Shown here: piece after piece, positions 1-64,000 of the stretch
Position numbering within the stretch: position 1 is the stretch's first letter
Layout: each line of letters begins with the position of its first letter
Made by a program: the position numbers and the translations under genes
Assembly: GCF_000004825.1 (NCBI RefSeq)
Contig: NW_008805089.1
Coordinates: 434,001 to 498,000, forward strand
Direction of reading: 5' to 3'
Source of the DNA: Heterostelium album PN500
Lineage: Eukaryota > Evosea > Eumycetozoa > Acytosteliales > Acytosteliaceae
Length of the DNA: 64,000 bases
The notes under the pieces: model-generated
Told to the model about the DNA's origin: nothing
Databases searched by the model: none
Seen by the model: the letters and a program-made list of their open reading frames with translations, nothing else

Positions 1-573
1 TCACTTTTTATTTCTTTATAGTCTTTTTTTAATTACATTACATTATATACGTGTATTTCGACGTTTCTTTTCATTAGTTTTATTTACATTAACATAAAAT
101 AACTAGTTAAACTGTTGATTGTTCACACAATGACAGATATCAAAGTGAAGTACATGTACAAATTCTGTGACATTGAAAATGAACTGGTTTTAATGAAGAC
201 TTAGTTGCTAATGAAAAAGGATGGTCATGAACCAAACAAAATAGTTAGTTATAAGAGGTATGTTTTTGGTATTGTTAGAATAGTAGTTATTGTCAACTAT
301 CAACTAAAATAAAAGATTTACCTATATAGTTGTTATAGATTCAATCAAATTCATTGTTAGAATTCTGTACAGTCTTGATGCTCTTAAAAAGTAGAAAACA
401 GGATGGAAATCAATCATAATTAAAGTCTAGGAGTAGGTTAAAGATATGTAAGATCATTCATCTACGAAATACCTTCGTGTGAGAGTGACAGCCACGCTTG
501 ATTCATTAACTTTTTCAAAACCTTGTGTAAACCATTATGCGCGCATAGAGGGCTAGATTTTTGAAAAAGAAGA
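1..573. other. intergenic, no gene recognised
   Basis: No frame longer than about 25 codons with dictyostelid-like composition is visible on either strand. The stretch could hold the untranslated end of a gene outside the window, but I see no splice-linked coding exon. Short T-runs lie at 569-560 on the minus strand, just past the tRNA 3' end, as expected of an RNA polymerase III stop. Confidence 0.5.
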
Positions 574-646
574 CGCCCAATGTGGGGCTCGAACCCACGA
601 CCACACGGTTAAGAGCCGTGCGCTCTACCGACTGAGCTAACCGGGC
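574..646 (-). tRNA. tRNA-Lys (anticodon CUU)
   Basis: On the minus strand the 73-nt sequence folds as a full cloverleaf. The 7-bp acceptor stem is GCCCGGT paired with ATTGGGC, with two G-U pairs. The D arm is GCTC...GAGC and the anticodon loop is CTCTTAA, giving anticodon CUU. The T arm is GTGGG-TTCGAGC-CCCAC, whose TTCGAG core also forms the internal B box. The discriminator base is G. There is no intron and no encoded CCA. A minus-strand CTTTTTC lies a few bases downstream, suitable as a polymerase III terminator. Confidence 0.97.
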
Positions 647-1020
647 GCTGTGTTCGAAAAGTCTAAAATTTAAGATAATATTTTATTTTATTTTGTTTTT
701 ATAAATTCCATGGAAAGAATTTAATTAAATTAATGGCAAATTCTAAATTTCTTCTAAAAATTTTATAATGATATAAAGAAATAGGAAATAAAATAAGATT
801 TACGATTTAAATTTTAGTAAAATTAATTTATTATAATTTCCTTTTTGGGTATACTATAGCTGCAAAAAACACTTGTGCCTTTGCCACGAATAATGTAACC
901 CAACTTTTTTTTTCATTTTCCCAAGGTAAAGTTTAAAACCTGTTTTTTAATTTCGATATTAATTCAATTCATTTGTACATTTCAATCTTTGTATTTCTAT
1001 TTTCAATTGAACAAACAATA
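647..1020. other. intergenic, upstream of the HAD gene
   Basis: AT-rich spacer of 374 bases between the tRNA-Lys and the HAD hydrolase start. It holds T-runs near 906-914 and A-rich sequence just before the ATG, ordinary for a dictyostelid promoter. No other feature seen. Confidence 0.5.
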
Positions 1021-1827
1021 ATGTTTAAAGTGGTAGCATCTGACCTCGACGGAACTCTCTTGTCACCAACACACGATCTGACAGAGTTGGCAGTGGAAAC
1101 ACTGAAACAACTCCACCAAAAAGGTGTACATGTAATATTGGCAACCGGTAGAAATCATGTCGATGTCAGTGGCATTCGTGCAAGAGTTGGAATCGACGCT
1201 CATATTATTACATCGAATGGAGCACTCGTGGAGAACGTATCTGGTCAGGTCATCATTAGCCATACGATCGAGGAGGAGTTGGTTCACGATCTACTGGATG
1301 TCGTTCTAGACGACAAGGAAATCCTGACGAATGCATACCGCGCCGACGAATGGTTCATGAGTCAAGATTATCCGGGTGTCAAACAGTATTTTCCAAACTC
1401 TGACTTTACCTATAAGCTTTTCGACGAAAGCAAAACGATTTCCACCGACTCTGTCTATAAGATTTTCTATGTATCGAGGAACCAAGAGAAACTGCTTCAA
1501 CTCGAGAAGCAACTCCTCGAGAAATATGGTAATCGCGCATACATCTGTTTTTCATCGCCATTATCTCTCGAGGTGATGTCACCACATGTTTCAAAGGGCA
1601 ATGCTCTTGAACAGGTTGTAGAACTTCTCGGTCACACCATGCAAGACGTCATTGCATTTGGAGACAGCATGAACGACCTTGAAATGCTGTCACGTGTAGG
1701 AAAAGGAATGATTATGGAAAACGGACAACAAAGATTAAAAGATCAACTACCAAACAATCAAATCATTGGATCACATGAACATGACGCAGTAATACATCAT
1801 TTAAGAGAAATATTTAATATTCAATAA
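1021..1827 (+). CDS. Cof-type HAD-superfamily hydrolase
   Basis: Intronless, 268 residues, the usual size for Cof/YbiV-type haloacid dehalogenase phosphatases. These hydrolyse small phosphorylated metabolites such as sugar phosphates or cofactors with a Mg2+-bound aspartyl intermediate, probably in the cytosol. Motif I is SDLDGTL at the N terminus (nucleophile Asp8, acid/base Asp10). The ATGRN segment near residue 43 fits motif II, and GDSMNDLEML near residue 213 is motif IV with the metal-binding aspartates. A large cap domain (IIB type) lies between them. The start is placed at the ATG at 1021, which sits in A-rich context and puts motif I at the normal position; the open frame upstream begins only at a TTG. 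The substrate cannot be read from sequence. The gene converges on the bL17m gene, 122 bp apart. Confidence 0.88.
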   Translation: MFKVVASDLDGTLLSPTHDLTELAVETLKQLHQKGVHVILATGRNHVDVSGIRARVGIDAHIITSNGALVENVSGQVIISHTIEEELVHDLLDVVLDDKEILTNAYRADEWFMSQDYPGVKQYFPNSDFTYKLFDESKTISTDSVYKIFYVSRNQEKLLQLEKQLLEKYGNRAYICFSSPLSLEVMSPHVSKGNALEQVVELLGHTMQDVIAFGDSMNDLEMLSRVGKGMIMENGQQRLKDQLPNNQIIGSHEHDAVIHHLREIFNIQ

Positions 1828-1949
1828 AATAAAAACAATAAAACTTTTAAATTTCTATTCTTTTCTGAAATAAACAAATATATTATATTTGTTTATGAAC
1901 TATTTAAAAATTATATAATGTATTTATTTATCTAATCTATTTATTTTAT

Positions 1950-2534
1950 TTATACTGATTTCTTTAAATCTTCAATTAATTTCTTCTTTTCCAGTTGTTC
2001 TTGTTCTTTGCTAAATAATTCTGTTTTTTTCAAACGGTTGTTGAGTGAGATAGCCGATGACAATACTCTTCCCGTGGCTTTCTCGGTGAAGCTAAACTTT
2101 TTGCCTTGTTCGACGTCCTCTACGACCATTCCAAACTTGGCGTTGTTTGCCTTGTGGTCACGGAGTGGAGTGAGGTCGTTCTCTACGTACTCGATGTAAG
2201 CCATCGGTGCCTTGTCGGCCGGTCTGAATCCGCATTTCAAGACACGAGTGTATCCACCTGGACGCTCCAAGAAACGAAGTCGCAACTGCTTGAACAACTT
2301 TGGTAGCACCTGACGGTCGGTCACCATACCGTATGCCAACTTGTGTGCAACACGTGTGTTTCTCTTTGCGATTGTAATGATTTTATCTGCCATTCTGGTC
2401 AACTCTTTTGCCTTTGGTAGAGTAGTCTTGATACGTTCGTGTTGAATCAACTGTGTAACCATTGTTCTCAACATCAACATTCTATGTGCTGTCTCTCTAG
2501 AGAGTTTTCTATATCCCATTTGATGATAAATCAT
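1950..2534 (-). CDS. mrpl17: mitochondrial ribosomal protein bL17m
   Basis: Intronless, 194 residues. Residues 6-125 match bacterial L17, a large-subunit protein near the exit tunnel. They begin MGYRKLSRETAHRMLMLRTM (compare bacterial MRHRK-LgR), followed by LIQHERIKTTLPKAKEL and a C-terminal FLERPGGYTRVLK segment. The extra lysine-rich tail of about 70 residues is typical of mitochondrial versions. Either the ATG at 2534 or the internal Met6 could start translation. The bacterial-like core begins at Met6, but the first ATG has good A-rich context and is kept. No classic presequence is obvious, as in many bL17m proteins. The upstream region carries the T-run/GATCATT element described separately. 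Confidence 0.9.
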   Translation of the reverse strand: MIYHQMGYRKLSRETAHRMLMLRTMVTQLIQHERIKTTLPKAKELTRMADKIITIAKRNTRVAHKLAYGMVTDRQVLPKLFKQLRLRFLERPGGYTRVLKCGFRPADKAPMAYIEYVENDLTPLRDHKANNAKFGMVVEDVEQGKKFSFTEKATGRVLSSAISLNNRLKKTELFSKEQEQLEKKKLIEDLKKSV

Positions 2535-2738
2535 TTTCTACTCTATATATATATATATTATATTCTGATATCTAATATCTTAAATCTTTTTCTCTATATC
2601 TTTTATTTTTACAAAAAACGATTGGTTGGATTGACTGATTGATTAAATCTGATCAGAAATCTATTTATATCAAAATCTAAAGATTTATATATCTAAATTA
2701 ATAATAAATAAATAACAATTTAATAATGATTATAATCA

Positions 2739-2822
2739 TAAAATGAACAATGATCAAAAAAAACTAATTCTTCGTTTTTTTTTTTTTTTTTTGATTTTTT
2801 TTTTTTTTTTTTTTTTTGATCA
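2739..2822 (-). promoter_or_regulatory. T-run/GATCATT element upstream of bL17m gene
   Basis: Read on the minus strand, two long A-runs (reverse of T-runs at about 2776-2818) are followed by a T-run and GATCATTGTTCATTT, ending about 205 bp before the bL17m ATG. The whole block is bounded by TGATCA on the left (2753) and GATCA on the right (2818), so it can also fold as a poly-A/poly-T stem. A matching T-run-GATCATT with a similar tail lies about 160 bp before the gene at 23097. Function as a promoter element is inference from that repetition. The rest of 2535-2906 is AT-rich spacer. Confidence 0.4.
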
Positions 2823-2906
2823 GGCAATGTGCTCATGCAATAAGAATAATAATTATGCATATTCAATAATACTATTATTAATAATCAAAAGTCACTAAAA
2901 AAGTTT

Positions 2907-5900
2907 TTAGTTTATTTTAATATCTGATATTGAATTAATGATAGATTGGTATAAATCATTAGAGTTAATAGAGCTGTTTGTTGATGAGATAGTTCTTCTT
3001 ACAATATCAAATGATTTCGATTGGTGACACAACAGATTTTCAATTGTTTTGTTATGAGCCAACCCGACCATTTTCTGAATAAAATCTTCTTCTACCTCAC
3101 TATTTACAGTTCTATACCACTCTATATTTTCATCCATCACTATTTCTTCTGTTTCAACCACTACACTATTATTATTATTATCTTCATTATCTACATTATT
3201 ATTATTATCGTTATTATTGTTATTGTCAGTATGACCATTTTGATTTGTTGTTGTAGTTGTAGTAGTAGTAGTAGTTGTTGTTGTTGTTGTTGTTGCACTA
3301 GTAGTTTCATGATCATCATTATCAATTGAATTCATATCTATATCCATAGTTTCTTTACTACCATTCTCTTCATTTACATGATTATTATTAATATTATTAT
3401 TTTCTTCCTTATTATTGTTGTTATTGTTGCTATTGTTGTTATCATCTTCGTGATCTATATCAATGTGTTTTGTTATTTCATCAACACTGCTATTATTATC
3501 GTTGTCATGATGATCTTGGTTATCTTGATGATCTTCCACGTGTGGAGTGGTTGGAGTTGTTGGTAAGCTTGTGTTATTTAAAATAGGTGAAGTTGCATTA
3601 CTGTTGCTGTTGTTATTGTTGCTACTGTTATTATTTGCATCTGAGGAGTGTTTCTTTCTTCTAATAGGTTTCATAAATGAATCCATCATTTCTTTGGTGA
3701 TTTCAGAACCTTCTCCTCTAAGTCTTGCACTTCTTGTGAATAGTTTAAAACTGTTGTTGTTGTTATTTTGTTGATCTTGTTGAGTAGCTGTATCATTGTT
3801 ATTGCTATTATTATTGTTGTTATCTCTTTCTCTAACAGTTGTACCATAGTCTGTATGATTATTCATTGGTGGTTTTCCATGATTGGCATCGCTCGCTCGC
3901 TTGAGCGTGATATTCTCACAGGTCGATATGAGTGTCGGATCGATTTGATCGACCATGGCATAGACTTCGTCTTGGAGTTGCTTCGCTCTCGATATCGCTT
4001 TAGCACCGTCGATTCCATTGGGATCATGCACCTGGTAGTACTCGATAGTATTGATAACAATCAAATCGATATCCGAGAGGAATGACGATACCGTCGTGTA
4101 TTTATGATTCTCCAAGTTATTGGAGATAGAAGATACACTCATCGGATTCTTTATCAATTCATAATATTCTGGATATTGTTGAATACTCTTTACAAAACAT
4201 ATATATATTAATACAATTATAAAACATAATGGAATAGAATAGATAACTTACAACATCTTTAAAGAATGTATAGAACTTTCTATCATAGATAATCTTTGCC
4301 AATACCTCTCTTAATAAAATTCTAAGTTGTCTAAGTAGTTGACTATAAAACACCTTAAATTAGTTTCTTCAAATCTATCTATCTACTTTAGTTAAACTAT
4401 ACTATATTTAGTTTACTTACTTATCTCTTTTGATATCTCTCTTTTCCTCATTGGTATTCGGGACAACAGGTAGTTGAACTAAAACTTTCTTTGTAATATG
4501 TTTACTCAACGCAAATTGATAAATAGCTTCTTTAATATCTAACAATTGATTTTTAAAGTAGTTTCTCAATGTTTCCTATATAGGAAGAGTAGTAGTAGAG
4601 GTGAAGAGAAGAAAGAATATTAGTTTACTAGTAATAAATATAAGTAATAATATGTAACATACTTGATTTGGATAATCTATTTCAAGTATACTATCATCTC
4701 TACATTGGAAGAGCACTGAAATCGCGTGAGGTATCTCATCGATCGGTTGTTCGATGGTAGCGATGATGAATAGCGGTTGATTGGCATCGATGTTGTTGAG
4801 ATAGGTCAGGAGTGTATGTACAAGTGAGTCAGAGGTTTCCCACCATCGATCGATGTTTGGAAGATAGAGCACGCTCGGACTTACCTTCTTGGCTTCTGTC
4901 AGAGTGCGACTGCAAGATTCGTCAATAGACTTGGCAACGGGATCGGCCAGCAGCGAACAAATATCGATACTAAACGATGGGAACTCCTCCAACTGATATA
5001 ATATCGCATTGCCAATCAATATTTGACCAAGTCCTTGATCTCCACAGATTAACATTCTCGGACGATAAACGCTGGTTGGCGTTGCAGACTTGGAGGTTGT
5101 TTGTTGTTGCTGTTGCTGTTGGAGAAATGGAAATATTGAATCAACTAAATGAAGTGCTTGTTCTAGACTTGGTTGTAATAGTGGTTTGGTCGATGGCGAC
5201 AGTGGATTGGCAAACGATTGGACCGATCGCTTCGAGCTCGGCACAATGGTTTGCATCGCTTCGACAAACTCGGATTTTCCGACGCGAATAGTATCGATGT
5301 TCAGCGCCAGTTTGTCGGCGGTCTGGTAGATCTGTGGATAGGTTTTTCTGAGAGATACAAGCACTGCTTCGCTTGCCAACGACTTGATGTCCGCGCCACA
5401 ATAGCCGGCTGCGCGATCCGCTATGCTGTCGATCGTGTCGTGGTCGGGCGCCGGCTCCCACTTCTCAGTGTGGATCGAAAGTATCTTTCTTCGCGCCTCT
5501 TTATTGGGGAGCGTGAAGAGCAGTTCACGATCGAATCGGCCAGGTCGGCGGAGTGCCGGATCTATCGAGTCGATTCGGTTGGTCGCGCCAATCACCACGA
5601 CCTGTCCACGATTGTCGAGACCGTCCATCAGCGCGAGCAGCGTAGATACCATGCTGCTGTGAATATGGTCTTGGCGCGACGAACGCACCGGTGCCAATCC
5701 ATCGATTTCATCGAAAAATATAATAGAGGGTTGCATCGATTTCGCTTGTTCAAAGAGCATTCGCAGTTGACGCTCCGCTTCACCAACCCATTTACTCAGA
5801 CAATCGGCACCTTTTCTCATAAAGAACGATACTTTTTGTCCGCCACGCAAATTGCACTCATTGACGAGTGCACGCGCCAACAAAGTCTTACCGGTTCCTG

Positions 5901-7829
5901 GCGGACCGTAGAACAACACGCCTTTCGGCGGTTGAATCTTAAACTTTGAGAATACCTCTGGGTAGACCAGCGGGAGTATGAGCATCTCCTTGAGCAGTCG
6001 GATGTGAGTATCCAATCCACCGACAGAGTTGAAAGTTGTACTGGTATCAACACCCAGTGGTTCAGTATCATTGAGATTGATTGGAAGTGGAGCATTGCTA
6101 TTTGATGATGTAGTAGCAGTTGTTGTTGTATTCCTCTTGTTAATATTATTACTAGCAAGTGGTTGAAAGTTATCGATATTATCATTGTCATCGTCGTCGG
6201 AATCAACAACATTGCTATTCGATGTGTTTTGATTGTTTCGCCAACGATGTGGAACGGGCAGTGGTTTCGATCGAGCCGGTGTTGTCCTAGTGTAATCCGT
6301 TACCATATATCTGCTCGTTGGTGTTCTTACACGCCGCGAATTGATAGGTGGTAATTCCATTTCCAATCCTGTACTTTTATATCTTGATCTTGATGCTCCT
6401 CCTTTTGCCGGAGATGGTGTCGTTGCCGTTGATGTCGTTGCTGTTGTTGAAGAAGTAGAAGTAGTCGAAGTCGTATTTGTAGCTGTAGTGTTATCATTAC
6501 TATTTATATCATCTGTATTAACTGATCCACTTCCAACAATATCAATATCATCTTTACTAGTTGCAAGCAGTTGTTGTTGTTTCTTCGAAGGTGAAAGTAA
6601 GTTGTGAGATTGTTGTTGTTGCAGTTGATCATTTATATCTTGTATTGAAGAATGTTTGGCGGTTGACTTTTTGTTTCGATTGAGGAAGCTGGATACATCT
6701 ACATTTGATAAATCCAAAGATCTTCTTGTTTTGATTGATGTTAAATTTGGTTGTTGTTGCTGTTGCTGTTGTTGATGATGATGTTCTTGATCATCTGCTT
6801 CCTCTTCGTCGAAATCAACTCTCTTTCTCTGTTGTTGCTGTTGTAATCTCTTTGATCTAAATGAAGGTTGTGGTTCTGATTGTTGTGGTGAATGTTGTTG
6901 ATGTTGATGTTGTTGTCTCCTAGATGTAGAAGTTGGTGAAGATTGTTGTCTGGATGATCTTACATCTTCTTCAATATCTTCCTCTATAAGATATCTCGGT
7001 CTTTTTATCAGTCTACCCGCTCTCGTAGTAACTGCAGCTTGAAACTAGACAATATGTTTGATGTTAGTAAGCATATTTTATGGATCAATGTTATATTATT
7101 ACTTACAACTTCGTCTTCTTCTTCTTCTTCAACCTTTGGTCTAATATATCTTTTACTAAGTGTTTGTTGTTGTTGATGCTCTTGCTGTTGTTGTTGTTGA
7201 TTTCTTCTTGTACTTGATTGTCTTCGTGTTGATCTATTACTATAATATTCTTGTTCTTCCTCTTCTTCATCGTCTTCATCGGTATTAAACAGTCTCTTTA
7301 GATTAACTCTAGGTCTAAGATTGAATCTCTTTTCTACTTTTGAATCAACTACTTCTTCTTCCTCTTCTTCATGTTCTTCTTCCTCCTCCTCCCCATGTTC
7401 TTCTTCTCCTTCATATACTTCTTGCTCTTCTTCCTCTTCTTCATGTTCTTCATGTTCTTCTTCCTCCTCTCCATGTTCCTCTTCCTCCTCTTCTTCTTCT
7501 TCATCATGATTAGTCTCGTCATAGATTGGATAATGATCTTTCTTTAATGACTCTCTAATTAATTTCCTTTTACTTAAACGAATAATCACTTTTGTAGATG
7601 GAGGTGATAATGATCTATTAATATTATTATTATTATTATTATCATTGTCATCATCATTATGATCTTCACTATCATTGTTTGTTGTTGTTGTATCTATATT
7701 TGAATTTGTACTATTTGATCTCTTTCTACCAGAGAATGATCTTGTTACTTTTGTTAAAGCATTATTATTATTATTATTATTTTGAGTGATATCAATATCG
7801 TTCTCTTTATTTTCTGTATCTGATCTCAT
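2907..7829 (-). CDS. ATAD2/Yta7-type AAA ATPase with bromodomain
   Basis: Five exons on the minus strand: 7829-7107, 7044-4663, 4575-4421, 4342-4252 and 4187-2907. All junctions keep phase and give 1,543 residues. The order is an acidic Glu/Asp-rich N terminus with Gln runs, then AAA1 with Walker A GPPGTGKT near residue 619, Walker B IIFFDEID near 681 and sensor/finger GATNRIDSIDPALRRPGRFD. AAA2 follows with a degenerate P-loop (GDQGLGQI near 908). The bromodomain lies at about 1080-1190 (FFKDV...YPEYYELIKNPM...IVINTIEYYQ). The tail is Asn- and Thr-rich. This domain order is diagnostic of ATAD2/Yta7, nuclear hexamers that act on histones H3-H4 and chromatin. A degenerate AAA2 is normal for the family. 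The 4342 acceptor was chosen because it alone keeps the frame into QLLRQLRILLRE. Confidence 0.9.
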
Positions 7830-8465
7830 TTTATATAATTACGATCAATTAACACTGACAAACAAACAAACAAATAACTTTTACTTTTTATTTTATATAA
7901 AAATAAAATAAAATAAAAAAATAAAATACAAAAACAAATTTAAAAAAATTTTAAATAAATTATTAAAAAAAATATTATTTAAATTTTAATTCATTATTTA
8001 CAGTTATCTATAATTTTTAACTTTAATATCTATCAAAAAAAAAAAAGAGATATATCCCTTTCACTTGTGATAATTGCACACATTAATTTTCAAATTCGAA
8101 ATAGTAAGTGCGTAGTCAATTAATTCAAAAAAAATAAAGTTTTTACAACCTGAAGTAAAGACTGGACAAGGTGTTGCAAGAGAAATTTATTTGTTTTTGA
8201 AAGGTCAAATTTAATAAATTTGCTTTTTTCAAAATAATTTTTTTTTCACGACTGGCACAGATTTGATAGATCATAACTAACCAAGTTGTGTGAAAAAAAT
8301 TATTTTGAAAAAAGCAAATTTCGAAAGATGGATTTATAAGAAATAAACCAACCAACGACATGTTATTGGCTCCTTTCCTGTTGTAACGGAGAGTACTTTC
8401 GAATAGAGGCACCTTTCTGTTTTGTGGTTTCCAGTGCGCCTCTGGAATATGCTCTTCACACTTGT
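7830..8465. other. intergenic with an inverted repeat
   Basis: AT-rich region upstream of the AAA-bromodomain gene. It has A- and T-runs at 7895-8050 and the long inverted repeat at 8216-8322. A minus-strand frame across 8143-8412 runs through the repeat and is not credible as a whole, although its first part (8412-8325) could be a second exon of the doubtful gene next to it. Confidence 0.4.
8216..8322. repeat. long inverted repeat / hairpin
   Basis: Two arms of about 32-34 bases are complementary apart from a 2-base difference in a T-run. The left arm starts AAATTTGCTTTTTTCAAAAT at 8216 and the right arm is its reverse complement, ending at 8322. They are separated by about 43 bases. Arms of this length and identity in non-coding DNA suggest a folded RNA or a small insertion such as a MITE. 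No target duplication is obvious. Confidence 0.7.
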
Positions 8466-8777
8466 TTATACTTTAATTCGTTCTTCTCTAGTAGTGGCTA
8501 GAACACCTATAAATCCTTGGAAATCAATTACTAAAAGGGCAACCATCAGAGAGGAAATGAACATAAAAACGGTGTTGTTTGCAACACTAGTATCTTCTCT
8601 GTATAATGGTGGATCAATTGGGTAACACTCGATTCCATGATTGGCTATTGTAGCTAGTTTAGAGTGCTGGTAGTTGGCGAAAATGTTTAACACTCTTCTT
8701 CTTTGTTGTTCATCGTGTTCACTGTATCTGAATCTGATTTTAAAGAGAATAGAATCTTCATTGTGTATCTCAGTCAT
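8466..8777 (-). CDS. doubtful hypothetical protein fragment
   Basis: Open frame of 103 residues starting MTEIHNEDSI, with mixed composition and one hydrophobic stretch near the C terminus (TVFMFISSLMVALLVIDF). That composition is more protein-like than the antisense shadows nearby. The frame ends at a TAA that overlaps a possible donor (AAA|GTATAA). A possible acceptor near 8407 would join it to a frame continuing toward 8325, where the inverted repeat begins. It may be a real small gene, a 3'-disrupted gene or a relic. No family is recognised. Confidence 0.25.
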   Translation of the reverse strand: MTEIHNEDSILFKIRFRYSEHDEQQRRRVLNIFANYQHSKLATIANHGIECYPIDPPLYREDTSVANNTVFMFISSLMVALLVIDFQGFIGVLATTREERIKV

Positions 8778-9723
8778 TAGCTGTAAACTCTTGAATTTCG
8801 GAAATAATTTATATTGTTATTATTTATTAAATTATCAACATTATTATTATTTTGTGTAATATTATTTATTTGTTCTATAAATTGATTGGATCTCTTCCAA
8901 GAAAATCATTTATAATGAGGTTTCTTGAATTCATTTGTTTCACCAAATTGAGTACCAAAGTTTCCATGGTTGGAACTTGACTCAATTTGGTGAAAATACT
9001 ATAAAAAAATAAAAATACTAATATATAGATGAATAATAAACTATTAATATTATTAATATATATAAAATAAATAATAATTAATTTTTAATTATATAAATAA
9101 TAACTATGGTAAAATGATGATAAAAAAAAAAACTATTACAAACTATTAATTTGAAATAAGTGATATGTATAGAATATATGTTCTAAAAATAAGAGATAAG
9201 AAATAATAGTTGGATATAAAGTTTAAAAAAAAAAAAAAAGTTTCTTGATGTGTAAAGAATAATCAATCAAATGTTTTAAGAAAAGTGTTTTGACATATTT
9301 CTATTTTAAAGCAATTCTAGAATATTAGGGCATTTGGTTTGGATTCTGTTAACAATTTTGTCATGATAGATAAACAGAGTAGATTATAAAATTTTTACCA
9401 ATCTATACGCTCATCACCAGATAGAACCAAAAAAAAAGTAGATTGATGCAACAGGATTAACTGAAAACTGTTTGAAGTTTATGCTGTAATGGTGAACAAG
9501 GGAGACATCTCCCAAACACTCATTAGAGAGAGATAGACTCACGAGTGAATAGAATCAATTGATTGATTAAAACCAACTAGCTTTATTTTATTTTGAGTTT
9601 ATTTGTATTAAGATCTTCTTCTCAAATTTGAGAGAATGAGTGGTGATATACATGTACCTCCTTTTTCAATTTACATGCAAAGAGAAACCTTTGAACAATT
9701 CAATCTGATTTAAATTCCTTTAT
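8778..9723. other. intergenic, about 950 bp
   Basis: Non-coding, AT-rich. It contains the 58-base hairpin at 8938-8995, poly-A tracts at 9121-9131 and 9226-9239, and a short perfect palindrome GGGAGACATCTCCC near 9500. No open frame of note. Confidence 0.5.
8938..8995. repeat. perfect 16-bp inverted repeat (hairpin)
   Basis: TTTCACCAAATTGAGT at 8938-8953 is the exact reverse complement of the sequence at 8980-8995. The 26-base loop can pair further (AAGTT with AACTT around a central CCATGG). The 58-base fold is of small-RNA-precursor or terminator size. It lies about 730 bp past the 3' end of the FAM133-like gene, so a terminator for that gene is unlikely. Confidence 0.7.
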
Positions 9724-10688
9724 TTAACGACTTCTACTTCTACTTCTACTTGTTTTTTTGTCTTTTTCCATATTTATGTTTCTATTTTTGCTACCGTCTC
9801 TGCTTCTACTTCTACTTCTACTTCTACTACTACTTCTTTTACCATCTTTCTTTCTATCCCTATCTCTGTATCTGTCCCTACTACTTCTATCTTTACTTCT
9901 ATCTCTATCTCTGCTTCTGCTTCTGCTTCTGCTTCTACTCCTACTTCTACTTCTACTTTTATAATTTTTCTTTCTACTATCCCTATCTCTATCCCTGCTT
10001 CTACTTCTACTTCTTCGTCTATCGGTGTCTCTAGACGATCTTGAACGACTACTTCTTTGTCTTTTATGTGATCTTTCATCATCATCATCGCTACTACTGT
10101 CACTACTTGAATCAGTCTGACTATCTTCATCGGATGTATCCTTCATAAACTCTGATAGTCTTACAGGACCTCCAGTTGAAGTTCCACCAGAACCACCAGA
10201 TTTCGATTTAGATTTCTTTGATTTTCTCTTCTTTCTTTTTCTTCTTCTTTCATAGTCATCACTACTACTGCTACTGCTATCATCGTCACTACTACTATCA
10301 CTACTACTCTCATATTTTTTCTTATTCTTTTTCTCTTTTCTTTTTTTTTCTTTATCTTTTTTTCTTTTTATTTTCTCTCTATTTCTTTCTAATTCATCTC
10401 TATATTCCTATTAATATTAAAACAAAAAAAAACATTGTTAATATCAATAATTATTATTCAATTCATTCTAAACATTTAGAATTAAGGTTAAATACAAACT
10501 TTTGATGATAACTCTTCCCATTTATCAAAAGAGATCTTCTTGTCATCACCGGCAACAGTTTTCTTGAATTCCTCCAATGTTAATCTCGGTCTTGCCATAT
10601 AATCTCTGATACTTGGTCCATCATGTTTGACTTCCTTTCGAACCAATAAAGGATTAGGTGTTCCTCCTGCTTGGAATCCTCTTGTCAT
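9724..10688 (-). CDS. FAM133-like RS-rich nuclear protein
   Basis: Two exons (10688-10500 and 10407-9724), 290 residues. The N-terminal part, with HDGPSIRDYMARPRLTLEEF then KISFDKWEELSSK and, after the intron, EYRDELERNREKIKRKK, matches the conserved head of FAM133 proteins (SGPTIQDYLNRPRPTWEE... then KELEKHREKL). After it come a lysine-rich basic block, an acidic/serine block (SSSDSSSDDD), and a C-terminal third of arginine-serine dipeptides. Such RS tails usually place proteins in the nucleus with splicing factors, but the function of FAM133 itself is little known. The donor is GTTTGT, a less usual form, chosen because it preserves the family match. It shares a 372-bp upstream region with the divergent TrmB gene. 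Confidence 0.75.
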
Positions 10689-11060
10689 TTTTGTTTTGTC
10701 GGTATTTTATTTTTATAATAAAAACTAACAACTATTTATTGATTTATAACTATTTTTTTTAATTATGATTTAATTAATTATATATTTATTATATCATATC
10801 ATATTATATTTATCTTCTCTATTTTTAAGTTGATAACATAAATTAAAAAATGAGATTAAAATTTCTTCTTCACACGAAAAATAATTCTGTGATTTTCATC
10901 AACAAAAATGTCGTTAATTTAAACTTTATTTTATTTTTTTAATGTTTTTTCGAAATTTTTGAAAACGTCTGTAAACACTTTACAATATGTCATCTTTGAA
11001 TGAAATAGCACCAAATTCAGTGTTAAAAATAAATAATAAGTTGATTGATCAAAAAATAGA
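10689..11060. promoter_or_regulatory. shared divergent promoter region
   Basis: 372 bp between the divergently transcribed FAM133-like and TrmB genes. It is AT-rich with T-runs at about 10750-10757 and 10930-10940. TGATTGATCAAAAAATAG sits directly before the TrmB ATG. Both genes must take their promoters from this interval or from each other's 5' ends. Confidence 0.45.
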
Positions 11061-12484
11061 ATGTTTAATTTATTATTAAAATCTACAACAAGTTTTACTG
11101 GTAGAGTTGTCAGATACAGTGGTAGAAATAGTCATGTCTCTCAAACATTGAATAGTTGTAATATTGCAATGCTCGGTCAAAGATCATATGCAAGTTTTGT
11201 AGATGAATTCTTAAAAAATTTAAAAGAAAAAGAATTAAACAATATCAATAATAATAATAATAATAAAAAAGAAAGTAACAATATACTTAATAATAAAGAA
11301 ATTAACATTAATAACAATAATCAAAAAGATATACTAAATAATAATGTAGAAAGAGATTTAGATTTTTTAAATAGTTTAAATTTTGGTAATAATAACAATA
11401 GCAATAACAATAACAATAATAATATTGATAATAATGATAGTAGTAATAGCAGTAATGATAATAAAGATAGTAGTAGTAGTTTTAATATTAGAAAAGTAAC
11501 ACAAACGACAAAAGAAGCAATGTTGGCAAGACACAATGAATTAAAGAAGAAATTTGAATTTGAAGAAATAGACGACGATGAAGATGATGATTTTATAGAT
11601 AAACATGAACACACTAGTGGTGAAGCAAATAACAAAAGCAGAAAAGTTAATTTAAATAACAACAACAATAACACCACCACCACAAACAACACAAACAACA
11701 CAAAAAAATCGAGAAAACACAGACAACACGTCAACCCACTCAGCTATCGTTTGCAGATGACACTGGATCCACCGAAATGGGAAGAGATATTCGCCGATTT
11801 GACGTTGCCGATTCACATCGATCTCGGTTGTGGCAAGGGCGACATGCTTGTGAAATCGGCGATACTGAAGCCCGACTACAACTATCTCGGTATCGATATT
11901 CGTGATCATTGCATAGAGATGGCCAACAGCTCAAAGAGTCTACTCGAGTTTGAGTTGAACACACAGATCAAGAACCTTCACTTTGTAGAGACCAACGTCA
12001 GTGTCAATCTCTTCAACGTCGCCAAATCGCTACCGACCAACTCCATCCAGAAACTCAGTCTGCTCTTCCCCGATCCATGGCACAAACGCAAGCATATCAA
12101 ACGTCGTATCGTAAATGCCAACTTTGTACGTGAAGTTGCAATGATATTACCTCCCGGTGCCAAAGTAAGTTATCTTTTTTAAAAACTTTCAATTATAAAT
12201 TATCAAAAAACAAACAAACAAACAAACAAACTAATTAAATTCTACACAATTTATAAAAATATTTATAGGTATATTTAATGTCAGATGTTTATGAATTATA
12301 TGATGAGATGTTGAATCATTTCATTTCTAATAGTTCATTTGAATCGATTGATTTCTCAAAGAATGAATGGGATATTGAGGTTACCGCTCGTCAGAACTAT
12401 TACATTGAAAAAGATATTCCATATTGGAGAGCTGTTCTAGTTAGAACTGAAAAAAATGAATCAACTGTAAAAACCATTCTTTAG
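11061..12484 (+). CDS. tRNA (guanine-N7)-methyltransferase, bacterial TrmB type
   Basis: Two exons (11061-12164 and 12269-12484), 439 residues. TrmB transfers a methyl group from SAM to G46 in tRNA variable loops. The catalytic half starts near residue 225. IHIDLGCGKGDMLVKSA near 254 is the SAM-binding loop, and LLFPDPWHKRKHIKRRIVN near 336 is the bacterial TrmB signature; METTL1/Trm8 has PDPHFK-type sequence instead. The N terminus, MFNLLLKSTTSFTGRVVRYSG, is basic, hydroxylated and free of acidic residues, like a mitochondrial presequence. A long Asn-rich and Asp/Glu-rich linker separates it from the enzyme. I infer an organellar enzyme, distinct from the nuclear METTL1 type. Confidence 0.88.
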
Positions 12485-12956
12485 AAAATAAAGTTATTGT
12501 TTACATCCACAACAACTATTGTATTGTTCATCAATATTTTGAATCTAATTTGGTTTATTACATTTCTGCGAAGAGTATTTTTAAAATGCAAATAAATATT
12601 TTAATTTAATCAATGACTAATTAATAAAATTGTTCTCAATTTATATATATCAAAAAAAACATTACAGTACATTTGATTTATATGAAAATGGAATATAAAT
12701 GGTATAAGACCAATTATAATTTTTAAAAAGTTTTAAAAAACCAAAACTTATCTCTTTTAGTTTTCAAAAGATTTTGATTTTTAATCTAAAGTTTCCTTTT
12801 AAAGTAAATTAAAAAATGAACATTATTTATTTTTAATTTTAAAAAATATTTAATTAAAGAAATGTCATTCTAAAATAAAGTATTTAATTAGAAGTAAAAC
12901 AATAATAATCCTTAATAATAATATAAAGAAATAAAATATATATATAATATAATAAA
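12485..12956. other. intergenic, about 470 bp
   Basis: AT-rich spacer between TrmB and the small single-span gene. No open frame, repeat or RNA gene recognised. Confidence 0.5.
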
Positions 12957-13274
12957 ATGGGATTATTTAATTTAGTTAAAAAATTAGATGCAGAAAATCT
13001 TATTTTGGTGGCCAATATAACAGTTGTATCTTTAATTGGAACTGGAATGTTTGTTCGTAATCTAAGAGTTATGAATAAAGAAAAGTAAATATATAAATTT
13101 TCCTAACCAGATTATGTATTTTCTAACTAATAAATAAATTCTTATAATTTAAATTAAATTTTTAGTCACTTTGAAGATGTTGATCATATGCATTTACCAT
13201 TAGAGAAATGTAGAAATATTAAACATCCAAGTTTTATGTATAAAGATAGTCGTGAAATTATGAAGCACCAATAA
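12957..13274 (+). CDS. small single-span membrane protein, 78 aa
   Basis: Two exons (12957-13084 and 13166-13274) with donor GTAAAT and acceptor TTTTAG. They join in phase to 79 codons including the stop. The ATG at 12957 follows an A-rich leader. Residues 1-13 are basic/acidic, residues about 16-34 form one hydrophobic segment (LILVANITVVSLIGTGMFV), followed by NLR and then a hydrophilic His-rich tail ending REIMKHQ. This layout resembles small subunits or assembly factors of the inner mitochondrial membrane, but I do not recognise a family and give no function. Both exons fall below usual ORF-length cut-offs. Confidence 0.7.
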
Positions 13275-13517
13275 ATCTCATATAACAACACAACAAAACA
13301 AAACAAAAACTACAAACAACTCACTTTAGTTAAGAGTAGTGTTGAAGTTGAAAATAAAATGAAAATAAAAGATAAAATGTTGTGTTATTTTTTTTGGACT
13401 TTGTACATAAATAAATACAATGAATAAATAATTATTACAAATTGATATTGTTTTGATTTGTTTTTGTTATTGTTTTTTACAATTACTTATATATATATAT
13501 TTATATATTATTATATT

Positions 13518-14632
13518 TTATTCATCAAAGTTTTCTCTATTACTATGAAAATGTGTTGATTTCCTGGGTCTGGTTCTAGAGTGTTTCGGTGTTGAATAAT
13601 CAAAGAGTAATGCGTTTTTCGGTCGGTTCATATTCAAATGTTTGTTGTGTTCTTGATTTCGCTTTTCAATCTCTGTCAGTTCGTTCATTTTAAAGTAGTC
13701 TTTGTAGAGACGTTTCGTCGCCATCAGACCGTTGTAGATGGCACCTTCGTTCAGTTCGTCGACACGCAGTGCACTCTCAACGGAGAACGGACCGACTCGT
13801 GTACGATAGATGTCGGTGACATAGCTGACGGTATTCAGTGACTTGGCAATGTCGGTGAGGTACGACCGCACGTAGAAGCCCGACGACACCTCCATTTCAA
13901 ACTCACCGAACGGCGCCTTGTAGAGAGTGCATCGCGCACTATACACTTTGAGATCGCGCGCCTTCGGGATGACAGAGGCACCCTTGGCCGCCCAGTCAGA
14001 GAGTCGCTCGCCGTCCACCTTGATGGCAGAGTATCGCGGTGGCACCTGCTGAATATCACCTATGAACCCCGGTTTCTTTGTCTGCTCGTCCAACAACTCA
14101 AAGTTTAGATGATCGATCGATTTCTTGTTGTCATGATTCACCACACCCGAGCTATCATATGTATTTGTTTCCTAAAGTTAAACACAAACATAACATACAT
14201 ACATTAATTAATATCATCATCTTTGTGTGTTGTTATATAATCTACTAACAACCAACAAAAACACATACATATCCAAAGAATGCAGTTGCATTATAAGTTT
14301 TATCAGCACCTAGAAAATGATTTAAATCTTTACAACCATTACCGAAACCAACTATAAGTAGACCTCTTGCATCCATATCTAAAGTACCGCCATGACCAAC
14401 TTTTAAATTCTTATCTTCAGACAGATATTTTATTATCTAAATATATTTTTTTAATTAGTTATATATGAAGTAGTTGATTTATGTAATGTGATGTTATAGA
14501 TATACTCTACTCTACATTTGTAACATTTGCAGAAGATACCCCGATATCCTTATATATTGGTAGTATACCATTTTGTGGGAATCTAATACTTGATTTTAGA
14601 TGTTTTAATTTTGGATAAAACCTTAAAAACAT
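13518..14632 (-). CDS. tRNA pseudouridine-55 synthase, TruB family
   Basis: Three exons (14632-14516, 14436-14269, 14171-13518), 312 residues. TruB/Pus4 isomerises U55 in the T loop of tRNA. The head is NGILPIYKDIGVSSANVTN. The catalytic motif KVGHGGTLDMDARGLLIVG follows, with Asp59 as expected nucleophile. The next blocks are GYETNTYDSSG, then QVPPRYSAIKVDGERLSDWA and, in the C-terminal core, SGFYVRSYLTDIA and TRVGPFSVESAL, all in family order. The size fits bacterial TruB rather than the longer Cbf5/dyskerin. Whether it acts in cytosol or mitochondria is unclear: the first 20 residues (MFLRFYPKLKHLKSSIRFPQ) are basic and could serve as a presequence. The tail is Arg/Lys-rich. It is divergent from the coiled-coil/BRCT gene. 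Confidence 0.92.
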
Positions 14633-15314
14633 ATATGTGCGAGTATTGAAATAATATAAAATAATAATAGATATCAAATCTATCTTATCTTTGTAATAAT
14701 AATAATAATGTACAATTTAACTTTTAAAATAAATAAAAAATGAATAATCATATCGATCGTAAAATCAATCTCTTAATTGAAAAGAATGACCAATTTTGTT
14801 TCAAAATATTATTTTTTATTTTAGTTTACATCAAATCATCAGAATGTGCACATATTCATATTATAAATTAATTAACTAAACAAGTATTATTATTATTATT
14901 ATTATTTTGAATCAGTGTAAATGTATATTTTAACTTATAAAAAAAAAGGAGATTTACTAAAAAAAATAAAGAGCTATATATAATCAAATATATCTATTTA
15001 TAAGATCTAACTCAATAAGGTGTCAAAACATATAGATGATATTAATTTATCTATCTTTTTAAATATTTATTCTTTTTTTGATTTTTTTTTTTTTTCATTG
15101 ACCAAATTTTTTTTTTTTAAAACTTCTTGGAAATTGGCGGGAGAACTCATATTATTTTGAATAATTTGAACGATTGGAGATGACTGTTATTAAATTTAAT
15201 CACCAGATAATATTATTTATACATATTATTATTATTAACGACAAAAAATAGTTAGATGAATTAAAATATAAAAGAAAAATAGATTAGTAGTACTAATAAT
15301 AATAGTAGAGCGAG
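14633..15314. other. divergent intergenic region, about 680 bp
   Basis: Lies between the TruB and coiled-coil/BRCT genes, which are transcribed away from each other. It holds an ATT run at 14885-14906, T-runs at 15073-15094 and 15107-15118, and the E2F-like site at 15134. Confidence 0.5.
15134..15142 (+). promoter_or_regulatory. E2F-like site TTGGCGGGA
   Basis: TTGGCGGGA lies about 170 bp before the ATG of the coiled-coil/BRCT gene and stands out as GC-rich in an otherwise AT-only stretch. It matches the core of the eukaryotic E2F consensus (TTTSGCGGGAA type). Dictyostelids have E2F and Rb homologues. A role in cell-cycle expression of the BRCT gene, or of divergent TruB, is inference. Confidence 0.4.
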
Positions 15315-18300
15315 ATGTCACAGAATTTAAAAGAGTTGAATAGTGATGATGTCACTTTCAATATCATATTGAATGAGATATTGAATCATTATTTGAAAAT
15401 AAAGGAATCTCATGGTAAGATTACATAAAGATCTTGGTAAAATAATTATGTTCTAATGATATATATTTTCAGTTATATTATTTGATTTTATAACAAAGTA
15501 TCCATGTTATATAGATGAATTACTTGATTATGGTAATCGAAAGATTCATAGATTAGAGATGACAGCAAGTGAGAGGAGGAGCAGTGGTAGTAGTAGAACA
15601 AATAATATTAGTAGTAGTTGTCAGAATCAGTATATTGATGATAATGAAAATGATCTGTCAAGAGATCTACTAGAAGAGAAACAACATTCAAAACAATTAA
15701 CAAATAGTAATGGCAACAACAAAAACAACATTAATAACAATTCATTTGTGTCGTCCGTTGATGCATCTAGTTTCGATCCACACCAATTAGCTGCACTCAC
15801 TAAAACAGATGATGAAAATGATGATGGTGATAGTTTAGATAAGTCAATTGATTTACCAACAACTGACATCAAACAACAACAGCAACAACAACAAGATAAT
15901 AGTCCAATTCAAATTGTTTCAGATGATAGAGAAGAAGAAGATGATAGAGAGGATGAAGAAGATGAAGATATGATAGATCTAAGTACACAGAAACCAATGA
16001 ATGAAATTGATAATGACAATGAAGATGACAAAGACAACGACAATGACGACTACAACAAAGAGCATAAGAAGATGGCTTTGAATCAATCGGTATTGGATGA
16101 ATCTGAACCACTTGTTGCCAAGAATAATAAAGAGAATCTAATAGATGAATACTCAGTCCTCAAGAAGGACTTTGAATACATTGTAAACTCAACACAATCT
16201 CATTCCATTAGATTGAATGAACTCTGTCAACTTCTTTCATTTAAATTAAATGAACAACTACTCCAACATCATAATAATAATAATAATAATCCTAATAACA
16301 CTAGTATTGCACTACCAACACAAACACAAGAATTCAATATCAACAACCCTAATAATGATCATATAATAGATATGGATATTTTAATGGATGAAATCAATAA
16401 TAAGAATCAACAGCAAAAACAACAATCGTATTTATCACTTTTCAAAAGAGAACCAATGGAGAATACATTGGATACACACGTCGAACGTCTAAAGATGGTA
16501 AATTCCAATTTCCAAGTGATATTGGAACAGTTCCAAGAGAATCTAAAGTCATTCAGTAATACACTGCTCATCAATACCAAGTTGAACAGATGCTTCGAGT
16601 TGATCGAACATCTCATCGAGAATCTTCATATCACTGGATGTGACACCGAGACCATCTACTCCAACCTGGAGTTCAAACTAGTTCAACTTACAACCACCAC
16701 AACAACCACTACCACAACAACTACATCATCGTCATCCAAATCATCATTATCAACTAAATCCAAACAATTACAACAACCTGATGTTCAGAATAATAATGAC
16801 CATGATGATGATGATGATGGTAAAGATTATGAAGATGATAATATTAGAATTAAACTTGAAAGATTGGAGAAACTTGAGAAGGAGAATAAGGAGTTGAAAG
16901 AGTTGGATGCGCAGAGAAATGCAGTGGTGGAACAACTTACTAGCACTTTAGATTACTTTACAAAGAAAGAGAAGGAATCATCGCTGGATGCCGATAAACA
17001 TGGTGGTATGGACGATGACCAAATGTCATCACAGAAACAACGTGACAATGTAGAAAGACAGAGATTGCTAGACCGTATTAAAGATCTAGAGTTGGAGAAT
17101 GCCGAGTTGACTTCTACCACCAATATCAGTCGTATCCAAGAGGAGAACAACCAACTCGCGCTAACAATACAACACCTTGAAAAGAATGAATTTGAAACAA
17201 ATCAGCTAAATGATAATCTAAACAAACAAATTACAGAATTAAATCAACAATTATTACATATGTCAAAACAACAACAACAACAAAATAATAGTAATAACAA
17301 TAACCATAACAATAACATTAGTAATAATTCAAGTTTAGATATTTTAGATGATAATAATAATCAGAGTTGTAATAATGTTAGTAATATAGTTTATAATAGT
17401 TCAACGAGTTGCTATGGTGATGAAATGGATAATTCGGTATCGATGGATGAGTTTCAGTTGACTCAACCGAGTGGAACTACTGGGTTCGATGCACACTACA
17501 AGGAGATAATCTCATTGCTGCGGGTGGAGACTAGTTCCGATGTTTCTATACATTCTTCGTTGATTCGCAAGCTGCGAGGTATGATTGAATCGAATGTGTC
17601 TAGTAGTGTGGAGATTCACAAGTTGAAGGAATGCATTGAATTTCTACGAGAGGAACTGGCACAGTCTACAAGTGAGAAAGAACAACAAATAGAGATGTTC
17701 TTAAAGGAAAAGGATGAGCGAGAGTTATATTACTATGAGGATAAGATGAATGCTTTGAAACAGTTGGAGAAACAGATGGAGAAAGAGATGGCTGCGTCGA
17801 CAAAGAAGTGTAGCGATAATGAGAATAGCGATAATGACGTTAGTTTCAATACGATGGATCTGGTGGAGGAGATGCGTGCCAAAACTCTGGAGTTAGAGAG
17901 CGACTTGGCAATGAGAAACAAGGAGTCAGAGTCGTTGCAGTTCAGGATTACCTGTTTGTATCAAGAGATTAACGATGCATCTTGTAACCTGATATCACAG
18001 CAAGAGCAGAATGGACACCTTCATAAGCAGATCGATGAGTTGTCTGTGCAGTTGGCAGAGAAGAATCAACAGAGCGAGCAGATCCAGTCGCAACTGGAGG
18101 AGTCGAAAAAGTCGAGTTTCAAGTTGACCGAAAAGTATGAGGAGTACCGGACGGTGAGCGAGTATACCATTGAAGAGTCGAAACAGGAGAGTATGAAGAT
18201 CGCTCAGATCCTGACAAAGACCGAGGAGAAGTTGAAATTGAAGGAGTTGAGAGAGCTGAGTTTGACACACCAGATCACACAGCTGCAAGAGGAGTTGGTC

Positions 18301-20344
18301 GTTCTCAGGAATCAGGCACTTCAGATGGAGACAGAGAAACAGCTGCAGTTGGAAGAGGTCAAGTCGCTCAGTAACAATGTTGGACAGCTCAATGGAATGC
18401 GCAGTGCACTCAGCGAGAGCAAGGAAGCCAATAAGAAGCTGCAGAGCGATATGGACTCGTTGTTTGAGAGGATGGATGTCTTGAATCAGAGAATTAACGA
18501 GCAGGACGAAGAGATCAACCATCTCTTGAAACAAAAGACAGAAGCGCAGCTTCAGATTGCTCCGTTGCGCGATGAGATCGAGAAGCACCGCGCCAACACT
18601 ACGCTGCTTGACAAACTGGCTGGTGACTTCTCGACTATGAAGAGAATGTATCAAGAGAAGACGGAGCAAGTCGATCTACTCACTAAGAAATACAAGACAA
18701 AGAAGAGTGAATTCAATGAACTATCGCATCGCATCGACCAACAGGAAACCTGTAACAAAGAGTTGGAGGAACAGAGCTACCAGACTGCACAGGAGCTGAA
18801 AACAATGCAATTCTCACTGCAATCCACTAGCGATACACTCAAGAAGAAGGAGAAACAACTAGAGGATAATAAGGTGGAGATCGATACGTTGAAGAAGGAG
18901 CTGGCAGAGGTTAGACAAACCGTTGAAATTCTACAATCACAGCAATCGCAACAGTCGAATAGTCATAGAAAACGCGAAGATGATTTGAATCAACAGGCCT
19001 TTGAATATAAGACTAAGCTACTGGAGCATATGAAAGAGTTGAACGATATCAAACAGCGATATGAACAGACTGTAATTGCCCATGAAGATCTGTCGAATCT
19101 CTGTCAGCAGCTGACCAAGGAGCGTGACAAACTCGCCCAATCGTTGGAGTCAATGAAGCTTCTCAAGGATGGATCTACCGGCGGTCCGAAAGACGTCGAG
19201 CTGCGAACCACCAAGAAAGAACTGGAGTTTGTCAAACTGAAAATGGACGAACTCTCCAAACTGCTAGTAGTAAAGAACAATATGATCGAGCTACTACAAT
19301 CGAATCATCCAATCAACAATGTATATAATGATTTACAATTGCCATCAGCACAAACAACAGCATCGTCCAATCACAATACTGCTAATACTCCACAAGCAAA
19401 CAACGAAACACCCGATACATCGAACAAACAATCAACTACCACAACCGCAACAGATACAACCAACAAAGAGAACCAACAAAACTCTGTTGTTGGTTTACCT
19501 AAACCTCCACTACCGGCAATCAAAAAACAACCACTCAAGATCATCAAGAAGCTGCCAGCCAAGAAAAGAGAATTGGAATCAACAACAGAACAACAACAAC
19601 AGCAATCTACAGTTATTACAACCACCACCGTTTCAAATCATTCAACTACAACATCCACTACAAGTAGTAGCAGCAGCAGTAACGGTACAGAAACAGTCAA
19701 TCCTGCGAACAAGAGAGCAAAGACCGCAACTAGCTATAATATGATGGTGACAGGATTCAAGAGTGATAAGGAAAAGGATGAAATCACTGAGATGGCTGTT
19801 AAGCTGGGTGGTGTAGTCCGATCGACCAATGAATTCGATCGATATATAACCCATGTAGTAAATGCCAGTTTTGAAACACCAACAATGAAGTCGATCGCAG
19901 GTGCACTCACAAACAACTGGGTAGTTTCCACTCAGTGGATAGTCGACAGTTTCAAGGCAGGCAGATTCCTCTCCGAAGAATACTATGGTAATCGTACAAT
20001 GGAGAGACCACTAGAGAACAAAAAGATCATGATAACACCACCATTCGAAGAGAAAGCACCACTCACCAAAAGAAATATTCGTGCACTAATTACAAATGTA
20101 AGTTTATATTATCAAAACAAAAACAAAAAAAAACAACACATTTACATTAACGGTATCTAACTAACTACTAACCAACCACTTCATATCTATCTAGATTGGA
20201 AGAGGTTCTATTGTAGATAAAGAAAAAGATGCTGATTATATTTTAGTTGGAAATGATATGGAGACTGAATCACCGAGACATCTCAATTGGCGTGGCTTCA
20301 TTAATTTAGTAAATGTTAAACCTCCGAAATCGAATCAATCATAA
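15315..20344 (+). CDS. long coiled-coil protein with C-terminal BRCT region
   Basis: Three exons (15315-15414, 15473-20097, 20195-20344), 1,624 residues, all in phase. The first ~300 residues are low complexity with Asn, Gln and acidic runs. Residues about 420-1280 are mostly heptad-rich coiled coil (EKLEKENKELKEL, many Leu/Gln/Glu repeats). A Thr/Ser/Pro-rich linker follows. The last ~200 residues form a BRCT region: NMMVTGFKSDKEKDEIT, LGGVVRSTNEFDRYITHVV, NWVVSTQWIVDSF, then a weaker second unit across the last exon (DYILVGND...NLVNV). BRCT modules bind phosphoproteins in DNA-damage and cell-cycle signalling, so the protein is probably nuclear or centrosomal/kinetochore-linked. I cannot match it to a named family member. 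An E2F-like site lies upstream. Confidence 0.82.
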
Positions 20345-21151
20345 ATAAACAGTAATAATAAATTGTATAAACAAACTTTAATAATAAAAAAAACTAAAAA
20401 TTGTACACTTCAATATATAAAAGTAATTAATTAAAAGTAATCACAAGTACCCCCTATGATCTCCATGTACATACATTACTTTATTGTCATATGAAAATAT
20501 AATGTTTTCGTTTGATCACTGACACACTACTCTCACACACACACATAATCAAACAATAATTAATTTATTTTTTAAATATTGTTTTTTTATTACGTTGAAT
20601 TAGTGTTAAATTTGATTAATATTATACAAATAAAAGTGAATGAAAAAGTGATTGTTTGTATGATTTCAAAAGTAGGGTTTGTTTGTTTGTATGTTGATTG
20701 TTTTGAAGTAGTGGTATTGTATTGACTTTAGTGTGTATGAGAGTGTTATTGTTGTATTTTGTTATTTGACAAAAAAGAATCATTCTATAGTCTACTGATG
20801 AACTTACCCTCTTATCTTATAGCCTGTAAGCAATAAACAAAAAAAACATTAAAACAATTTTAATTATCTTTTTCAGTTCATGTATACATACCTACAATAT
20901 TACATATTGTAGAAATAATATAAATTAATAATAGCTTCATTAATTCTTAATATTAATAAAATAACAAATAAATAATTAAAAGAGGGAAAATAAATAAAAA
21001 TAAAAAGAAAATATATTGATATTAATAACAAGACTATTTTATTTGTCCATATTTACTTTTTTCTTTAAAATTTGGAATTGGATATATATTTATATTAATG
21101 AGTAGTTATTAATTAGTACTTATTAAAACTTTTCCAATTAAAAACAAAACA
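20345..21151. other. intergenic, about 800 bp
   Basis: No coding frame. It has a CA-dinucleotide stretch at about 20532-20546 and a perfect 9-bp inverted repeat with a 3-base loop at 20892-20912 (CTACAATAT-TAC-ATATTGTAG). No RNA gene could be assigned. Confidence 0.5.
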
Positions 21152-22709
21152 ATGTTCAAATTAAAAACTAATTTGAATATTTATATTATAGTATTATTAC
21201 TATATATAAATATTATTACCATAAAATCATTGACAATTGGTAAGTATTAAACAATTTTAATAACAATAATTATTTGGAGTACTGTTTATTAAACTAAATT
21301 TATTATAGAGAAAGAGGTTTTTATTGGAAGTGAAGATATTTATTTGACAAAGAATAATCATCATGTTTCATCATTTGTTTATAAAGGAAATTCAAATCAT
21401 TCTATGGTGGCATCAAGAAATGATGGATTGTTCTATGTAGTATCAATGGATGACTTGCACATTGAGAGCAGAATGAATTTGGATCCGAAATCATTCACCG
21501 ATGGTTCAGGTTTCTTTGATGTTTATGGTGGATATTATTATTTGAGTCTCAACAGTGATGACAAAGTTATAATAAATCAATATAGTATTCATAGCTTTAA
21601 ATTTAGAAACTCTTTAACAGTAAGTTAATAAAAATAAGATTATCTTTTTATTTTATTAAATAATTATTTTTAATACCTATTAAATTAAATAATAGATTTA
21701 TAATACCAATATAAACTTTAATGATAATTCAATGTTTGTGGATGGTGATATTGTAACAGTAATAGTATCACAGGAAATAGTTCAATTTTTAGCTTCAACC
21801 ATGAAAATTATTAAAACTGTAAATATATTTCCAGATTTTTGATTGTAAAAATATTAATATATTTTTTATTAAAAATATTAGTTACCAATTGATGGAATAT
21901 GTAAATTAACACAGAGTGCTACAGCTATAAAAGAAAATATTTATATTGGATGCACATCTCATGATGATAAACCAACATTTTTAATTGTGAATCGCTATTC
22001 TTTGGAAATTAAACAAGGGTATGAAAGAAAGAACGAACAAAGATTGAAAATTTGGAAGTTTATATTAATAATTATGTTAAAAATATATATGTATAGATTA
22101 TCATATGAATTTGGATTCTTTCCAAGATGTATTACCAGGGTGAACAATGATCAAGCGATATTGGCAGCAATTGTTCCTCCAGATATCGAGATGGATCCAG
22201 TTGTACTGATGATGTTGGACAAAGATACACTCTTCCCGATTGCAAACCATTCGGTTCCACTGAGAAATGTGTATCCTCGTTTGGCACTATCCAACTATGA
22301 CAACGGTGCATTGTTTGCATTTGGCAATGAAATCTATTTATTGACTATCGATATGAATAACAACAACAATATCAATATAAACGATGGCAATGAAATGTAT
22401 TTCGATTTGAACTCTGTACTATCGCTACAGGGTTACATCACCAGTGGCAACATTGATAGTAACACTCAACGGGCTATCATCCTCACCAGTGAGAGCAAAC
22501 TCTATAGCATCAAGATACCAGGAAAAGTACTACCGGATCACCACAGATACCACAAACAAGGTTGGACATGGTGGAAGATCACATTCTTGGTGATGGGATT
22601 GACATTCGGTCTCTCTATGATCGTATTCTTTATCAAACTAATCGAAGCGATAAAGTATAAAAAACAAAACAAAGGAAATAACAACAACAATAATAATTAT
22701 ATTTTATAA
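21152..22709 (+). CDS. type I membrane protein, unknown family
   Basis: Five exons (21152-21239, 21309-21619, 21696-21818, 21882-22018, 22097-22709), 423 residues, all phases consistent. The N terminus has a basic start followed by a hydrophobic segment (IYIIVLLLYINIITI), a signal peptide or anchor. The ectodomain of about 340 residues is rich in Tyr, Ser and short beta-like segments with repeated D/S-G turns. It could be a propeller-like lumenal domain, but no motif is decisive. Near residue 385 a single transmembrane helix follows a WTWWK start (ITFLVMGLTFGLSMIVFFIKL), and the protein ends in a basic, Asn-rich cytosolic tail. I do not recognise the family and give no function. Confidence 0.75.
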
Positions 22710-22867
22710 AATAATAATAATAATGATATTTGAATAATAATTGATTAAATTTTAAATAAATAAATTACCAATGAGAGAATTGTATATTTTAATAAAATAA
22801 AAAAAACAAATATAGTATTCCATATTTATATTTGTCACTATTGATCAATTTATATTTTTCAAAAAAA
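22710..22867. other. intergenic spacer
   Basis: Short AT-rich spacer between the type I membrane protein gene and the long T-tract. Nothing further seen. Confidence 0.4.
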
Positions 22868-22936
22868 ACCTTTTTTTTTTTTTTTTTTTCTTTTTTTTTT
22901 TTTCTTTTTTTTTTTTTTTTGATCATTCGGTCATTC
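22868..22936 (+). promoter_or_regulatory. long T-tract followed by GATCATT element
   Basis: More than 50 bases of T interrupted by two C bases, ending in GATCATTCGGTCATTC about 160 bp before the ATG at 23097. The same order (T-run, GATCATT, then a TCATT) occurs upstream of the bL17m gene on the other strand. T-tracts are common dictyostelid promoter elements; the shared GATCATT part is the notable point. Confidence 0.4.
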
Positions 22937-23096
22937 ATGCATTATTTTTGATGACTGATTAATTGTGTTTAAGCATCATCACCATCATCAGCATAACAAT
23001 TATTAATATATCTATATTTAATAATATATTCAATCAATCGATTTAGATTTAGATTTAGATTTTAGATAATTGTTTAAATTAGATATATATTGCAAG

Positions 23097-23762
23097 ATGT
23101 CAAAAAAAGTTACATTCATTAGAAATTTAGTTAGAGTTCAACCAGAACCATGGTTTGTTACAAAGCGTGGTGGTTTACAAGAGGTTTTTAAAGTACATCC
23201 AGAGGAGGCTGATCAAGAAATGGGTGAGAATGATAATGAAAACGACGATGAAGTCGAAGTCGACGATCAAGAGGAGGTCGAAGAGGATGAAGATGAAGAT
23301 GAAGATAACCCAAATCAACTCGAAGCAGAACAAGACGACGATTTCGATGAAGATCTCTACGAAGACAAAGTGGCATACGACGAATCACATCAAAACGAAA
23401 AAATGCAGCTCGACAGACACATGAAGCAGTCTCGTCAACTGTTCTTGCGTAAACGTTGGGTACAAAGAATTAAATGGGGTCAATTTTTAACATATACAGT
23501 AGATAACTATGAAACACTTAGAGAATCGTAAGTCATATGAACACTAAATATTAATGCTAGCAATATCAACCGAATTTTAGCAATCAATCAAGATCAACCA
23601 AATCAAACATTTTATTATGATACAATAAAGTTATCATCCATGTATGTTAATAATTTGTTCTAACACGAATTTACTATTACAATTATATATTATAGAGCAA
23701 GAGAAGATGCAATGGATCGTTTAGTTATGTACAAGATTGAAAGAAAGAATAAATGGCTATAA
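23097..23762 (+). CDS. acidic protein of unknown function
   Basis: Two exons (23097-23527 and 23696-23762), 165 residues. The start is the ATG at 23097; an open frame upstream begins only at a TTG. Residues 1-35 are a basic, aromatic-containing head (KKVTFIRNLVRVQPEPWFVT). Residues about 45-95 are nearly all Asp/Glu. The tail is basic and aromatic (RKRWVQRIKWGQFLTYTVDNY...IERKNKWL). A basic-acidic-basic layout like this is seen in some ribosomal and RNA-binding proteins, and the upstream element is shared with the bL17m gene. A mitoribosomal or translation role is therefore a guess only. Confidence 0.75.
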
Positions 23763-24383
23763 ATTAAAATTAAAATTAAATAATACAAACAATTAAAATA
23801 TAATATTATATAACAGAAATCAAGACTAGTTTATATTTATTTCTTTAAATAGTTTTTTATTTTATTTTATTTATTTGTTTTATAGTATAACAGCTAGATA
23901 GATAATGTTGGAAACATAGAGATAAAATGAATACAATGAAAAACTAAATAAAGTGTGTGATTTGAATCCAAATCAATTCATTTTTCAAACACACACTTCA
24001 CCATTAACCTAAAAAACAAATAATAATATAGTTCAGTAAAACACATAGACAACAGATAAACAACACACACACACACAATTATAATATAGATACTATAAGT
24101 AGTTAGAACTTTATTTTATTTTAGGCAAGGTGGTATGAGACATGATTTTAAAAAAAAAAAATCATTATAGCATTTTATGTGTTAATATCTTTAAAGTTAA
24201 AGAATGAGTGTTTTATTTAAGTATATTCTTAAACGATTTATTGCAAGTTGATTTCTCAAACTAGTTCGAGAGTAAAATAATATTAGGAAATTTAGAATAG
24301 AATTTTTAGATTTTTAGATTTACAGTATCATTTTAATATTATTATAGATGATAATTATAAAATAGATTACAAAAATAGCAATT
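23763..24383. other. intergenic, about 620 bp, with stem-loops
   Basis: Holds a nested stem-loop at 23951-23998. Outer arms are AAGTGTGTG and CACACACTT, with an inner hairpin GATTTG-AATC-CAAATC. A CA repeat lies near 24064-24076. The stem-loop is about 190 bp past the stop of the acidic-protein gene and could aid 3'-end formation. No coding frame. Confidence 0.45.
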
Positions 24384-25097
24384 ATGATAAAGTTTACTAT
24401 TTTCATTTGTATTCTTTTTCTTACAAGTCTAGTGGTATGCTATGCCAAGAAAGCATGTTGTGAGGTCGATCCACAACCAACAAACTACCTAAAAGGTGTC
24501 TTTACAATTGGAAAAATAGTTCAAGGAGGTGACGGAGACAGTAGTCTATTCTTTCCACATTTCCTATTTTCGAATGGATCCAATCCAGTATGTATTAATT
24601 TAATAATCATAACGTTGTTTTTCAAGTTTATAACTAATTTATAAATTCTCTAAAAGTTTTATGGTGTAAGTCCAATATGTTCATATGGTAATTTACAAAA
24701 CTATTCATTTCCATCGAAAGACGGATTTCTCTATGATTACTCTTGCCAGATAAACGAACCAAATACAATGTCGACGATGTTCAATAAATCGATTGTTATT
24801 ATCCCCAATTTGTCTTGTCCACAGTGTAATTGTACCATAGAAAAACCACCGAACGGACAGAATCTTCAGTCGGTATCGCTCGTTGTCAATACCAAGAGAC
24901 TAACCACTGGAAATACCATCTATCAGTATCTCTTCACAGGCTGTTCCGTAACTGCAAAGTACTCACCGGCTCCGTATGAGGAAACCGCTTCTTTCGGTCA
25001 ATTCTTAACAATGTCACTCGGACGAATGAGAATTAAACCTTCGACATTATTGTTATCATCACAAGTTTTATTATCTGCATTCTTTATATTAATGTAA
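24384..25097 (+). CDS. secreted or GPI-anchored Cys-containing protein
   Basis: Two exons (24384-24587 and 24657-25097), 214 residues. Residues 1-21 form a classic signal peptide (MIKFTIFICILFLTSLVVCYA). The mature part begins with KKACCEVDP and holds about ten cysteines, including CPQCNC and the pair around YDYSCQ, consistent with a disulfide-bonded extracellular domain. The last ~20 residues (STLLLSSQVLLSAFFILM) are hydrophobic and end flush with the stop, as in GPI-attachment signals. It is probably on the cell surface. I do not recognise a family. Confidence 0.78.
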
Positions 25098-25262
25098 AAA
25101 AAAAATACCAAACAACAAATAACCAACCATCCATCCAACAAAATCAATAATATTTATTATTTATTAACCAAAACAAAAACCAAAAATAAACAAGACGATT
25201 GTTAATTTATTCCTAAAAAAAGTTGTAATATCTAGTTATTTTATTTAAAAAAATATTTAACT

Positions 25263-26732
25263 TTAAGAATTGTTATTAATTGTTATTTTTATATTCTTTT
25301 TAAAATGAAATCTATGGTTTTCATAGTTTGGATCAGTTTTTGTGTTGGCAACTAATGTTTTATGTGAAAATGTGAATGGTGTGAATGTTCGATTGATTTC
25401 ATAGATCATGTATTGTTCGCTGTTTGAATTGAAATAAAAAATTAACTTTTCTAGTGTTGGTAAGCAAATGATTGTCTTATAACCACTGATATGGAATCCT
25501 CTTTTTGAGACTTGAGGTTGTTCTTCGTCTGGTGTTGCGGTTTGACAGAATGCTTTGTGTTTGTTTATATCTTCTAGAGTTTCAAGACATCGCAGCTTTA
25601 AGATAATAGGAATCCAGCTGCTTACCAAAGATAACGTGAGATGCGTGATTGCCAAGTGTTCCACATCGAATATCTTAATGAGAAGTTCCGGTTGACGAAA
25701 GAAAAAATCAGTTTGTATCTTTCGAAGACTGGCAATGCTAGTGGTGATTGGAGTGTTGCGCGAAAACCAAACTTGGTCAAATTCATTGGCGACTCGACCT
25801 ATTGTTTTGAGAGAACAATGAAATTCTGGACGCATCGAACTGTAGAGATCAAATGGATGAATACTATCAAAGATGATCTTTCTGAATGGATGATCTATTA
25901 CACGATAGAAAGATATTTGATTCTCTCTAGAAAGTGGAATATTGCTGGCTTTGATATTGATCAATGTCGGTACGGTTGCCAGTTGAAGCAAGTCATCTCC
26001 ACTCAGATGATGATATTGGAGATCGATCGATCTTAGATTCTTGAATAATTTCAATGTGATTTGGAATGTTTTATTGAAGGGTGTTTTATTCATCTGCGGA
26101 TTAGAGGATACAAGTTTCTGAATGGATTCACAAATTCTTGATTGTAGTGGTGATATTCGTTTGTTTGTGAATGGAATGAGTTCGCAATCAAAGAAAACAA
26201 TAGAATCAATATTGGTTATTGGATTCATTGGATTGGTAATAGCTCTCTCCAATGATTGTTTATCGATATTCTTGATACGTGTGAGCCAACTACCAACGAT
26301 CGCATGAAACTGTTTGTTGATACAAGTTAATTGTAATGCTTCTCTATATCGAGTCATAATATCGGTACTTTGTAAACGTAATTTCCAACATATTCTTAAT
26401 ATCTCTATGATCGTTGTAGTAGGAAGAGAATACTCGACAAAACCACGATGAAATTCATTCATACTATGATTACTTTTAGGTGTTGTGTTCAAAGCATCGT
26501 TTTGACAATGAAAGTCAAGTATCGATTGAATCAATTCATCTTTTCTAAATGATTTTGAAGCTTCTATTTTATTCTTTTTGCATATCTTTAAAAGTTTATC
26601 TTTTGTTAACTTTTTTAATTCTGATTGACTTGATTCAATTGTAATTTGTGAAGTTGTTGTTATTGCTATTGTTGTTGTGGTTGTAGTTGATGTTGAAGTA
26701 TTGTCTGATATCATATCACTTTTTACTTTCAT
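25263..26732 (-). CDS. SAP-like/F-box-like family protein, copy 1
   Basis: Intronless, 489 residues. After a Thr-rich head, residues about 36-75 form a helix-turn-helix-like SAP/HeH segment (LTKDKLLKICKKNK...SFRKDELIQSIL). At about 100-150 there is an F-box-like region (SLPTTTIIEILRICWKLRL...CINKQFHAIVGSW). The rest has leucine-rich repeats (LFKNLRSIDLQYHHLSGDDL, LAITHLTL...ILKLRCLETLED). F-box/LRR proteins recruit substrates to SCF ubiquitin ligases; the SAP-like head could bind DNA. Both are inference from weak motifs. It is one of a tandem family on this strand, about 70-80% alike by eye to copy 2, suggesting recent duplication. Confidence 0.8.
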   Translation of the reverse strand: MKVKSDMISDNTSTSTTTTTTIAITTTSQITIESSQSELKKLTKDKLLKICKKNKIEASKSFRKDELIQSILDFHCQNDALNTTPKSNHSMNEFHRGFVEYSLPTTTIIEILRICWKLRLQSTDIMTRYREALQLTCINKQFHAIVGSWLTRIKNIDKQSLERAITNPMNPITNIDSIVFFDCELIPFTNKRISPLQSRICESIQKLVSSNPQMNKTPFNKTFQITLKLFKNLRSIDLQYHHLSGDDLLQLATVPTLINIKASNIPLSRENQISFYRVIDHPFRKIIFDSIHPFDLYSSMRPEFHCSLKTIGRVANEFDQVWFSRNTPITTSIASLRKIQTDFFFRQPELLIKIFDVEHLAITHLTLSLVSSWIPIILKLRCLETLEDINKHKAFCQTATPDEEQPQVSKRGFHISGYKTIICLPTLEKLIFYFNSNSEQYMIYEINRTFTPFTFSHKTLVANTKTDPNYENHRFHFKKNIKITINNNS

Positions 26733-27027
26733 TTAATAACACATATATATATATATTTTTATTAAAGTTAATGCAGGCTGAACAAGACTGCATTCGAATA
26801 AAAATAAAATCGATTTGAAAAAAAAAAAAATCTTAAAAGTAGTTAATTTTTTGAAAAGTATTGATGAAAGTATAGCATACTTTAACGAAGCTCTGATGAT
26901 TTTCAGAGTAGATAAAGATAAATTTAAGTAAATAAATAAATTGTCACTATTCATTATTTTGCATAATGATGACCAAGGTGTTCAGAACAGAGCAGTTTTA
27001 TTTGAAACTTGAATAAAAATATTATTA

Positions 27028-28452
27028 TTATTTAATACATTTTTTAAAATGATAACGATGCTTTTCATAGTTTGAATCAGTTTTTGTGTTGGCAACTAAT
27101 ATTTTATGTGAAAATATGAATGGTGTGAGTGATTGGTTGATTTCATCGATCATTGACTGTTCGCTATTCGAATTGAAATAAAGAATTAGCGTGTCAAGCG
27201 TTGGTGATTTAATGATTTGTTGGTAGCTACTAATTGGTAATCCATCTCTCATTGAGACCTGAGGTTGTTCTTCATCTGGTGTTGTGTTTCGATTGATTCT
27301 TTTGTGTGTAATTGTATCTTCTAGAGCTTCAAGACATCGCAGCTTTAATATGATAGGAATCCAGATGGTTACTGATGTTATTGTGAGATGCGTGATTGCC
27401 AGGTGTTCCACATCGAGTACCTTAAAAATGTGTTCGGGATGACGAAAGAAAGCGGTAGTCTGTATCTTTCGAAGACTGGCAATGCTATTGGTGATTGGAG
27501 TGGAATTCAATAGCAAATCTGGTTTATATTCATTGGCGACTCTACCGATTGTTTTGAGAGAACAATGAAATTCTGGACGCATCGAACTGTAGAGATCAAA
27601 TGGAAACAAATGATCAAAGATGATCTTTCTGAATGGATGATTGATTGCGCTATAGAAAGATCTTAGATTCTCACGAGTAAGTCGAATTTCGTTGGCTTTG
27701 ATATTGATCAATGTCGGTACGGTCGCCAGTTGAAGCAAGTCATCTCCACTCAGATGATGATATTGGAGATCGATCGATCTTAGATTCTTGAATAATTTCA
27801 ATGTGGCTTGGAGTGTCGGTTTGAAGGGTAATTGATTCATCTGAGGATTAGAGGATACAAGTTTCTGAATGGATTCACAAATTCTTGATTGTAGTTGTGA
27901 TATTCGCTTGTTTGTGAATGGAATGAGTTCGCCATCAAAGAAAACAATAGAATCAATATTGGTTATTGGATTCATTGGATTGGTAATAGCTCTTTCCAAC
28001 CCTTTTTTATCGATATTCTTGATACGTGTGAACCATCGACTAACTATCGCATGAAACTGTTTGTTGATACAAGTCAGCTGTAATGCTTCTCTATATCGTC
28101 TCATAATATCGGTGTTGAGTAAACATAATCTCCAACACACTCTTAATATCTCTATGATCGTTGTAGTAGGAAGAGAATACTCGACAAAACCACGATGAAA
28201 TTCATTCATACTATGATTACTTTTAGGTGTAATGTTTACCTCATCATTTTGACAATGAAAGTCAAGTATCGATTGAATCAATTCATCTTTTCTAAATGAT
28301 TTTGAAGCTGCTATTTTATTCTTTTTGCATATCTTTAAAAGTTTATCTTTTGTTAACTTTTTTAATTCTGATTGACTTGATTCAATTGTATCAGATGTTG
28401 TTGTTGTTGTTGTTGTTGTTGGTGTTGTCGTAGTATTATCATTGTTTATCAT
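27028..28452 (-). CDS. SAP-like/F-box-like family protein, copy 2
   Basis: Intronless, 474 residues, collinear with copy 1 throughout: Thr-run, SAP-like ELKKLTKDKLLKICKKNKIA, F-box-like block, and LRR segments ending near TLILYFNSNSEQSMIDEINQ. Copies 1 and 2 are nearly identical in the first 230 residues. They differ more in the C-terminal third, where loop residues vary, which is the pattern expected if the repeat region selects ligands. The DNA 3' ends of the copies share a short sequence around the stop (TTTTTTAAAATG on the plus strand), a trace of the duplication unit. It is separated from copy 1 by 295 bp of AT-rich spacer. Confidence 0.8.
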   Translation of the reverse strand: MINNDNTTTTPTTTTTTTTSDTIESSQSELKKLTKDKLLKICKKNKIAASKSFRKDELIQSILDFHCQNDEVNITPKSNHSMNEFHRGFVEYSLPTTTIIEILRVCWRLCLLNTDIMRRYREALQLTCINKQFHAIVSRWFTRIKNIDKKGLERAITNPMNPITNIDSIVFFDGELIPFTNKRISQLQSRICESIQKLVSSNPQMNQLPFKPTLQATLKLFKNLRSIDLQYHHLSGDDLLQLATVPTLINIKANEIRLTRENLRSFYSAINHPFRKIIFDHLFPFDLYSSMRPEFHCSLKTIGRVANEYKPDLLLNSTPITNSIASLRKIQTTAFFRHPEHIFKVLDVEHLAITHLTITSVTIWIPIILKLRCLEALEDTITHKRINRNTTPDEEQPQVSMRDGLPISSYQQIIKSPTLDTLILYFNSNSEQSMIDEINQSLTPFIFSHKILVANTKTDSNYEKHRYHFKKCIK

Positions 28453-28736
28453 GTTGTATCAAATATATATATATTAAAGTTAAATATCTTTGATTTACTT
28501 TATTTGATTCAGCTGAATATCAAAACAATGCATAAAAATAGGTCAAGAATCTATCCTTATGGAATATGTAAAAAAATATTTATGAAATTTTTATTCCCCA
28601 TGACTTTTGATATGACAAAGAATACAGGTAAAGATAGGCACAGTGTTGTTTTGAGTTAATAATCTATTTTATTATTATTTTAGGTTGTTGGATCAATATA
28701 TTATTTGAATATATTAACCTAACCTATTATTATTCA

Positions 28737-30961
28737 TTATTTAATATATTTTTTAAAATGATATCGCTCCTTTCCATAGTTTTTAGCAGTTATATATGAA
28801 AATTTGAATGGTGTGAGTGATTGGTTGATTTCATTGATCATCGGTTTTTCGAGATTCGAATCGAATTTAAGAATGAACTTGCAAAGCGTTGGTAAGCCAA
28901 TTATTTGTTGATAGTCACTCACTGGTAATACTTTTGCACTCGGACTCACTCTCATGATACCAAATGATGATTCATCTTCCAATAAGTACTCTTCGTCGTC
29001 ATCCTCTTCATCATCTGATGATGTTTCACATGTTATAGCGTGTTCTGTTTCATCTTCTAGAGTTTCAAGACATCGCAGCTTTAATATAATTGGAATCCAC
29101 TTGGGTATAAAAGATAACTTGAGATGAGTGATTGCCAGGTGCTCCACATCGAATATCTCAAAGAGAAGCTCCGGATGACGAAAGTAAAATGTATTTACAG
29201 TTTGTAGCTTTCGGAGACTGGCAATGCCATTGGTGATTGGAGCGAGATTCAAATCCAAAACTTTGCTTTTTTCTCGAGAGATCACACCGATCGTTTTAAG
29301 AGAACTATGAAATTCTGGACGCAATGAACTGTAGAGATCGAAGGGATCCATGCGACCAAAGATGATCTTTCTGAATGGATAATCGATTGCACGATAGAAA
29401 GATTTTAGTGTACTGCGTTCATAATGAATTTGGCTTATTTTGATATTAACCAATGTGTTGTCCGTCTAAGGACAATAAGGTAGCCGCCAAGGCAATGCCG
29501 GTACCTATCAATCAACATCAATAATAATTACCAGCCAACATATAAGAAACAGTCAATTATAATTAATTAAATTAATTAATCAACTAAATAAGTAATAGTT
29601 CAAAACAACAGATCAAAATAATAATTAAATTAGAATCTGTTGTTTCTAAATTAAGTATTCAACACTCAGCCGTCAAGCTTCTCAATAATGAATATATTGA
29701 GTTTAACGCGACGTTAAAGATTAATTCAATGGATTCAATATTCAAGATATAAAATTAAAGAAATTAAATAAATAAAATAAAACTTGGAAATTAGATTATA
29801 TAAAACATTATTAGAAATAACTCTTTATTATTATTAATTACAAACCACATGAGAGATGGCAGATCCAAATGAACAATTAACAGAAACACCCAACACCACC
29901 ACAACCACAACAACCACTGGATCAACGGCATCTACAGATCCAACATCAACAACAACAACAACCACAACAAATGATCTTACAATGAACGATCTCGAAAGCA
30001 ATAATGATAATGATTCAATCCCATCAACCTCTACTTTGTTTCCTGATATCGTCCCTCCCGTCACATGCCCAGACTCACTACCATCCGATATATTCCAAGC
30101 GACTCTGGCCGCATCCAAGACTCCGATCTCTTCCTCTATCGTACCTGGTCAACTAGAGAATAAACACAATGTCGACATGGTAGCCAGGTAGAGCATGTCA
30201 TTTACACTCAGATCGTGAAGGAAATCGATCGATCTGAGATTCTTGAATAGTCCCAATGTGATTTGGATAGCCTTTTTGAATGGAGATGCTCTATACAGAT
30301 CATCAGAGGATTCAAGTTTCTTAATTGATCCACAAATTTGCGATTGTAGTGGAAACCATGGTCTGGTTATGAATCGATTAATTCTGCCTCCAGAGAAAAC
30401 AATAGAATCTATTTTCTTTATTGGATTCATAGGATTGGTAATAGCTCTCTCCAATCCTTTTTTATCGATATTCCTGATATGTGTGAACCAACTACCAACG
30501 ATCGCATGAAACTGTTTGTTGATACTAGTCAGCTGTAATGCTTCTCTGTAGCGATTCTTAATATCTTCACTTTGTAAACGCAATATCCAACACCTTCTTA
30601 ATATCTTTATGATCGTTGTAGTAGGAAGAGAGTACTCAGCGGAATCACTATTAAATTCATTCATACTATGATTACTCTTTGGTGTTGTGTCTACCACATC
30701 TTCTTGACTAGGAATAATCAAGTCAGGTTTACAATGAAAGTCCAATATCGATTGAATCAATTCATCTTTTCTAAATGATTTTGAAGCTCGTATTTTATCC
30801 TTTTTACATATCTTTAAAAGTTTATCTTTTGTTAACTTTTTTAATTCTGATTGACTTGATTCAATTGTAGTTGTAGTAGTTAACGGAGTGTCATCTTCAT
30901 CTGATATCATATCAATGTTTACTGTCATGTTGCTAACATATGAATATATATTAAGGTCCAT
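28737..30961 (-). pseudogene. SAP-like/F-box-like family, copy 3, interrupted
   Basis: The N-terminal part (30961 down to about 30167) and the C-terminal part (29455 down to 28737) both align with copies 1 and 2. They are separated by the 711-bp insertion at 29456-30166. The N-terminal part has the Thr-rich head, SAP-like segment and F-box-like block; the C-terminal part has the LRR segments and an extra acidic loop (DDEEDDDEEYL). Both parts remain open apart from the insertion. The coding sequence was therefore whole until the insertion, or the insertion is recent. The gene cannot make the full-length protein as it stands. A truncated N-terminal product is possible. Confidence 0.8.
29456..30166. 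mobile_element. LTR-like insertion with 5-bp target duplication
   Basis: A 711-bp block begins TGTTGTCC and ends AATAAACA, so it has the TG...CA ends typical of LTR retroelements. It is flanked on both sides by CAATG (29451-29455 and 30167-30171), which occurs once at the matching site in copies 1 and 2. It holds an AT-rich first half and a Thr-rich open frame from 29856, in the position where a gag-like start could lie. No reverse transcriptase or integrase is present, so the element is broken or non-autonomous: a short derivative or an atypical solo LTR. The exact family is not assigned. The intact duplication suggests it is young. Confidence 0.7.
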
Positions 30962-31059
30962 TATTTGAAATAGAATGAAAAAAAAAAAATCAAAGATAAC
31001 ATTTTATAATTTTAGTTTGGTGAGTTTTATTTATATTTCTTTTTTTTTATTATTTTAGC
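30962..31059. other. spacer between family copies
   Basis: Short AT-rich spacer with an A-run. Nothing else seen. Confidence 0.4.
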
Positions 31060-31281
31060 CATTCTTAATATCGGTACTTGTAATCATACTATGATTACCC
31101 TTACGTTGAAGACATCATTTTGACAACGAAAGTTCTAAATGATTTTAAAACTGCTATTTTGACATATCTCTAAAAGTTTATCTGTTTTTAATTATTAATT
31201 CTATTCAATTGTTATATCAGATGTTGTTGTAGTCGATGTTGTTGTGTTATCTGATATCATATCACTGTTTACTTTCATGTT
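31060..31281 (-). pseudogene. decayed SAP-like/F-box-like family fragment, copy 4
   Basis: Read on the minus strand, blocks from the 5' third of copies 1-3 are present in the right order but shortened. They include the start region (GTAAACAGTGATATGATATC), the Thr/GTTGTT head, a piece of the SAP-like coding sequence (AAACTTTTAGAGATATG), the TTTTAAAATCATTTAGAA piece and the TAATCATAGTATGATT piece. Several internal deletions remove the frame, and nothing of the F-box or LRR part follows. This is a truncated, non-functional fourth copy at the upstream end of the tandem array. Confidence 0.75.
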
Positions 31282-31724
31282 GCTAACAAATTAACTTTGT
31301 TTTAACACACAATGATAAGCAAAAAATTATAAATTAAATTAATATAATTAATATTTTTATTTTTACATTTATAAATATTTATTTTTTTAATATTATTTAT
31401 ATATACGTATAAAAACAAAAATGTGTGGAAAATGATTGGCAATCAACCACACTGACGAATAATCATGGGTTATAGTTTTACTATTTTTATCAATATGCAC
31501 ACTTTTTTTATATAAAAGATCTAATTGAATTATTTAATATATTTCCTTAAAAAAAAATAAATAATATTTTTTAATTAAATTAAATAAAAAGTATTTGATT
31601 ATTAATAATCATAGCTTATCTATCTATTACAATCATTTTTTTATTTTTATTTTTCCACAGTAAAATATTTTTATTTATTTATTTTTATTTCTTAGATATT
31701 TAGAATCAATCAATTTATATTAAA
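31282..31724. other. intergenic, about 440 bp
   Basis: AT-rich spacer upstream of the four-span membrane protein gene. T-runs lie at about 31504-31510 and 31637-31654. No other feature. Confidence 0.5.
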
Positions 31725-32518
31725 ATGGCTATGAATAGTTTTAAAGATAGTCCAACTGGTAAGATGATACACAATACCGTTGGTACAATAAAAGAGAAAT
31801 ATAAAAAAAATAGATTAAGAAGATTTATAAAGAGAAATCAGTATGTAATATTGTTAAATATAAAATAAAAATTTATTTTTCATATGTTTATTAATTAATA
31901 TATTATTTTAAAATTTTAATTTTTAAGACCATTCCCATGGATTGTCATATTCTCAATGATTGTAAATATTCCAATTTTCGTTTTCTTGATCATATTGACA
32001 GCATCGAGATGGTCTAGCGATTGTAGTTATATCGGTGGATTCGTTATTATCTATATTTATGTATTTGCAATCAATATTCTCTATGGATTATACTTTCACA
32101 AAACTCTGAAGAATAGAAAGCCAAAATCAGTAGTCTTCTTGGCTCAAGATTGTGGATTGAGTTCATTCGTTCTCTACACATGTCTATCTGTTATCCTATT
32201 TATTATATGTGAATATCTTAGAAGAGGAACTGAATTTTCAAAATGTGTAAGTTTGTCTTTTTAATTTTAAATTTTAATTAACAATATTATCTAATCTCTT
32301 ATTAATTTATTTAAAAGTATAAATCAAATTCCAATTTATATCATCTATTGAGAGCCGGTCAAGGTATGGATATCTTCTTTTTGATTGGTTTCTACATTAT
32401 CAGTTTCTTTAATGCCTGTTGTAATTGCTATCAAGAAAAGAGAGTTAAAAAGAAGAAATTACCAAAATTCGTAGTTCCTGTTGAAATGGATGACAATGTT
32501 TCGTCATACACTGAATAA
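31725..32518 (+). CDS. four-span membrane protein, unknown family
   Basis: Three exons (31725-31840, 31928-32246, 32318-32518), 211 residues, phases consistent. A basic cytosolic head (KEKYKKNRLRRFIKRNQ) is followed by four hydrophobic segments: WIVIFSMIVNIPIFVFLIIL; IGGFVIIYIYVFAINILYGL; LSSFVLYTCLSVILFIIC; and MDIFFLIGFYIISFFNACC. The tail is Lys-rich and then acidic. The size and layout recall tetraspan proteins such as tetraspanins or claudin-like proteins, but the cysteine signature of tetraspanins is not seen. No family is assigned. Probably on the plasma or an internal membrane. Confidence 0.75.
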
Positions 32519-32679
32519 TAATAATAAATAGAGAAAAAAAAACAAAAAACAACAAGTTTATAATTAATATTTTTTTTAACAAATAATAAAATAAATAAAT
32601 GATATCATTTAATTATTTTATTTTTTGTGAATAAATTTGAATTGATTGTACATTTATGTTGATTTTCTTTCATGTTGTA

Positions 32680-32976
32680 TTAACATGAAACAGAGTGGTA
32701 TGGCAAAAGACTGAAAATGAATCTTGGAGCCAATGTCTTGATGAATGATCCACAGATACCAGCAAAGGTAGCAACCATTAAACTGTTGGCAATGAGGTTG
32801 TTACTTGATGATGATCCTGTACATATAAATATATAGTTGTATATATTTTGAAATAGTATATTGTTAGATCTAAGCTATGATCATAATGTAACTAAATCTA
32901 GATACAAACCTTCAGCAAAAACCAAACCAATGAAAACGAAAAGAATTGCAATAGTTAATTTTAATGAAATTGACAT
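32680..32976 (-). CDS. small signal-peptide protein, 67 aa
   Basis: Two exons (32976-32910 and 32816-32680), 68 codons including the stop; donor GTTTGT, acceptor GTACAG. Residues 1-21 form a clear signal peptide (MSISLKLTIAILFVFIGLVFA). The mature 46 residues begin EGSSSSNN and contain a hydrophobic stretch (LMVATFAGICGSFI) before LAPRFIFSLLPYHSVSC. It could be a short secreted peptide or a hairpin membrane peptide. No family is recognised. It lies tail to tail with the four-span gene, 161 bp apart. Confidence 0.6.
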
Positions 32977-33323
32977 GTTGATTAGGTATTAATTATGTTG
33001 TGACAAAGAAATAAAAAAGATAAGTGATTGAATTTAATTTAATTTAAAAAGTGGTTGTGATCAATAAGCTAATCATTTGTTTTAAACAATAAAAAAAGAG
33101 AATTAATTAAAAAAAAATAAAAATAAATGGGGTCTAAATGAAAAATAAGAATTTTGGGCGAAAGTTTTTTGTGTGTTCACAAACTCTGATGATCATCACA
33201 GTTGCAAGATTTTAAAACTACAATTTTTTTTTGAATATTTTTTAATTAATTATTTATTCATTTTTTTTCATAGTTTATTAATCATCATCTGATCAAGAGA
33301 AGATAATTAATAAAATTCAGAAA
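32977..33323. promoter_or_regulatory. divergent promoter region
   Basis: 347 bp between the small signal-peptide gene (minus) and the FZL-like GTPase gene (plus). AT-rich with T-runs near 33222-33232 and 33262-33269. CTGATCAAG lies near 33291. Confidence 0.4.
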
Positions 33324-35588
33324 ATGTTATCTTCAATAAAATCGAAATCAAATATTAATTTAGTAAAAAAAACATTGTATAATAATATTAGAAATACAAC
33401 AACTTCTGTAACAACAACATCATCATTGTACTCTTCATCTTCATTATTCAACAATCAACAACATAAACATCAACAACAACAACAATCATTTACAACATAT
33501 ATAAACTCTAACAATAATCAATATTCATTATTAAATTCGAAATCAACTACAATTTCAACTTTGTCATCATTATTTAATAAACAAAATTCATGTATCAATA
33601 ATAATAATAATAATAATAACAATAAATACTATTCTACTTCAAACCCACCCGTATGTTATCATTACACAAAAGAAAATCATCATATGATGATCAAAAAAAT
33701 AATATTAACTTTTTTTTTTTTTTAAACTACTAGGATCAAATTTTAAGAAAAGTAGTTACATCAGAACAACAAGCATTATTCGATAGGAATTCATTGTTGT
33801 TAGAACAACTTCAGAATGATTTGCAGGATTTTAGTGCACCCGAAGAGTCGAGACAACAAATCAGAGACGCCATCGAGCAGTTGAAAGATGGTTTGTTTTT
33901 GTTGGTGGTGGTCGGTGAGTTCAACAGTGGAAAGAGTTCATTCTTGAATGCACTGCTTGGAAACACCTATCTCAAGGAGGGTATCACTCCAACCACCTCG
34001 AAGATCAACATTCTAAGGTACGGCGACAAACTAGAGCACCAGCCAGGCAGAAACGACGAACAGGAAATCGTAAAGTTACCGGTCAACTGGCTGCGTGACA
34101 TCTCGCTGGTCGACACTCCCGGAACCAACGCAGTGGTGAAAGGTCACCAGCAGATCACCGAGCATTTCATTCCGCGCTCCGATATGGTGTTGTTTGTTAC
34201 TTCGGTGGATCGCGCCTTCTCAGAGAGCGAGCGTGTCTTCCTCAGCAACATTCGCGCCTGGCGCAAAAAGATCGTTGTCATCCTCTCGAAAGCCGATCTC
34301 ATTGAGCACAATCCCATGTCCGACGCAGCTGCCGACCTCGCCGAGGTAACCAAGTTTGTTCAGGACAATTTCAATACGCTGCTCGGTGTCAGTCCAGTGC
34401 TGTTTCCAGTCAGTTCGAAGCTGGCGCTAAAAGCCAAGCTCACCTCTGCCAAGACTGGCGACCAGCTTGCCAACAGCGAAATCTGGAAATCCAGTAAATT
34501 CGCCGAACTCGAAAAATATATTCTCCACACGTTGGACAGTTCGCAACGCACCAAGTTGAAGTTGCTCAACCCACTCGGTGTCGCCGAGAACATTCTCCAG
34601 CAGTTCCAGGCAGAGTTGGCCGAGCGCTCCAAAGTTTTGTCGGTCGACCAACGCACCCTGAAATACGTCGAGGAACAACTCGATGCCTTTAGAAAAGAGC
34701 TTCAAAAGGATTTGGAATTCCACTTGCAGCGTATCGATAATATCCTACTGAAGATGGAGACGAGAGCCGACGTATTCTTGGACGACAATATCAAGCTCAG
34801 CAACATTCTCGGTTTGTTGCGTTCGGAGGAGTTAAAGTTGAAATTCGAAAAGGAGGTGGTCAGCAGCACATCCCATGAAATCGAAACCAATATCTCTGCA
34901 CTGATCGATTGGATCGTCGAGAAGAACTCCAAACAGTGGCGCGCCATCATGGAGTATATTGACACCCGTTCCAGCTCGCGACTCGAGAAATTCATTGGCA
35001 ATGTAAACCGATCCGGTGACTTCCTCAACACCAGAATGACCCTTTTGAAATCGATTGGTGAAGGAACCTCAGATGCACTCTCCAAATACGATAAAGATAA
35101 AGAATCAACAAAGATTTCACAAGAAGTAAGTTGCTAATAATAATAATATGTTTATTTTGTATTTATAAATATAAACTAATATGTATAATTTATAGATTAG
35201 AAATACTGTATTTAAAACGGCAGCAGTTGAATTGGGAGCAGTTGGTTTGGGTACAATTTTGACAGCTTCACTTTTAGATTTGTCTGGTATTGTTGGTGTT
35301 GGTATTTTAGCAATTAGTGGATTGGCTTTGGTTCCTCTTAAGAAGTCGGCATTGAAAAAGACTGTTCATGCCAAGGTACACGATTTACGTTTCAATCTTT
35401 CCAATTTATTGAAGCATCATTTCGAATCAGAGTTGGAAATTGGCATTCAAAAGATGAAGGATGGAATCAGTCCATTCAGTTCCTACGTACACGCAGAGAA
35501 CGAGAAAATCAATAGTTCACTCAACAAGATTCAAATTTATTCCGCAACAATTTCAAAGTTAAGAGAAGATATCGAGAAACTTAAATAG
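33324..35588 (+). CDS. FZL/bacterial-dynamin-like GTPase, probably mitochondrial
   Basis: Three exons (33324-33650, 33734-35125, 35196-35588), 703 residues. The GTPase motifs are G1 GEFNSGKSS near residue 170, a threonine-containing TPTTSK switch (G2), G3 DTPGTN near 236 and G4 LSKADL near 293. Long helical bundle segments follow. A paired hydrophobic region at about 587-622 (GLGTILTASLLDLSGIVGVG) could insert in a membrane, followed by a terminal coiled coil. This is the arrangement of FZL of plant plastids and bacterial dynamin-like proteins, which fuse or remodel membranes. The first ~110 residues are Ser/Thr/Asn/Lys-rich without acidic residues, a plausible mitochondrial presequence extended by Asn runs. 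Codons in exon 2 are GC-richer than in neighbours. Confidence 0.85.
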
Positions 35589-36014
35589 TTAAATTACAAA
35601 TATATTATAATAATTTTAATTTTTGCGATAAACATAATAATAAATAGCAAATTAGTTTACTTATTCAAAACAAATTTAAAAAATTAAATTATTCAAAGTG
35701 TGCATACAGTTCCTATTGGCAACAAGCCAATTTTCTCTGCTTGTTGCCAATTTTATTTTTTATGCTCTTTTTGGAGATGGCAAACCAAAATATATTAAAA
35801 AGAAAATCAATTGTTTATATAATTAATGTTTGGATTCTTCTTTCTATTTATTCAAACAAATCAATTCAAAGTTATTTATTTTCTTCAAATATTATTATTA
35901 TTATTTATAGCTACAATTGATTGTTGACTATATGATTTTATTTTTTAAATATTTTTAAATTAAATATTATTAGACTTATATTTTTTTAAAATGCATTATT
36001 TTTATTACAAATTT
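35589..36014. other. convergent intergenic region, about 430 bp
   Basis: Lies between the 3' ends of the FZL-like gene and the F-box/LRR gene. It contains the strong hairpin at 35715-35751 and is otherwise AT-rich. Confidence 0.5.
35715..35751. terminator. hairpin between convergent genes
   Basis: ATTGGCAACAAGC and GCTTGTTGCCAAT are perfectly complementary 13-bp arms around an 11-base loop, followed on the plus strand by TTTATTTTT. It stands about 130 bp after the FZL-like stop and 260 bp from the F-box/LRR stop. It is placed to act in 3'-end formation for one or both, though eukaryotic genes do not normally need such a stem. It could also be part of a non-coding RNA. Confidence 0.4.
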
Positions 36015-37496
36015 TTAAACAATTAATCTATTATCACAATTGGAAATCTCTATTATTGAATTACAATTGCTGAGACAATTTAAACTTTTTTGATTTCCGG
36101 AATCTTTTCTGTTGGGTAAGGGTGATCTTGGTGAGCGTGGTGATGGTTGTGGCGATGAAAAAGTGTGAAAAGTGAATGTACCTTGAGTCTCGAGGTTGTG
36201 AAATTCTTTTGATTCAAAGAGTGTAATTAATTCTTGGTAGGAATCAGTGTGTGATACTTTGTTGCGGTTGAGGATGAGTGATGATAGTGTTTTGTTGAGT
36301 TCTATGCCTTTTCCAAACTCTAGGAAAGGCACTGCGTTGAAAGTGTTGGGACAATCCGATATTTCTAGACGCGCCAGTTTCGAGCCGGATTGACCTACAA
36401 AAGTACCGAGCAGAGTCATAGAACTGTCGTCAAGTTTTAAACCAGAGAGATTCAAATGTGTAATGGCTTGATTCTTGTTGTTTATGAGTGCGTTTATCAG
36501 ATGATTAATGAATTCACTGCTGACCTTGTTATACGAGAGATCCAGTGTTTCTATGGAGCTGTTGGTGGCGAGAATATCGGTGAGTTGTTTAAAGTCGGTG
36601 TTGTTTAGATGACAGTTGGAGAGAGAGAGTTGCTTAAGTGTTTGGTTGTTATATACAAAACTGAAATCGGATGTGGTGTTGCTCATATTTCGGATGTTTA
36701 GAGATTTTAACTTGGTGTTGGACTCCATTAAGTTCTTGACGGAATCGAGACTGCTGCAACCAGAGAGATTTAAATTGAGTTCGGTGAGGGTGTTGTTGTC
36801 TCTGAGATAGTTGTTCAGAGTTTTGGCGTCGTCCGGTGAACTAAAGAAAATATTGGAGAGAGTCAACGAGCGGATTCCTTGGCAGTGTTCGAGGAGGTCG
36901 CAAACGGAGAAGAAATGGTCGGTGTGAGCGTTGACCGCGGAGAATGTTCGTAGTGATTTCTTTACTTTGAGGTAGGAGCACAGTTGGCCTAGCACTTTGT
37001 TGTCGCATTTGATGAGATCCAAATGGATGTTTGAGAGACGTTCTACACGGTCCAAGAGGAACAGTGTGGGTTTTGGGTTGGTGAGTGCTTGCCCGGAGAG
37101 AACGATGGTGTCCAACGATTGATAGACATTGGTAATGTAGGTCAAACACTTCTCGGTGACATCGGACTTCATTTTCAGCTGTAGAGTACGTTGAAAAAAG
37201 TTGTTGACATTCAACACGTGACCGCTGATTCTACAGAGAGTACGCCAGTTTTTACAGACCAGAGAGACATTGATAAAAGTATGTGTGAGGATCACATTGT
37301 CGTGAACATAACTGAGAATCTTTTGGACAATGTCATATGGTAGGTGACTTATATTGGTGGAATTTGGATCAAAAATGTACAAAGGAGAATCTTCATCCGA
37401 CGATGTCAAAGATGAAGAACTTGATCTTCTTTTCGAAATTTTATCGGAAGAACTAGTTCTAAAAATTTTTGATATTGAAATTTTCATTATCTTCAT
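36015..37496 (-). CDS. F-box and leucine-rich-repeat protein
   Basis: Intronless, 493 residues. A basic Ser-rich head is followed at residues about 48-88 by an F-box (ISHLPYDIVQKILSYVHDN...VSLVCKNWRTLC). Residues about 115-420 hold ribonuclease-inhibitor-type leucine-rich repeats such as LTELNLNLSGCSSL, LKSLNIRNMSN, LKQLSLSNCHLNN, IETLDLSYNKVSS and ITHLNLSGLKLDD. The C terminus is Ser/Pro-rich (SSPQPSPRSPRSP), likely phosphorylated. It probably acts as a substrate adaptor of an SCF ubiquitin ligase. It is unrelated to the SAP-like tandem family beyond general F-box/LRR design. It is divergent from the RNF213-like gene across a 2.7-kb gap. Confidence 0.85.
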   Translation of the reverse strand: MKIMKISISKIFRTSSSDKISKRRSSSSSLTSSDEDSPLYIFDPNSTNISHLPYDIVQKILSYVHDNVILTHTFINVSLVCKNWRTLCRISGHVLNVNNFFQRTLQLKMKSDVTEKCLTYITNVYQSLDTIVLSGQALTNPKPTLFLLDRVERLSNIHLDLIKCDNKVLGQLCSYLKVKKSLRTFSAVNAHTDHFFSVCDLLEHCQGIRSLTLSNIFFSSPDDAKTLNNYLRDNNTLTELNLNLSGCSSLDSVKNLMESNTKLKSLNIRNMSNTTSDFSFVYNNQTLKQLSLSNCHLNNTDFKQLTDILATNSSIETLDLSYNKVSSEFINHLINALINNKNQAITHLNLSGLKLDDSSMTLLGTFVGQSGSKLARLEISDCPNTFNAVPFLEFGKGIELNKTLSSLILNRNKVSHTDSYQELITLFESKEFHNLETQGTFTFHTFSSPQPSPRSPRSPLPNRKDSGNQKSLNCLSNCNSIIEISNCDNRLIV

Positions 37497-38339
37497 TTGT
37501 TTTAAAAAAAAAAATAAAGTTTATTAGCTTGGTTATTATTATTTTTTTATTTATTTATAAATTATATATTGTGTTGTGTTGTGAAGTGGATATATATATT
37601 GTTGAAATACCAAGTATTAGTTGGAAAGGTGGAAGGGTGTTGGTTGAAAAAATTGTAAAAAAATGATCAACAGTCTTTATATTTTATGAATATTTATTTT
37701 TAATTATTTATTGTGCGTATATATTGAAAAAGTAAACATATATTATTATTTACAAAATGATGATTGAATTGTAGTTGTTTTACTTTTGTTGTTGTATTAA
37801 ATTCTTGATGACTTGGGTGGTGATGGCTTTTGTTATAAAAAAATAAAATAAAAATAAAAAATAACAAATAAAAATACATTATTATTATTATTGGTGGTGG
37901 TTTGTTTTTACTCTCTACATCTACTACATCTAACTACATTTACTGAATTCTGCTTCTTTATACTATGGTGTGGTGGTAAGTTGATGGTGGACTGTGTCAT
38001 GACACAGGAGATTGTACTTGGTGATACATATCATTATGTGGGTACGCAGAATGACAATAATAAAAAAGGTTGAATTTGGTTATTATAGCAATAACAATGA
38101 TTGACTAGCAAATCTAAAAACTAAACCAACACACAAAATAAACAAACAACCACAACAACAAGCATTTGACTTGGGTTATTAAAAAAATGAAAAAAAGTCT
38201 CTCTTTTTGTTTTGATTTAATGGGTGATCTAACAACATGACCAATTCAAGCAAAAAACTGATATGTCTAATTTTATATTTTTTACTTCGATCTGTTATAA
38301 ACCACACATGTGTTGTGAAAGATTGAATAATGTTGTTGG

Positions 38340-38349
38340 TTTCGCGGGA
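38340..38349 (+). promoter_or_regulatory. E2F-like site TTTCGCGGGA
   Basis: TTTCGCGGGA matches the E2F consensus core and is one of very few CG-rich words in this AT-rich region. It lies about 845 bp upstream of the F-box/LRR gene and 1.85 kb upstream of the RNF213-like gene. Function is unproven. Confidence 0.3.
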
Positions 38350-38707
38350 CTTTTGAAATATCGTGAGGTTTAAAAAACAACCATATTTTTATATCTTAAC
38401 TTCACAAGTGTTTTATGATCAACAAATGGGTTGCTATTGTTTTAAGGAGAAGAAAATAAAAGAAAAAAAGGGAAGATCTGTTGTTTTTTGTTCTTTGAAT
38501 CTATGGATTGAAACAAAAATTAATTTTTTTGTTATTATGCTTACTTGTCTTTTTTTTTTTTTTTTGAAAGTGTTGTGTTTCCGTTCGACTGTAGTGATTC
38601 GATTGATTAGCAATGAGTGGGTGGTGAGTGTATGTTTGTTTTAACAATTGTCAAAAATTTTGGTTGATTGAATGTATGTAGATCAAACTTTAAAAATGAT
38701 GATTGTA

Positions 38708-38744
38708 GGGGGTGGGTTAGGTTGAAGGTGGTAATGGGGGAGGG
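38708..38744 (+). other. G-rich block, possible quadruplex
   Basis: A 37-base run begins GGGGGTGGGTTAGG and ends ATGGGGGAGGG, with GG pairs between, and contains no C. It has four runs of three or more G, plus three GG pairs. It could form a G-quadruplex, or act as a cluster of G-box sites like those bound by the dictyostelid factor GBF. Both are inference. Confidence 0.35.
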
Positions 38745-39626
38745 ATATTTACACCTATAATTACACTTTTACAATTTTCAAGTAATAAATAAATATATAA
38801 ATAAATATGTATCTGAAGATCAATGTATTTTTTTTCTAACAAATACAACTCCAATGATTGGTTGAACGACGTTTCAATTTAAATGAATGATGAAGTTTGT
38901 GTTTTGTGGTTATGAGCAAATGCCCACATTTTACTTACAAATTATTTATAGAAATTATTATTTTTTTTGGTGATGGTTTAGTTTGATTTGATTGATTTAA
39001 AAATTCTAATTTGCAAAGATAACAAACAAACACACGGTTAAATTGTTGTTATTTTTAGTTTAAATTTAAAAGAAAACAACACTTGATAATCGTTTTATTG
39101 TTATTGTTGATGTAATTCTACTTGTTGTTAATTTATTAATTATTATTATTAATGTTATTTTGTTAAATAATTTGCTGTTGTTGGGCTTATTTCGTATTTA
39201 ATATGGTTGTTCAAAAGACAACCAAACATATTATTTTTTGATTTTATTAATTTTTTTCGTTCAATTTATTATTTTTTTATTTTTTTGCTTATCTCATAGG
39301 TCCATAACCTCATAATTACATTTGTTTTTTGTTTTTTGATATTTTTTTGATCAGTGCGCCCAAAGTCAGAAAAAATAAAACCAAAATAGGGGAATTTTTC
39401 AGTACCCCCAGTAAAATCACAAAACACCACATCAACAAAAGGATTTTATTGATTTTTTTGATCCTTGCCAACATCAACAAAAAAATAACATAAAATGAAA
39501 AATGAAAAAAAATGAAAAATGAAGAAAATCTTTTTTTGATCAAAGTCGGTTCCGCAAATGATCAAGAAAATCATTTAGGTTTAAATTTCACTAAAATTAG
39601 AATACACACTATATTTAGTTTATGCT

Positions 39627-39652
39627 ATTTGTGGAGACACCCTACCACAAAT
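39627..39652. repeat. short perfect inverted repeat
   Basis: ATTTGTGG and CCACAAAT, 8-bp arms around the 10-base loop AGACACCCTA, in the promoter-side part of the 2.7-kb region. It could be a hairpin or a dimeric protein site. Confidence 0.5.
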
Positions 39653-40189
39653 CCCTCATTTGATCAAAAAATCAATTCTATGTTTTGTTTTTAAATCGGT
39701 ATTACCGTTTTGCAAAAAGTTTTTTCACAACCAAAAATAGGATAAAAAATTGATAAAAAATCAAACATGCATATGAAATTATAATATCTAACAAAAATAA
39801 TTATTTTATCTAAACATATTTTTTTAAAGATTTTACTAATTAATAAATTGTAGAAATTCTAAAAAAATAATAATAAATTTCGATATCAAGTTACTTTGAC
39901 CAATAATAGTTAATTAATATAGTTAAAAGAAACATCTGTCTAATAAATGAAGAATAAAGCGGATAAATAATACTTTAAACAATGAGTTTAAACTCTTAAG
40001 TGAAGTTTTAAGTTTCGACTTTGAGTTTTAATTTCACCCAATTTTTTATTTTTTTGTAAAAATAATTATATTTTTGGTCAATCAAAAAAAAAATCTAATA
40101 TTTTCATTTATTTTATTGTTTGTTATTATATTGTAATACGTAGTTTTGATATTATATTATATTTTTAGTTATTATAAGTATATGTAATC

Positions 40190-43100
40190 ATGGGAAAAAC
40201 ACTTCCAAATGATTACGTTATAGAAAGCTTGTTCTTTGGTGAATTGGAATACCCAAAGGTCAGTGATTCCGTGTGTATCAATGTTCACTTTGACTTTCAA
40301 CAGAAACATATTCTGCTCACTGACCACCACAGAGCTATTCAATTCGATCTAAATGATCTTGAAATAAGGTATGAATATGACTTTATTAATATAAATCATA
40401 CTATTATCATTGATTAATTAATTGATAACTTGGCCAATTCCCAGTTATGAAAACCTTGACAAGTACTCATATCTAAGTTTTGAGAGCAAAAAAAAAGTTC
40501 TGCCTTTTCTCTTGGAGAGGGGAAAACCAATGGAGAGATTCTCTGATTTGGATTTCACAAAGTTTCAACATGGAGAGGTGACTCTGATCTCGAGAACAGG
40601 CCGACAGGAAGATATAAAAAGCATGTGCACTATACTCGAAAACAATAAATACAAGTGTCACAAAATAATGAAAGAGAAGGGAAAGGACGGCGAGAAAGCA
40701 TCAAGTAAATCTCTCTTATCCAAATTTGCTTCCAAGGTTTCCTCAGCGGCATCAACTATTGGTAACTTTGTTGGTATTACAAGCAACAAAGAGTCGACAT
40801 CTTTGGTCAAGATTATCAATGAGTATCTGAATGCTGTTTCAGTGAACAACAAAGAGGTAATTCATTGGGAAGAAAGAATCCTTAGCTCAGAGCTTCCAAA
40901 GAGTGAAGGGGTCGATACTGTTATCCTCAAACAATTGACAGACTCATCCCAGAAGGTGTGGCATTTGCAATTCTATCTCCTAATGAAATACACAACGTAT
41001 GTCCATTCTCCATTTATTTTAAACCAGTTAGCTTTCTTTTCACTTACATCTTTCTGTATTACTATTATCTAGATTGATAAAAGATGTTCCAGAGAAATCA
41101 GATCTATTCCAATCTATCTTAAAGAGTAGAGGTTCATCTGAACCCAACATTAGAAATGAAAAGCTAAAGGATATCTATTACCAGTTTTTGTGTCAGGAGT
41201 TAGACCATAGAGTATCGGATGAATCAATGAAGAGTATTATTGTCTATTTGACTTGTGAATTCTTTAATATTCACGATCTAAACGGTGCTGACAATCATAG
41301 ATTCAAAGAGATTTTCCAAATGCTGATGGTTCATCTGGATCGATATCCAGACTGTAAATCGAAGCTTCATCTTCCATACTCGAGACTCAGAGACAACACT
41401 GCATTCTTAAACCTCTACTCTATTCAATATAAATTGTTTTCAGTAAACGATGTAAGTTATTTAATATTAAAGATTACTCATTCAGATGATTCAAATAATA
41501 TTTATCTTCTACTAAAACAACAATGTTTATTTGAAAATCAAAAAATTAGGTAGAGGATTTCAAAGAGAGATTTGATATATTGCTTTCAATGTTGAAAGTG
41601 AAAAGATCATCCAAATTTGGTGATGCCTGGTACAATTTTATCAAAGATAGTAAGTCTATCAAATCAAATGAATTGAAGTTTAAACTAATCTATATACATA
41701 GATCTAAAGGGTTATTGTTTGACCAAGTTATTATGTCTAAGAGAGATCAGTCCATTACTCAATCCACATTTGGATTCACTCGTTCTATTCACCCTGTTAG
41801 TTAAATTCCCAGATGAATTCGAGAAGATTACCACCAAATACAATACTGACCAGCTCACCAAACTGGGTAATGATATCTATTCCCAAGTCTTTGCCGATAT
41901 CAAGGATAATACCATTGAAAAGTACATGAGATTTATCAAGCATCCGTACTATGGTCCAATGTTCATTGCATTCATAGAGAAGAAAATTGTCATAAAAGAG
42001 AATGATATTATAATTCTACTGGTGGAGAGCAGTCAAGATTATCCCACTCTAGGGATGTTGCAAAGCTATTCTCTTTCCCAGATAGGATTTTCTTCTGCCT
42101 CTAAATTGTCTTATTTCTATCTAATGGTGCCATCCTACAGCTTTACCAAACCTGTAAGTATTTGATATTGATTTATTAAATAGAATAAATGTATTAATTT
42201 TCAATTATATACAGCAAAATACAAACAAATTTTCTCATGTAAAGATTAAAGAAATTGCAGAGGAGGAGTCCAAGTTTGTAAATAAGGTGATCCTCAATCA
42301 ACCAATGTCTCAACAAATATTCAAAAGTTACTTTGAGTTTTGTAATCTTTGTTTCGATAGTAATACAGTCGATGTTACCAAGCTTGATTATGTGACTCAA
42401 GTAATGGGACATGCTTCTATTCCATGTACACTTCCAATCATCTTATATTTCAACTGGGTTTTGTCAAATTATAACTTCAAATCATTATTCACCCAATACA
42501 CTAAGCTAAACAGACTATTGGCTTTCATTGTACCGAATGACTATCCTCATTGGAATCAACAAGTTTTGGAATATAGAGAAAAGAGAGAAATGGTATTGTA
42601 TCTTTAATTAACATTTTAAAAACATTTTGATTAACAATTTTAATGGGTATATTTTTATTAATAGTTGGGAAGAGAAATATATCGCCTCTATGATATGTTC
42701 AATGTCAACTCTGAACAACACACAAGGCTGAAGGAGGATTACAAACAAATTATCACTTTGTTAAATACATATTTCGACCACAAATTGGATTATAGTAAAT
42801 TCGATTCACTTGTGAAGCAGCAGAATACTAAAGTTACTAGATATCATAATCTCTATGAATGTGCCAAGTTGTTGAATCAAGATTTCAATTGCAATTCCAG
42901 AATTAATCATCTCGTGTGTGACTTTAGAATGCTTGATCAGATCTTGCTCAAACTAGAGGAAATACTCAAATCTACCAAACATATTAACAACATTGAATCA
43001 GCGCTGTTCTTGGGTCATTTCCAAAGAGAAACCAACAATCAGTATTTCAAAATCATTTACAAGTATTTCAAAGACAACGGATTCTCAGTGGAGGATATCT

Positions 43101-46100
43101 GTAGCAAGTCAAGACAGCTCATGAAAGATATTGTCGATATGAAACAAGTGGAGATCAATGACATTCTTCAGAGAATCATTTCATTGCGTCAAGTCAATAA
43201 TATCGATGAGATCAAATCTATCTATGATCATTTCTATCCTGGAAAGTTTATGGGTGATATGGTTGGTCATATTCTCAACTATTGGACACGTGTAACTTCT
43301 GTTTTTGGTATCGAAAAGAATCTTGAAATCCTTGAGAGATTCATGCAAATTTCACAACACTACATTACAATTCCCAACTTTAACAACAATCTCAAAGAAA
43401 TCAAGAGTATAATCAAGGTATTCAAGGAGGAAAAGCAAACGAGTGTCTCCGATCGAGACAAATTCTTTAGTGACATGCAAAAGCATTTGGGAGAACTAGA
43501 TTACAACCAGCTGGAAGTGTTTGGTCATATCCCCGTCGAATTGGTAGAGTTCTACTCGCAATTCAAATCGCGTAATGCTTTTGATAGCAAGAATTCAATT
43601 ATCACCAATAATCTTGTGAATGACAGTTTGAACAATGCTCTCCATTCGAAAACCATCTCTGTATATAATTATCTCGAACCATTCATCGTATGCTATCTTA
43701 ACAAAGATAAACCAATCAATCCAAACGGTCCAAATCCTGGAAAATACACAAATCTCAGTGAGTTTTGTCTTGCGGTTTCCAGAGTGATTCCAAAAGACCA
43801 GCGACTCTTACTTGAATGCACCAATAAGCTAGGATCAGTTTGTACCAATTTGCAGAATATTGCTGGATTGTATGCTACTTCCGGTGGTGTACATGGACTT
43901 CAATCCAACATGAAGACGATCGCCAATGTCTCGAAATCTTCACAGTTCATATCTTATACCTCGAAAAACAAAGACAATTTGCCTGGCTGGTCGCTCAAAG
44001 ATGGTCTTACCAACCAGACATTTGGACAGGAAAAGATTGAGGATATGGATCAAGGAATCAAGTTTAATAGTGACAGGACCAAGGGTGAGGAAAACAAAAT
44101 CTCAGAAGAGAACAAAGCAAATATGAAATTGTTCACTTACATGGTGCAGCTATTGAGAGATATCCACAAGCTTCATTGTGAATTGGATGAACTCTATCAT
44201 CATGAATATTTCAATGGTACGGTTAAAATCGATATTCAAAATAATAGTTTAGATAGTTTGGAAAAGTAAGTCAATTTAACTTTTTATTCACCAATTATAT
44301 GGTATATTAATTATTTTGTTTTGGTTATTTAGGAAAAAGTCCAAGTTAGTTAGAGATATTAACAATTGGAAAGAATCAATCAATAAGTTACCATATGAGC
44401 TTTGGTTACTTCGATCACATGGATTATCTTCATTGATTTACAAGTTTAATGATTATAAAACGAATTTGAAAGAAACAGAAGTACATATTGGAGAATTATC
44501 TAGAATATTGATTCCCTATATCAAATATTCATTCCCATCCATCACCGAAGTGAATCTCTTAACATTGATGAGAGACAATCCAATGCTTTTCGAAGAGAAA
44601 CCAATGCCAAACTACCAACAATTCTTTGACAATCTAATTAAACTCATTAGGATATCCAAACCAAATGTATTCAGAATGGTTGATAGTGAAGAAAAAGAAC
44701 CATACTTGTTGACTGGAATTGAGAGAAGCGATGTATTGAATGTTATTACACAGTTAAATAACTTTAGGATTCCTCATCCATCTCAGGTGTTTTATGCTGA
44801 AAAATTTGAAGTCGATCACAAGTATTTCTTTGATATTTCAGAGAGATTTCAAGGATCCGTTCTTTTCCTCATTGGAATACCAGATGACAAAAAGATTCTC
44901 ATTGATTGGCTTTCCAAACACCATTGTCAACAAACCAGATCTCAACTCAACAGAGTCTATATCATTTCTCTTAGCTTGAGTGATGGTCATGGATTGTTCT
45001 ACCATCCATTGACAAACCACTATGATTCACAATTGAAAGATTCATGGTCGAACATCAAATCTGAATGGACTAAATCAAAGTCAATCAATTCTTTGAATTT
45101 GGTTTTCGGAGCTAGTGGAACTGGTAAATCATACTACATCAAAGATCTTAAACAACAATATATCCTACCTGAAAACAGGGGAATACAATGTTCAAAGACA
45201 ATATCTATTCGACCTGGATTCGAACCGAAATCACTCATCGATATTCTTCTATCAGTTCCAAAAAATGTCAAATTCCTCATTCACTTTAATGTTTCACCAT
45301 ATACCGATTTCAACAGTTTCGATCGATTCATCTATCCTCTGATAACCTATGGATTCATCATTGGAAATCAAGTCGGTGAAGTATATCATGTTCCAGAGTC
45401 AATTAAATTGGATATCTATATTGAATTGGGTGATCCTTTGAAAGAATCGAATTTCAAAGATCGAGCAGACTACCCGAAACAATCGATTTCCTACATTTAC
45501 AAACTGTCGGATATCAAGAGTTATGACACAGCAAGATGGTTGACAACAGACAAAGTGGAAGAGAAATGTTTCAAAGCTGCTGATACTCATGATATCAATA
45601 GCTATTTGAACCACATCACTCAAGTAGTCAGAGTAAAGGAGCCAGACTATAATGTAAAATTCCAGAGCAAGTATCAAGTGACCAATTTCCTTAGATCCGT
45701 TCTCGATCGTCTGGATTTCTTGGATAACTATAAAGTACTATACAAATTTTTAAGTCAATTTAGTAATCCTGAATCGATGTTAATGTTATCACCAGAAGAT
45801 CTCTATCGTATTTTCGTATGGGAATCATACAAGCTATCCGATCCTCTGTATTCATCCAATAAGAACGTTCAAAAGAAACCTCCATTGATTTCAACCCGTT
45901 ATGTTGAGCAACTACCGCCTGAACCAGATTCTTGTCCAGTGATTGCTCAGATTGGGTTCGTCGACTTCTCAGAGAAAAAATCGGTTTTAGAAGGAAAGGT
46001 AGCTTCTCTTATCACAAAGGAGAAAGCATTGGCCGATCCAATGTCTTTTAAGGCATCGGTTTGCACAACATTTGGAATTGCTTCGAGAACCTATCTCATC

Positions 46101-49100
46101 AATGAATTGTGTCAAAAGTACAGCTTTGTTATGACACCGGATTTCGGATTACGACTTATGATTCTTCACAACAAAATCAAGAATCAGCGATCATTGGTTT
46201 TAACTGGTGACACTGGTGTTGGAAAGACATTCATTCTCATCTTTTATTCTTTGATGGTCAATACCAGTAACAATGCAATTCCTTCAATCCAATATGAAAT
46301 CAAAGAAACCATAAACAAATGTGTGGATAGAATCAATTTGGAAATTAAATCGGCAAATTCACTTAGTGTTAGGACTGCAACTACTTTGGGTGCAACACTT
46401 CGAATGAATAATGTTGAATCTTTGAGAGGCAATGACATCACTCTCGATCAAATGAAAGATAAGATCAATGAATTGTATAGTCTACGTATAAATGGTCAGA
46501 CAGAACAACTATTCCAAACTCGTCGTGCCAATTTGACATCGGATATTCAATCGACTATTAGAAGACTATTGAAAGATCATCCTTTGATCGAAACCAAAAA
46601 CAAAGATAGTTTATTGTACAAGATTAGATCGACATCGGCAGAAACTATCGATAGTTTGGAAAAAATGATCGCGGCAATCGATCAGATCTCCAATACTATA
46701 TTCAGATCATTGTTCCATCGTATTATTATGCATCAGCGTTACACTGCCAAGGAATTCAAGATTCAAATATTGAGAATCGTCCAAGATATAAAGGAAATAA
46801 TAAAACTCGAGAACATCGATAGGAATATCAAGATGGTTGTATTCATCGATGAATTCAATACAGCACCGAGAGATACACTGGCTTTGATCAACGAGATCTT
46901 TGTTGATGGAACATTGGATGGTGAGGATAGTATTCCACAAAACATATTTTGGATTGGTGCGATGAATCCAAAGAAGATTTCGACATCTCAATCGATTGAT
47001 CACACCGGACAATCAACTTCCACCACGACTTTAGATTTCATTGTAAACGACCCACCACCTTCAATGGAAAAGTTGTTCTTGCGATATGGAAAATTCAGAA
47101 AAGAACATGAAGAACCATTTTTGGAGAATCTTTTCAAATTAAAGAGTACAATCTGTCAGTACCCCGAAGAATTGAAACAGTTTATCATTCTTGGACAAGA
47201 TGCACTCCGTCAAGCCAAAGAGGGAAGAGTTCATATGAGTATCAGAGATATCATTAGAACGATCGATCTCTACAAGTTCTTCATGTCAACCATTGGAAGA
47301 TCAATGATTGGTTGTTCATTCCCAAATGATTCAATCGAGGAATCCGATATTCTTGTTCAAACGAAACTACAGTTACCAATTGCTATCGATGATTACTCAC
47401 ACCATTGGTTGGCCATGATAACTTCAATGGCATTGAGTTATTATCTTAGAGTCGGCAAAGAAAAGAGACCGGAGATTCAAATCGCTTTCCAAAAGTTTAT
47501 CAACGACACTTGCAAACTCAAATTCAAATTCGATTTCAATTTGACCTTTAAAGAGATATATTCATCATTCTGTCAGAAAGAATACACATTGCTACCACCT
47601 GGAATTGCACTGACAGAATCATTACAGTTGAATATATTCTTCAATGTTGTTGCCATCAATTGTATGATTCCACTTTGTATTGTTGGTCCACCTGGTTGCT
47701 CTAAAACACTCAGTTTCTCAATTGTCGTGGATAACCTCAAACTCAACAAGATCAATGTCAAGACACCGTGGGCATTGATGCCAAGAGTAGATCAATTCCA
47801 CTATCAATGCACTCCACATACAACCGACATTGAAATCAAACAGAGATTCGAACAAGCTTTGAACAGACAGCGTGGTTACGACACTGAACAAAACAACACA
47901 AGATGCATTGTATTCTTGGATGAAGCTGGTTTGGTCAATGAAGAAGAATCTCCAATGAAAGTAATGCATGACTATCTCGATAAAGTCGACCAGAAACAAC
48001 AGATTCAATCAACTGACATTGCAATTGTAATCCTTTCCAATAAGATTCTTGATGCTGCTAAAACCAATCGTACTCTTCAATTGGTTCATTCGAGTATCAT
48101 CGACAAAGAAGACGAGAGAGCATTGGTGAAGGGATGTCTTTTCAACAATGAGAAACTTGAATATTCTGACTTGCTGATTGTCAAAGCGATGTGCAAGTCA
48201 TATCGTCGAGTCAATGAATTCACAGATGACACCAAGAAGAATCTATTCCATCAACGTGACTTTGTCTATTTCCTCAGACATCTTTCCAAGCTGAGATCGA
48301 AAACCTCATCGATGACACCAGAGATCGTTTTGGAAGCTCTCGAAAGAAACTTTGGTGGAATACATCCACACAAGTTTAAAGAACTGGCAAAGGTATTCTT
48401 TGTGAATCTTGGTTTTGAATTGCCCAATCAATTGGCATTGCTCGAACAAGACAACACCATTGACAGAATCAAACAGTCATTGGCTGACAAATTCGATATC
48501 AAAGTGAATCCAAATACAACGGCATTCCGTTACATGATGCTGTTGGATCCAACCGAAAATGAAACCTCTATAATGATTCTCAATCAAATGGGTGTCGAAC
48601 ACACTGTCATCAGAGTTGGTGGATTTGATGAGGACAACAGTAAAGAATCACTGGTTAAAGTTGTCTCACAAATCAAGAATCATATGAGCACTGGAAAGAA
48701 TGTTGTTCTTGTCAACAGTCAATCGATTGACGCTTGTTTCTACGAGGTATTCAACAAGTATTTCACAATTATCTCGGATGAAACTCATTTCTTGGCAAAT
48801 GTTAGTTTTGGAAACCATTCGAATCACACTCAAGTTCACCCAGATTTCAAGGTAATCATTCATGTGCCAATTTCGAGATTGGATCAAACTCAGTTGCCGT
48901 GGTTGAATCGATTCGAGAAGTACAGATTATCCATTGATAATTTGATGAATAGTAAACTTCAAAATAGACCAGATCTTCAAGATGACACCAAGAAGATAAG
49001 GGAAAATGCCAATCATTTTGTTAATACATTCCACATCCAGAAATCATTATTGGCAGGTTTCTCTGATTCCGAAACTATTCCATCGATTCTTTATTCAATG

Positions 49101-52100
49101 ATAAAGAATTCCATAGAAAGAAATGAACCAATGAAGATCGATCCACACAGAATCATCATTAAAGATCTTTCTATTAATGATAAGTTCATTCTCTCCAAGG
49201 AAAGTAACTCCATTTTCAAAAGATTCAATTCAAAGTTACTACAAATTGCAAGACCAGAGACCATCTACAATAGTAACTTGCCAAGACAATATGTTGAAGA
49301 ATATTTACTTCGTCAAGATCATTTCAACACATTGCGATTCCTTCAGAATCTAATTAAAAGGACGTTTAACAACGATGATGCTCAAGATGATAATGAATCG
49401 ATTTCAAACAAATGGATCATCTACACTAGAACATCGCCATCACTTCATCGTCTGGATGATTCAACCGTTGACTTTAAAAAGCTGTTGCTAAAGTTCTTAC
49501 CTTCTGAAAACAATCAACTTGTTTGCCAATCAATCAAAATCATTCAGTTGAACAAATTGAAATCAACTGAAGATTGTTCCCAAGAGTTTAACAAATTCAT
49601 TGACAATCAGGACGGTAGAATCTGTATTGTGATTGCAGATATGTCAATTATTAATCAACATCAAATCAACTATGTTGTTGGAATGCTCAACAAAGTCAAC
49701 AAGACTGACAAACTGTTGGTGACAATCTGCCATTACCCACCGGAATCATCTATCTCTGGACAATTCAAATTGAATTCAATCTTCTTGAACGATCTTGAAT
49801 TTGTTTATATCGATTCGATTGGTGTTAAACTTGAATCATCGCAATCGGAAGATCCATCTAAACAAATCGATACCGACATTAGAAAATGGGTTGCCAAAAC
49901 CTATGGACTAAGACCAGTCGATGTAGATGACTATTCATTGAAACAGACATTCGAAGAGATGTTCTATGCTCATCTCAATGAAGTATCTCGAACATCCAAC
50001 GTCATCCTCACCAAATATCAATATAGCAATGAATTGGAGCGTCAGTTCTACACCGATAATGAAATTAGACCAAAGTTGATTGAAAAACTATTCAAAAAAC
50101 ACTCTGGATGGTTCGAACTTATTATTAGATCATTCGAAGATAAATGGGACAAGAAAGATCAATTCAATACAATCATCTCTGGAATTTGCAATCTTATTCT
50201 CACTGGTAAACTTCCAGGCCTATCGATTCTCGATGCAATCAAGAGTTCACTTAGCTCTCACTTCTATCCAGTGGTTTCCAATGTTTTCAAACATCTATTC
50301 AACCATCTACAATTCTCGATGATCAACTCCATAGTTGATAATTCCCCAGAGGATAAATTGATCAAACTATTCCTTGAAAGTATCAATATCCCAGAGAATG
50401 TAAGAATTGAAGAGAGATACGAATCAATTCAACTGTCACTTCCAGAGAACATATCGAAGGGACCATACTCAATTCCATTGTTCGATACCATTTATTCATC
50501 GATAAGCAATGTATTGGAATATACCTTGAAGAATAGCGAGAAGCATCGTAACAATAGTGTTGATTCAATTCTCAGCTCCATGAAGAAACATTTGGAATCT
50601 GGACATCCAATGAAACCATTGATTGACCACATCGATTCAAATCCAGAACTCTTCCAATCATTCGTCAATGATTATATTACAAGAGTACTCAACTATGATA
50701 AAGAATGGATAACATTCTTCAGAAACATTGTCGAGACAAAAGACAAGAAATCGGAAACCATTCTACTCTATCCAATCAAATTCCATGTCGATAAGGAGCA
50801 TATCAGGTTTATCAAACATCTCATTTCACCATTGGTTAAACTTGATCGTTCGATTCTCCCGACTTTCGAAGAGATGTCTTATCCCAAGGACATTAAAATT
50901 ATCAAAGAAAAGTTGGCAAAGAAGAGTGTCGAATTTCTATCACTATTTATTGTTGAACAAGCAACCAAATCAGAATCAATCATTCTTTGGTGTTCAGTTA
51001 CTAGGGAGATTTTCAATAGAATCGATTTCGAATCGTTGTTTGTAACATTGAAATGCAACAGTAAAATGGTTCAACTTTATTGTATCTATCAATTTTTAGT
51101 GCAATGCTCACACGTCGATGAAAAGCAGTCGGAATCATTCATCTCATCACACGGATTGATCTTGTTGGAATGTGAGAATTTCGATACCACCGATATATTA
51201 GAGTTAATCAATGCATTCGATGCCCTCAACCTATCGATTCAACAATACAATATATCAACAAAATTTGGTCAACAACCAATTCCAACCATTCCACTTACCT
51301 GCCTCAATGACACTATTGAATCACTTATCACCTCGAAGACTGCAAACATTGAATCATTCCTAAAGATTTGTGATGCAAAGATGCATCCAAAACAATTTTC
51401 GTTTGGATATTGCACCAATATACTTCAACATATTCTCAATCTTGTAACCAAGGCAGAATTGGTGGAAGACTATATAAATAACGATCAGAACAATATTAGT
51501 TTCAGATTCAATCCTATCATTCGTAATCTTTGTAAAACTTCACTGCCTACAATGAAATTTTTAGACATTCCTCCAAGTCAAATCAATCAAATCAACACCA
51601 ACTCTCCATTGGCTGAAATGGTATTCCATTGTCTATATGATAATATTAAGAAATCAGATGATTTCAAACAAGATCTTTTACTATTAGAAAAGATTGAAGA
51701 ATTGGAAAGTAACAGTATATTCTCCAACATCAAGTGCGATGTATACTTCACTTTGCTACTTGAGAAATTCGCCAGTCTCATCAACGAAGCAAAGAAACCA
51801 GAGATTGTTTTCAAATTCTTGGATTCCAATCCACTCTATGCTTCATACATCAAATCACAGTTGGAAGTAATCGAAAGCGAATCTCCAACCAAGTATAAAA
51901 TGAATCAAGTCTACTTGCTAAACAAGATCGAAAAGGAAGAAGATCTTATCAACACATTGAAATCACCGCAATTGTTGAAAGCCATTGGAATGGAAGAACT
52001 TTTAATTCGCGAGGATATCACCATTAAGCAGCTGTCACAAATGCCTTTCACAATCGATAATTCAGAGGATGGAAAAGCCTACATAAATCTCTACAATGCT

Positions 52101-55100
52101 ATTGAAAAGAAATCCAGTAAAGATATTGAACTAATGGTCGTGCAATGTGCTAATCCAGTTGATTTCGGATTCTTCCGATTGTCACTGTTCTTGATCGCAT
52201 ACCAATTCTACTCTGAAGGTAAACCAACTGATTTCATATCATCATTGTTGTCCCCACATTTTTGTGATAGAATAAGCCTCACTCCTTTCAAACCAATCTT
52301 CAACAAGATCCTTTCGAAGCAATTTGGAAATACCAAGTTTGACGAAATTCTAAAGAATGCTAAAAAGACACAGGATACCAATGCCATGGCTAATATGATG
52401 GTAAATTTCATCGCAGTCTCTATTGGTTGTTCAAACAAATGTTACCTCTACAACATTTTCAGAGATCCTCTCTCAATTGTTGTTCGACCATATCCCGCCA
52501 ACGAAGGTGCCTTCAAAGACTGTGGAATGAGATATCGTGAGAGTGGAAGAGCAGTCGGAGATGACCGACTCCAAACATCGTCGATGGGTGGTAATCTTTT
52601 GAACAAGTTCCTGATTAGCAGTACTACTTGGGGTGCATTCAGTTGGACTGTATCGGTATGCGATTCCTCTATGTACCAAAGAATAAGAAACTCTGGATTT
52701 GTAATCAACGATAACAACAACACGCAAGAGACACTGACAGACTATGTGAACACTCGTTCACTGACCTCGATTTCCGAGTTTATGAGAAATCAACAGATGA
52801 AAGATCAACATGTTGAACCCGCTCATTTCATGTCTGAGCTACTCTATTTGATATGGAAGGATTCATTCAATGCTAATTCAATCCAGTTCAACCAAAGTGC
52901 TGTTCCAGCCTACGAAGCCTATCTCTCATCACTTATTCAACTCGTTTGGAATCGCTATCCACAGATGAAATCAAGTAAAATAGAGTTAGCAGAGAGACAA
53001 TCTAGTCATTTGGGATCTATTTCATTGATTAGAAATGACTATAGCAAACTGTTCCCATCGCCAATCTACGATATGGAGTTTATCAATAGCATCATCACCA
53101 ATCAGACATCTTTCAAACTGTTGCAGTTGTTCACTGTAAAATCAGAGATGATCGGTTTGTCACTTCATTTCCCAGCACTGATTAGATTCCTCCAGGTATT
53201 CTACAAACTCTTTAACTATCGACTTTCGCCAGAGTATATCAATATGACAATTCCACAATGTATTGATTACCTCAAAGAAAATTTCTCAGAGACAAGTGAC
53301 ACTATTGAAACTATCGATGAAACTTGGTATTCCTTGAAAGTTGCGTGGTCAAAGATAACCGATCATCTTAAGACAATGGAAGGAGGATGCAATAGAACAC
53401 CGGAATACGAAAAGATCATCGATACAATTGACGATTCAACTCTTTTGATTCAGCTGATAAAGGATGATTCGACCAATAGCAATGGTATGATAATCGATCT
53501 CATCAACAATTGGATCACTACAACTCAGGTGAAAGCGATGTTGCTAAAAGATCAAATCGGTCATGAAACAATCTTTGATACAATTGTAAACAATGATTTC
53601 GAAGAATCAGATCTGGAGACTGTTCCTTTTGACTTTGGATCGAACTACCTGCTAATTGGTTCAAACTTTGAGCTGTATACATTCAGCAATTTCCTTCAGA
53701 GACAGATTTCACACTATCAAACATTCGATAGAAGTAAATTCAAACCCGATTTCCAATCGATTGAAAACAAATTGATTTGTAATTTCCTCGCTGGCAAAGT
53801 CATTGGAAATCAGATGAAATCCTATCAGACACCATTCCAATTCGCAACTAAACGTCAACACAATGAAGATATCAGCTCGCTGGTATTCGACCAATTCTCC
53901 ACTGTCGTTGTCAAGGAGCTTTGGAAATTGAAACACGAGATCCCAAAGAATATGACCATAAAGCTGTTAAACCACTTCAAGATTCCATTCAAAAGTGAAT
54001 GTAGATCTAAACTCTTACATTCAGACTATGAGAAGTTGTGTAGCTATCTCACTCGTGTTATCTCTCATGTGTTGAACAACAAAGATGGATCGATCGATAC
54101 CACTATAACAATCTACGAATTCTCAGTGAAGAGAGGTATCATTATCAACAATACACGTGACATTCATCAGTCCACCTCTAACCATCTCAGAAGAATCCAA
54201 TTGCAGCATCTCGAAGATGTTGTCAGTGTTGTTACCGAGAGTTATCTTGCACGTGAATATCTCTATTCCAATGTAATGAAAGAACCAGATCACTATGAAA
54301 CCAAAGTCTTTGACACTCTACTCGAGAAATTGAAATCTGAGAAAGCTTCGGATAGATGGATTTCATTCCTCAAGGATTTCATCAATCATCTAACCACTCT
54401 GGAATGTCAATCGGAAATCAGAAGCCTTCAGCCAAACCATTCACTCACGAACATCGTTGTAAAATATACCAGAGAGATTGCTATACCAATTCTTACCAAC
54501 TTTAAGAATCACTCTGATTTCGTTCCAAACAAATCGAATCTCAACTGCTATGCCATCTTACTCAGAACATTCCATGAAGCACTCTCACCACTCTGTATTA
54601 AATCACAACAACAACTGAATAACAATAACAAAGAGGCTGGTTACAAAGAACTTCATGGAGAGAATGATAATGATAGTGACGAGGCAGATCAATTGATTAA
54701 GAATGAATTTAAAAAATTGGATTCCAATGCCGATGACGAAGACGATCTGAATGATATGTTGGATGAATTCACCAAGTTGAATAGAGATCAACACAACTGT
54801 ATTGAACCAATCAAGAATAGTAGATTCGCACACTGTCTATTCAATTGGATAAGATTCAAACCACAGACAATCGATATCCTACCAAAGTATGCCAACCAAT
54901 TCCAAAAGTTCCAATCGGAACATGATAAAGGCACCGATGACATCGATATCAGAGAATTGTTCGGTCTTATCTCAGAAGAGCTCTCACCAACCGTAATCAA
55001 TGGCAAACAACCTGGTAAACTCCTAGTTGAAATTCTCGAGACCATTTCTCAGGTCAATCCTCTGTTCCACTCTATCATCTCACATCAATGTAAGAAATGT

Positions 55101-55725
55101 AAGTCTGAAAAGACACAACCATCGATTTTACATTTGATTTGCAGAAGTCTTGGAGAACAGAAATTGGAAGGTCACATTGATAATGCCATAATAGAATTCA
55201 TGAAATTTAAATCCCAAACGTATGTTATATACCATGATTTTAATAACCAAATAATCCTTTTTTACTAAAATTTAAATCAAAAAATAACAGATGTGACAAG
55301 TGTAATACTATCATGGAAGTAGGAAATTCAGATATCAAACTCGCAGAAGTACCCCAATATCTTTTCATTGATATCGATCGGTCTAAGTTGAATGGTACAA
55401 ATATCGAAGCATGTCCAACTCTCCAACTTCGAAGTGACTGTTTCAATGAAGTTTCCAATATCTTTTACGAGACTCATAGTATTTTGGTAAGATAATATTT
55501 TATTTATTTTCAAACTGTACTATCTTCAAATAATCTAATATATTTTTTATTCTATAAATATACATATAAATATAGTATCTTGATAACAAAGACGAACCAA
55601 ATCTATGGATTATCCAAGATTCATTGAATTGTTCAACAACCGTCGAGAATTTAGCATTAGAGGATACCTATGGTATCGATTATTCTAAAACACTACTTTA
55701 TATTTACAAACTATCATCTTTATAA
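40190..55725 (+). CDS. RNF213/mysterin-family giant AAA+ protein with USP-like C terminus
   Basis: Nine exons: 40190-40368, 40445-40996, 41073-41451, 41550-42153, 42215-42592, 42665-44265, 44333-55219, 55291-55486, 55576-55725; about 4,970 residues (human RNF213 is about 5,200). P-loops are FGASGTGKS (near residue 1490), TGDTGVGKT (about 1852, Walker B VVFIDEFNTA about 2065) and GPPGCSKTLS (about 2348, Walker B IVFLDEAGLV about 2423). Then come RYMMLLDP...GKNVVLVNSQSIDACFYEVFN and LPWLNRFEKYRLSID, RNF213 hallmarks. RNF213 is a giant AAA ubiquitin ligase linked to lipid droplets and pathogen coating. No RING cysteine pattern is seen. The last ~230 residues (LLVEILETI...LFHSIISHQCKKC, then TCDKCNTI...VPQYLFIDIDRSK) resemble USP fingers and palm. 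Exon 4 needs a one-base frame shift at about 41700-41800, either sequence error or mutation. Confidence 0.88.
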
Positions 55726-55984
55726 AGAATAAATAAATAAATTATAAATAAAATAAAATGCTTTAATAAATAAACAAAAACATTAAAAGAATATTCTATA
55801 AGATTGATAGGTTCCCAAGTGTCTGTTCAATGCATTCAGAATCATCAAAAGAATGGATAAAAAAAAAAAATTTCAATCATTACCCAAAATAGTCATAGAT
55901 GTCACACATCATCACTATGCTTTAATCAAAACAACTATTAATTAATTTAAAAAAAAATAACTACGGACATTCCAGAACAACAAG
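55726..55984. other. spacer between RNF213-like gene and transposon
   Basis: About 260 bp of 3' flank of the giant gene up to the left terminal repeat. A-runs at 55860-55870 and 55951-55958; no gene. Confidence 0.4.
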
Positions 55985-56115
55985 ACAAAGCGTGGTGGCA
56001 GGTCTTAAACAACCGAAAGTAAATTTAATATGGCACTCAAAAGATCAAAAAGGGGAGACAGATTTTTTGCAACTCAAAAAAAAATAAATCCCAGAAAATA
56101 AAAAAATCGAAAATG
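55985..56115 (+). repeat. left terminal inverted repeat
   Basis: Block 1 is at 55985-56001 and block 2 at 56012-56032, separated by a 10-base insertion absent on the right. Block 3 is TTTTGCAACTC plus an A-run near 56073-56091, ending at ATG|GTAAGC (56113). GTGGCAGGTCT at 55995-56005 recurs inverted relative to the end at the other terminus. The repeat seems to carry the promoter and start codon of the outer gene. Confidence 0.75.
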
Positions 56116-57235
56116 GTAAGCAAAATTTGTGTCAGAAAAACTTCTTTGTTTTTTTTTTTTTAAAAAAGATTTTTTTTTAATTTTTTTTTTAATTTTTTTT
56201 TTTTTTGTATTTTTTTTTTTTTTTAAATTTATTTTTAAAATTATTTATTAATATTATTTATTTTAATAATATAAGGATAATAATAATTCAGTTTTAAAAA
56301 GAACAGTGTCCCCAAATAAAAAATTATTTAATGATTATTTTGTTGTAGATGAAATTTATAAGTTAGCCACCAGAATCAACGGTCCTTTGCCAATGCCTGA
56401 GGAGACACTAGTAGTGAACCCAATACATGGAGTAGTGGACCTAACACAGGTGGACCCAATAGATGTAGACTTTACATTAGTGGACATAGTAGAGTTGGAC
56501 CCTATGCAAATAGACCCAGTACTAGCTGTGGATCTAACACAGGTGGACCCAATTGACGCATACCCGACATTAGTAGAATTGGACCCAATTCATGCATACC
56601 CGACATTAGTGGACCTAGTAGAATTGGACCCAATGCCGCTAAACCAAGAAGGAGTGCGTGAAGACCATTTCTATGCCATCAGACCATTGTTTGAAACAAT
56701 CAGATTAGATCTATCAACTAATTTGGCTGCATACTACTGTGCATCCAATGAATTAGCTCATGGTCAAGGTGCTAAATATAAGACTCCTCACACAGCTTTT
56801 AATCCATATACGATTACATCATTAGAGCGTACTCAGCTCCTTCATTATTTTAATCATCACTATTATGGTACCCAAATGATCCCTAAAGACTTTAATGATG
56901 GATTTTTCATCTTTCGTCATCATTACAACCACACAACAACCAATATTCCTATTTTGCCTCGACTTGGTGGAAATATTGAAGAATGTTTCCATTCTATAGA
57001 CAATAATGAAATTTTAGATGATCTCAAAAATGGTCTACCAACTCAATGGGAGCAGAACAACAAAATCGATTTAAAAAGACAAAGTCAGAATGGTCTTTTA
57101 GAGTATGGTTTTTTTGATAGCAATGAAGAAGCAGAGGAATGGAGATATCATATCTGTATAATTAATTATTTGAAAATTAATATATATAAAAATCATATCT
57201 TGTTAACAACCGAGATGAAAACTCTCTATCAATAA
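56113..57235 (+). CDS. transposon outer gene, left; unknown protein
   Basis: Two exons. Exon 1 is only the ATG (56113-56115) inside the terminal repeat, followed by a 160-bp T-rich intron starting GTAAGC. Exon 2 is 56276-57235, giving 320 residues (MDNNNSVLKRTV...). Residues about 50-115 contain four to five degenerate repeats on the pattern VDLTQVDPID / YPTLVDLVELDPM. The C-terminal two thirds are globular and His/Tyr-rich (AHGQGAKYKTPHTAFNPYTI, LLHYFNHHYYGTQMIP, DGFFIFRHHYNH). No known fold is recognised. It is probably an accessory factor for transposition or expression. The start is inferred from the identical layout at the other end; an unspliced start is not available because no in-frame ATG precedes. 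Confidence 0.65.
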
Positions 57236-57355
57236 ATTTAAAAATTATATTCAACGTGACTTCGTTTTATTAATTGTATTACTTTATATTAAAAGTTATA
57301 AAATTAGATTTATTTTAATACATCGTAGAAATCATGATCCATTGCAGCGAGGATA

Positions 57356-60300
57356 TCAAGAGTCTTGAGTTGAATTTTGACTGTCAAAAAAATTTTCGAT
57401 AAATTCCTTTAAGTTTAGTGTGGTACTGAATGTTGAGCTGGAAGAAGTTGTAACTACGGGAGGAGAACCTATGTTTTGTCTTGTGGTCATGACAAATGTA
57501 GTGATCGCATTATCTTTCTTATGCCTTTTCATGAATTTACTTAATTCAACTTCGTCCACCTCGCTTTTACTCCTCTTTTTCGACAATTCAATTGTGATAT
57601 CTGTTAAAACTCCAACTGATCTTTCAGATTTATTTTTGATAAGATCTAATTTACGATCTATATCTTCAGTTGATTCTGAGTATGTTGGAATTGCTTGCTT
57701 CATCTTACGTTCATCGTACAACTCTGAACCAGTTGTAACCATGTCTCTGATTTCATCACAAATTGGTTTAAAATCGGGATTGCGAGTTTCCACATGATAT
57801 TTGATTTTTTCTGCTATTCGTATTAATCTTTTTGGTACCGTTTTAATATTCTTATTATTCTTCTCAGATCTGTGGTTTTTCTTATATATTACTGTAATTA
57901 TTTTTATTATATTATCTAAAATAAGTTGATGTATACTATTATTACTATTATTATTGTTATTAATATTATTAATGTTGTTGTTGTCGTTGATTACTATAGT
58001 TGATTTCTGTAGAATATAACTTAATAAAAAGGAGATAAATATTGGAGAGTTGAAATAGATTTGTACATCTTTGAATTCGATCGTGCTGAAAAATTTAAAA
58101 AAATCAGGTGGATGATTTTCAAGTAAATCTGTACTTAAAGTTCTCTTTAAATATGATTTCACATTACCATTGGGCTGGCAAATATAGAAAAACATTGGTG
58201 TTTTCATTGAACAGAACTCCGATGGGACAATGAGGAGTTTAAGCTGTTGATTAATCTTGGCTGCACTTTGGGACAAAATAATAAGTTGTATTTTGTCACC
58301 AATGGCAATAGGCTTTGGAATGTCAGATAATTCAAAAGAACTAATCTCGAAGATTGGTTGAAGTGTTCCAACAAAAATTTTCTCTAAATCTTAAAAAAAT
58401 AATTAGTTTAAATTTCATTTCGATTTTTTTATAACTTACATGTTTGTAGTATTTTGTTAAGTTTCTCTATTGATATACTTTGTTCATTTTGTATTCCGAA
58501 TAGACCTGTATATTCATCATCAACAAGCTGAGCATCAGATAAAATTTTTTTATCTTTCTCTGCCTTCACCTTTATTATATCAAGAATTTGAGAATATACA
58601 TTTGTATAAAATCCATCATGCAAACTAATGGTGTGTCGAATGTGCTCACCTCGCAAAGATCTTGCATCGTTAAACCCAAAGTTTAAACTCATTACAAAGA
58701 GTCTAATAGTGAGAATAGGAACATAATAGTGGGTATTCATTAATTGAATCAATGAATCATTGCCTTTGTTGTTGTTTCCATAGAAACCCAAAAATCTTTT
58801 CCAATTTGACTCGAAACCTTCATTGTTGATCATTGTTAAACTTAGTCCATGTTTCTTGCATATGCGCAAATACCGCGCAATATGTAATAGTATGTGAGTG
58901 TAATAAGTCATCTCTCTAACTCCAAAGAGATCGACAAACAGTGTTAAAAATTGATTGCACAACGTTTGAATTGAAACTATTTCATTGTCTGTCATCTCTT
59001 TAATCTCTTGACTTGTTGAATCCAGTTTATTAAAGACTTTCGATGCTTCCTTGAATACCAATGATAGACTTTCGCCAATTGGTAGATCGCCAAGCTTATT
59101 CTTATGAAATTGTTTCACAATCTTAGCTTCTTCGGTTTTGTCAAACTCTGAAAGAATTCCCGGTAAATATTTGAAGATTGCATCACATTCACCACCGGTG
59201 AGCATTCCAACCTCATCAACATATATATATTGACTTTGAGAAAACAAATTTGCTTTGGGATTTATACTTTTAAGCTCTGGAATTGATTGAAATGCTTCCA
59301 AAATGTAGGCAGTGAGATGTGTATGAATAGAAAAAGTTGATTTCAACAACTTTTCTGTTATTCTTTGTTTACCTAGTAAAATAATTAAATATTAAGTCAA
59401 TTTTTTATAGAAATACAATTGATCTATGATAAGCTTACAATGAAGACTACAAATAATAAAAATTGCTTTAATAAGTAATATGTCCACGAGATTTCTACTA
59501 TTGTTCGCACCTATATAAAAATAATTAATACCAAATTATAAATTGTTTTTTCCTTCAAGTTACATTAATTACAATTGGCTTCACCAGTGTGTTCGCATTT
59601 TATACCTGGAAAAAGATTATTTTCCTCATCTCTACAATTTACACATTTAGCATCATTAATCTGTGTTTCCAAAAGCGCGGCTTTGAAATAATCGGCTGAT
59701 TTCTTACAACATGGGCAAGGTGATTCACCGTTATAATCTGATTTGTCTCTTGCGAGATTTTGAGCCATTTTTAGATCGATTGAGGAAAAAAATTTGATGG
59801 GAATTGTAACAACATCATTTGCAAAATTGAATGTAACTTCTTTAATAGAATTAATTTGTTCTATTACAGAAGAAAGAAATTTGGCAGTATTTGATTCTTT
59901 TCCAAAACCAATCCCTAACATAAGAATCGAAGAGCATGACTGTGAGGGTAAATTTGCAAGAAACAATGGGACTATGCCAATTCCAAACAACCCTTCATTA
60001 ACTTTGGGTGTTCCATCAGATGATATCTTGAAGATGCCCATATTTTTAACCTTTTGCAAAAAGCTTTTGAAGTATTCAGATTCAAAAATCTTTTTACTAT
60101 TCTTTAGCTGATTGATATTCTCAGTATCATTAGAATTGTCAAAAACACCATGTTTTTTTGAATCCATAAAAAAAATTGTGAAAGACAATTGAAACATATA
60201 TTTGATGACATGTTCCACATTTAGACAAATGCTCGAAAAAACTGAATTTCTGGGTAAAAATTGTTTTCTAAAATCCAGTAGGAGTTGATAAAATCTTTCG

Positions 60301-60992
60301 CCAATACGATCATTAGATACTGAGTGTGCAATTGTCTCAACATGTTTTGATATGTCTCCATTGGTAAAATCACCAGCATTGCTCGAAGATCTTTGCCAGG
60401 GAGAGATAGGAAAGAAAATTGGATTGTCAACTTCCAAAGAACCCACTGAAGTGTAACCTACATTCACAATTGATTGCATTAACGTACATTCTGAAAAAGC
60501 TGACGCATTCCTAATACTGTTTGTTGATACCAATTTATCTGAAGTAGGTTTGAGAATATTGTTGCTGAGTAGAGACTGTCCATATGAAATTCCAAGGCAT
60601 TTCGATGAGATTGTTGTTCTAATGATATGTTCCTCTTCAACTATTACTTTTATCTGAACACGATTGTCTTTACCATACAAAAGGTCTTGATATTTTGTGT
60701 TGCTATTTACTTCTGCAAAAAACTCTTCATTACTAACTTTAAAAATAGTAAACAACGATAAAATAATATTTATCAATGTCATTATTCTATTTTTTTTTGA
60801 ATCTGTATCCTTTAATGATTTATATTCTTTTATATGTGCTCTATCTTTATTATTGGTGATATTGTCACTATTAACTATATCAATGAAAAACCTATTAAAT
60901 GAACCTTGGGGTCTCACTACATTATCCGTTTCATCACTACGCCCAACAGAGATTGTAATTCCTGTAAAATTAAATACATGATCTTGTTCCAT
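57356..60992 (-). CDS. transposase-like protein of the DNA transposon
   Basis: Four exons (60992-59585, 59510-59439, 59372-58440, 58389-57356), 1,148 residues, all phases consistent. Residues about 404-465 hold SSIDLKMAQNLARDKSDYNG followed by CPCCKKSADYF and CVNCRDEENN...GIKCEH. This resembles the Asp-plus-zinc-knuckle segment (DLKxxxxxLG...CxxC) of large RNase H-fold transposases. Near 676, TMINNEGFESNWKRFLGFYG fits the later Glu/His-containing block (EG.E..xK) of the same proteins, after helical MTYYTHILLHIARYL. The C-terminal exon has an Asn run and a basic, possibly nuclear, tail (KKRSKSEVDEVELSKFMKRHKK). The likely role is cutting and joining element ends. Catalytic residues are proposed only. 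Confidence 0.6.
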
Positions 60993-61412
60993 TTATTTCA
61001 CTATGAATATAAAAATAAGTAAAACTAAATAAAAAATTGTGTTGTTGAACCGAAAGCAAAAAAAAAACTAAAAATTAAATAAAATCAAAACTAAAATTAA
61101 ATAAAATAAAAAAAAAATACAATTATTTATACGAATATTCTTGACACCAAATTTTTAGATTCTCCACAAAACAAAACTGGCTCTTGCTTGTATCCATAAA
61201 TCGAATAAAATTAAAAAAACCACTCTGATCACATTAACCCCACTAATTTTTAATTTTTACTTTTTTTTTAAAATTAATGCGCAGGCGAAAGTTGTTGGGA
61301 GCCAGTTTTGTTTTGAAAACATTTTTACACAACTGCAAAAAAAAGTGAAAAAATTGTATGGAAGTTTATTATAAAGATTGATAAAAAAAGTTTATAAATG
61401 AGTACTAGTCAT
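60993..61412. other. spacer inside transposon with inverted repeat
   Basis: 420 bp between the central gene's start and the 3' end of the right outer gene. A- and T-rich. It holds a perfect 17-bp inverted repeat, CAAAACAAAACTGGCTC at 61167-61183 and its reverse complement at 61299-61315. It must contain the central gene's promoter. Confidence 0.6.
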
Positions 61413-62984
61413 TCAACCAGTTAAATGATCCACAACCAAGGTCTTTTTTGGTGGTTCAGCGCCACGAACGCAGGCAGCATCACATTTCCAATTACGGTAT
61501 TTGAAATTACAAGTGACCATCCAAGTATAATGATTGTATACAAAAGACACACAATCTATCTTTGAATTGATTATATCTTTACTTGAAACAGATGTCCTTG
61601 CAAATACATTCTGGTGCCATCCATCGGTGTATAATGGTGGTAGCTTAAAGAGTTCTTCATTCATATTCGAATTTGATTTATACCTAGAAAAATCAAACTT
61701 AGTAGTTGGAGTTTGGACATCTTGATATCCAATACTATATTTTACTTTTTTGTTGGTCATCTTCATGTTTGTATCTGATAGTATTTAATTTGGTTAAATA
61801 TAATGTGTACACGTATAAAAAAACAAATAAAAAAATAATTACTTACCTGTTTGATGCTTGTTAAAGTGTGCCACCAACACTCCAAACTCCACAGTTCCAA
61901 TATCCAGATTTTTAACGCATTTTCCGCCACGTACCCCTAGTCTGTCATTGATTCTGTTTTCAGCCAGGAATAGAAACTGGTCCAACATTAATCTCTTATG
62001 TTGAAGCACTAAATCCTCTGTTGTAATACGAACTTCATTCCCGATATTGGTATTTTTGACGATATTCATCGATGTGCTCATCAATCTGTGTGGATCTTTA
62101 CTTTGATTACATTTGATGGATGGAACTGTTACTGCTACTGAGTTGAACTGTCGGTCGTCCATGTTGCTCTCATCTACATTGTGTATATGATTTGTTGATA
62201 TGGAAGATTCTGCCAGAGCACGTGCTGGGTGCAGTTGGACCGGATATTGCGGAGAATAGATATTTGGGCAAGAATAATACGATAATTCTACTTTTTTCAA
62301 GTGATGGACCATGGGAGTTTGAGATACTGGGAGACCAAAGACTACAACCTCAAGAGACTGGTCTGGAATGATTCTCTTATCATCAGCATCCACCCATATT
62401 ATTTCTCTGCGAGGACAAGGAACCACTGGAGCTGCAGGAGCATTGATTGGAGACGGTGTTGTTGGAACTATATTTGAAGTATCGACTGGGGACTGATCGA
62501 TAACTGGTATTGGGCTAGGTATTATAATACCTGTAGTTGGTTGTGGGGCAGTAATGATTGGAGACTGTGCAACCGGTGCGATGGGGGGTAGAACATCCTG
62601 AGTTGGTGCGATAACTGGAGTTGGTGCTACAGATGGAACAACTGAAGATACTACTTGTTTTGACTTGGATCTTCTTTTAGTCAATGTGGTTCTAGTTTCA
62701 TAGCAATTTAGTCTTTCAGGGAAAGTGGATTTTCTTTTCTGTGAATTCTTTATTCATTTTCCCAAATTAGTATAAAATTAATAATCAAAAATTGATAGTT
62801 TTTTTTTTATAAAAATCAAAATGAAAATATATGAAAAAAAAAATAATAATAATAAATAAAAAACAAAAATAAAAAAATAAAAATATAAAATAATAAATAA
62901 TAAAGGAAAAAAAAAAAAAAAGTAGTGTGGGGGAAAAAAAAATCTTCAAAAAAATCTTTTTATGACGCAATATTCACTTACCAT
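61413..62984 (-). CDS. transposon outer gene, right; unknown Pro-rich protein
   Basis: Three exons. Exon 1 is only the ATG (62984-62982) inside the right terminal repeat, followed by a 234-bp intron starting GTAAGT. Exon 2 is 62747-61847 and exon 3 is 61774-61413, giving 421 residues (MNSQKRKSTFPERLNCYETR...). Residues 35-130 are Pro/Val/Thr-rich (VAPTPVIAPTQDVLPPIAPV). A globular region follows (REIIWVDADDKRIIPDQSLE, VELSYYSCPNIYSPQYPV) with a C-terminal half rich in aromatic residues (LPPLYTDGWHQNVF, NHYTWMVTCNFKYRNWKCD). No family is recognised. Its mirrored start arrangement with the left gene suggests both are driven by the repeat ends. Confidence 0.65.
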
Positions 62985-63104
62985 TTTTTTTTTTTTGTGT
63001 TGCAAAATATTTTAAACCAAATGAACTGTGGCAGGTCTCTCATCAAAATTTATAGTGGATCAGTCTCATATTAAATTTACTTTCGGTCTGCCACCACGCT
63101 TTGT
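62982..63104 (-). repeat. right terminal inverted repeat
   Basis: Reverse complement of the left end: block 1 at 63088-63104, block 2 at 63067-63087 directly adjacent, then TTTTGCAACAC plus an A-run and ATG|GTAAGTG at 62984. An extra GTGGCAGGTCT lies at 63028-63038 on the plus strand, i.e. inverted relative to the terminal copy. The SDR reductase gene starts only 109 bp beyond this end. Confidence 0.75.
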
Positions 63105-63212
63105 ATTTTTACTTTTGTTTTTTAAATGGTTTGCAAACCACTATATTTATTTTTTTTGAAATCAGCTGAAATTATATAAACAATTTCTAAAGAAAGTTAA
63201 AGTAAATAATAA

Positions 63213-64000
63213 ATGACTGGTGAAAAAGTAGTTGTAACAGGCGCCACAGGATACATTGCAGGTATACAGATTCAAGACCTCTTGTCAAAGGGCTACAATG
63301 TATCTGCAATCGTCAGAAACAAGAGTAACACTGAGAAGTTGCAACACTTATTGCAGTTAGATGGTGCTTCAGACCGTTTGACTCTTGAGGAAGGTGATTT
63401 AGACACTGCTGACTACTCTACCATTTTCAAGGATGCCACTTATATCATCCACACTGCCTCACCTTACATCTACACCGCCGATGATCCCGAGCGTGATATT
63501 GTGCAGCCAGCCATCAAAGGTAACATCTCTGTACTGGAAGCAGCCGCTTTAATACCATCGATCAAGAAGATCGTTATCACCTCATCGACAGCTGCCATTT
63601 TCGATGCCTCAAAGAAGAAGGATGTCTACACTGAAGACGACTGGAGTGACGGTACCTCCATTGCTGCTCCTTACGCCTATTCAAAGTACTTGGCCGAGAA
63701 GCGTGCTCACGATTGGATTAAAAAGCGTCGTGAGACCAATCCCAATCTCTTTGAAGTAGTGTTTATCAATCCTGCATTTGTACTTGGTGCACCACTTGCC
63801 AAACATATCAATACCAGTATCAAGACATTCGCAGAGGCACTCACTGGTAGTCCACAGAACCGAAGAATCGGTGTTACCGATGTCCACGATGTTGTAGACA
63901 TCATTACCTACGTGATGGAAACCTCTGAGAACTTCAACCTACATAGAAAACTCGTTGCTAACGAAGTCATGACATTTAAGGAACTCGGTCAACGTGCAGC
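63213..64000 (+). CDS. extended SDR reductase, dihydroflavonol-4-reductase-like (partial)
   Basis: Open to the window edge; the first 262 residues are present without an intron. The N terminus MTGEKVVVTGATGYIAGIQ holds the TGxxGYIA dinucleotide-binding loop. HTASPY and VITSSTAAIF follow, then YAYSKYLAEK with the Tyr-x-x-x-Lys catalytic pair. The VTDVHDVVDI segment is typical of the DFR/cinnamoyl-CoA/aldehyde reductase branch of NAD(P)H-dependent extended SDRs. The substrate is unknown; amoebal homologues reduce carbonyls in small metabolites. The gene starts 109 bp past the transposon end, so its promoter must be very short or overlap the terminal repeat. The end is missing because the window stops. 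Confidence 0.88.
   Translation, partial: MTGEKVVVTGATGYIAGIQIQDLLSKGYNVSAIVRNKSNTEKLQHLLQLDGASDRLTLEEGDLDTADYSTIFKDATYIIHTASPYIYTADDPERDIVQPAIKGNISVLEAAALIPSIKKIVITSSTAAIFDASKKKDVYTEDDWSDGTSIAAPYAYSKYLAEKRAHDWIKKRRETNPNLFEVVFINPAFVLGAPLAKHINTSIKTFAEALTGSPQNRRIGVTDVHDVVDIITYVMETSENFNLHRKLVANEVMTFKELGQRA

What the first reader, a model, noticed from the sequence alone, without database searches (positions are those of the whole stretch)
56113..62984. Start codons of both outer genes sit alone in the terminal repeats as ATG-only exons
Seen: in each terminal repeat an A-rich leader ends in ATG followed directly by GTAAGC or GTAAGT. The first in-phase downstream exon joins as codon 2 on both sides (M-DNNN on the left, M-NSQ on the right), and neither long frame has a usable ATG of its own. 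Inferred: the repeat is a portable promoter plus start codon plus splice donor that can express whatever lies inside, letting the element swap cargo genes.
Basis: partly seen in the sequence, partly recalled or inferred. Interest (0 to 1): 0.8.

Follow-up and report, generated by a model that had tools for sequence, protein, structure and literature searches.

The report
Transposon ends carrying start-codon-only exons
A mobile-element-like stretch in an amoeba-type genome seems to carry, near each of its two ends, a start codon on its own just before a splice site, so that two genes with no visible likeness would borrow their first codon from the element's repeated ends; this rests on sequence only, and introns right after the start codon are already known from ordinary genes.

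Summary
At 56113 (+) and 62984 (-) an A-rich leader ends in ATG followed directly by GTAAGC/GTAAGT. In a bounded scan of ATG, donor and acceptor combinations at each end, only these ATG-only exons gave long products, and host-like codon usage runs upstream of the first internal Met in both frames. The ATGs lie 80 and 82 nt inside a 38-nt terminal inverted repeat core, in a patchily similar stretch. On the right a better-looking acceptor gives M-KRKS rather than M-NSQ. The two outer proteins show no detectable similarity, so what the ends share is leader, ATG and donor. Best reading: a 7.1-kb DNA-transposon-like element whose inverted ends each supply promoter (inferred), start codon and splice donor to a different gene. 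That this lets the element swap cargo is unproven: no second copy was found, in collections without amoebae. Start-codon introns are an established class, and 5' UTR shuffling through them was already proposed (PMC1626468). New variant of a known kind; moderate interest.

The parts
55985..56032 (+). left terminal inverted repeat core: 17 nt + 10 extra nt + 21 nt
   Evidence: 17 nt and 21 nt identical to the right core (alignment; 17 nt checked again)
56062..56087 (+). left shared block ATTTTTTGCAACTCAAAAAAAAATAA, likely T-run/transcription start and A-rich leader
   Evidence: local alignment with the right block, 3 of 3000 resampled pairs as good; promoter role inferred
56113..56115 (+). left ATG-only exon
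56116..56275 (+). left start-codon intron GTAAGC...ATAAG, 160 nt, 0-7% GC in its middle
56276..57235 (+). left outer gene, exon 2 with stop (320 aa with the ATG), no family match
57356..60992 (-). middle gene, 4 inferred exons (60992-59606, 59510-59439, 59372-58440, 58389-57356), 1141 aa, own ATG; candidate transposase by place and size
61413..61774 (-). right outer gene, exon 3 with stop
61847..62738 (-). right outer gene, exon 2 (starting at 62747 if the weaker acceptor is used); 418 aa in all
62739..62981 (-). right start-codon intron GTAAGT...CACAG, 243 nt, with TACTAAT near its 3' end
62982..62984 (-). right ATG-only exon
62985..63010 (-). right shared block ATATTTTGCAACACAAAAAAAAAAAA, directly before the ATG
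63067..63104 (-). right terminal inverted repeat core, 38 nt

Best explanation
55985-63104 is a 7.1-kb DNA-transposon-like element in what looks like a dictyostelid genome. Its two ends are imperfect inverted copies of one module: outer repeat core (probably the transposase-binding end), a short core promoter (T-run then GCAAC), an A-rich leader, ATG, and a splice donor. Transcription starts in each end and runs inward; the start codon forms the last three bases of exon 1; removing an AT-rich intron joins it in phase to a different gene on each side. Shown by sequence: the ATGs, the donors, in-phase acceptors, no other workable first exon within the stretches scanned, and coding signal upstream of the first internal Met. 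Inferred: promoter activity, actual splicing, the 5' ends of the transcripts, and that the middle gene is the transposase.
For: The scan returned two products per side, all four starting with the ATG-only exons at 56113 and 62984. Codon usage of the 39 left and 142 right codons before the first internal Met matches that of a host frame plus the middle gene (1 of 3000 and 0 of 3000 shuffles as good; among stop-free shuffles 1 of 86 and 0 of 2). If the introns are retained both frames end after 16 and 12 codons. GC falls to 0-7% (left) and 3-10% (right) in the introns and rises at the exons. TACTAAT lies near the right acceptor. Core-to-ATG spacing is 80 and 82 nt (counted). Shared block, 3 of 3000 resampled pairs as good. 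Upstream ATGs inside the element (56030; 63069, 63043) open frames of only 23, 8 and 21 codons, which fits transcription starting in the GCAAC block downstream of them.
Against: No RNA data. No second copy and no target-site duplication, so mobility itself is unproven. The middle protein has no significant family match, and a single-sequence model of its exon 1 is useless (pLDDT 31.8). The shared block touches the ATG on the right but lies 25 nt from it on the left, and the likeness after the donor is weak (p 0.044). The left acceptor ATAAG is weak. The first 20 right codons alone are not distinctive (141 of 673 stop-free shuffles score as well). Phase agreement is cheap (41 of 165). First exons outside the scanned stretches are not excluded.
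Confidence: 0.66

Rival explanations
1. Same exon structure, but plain inheritance (overlaps the best explanation): the ends were once duplicated as an inverted copy carrying promoter, start codon and intron, and the two genes have simply kept it; nothing is portable and no cargo is exchanged.
For: Shared block and near-equal core-to-ATG spacing; start-codon introns are an ordinary and often conserved class (PMC1626468, abstract and sections 7 and 8 read).
Against: The two proteins show no similarity (local score 34; 0.74 of 500 shuffles as good), so the genes behind the module are not recognisable paralogues; fast divergence could hide it.
Confidence: 0.45
2. The outer frames start at their internal Met codons or at first exons outside the scanned stretches, and the two ATGGTAAG sites are chance.
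For: Internal Met codons exist (residues 41 and 144). One further ATGGTAAG in the window (15412) can also be joined to a long host frame but reads, by eye, as an internal donor, so such sites occur without being start exons.
Against: Coding signal upstream of both Met codons; two sites at matching places have a chance of about 1.3e-5.
Confidence: 0.2
3. Decayed element: the ends and genes are relics and no product is made.
For: No target-site duplication, imperfect ends.
Against: All three genes can be read open over 320, 1141 and 418 aa with inferred standard GT-AG introns.
Confidence: 0.14

Closest known systems
Start-codon introns: phase 0 introns between codons 1 and 2 (Nielsen and Wernersson 2006, PMC1626468; abstract and sections 7 and 8 read)
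   Same: Same position and phase; that paper already suggests that the intron may let the 5' UTR take part in exon shuffling.
   Different: There in vertebrate, arthropod, fungal and plant genes, with ribosomal proteins overrepresented; here near-inverted copies at both ends of one element.
MuDR of maize (Mutator): promoters in the terminal inverted repeats drive two convergent genes (PMC3440606, passages seen)
   Same: Outer genes transcribed inward from promoters in inverted ends.
   Different: That MuDR genes carry their own start codons is recalled, not looked up. Repeat of about 215 bp there, 38-nt core here; a third, middle gene here.
Sola2-Fanzor elements of dictyostelids (PMC3627910, section 11 and passages seen)
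   Same: Dictyostelid elements whose one end is nearly identical and whose other part is entirely different, i.e. exchange of content occurs in such hosts.
   Different: TIRs of 12-13 or 21 bp with 4-bp AT-rich duplications there; no such duplication here, and kinship of the middle protein could not be tested.
Tdd, DDT and Thug DNA transposons of Dictyostelium discoideum (PMC5633606, passages seen)
   Same: Dictyostelid DNA transposons whose transposases, by that review, share no significant similarity with known ones, as with the middle protein here.
   Different: No sequences of theirs were at hand, so neither likeness nor difference could be tested; the paper of 2001 describing them is not held.
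Avian retrovirus env mRNA using the gag AUG through splicing (recalled, no call)
   Same: Start codon from a shared leader spliced to another gene.
   Different: Retroviral genome, several gag codons, one leader (recalled).

Membership tests
Start-codon intron genes | phase 0 intron directly after the ATG | tested here: inconclusive
   Sequence fits on both sides and no other first exon worked in the bounded scan; no transcript data.
Class II (TIR) DNA transposon | terminal inverted repeats | tested here: met
   17 + 21 nt identical, with 10 extra nt on the left.
Class II (TIR) DNA transposon | target-site duplication | tested here: not met
   None for 3-10 nt with end offsets up to 3 nt (exact below 6 nt, one mismatch from 6 nt). 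2-nt duplications not tested; could be lost.
Class II (TIR) DNA transposon | recognisable transposase | tested here: inconclusive
   1141-aa middle protein: no Pfam match over its first 811 aa at E up to 10; its exons alone gave only sub-threshold Pfam hits (Myosin_tail_1 E 0.0072, DUF6673 E 0.026), no NCBIfam hit, and for the two exons sent to PDB best E 1.6 and 0.23. A DDE reading with Cys pairs is by eye and recalled.
Sola2 | 4-bp AT-rich duplication | tested here: not met
   feature from PMC3627910 section 11.
Sola2 | Sola2-type transposase | not testable with these tools
   No Sola2 sequence was at hand.
Mutator/MuDR | 9-bp duplication | tested here: not met
   feature from a passage of PMC2725143.
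Mutator/MuDR | MULE transposase | tested here: not met
   No such Pfam model among the hits; distant kinship not excluded.

The most novel reading that the evidence does not exclude
The ends are a self-contained expression cassette (promoter, start codon, splice donor): any DNA that comes to lie between them with an in-phase acceptor is expressed without a start codon of its own, so the element can exchange genes freely, and splicing could act as its on/off switch.
Probability: 0.22. Interest if true: 0.72.

Novelty: new variant of a known kind. Interest (0 to 1): 0.45.

Why it matters
If transcripts confirm it, a transposon would use its ends not only as promoters but as the first coding exon of two genes without visible likeness. 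That would make an existing suggestion (start-codon introns as joints for shuffling 5' UTRs, PMC1626468) directly testable by comparing copies in related amoebae.

Tried and rejected
Relatives: protein scans of IMG/VR with middle exon 1, middle exon 3, right exon 2 and left exon 2 and of the prokaryote genome collection with middle exon 1 confirmed no relative; a repeat-core pattern had 0 matches in IMG/VR. These collections hold viruses or prokaryotes, so the failure says little about amoebae.

Families: the six exon translations against Pfam at E up to 1 gave Myosin_tail_1 (E 0.0072, middle exon 4) and DUF6673 (E 0.026, middle exon 3), both below their curated cut-offs; NCBIfam gave rsmB (E 0.062, right exon 3), below cut-off; the first 811 aa of the middle protein gave 0 Pfam families at E up to 10 and the joined right protein 0 at E up to 0.01. 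PDB by sequence: best E 1.6 (middle exon 1), 0.23 (middle exon 3), none (right protein), 0.061 (left, 30S protein S10, mostly over its repetitive stretch); all set aside as not significant. Structure models of middle exon 1 and left exon 2 had mean pLDDT 31.8 and 29.2, so no fold search was run.

Outer genes as paralogues: no similarity. A repeat reaching further outward than 55985/63104: only gapped, A-rich similarity. Repeats inside each end: none on the left, weak TTGCAAA-type ones on the right. Host start-codon exons: 9 host frames picked by eye from the 26 non-element frames, plus the middle gene; all 10 have an in-frame Met within their first 29 codons. They were picked for readable starts, so this is no unbiased rate.

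Papers: searches (one found no paper) showed, in the listings seen, no report of a start codon plus splice donor inside transposon ends; that is no proof of absence, and the library lacks most subscription journals.

Full report
What is there. The window is 32.5% GC with Asn-rich proteins and AT-rich introns and reads as a dictyostelid; this is inference, and no genome is held for it. A published table row lists genome A+T contents of 55.0, 77.6, 68.0 and 66.2% for dictyostelids (passage of PMC4334915, column heads not seen); the last two are close to this window. Between a large frame ending at 55268 and an epimerase/dehydratase-like gene at 63213, cut by the window's end (Pfam Epimerase E 5.5e-17), lies 55985-63104, bounded by inverted repeats with cores of 17 + 21 identical nt, the left with 10 extra nt. 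No target-site duplication of 3-10 nt was found.

Genes. Left gene, + strand, 320 aa; middle gene, - strand, 4 inferred exons, 1141 aa, with its own ATG at 60992; right gene, - strand, 418 aa with a further intron. None has a match above a curated cut-off or a significant PDB match; the sub-threshold hits are listed under Tried and rejected. That the middle gene is the transposase is inferred from place and size; a DDE-like reading is by eye only. A review says that the transposases of D. discoideum DNA transposons share no significant similarity with known ones (passage of PMC5633606), so the lack of a match is not strange for such a host.

The ATG exons. ATGGTAAGC at 56113 and ATGGTAAGT at 62984. 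Every ATG from 55851 to 56300 on the left and from 63200 to 62746 on the right, each donor of the kinds GT[AG][AGT]G or GTA[AT] in its open frame, and each AG from 56201 to 56400 or 62800 to 62651 were combined: only four combinations passed the length limits (270 aa left, 280 aa right, counted to the end of exon 2), two per side, all with the ATG-only exon. First exons outside these stretches, and acceptors deeper in exon 2, were not covered. The first internal Met is residue 41 (left) and 144 (right); codon usage upstream of it is host-like in frame (1 of 3000 and 0 of 3000 shuffles as good), though the first 20 right codons alone are not distinctive. If unspliced, both ATGs open frames of only 16 and 12 codons.

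Is it chance? ATGGTAAG occurs 3 times against 1.8 expected. The third, 15412, can be joined to a long host frame but, from the surrounding sequence, reads as an internal donor (my reading). Two at matching places by chance: about 1.3e-5 if independent (after the fact). Phase agreement adds little: 41 of 165 ATGGT sites can be joined to at least 200 aa.

Is it in the repeat? The ATGs are 80 and 82 nt inside the cores. In between, the block TTTTGCAACWCAAAAAAAA is shared (3 of 3000 resampled pairs as good) and the first intron bases after the donor are weakly alike (14 of 20, p 0.044). So the ATG and donor sit in an extended, eroded part of the terminal repeat rather than in its clean part. The block touches the ATG on the right and ends 25 nt before it on the left, so the two leaders have changed by insertion or deletion.

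Mechanism. T-run, then GCAAC, then an A-rich leader resembles a dictyostelid core promoter (recalled). Upstream ATGs at 56030, 63069 and 63043 open frames of 23, 8 and 21 codons, which fits transcription starting downstream of them, in the GCAAC block. Splicing would then join the ATG to exon 2. This is a start-codon intron, a known class for which a role in shuffling 5' UTRs has been suggested (PMC1626468). Promoters in inverted ends driving inward genes are known from MuDR (PMC3440606). Exchange of element content is reported for dictyostelid Sola2 elements (PMC3627910). What seems new, within the searches named in Tried and rejected, is the combination: one start-codon module in inverted copies serving two genes without detectable similarity.

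Limits. No transcript, no second copy, no named transposase, no duplication. Cargo swapping is therefore a hypothesis, not a result.

Noticed in passing
63127-63140: Perfect 14-nt palindrome TGGTTTGCAAACCA just outside the right end of the element, upstream of the epimerase-like gene (seen by eye).
   Followed up: no
56113-56142 and 62984-62958 (-): Read without splicing, the two ends begin alike: MVSKICVRK on the left and MVSEYCVIK on the right; whether this short shared stretch was once coding is open.
   Followed up: no
56435-56658: The left gene contains a degenerate repeat rich in VDLTQVDPID / VELDP units (direct repeats D3 and D6).
   Followed up: no
25263-31003: Cluster of tandem paralogous host frames on the - strand (25263, 27028 and 30149 share an ELKKLTKDKLLKICKK stretch; 28737 resembles their later part; by eye).
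   Followed up: no
574-646: tRNA gene on the - strand (Rfam, 67.1 bits).
   Followed up: no
33737-35134: Frame with a dynamin-family GTPase domain (Dynamin_N E 1.2e-24).
   Followed up: no
15463-20157: Long host frame with a C-terminal BRCT domain (E 9.9e-8).
   Followed up: no
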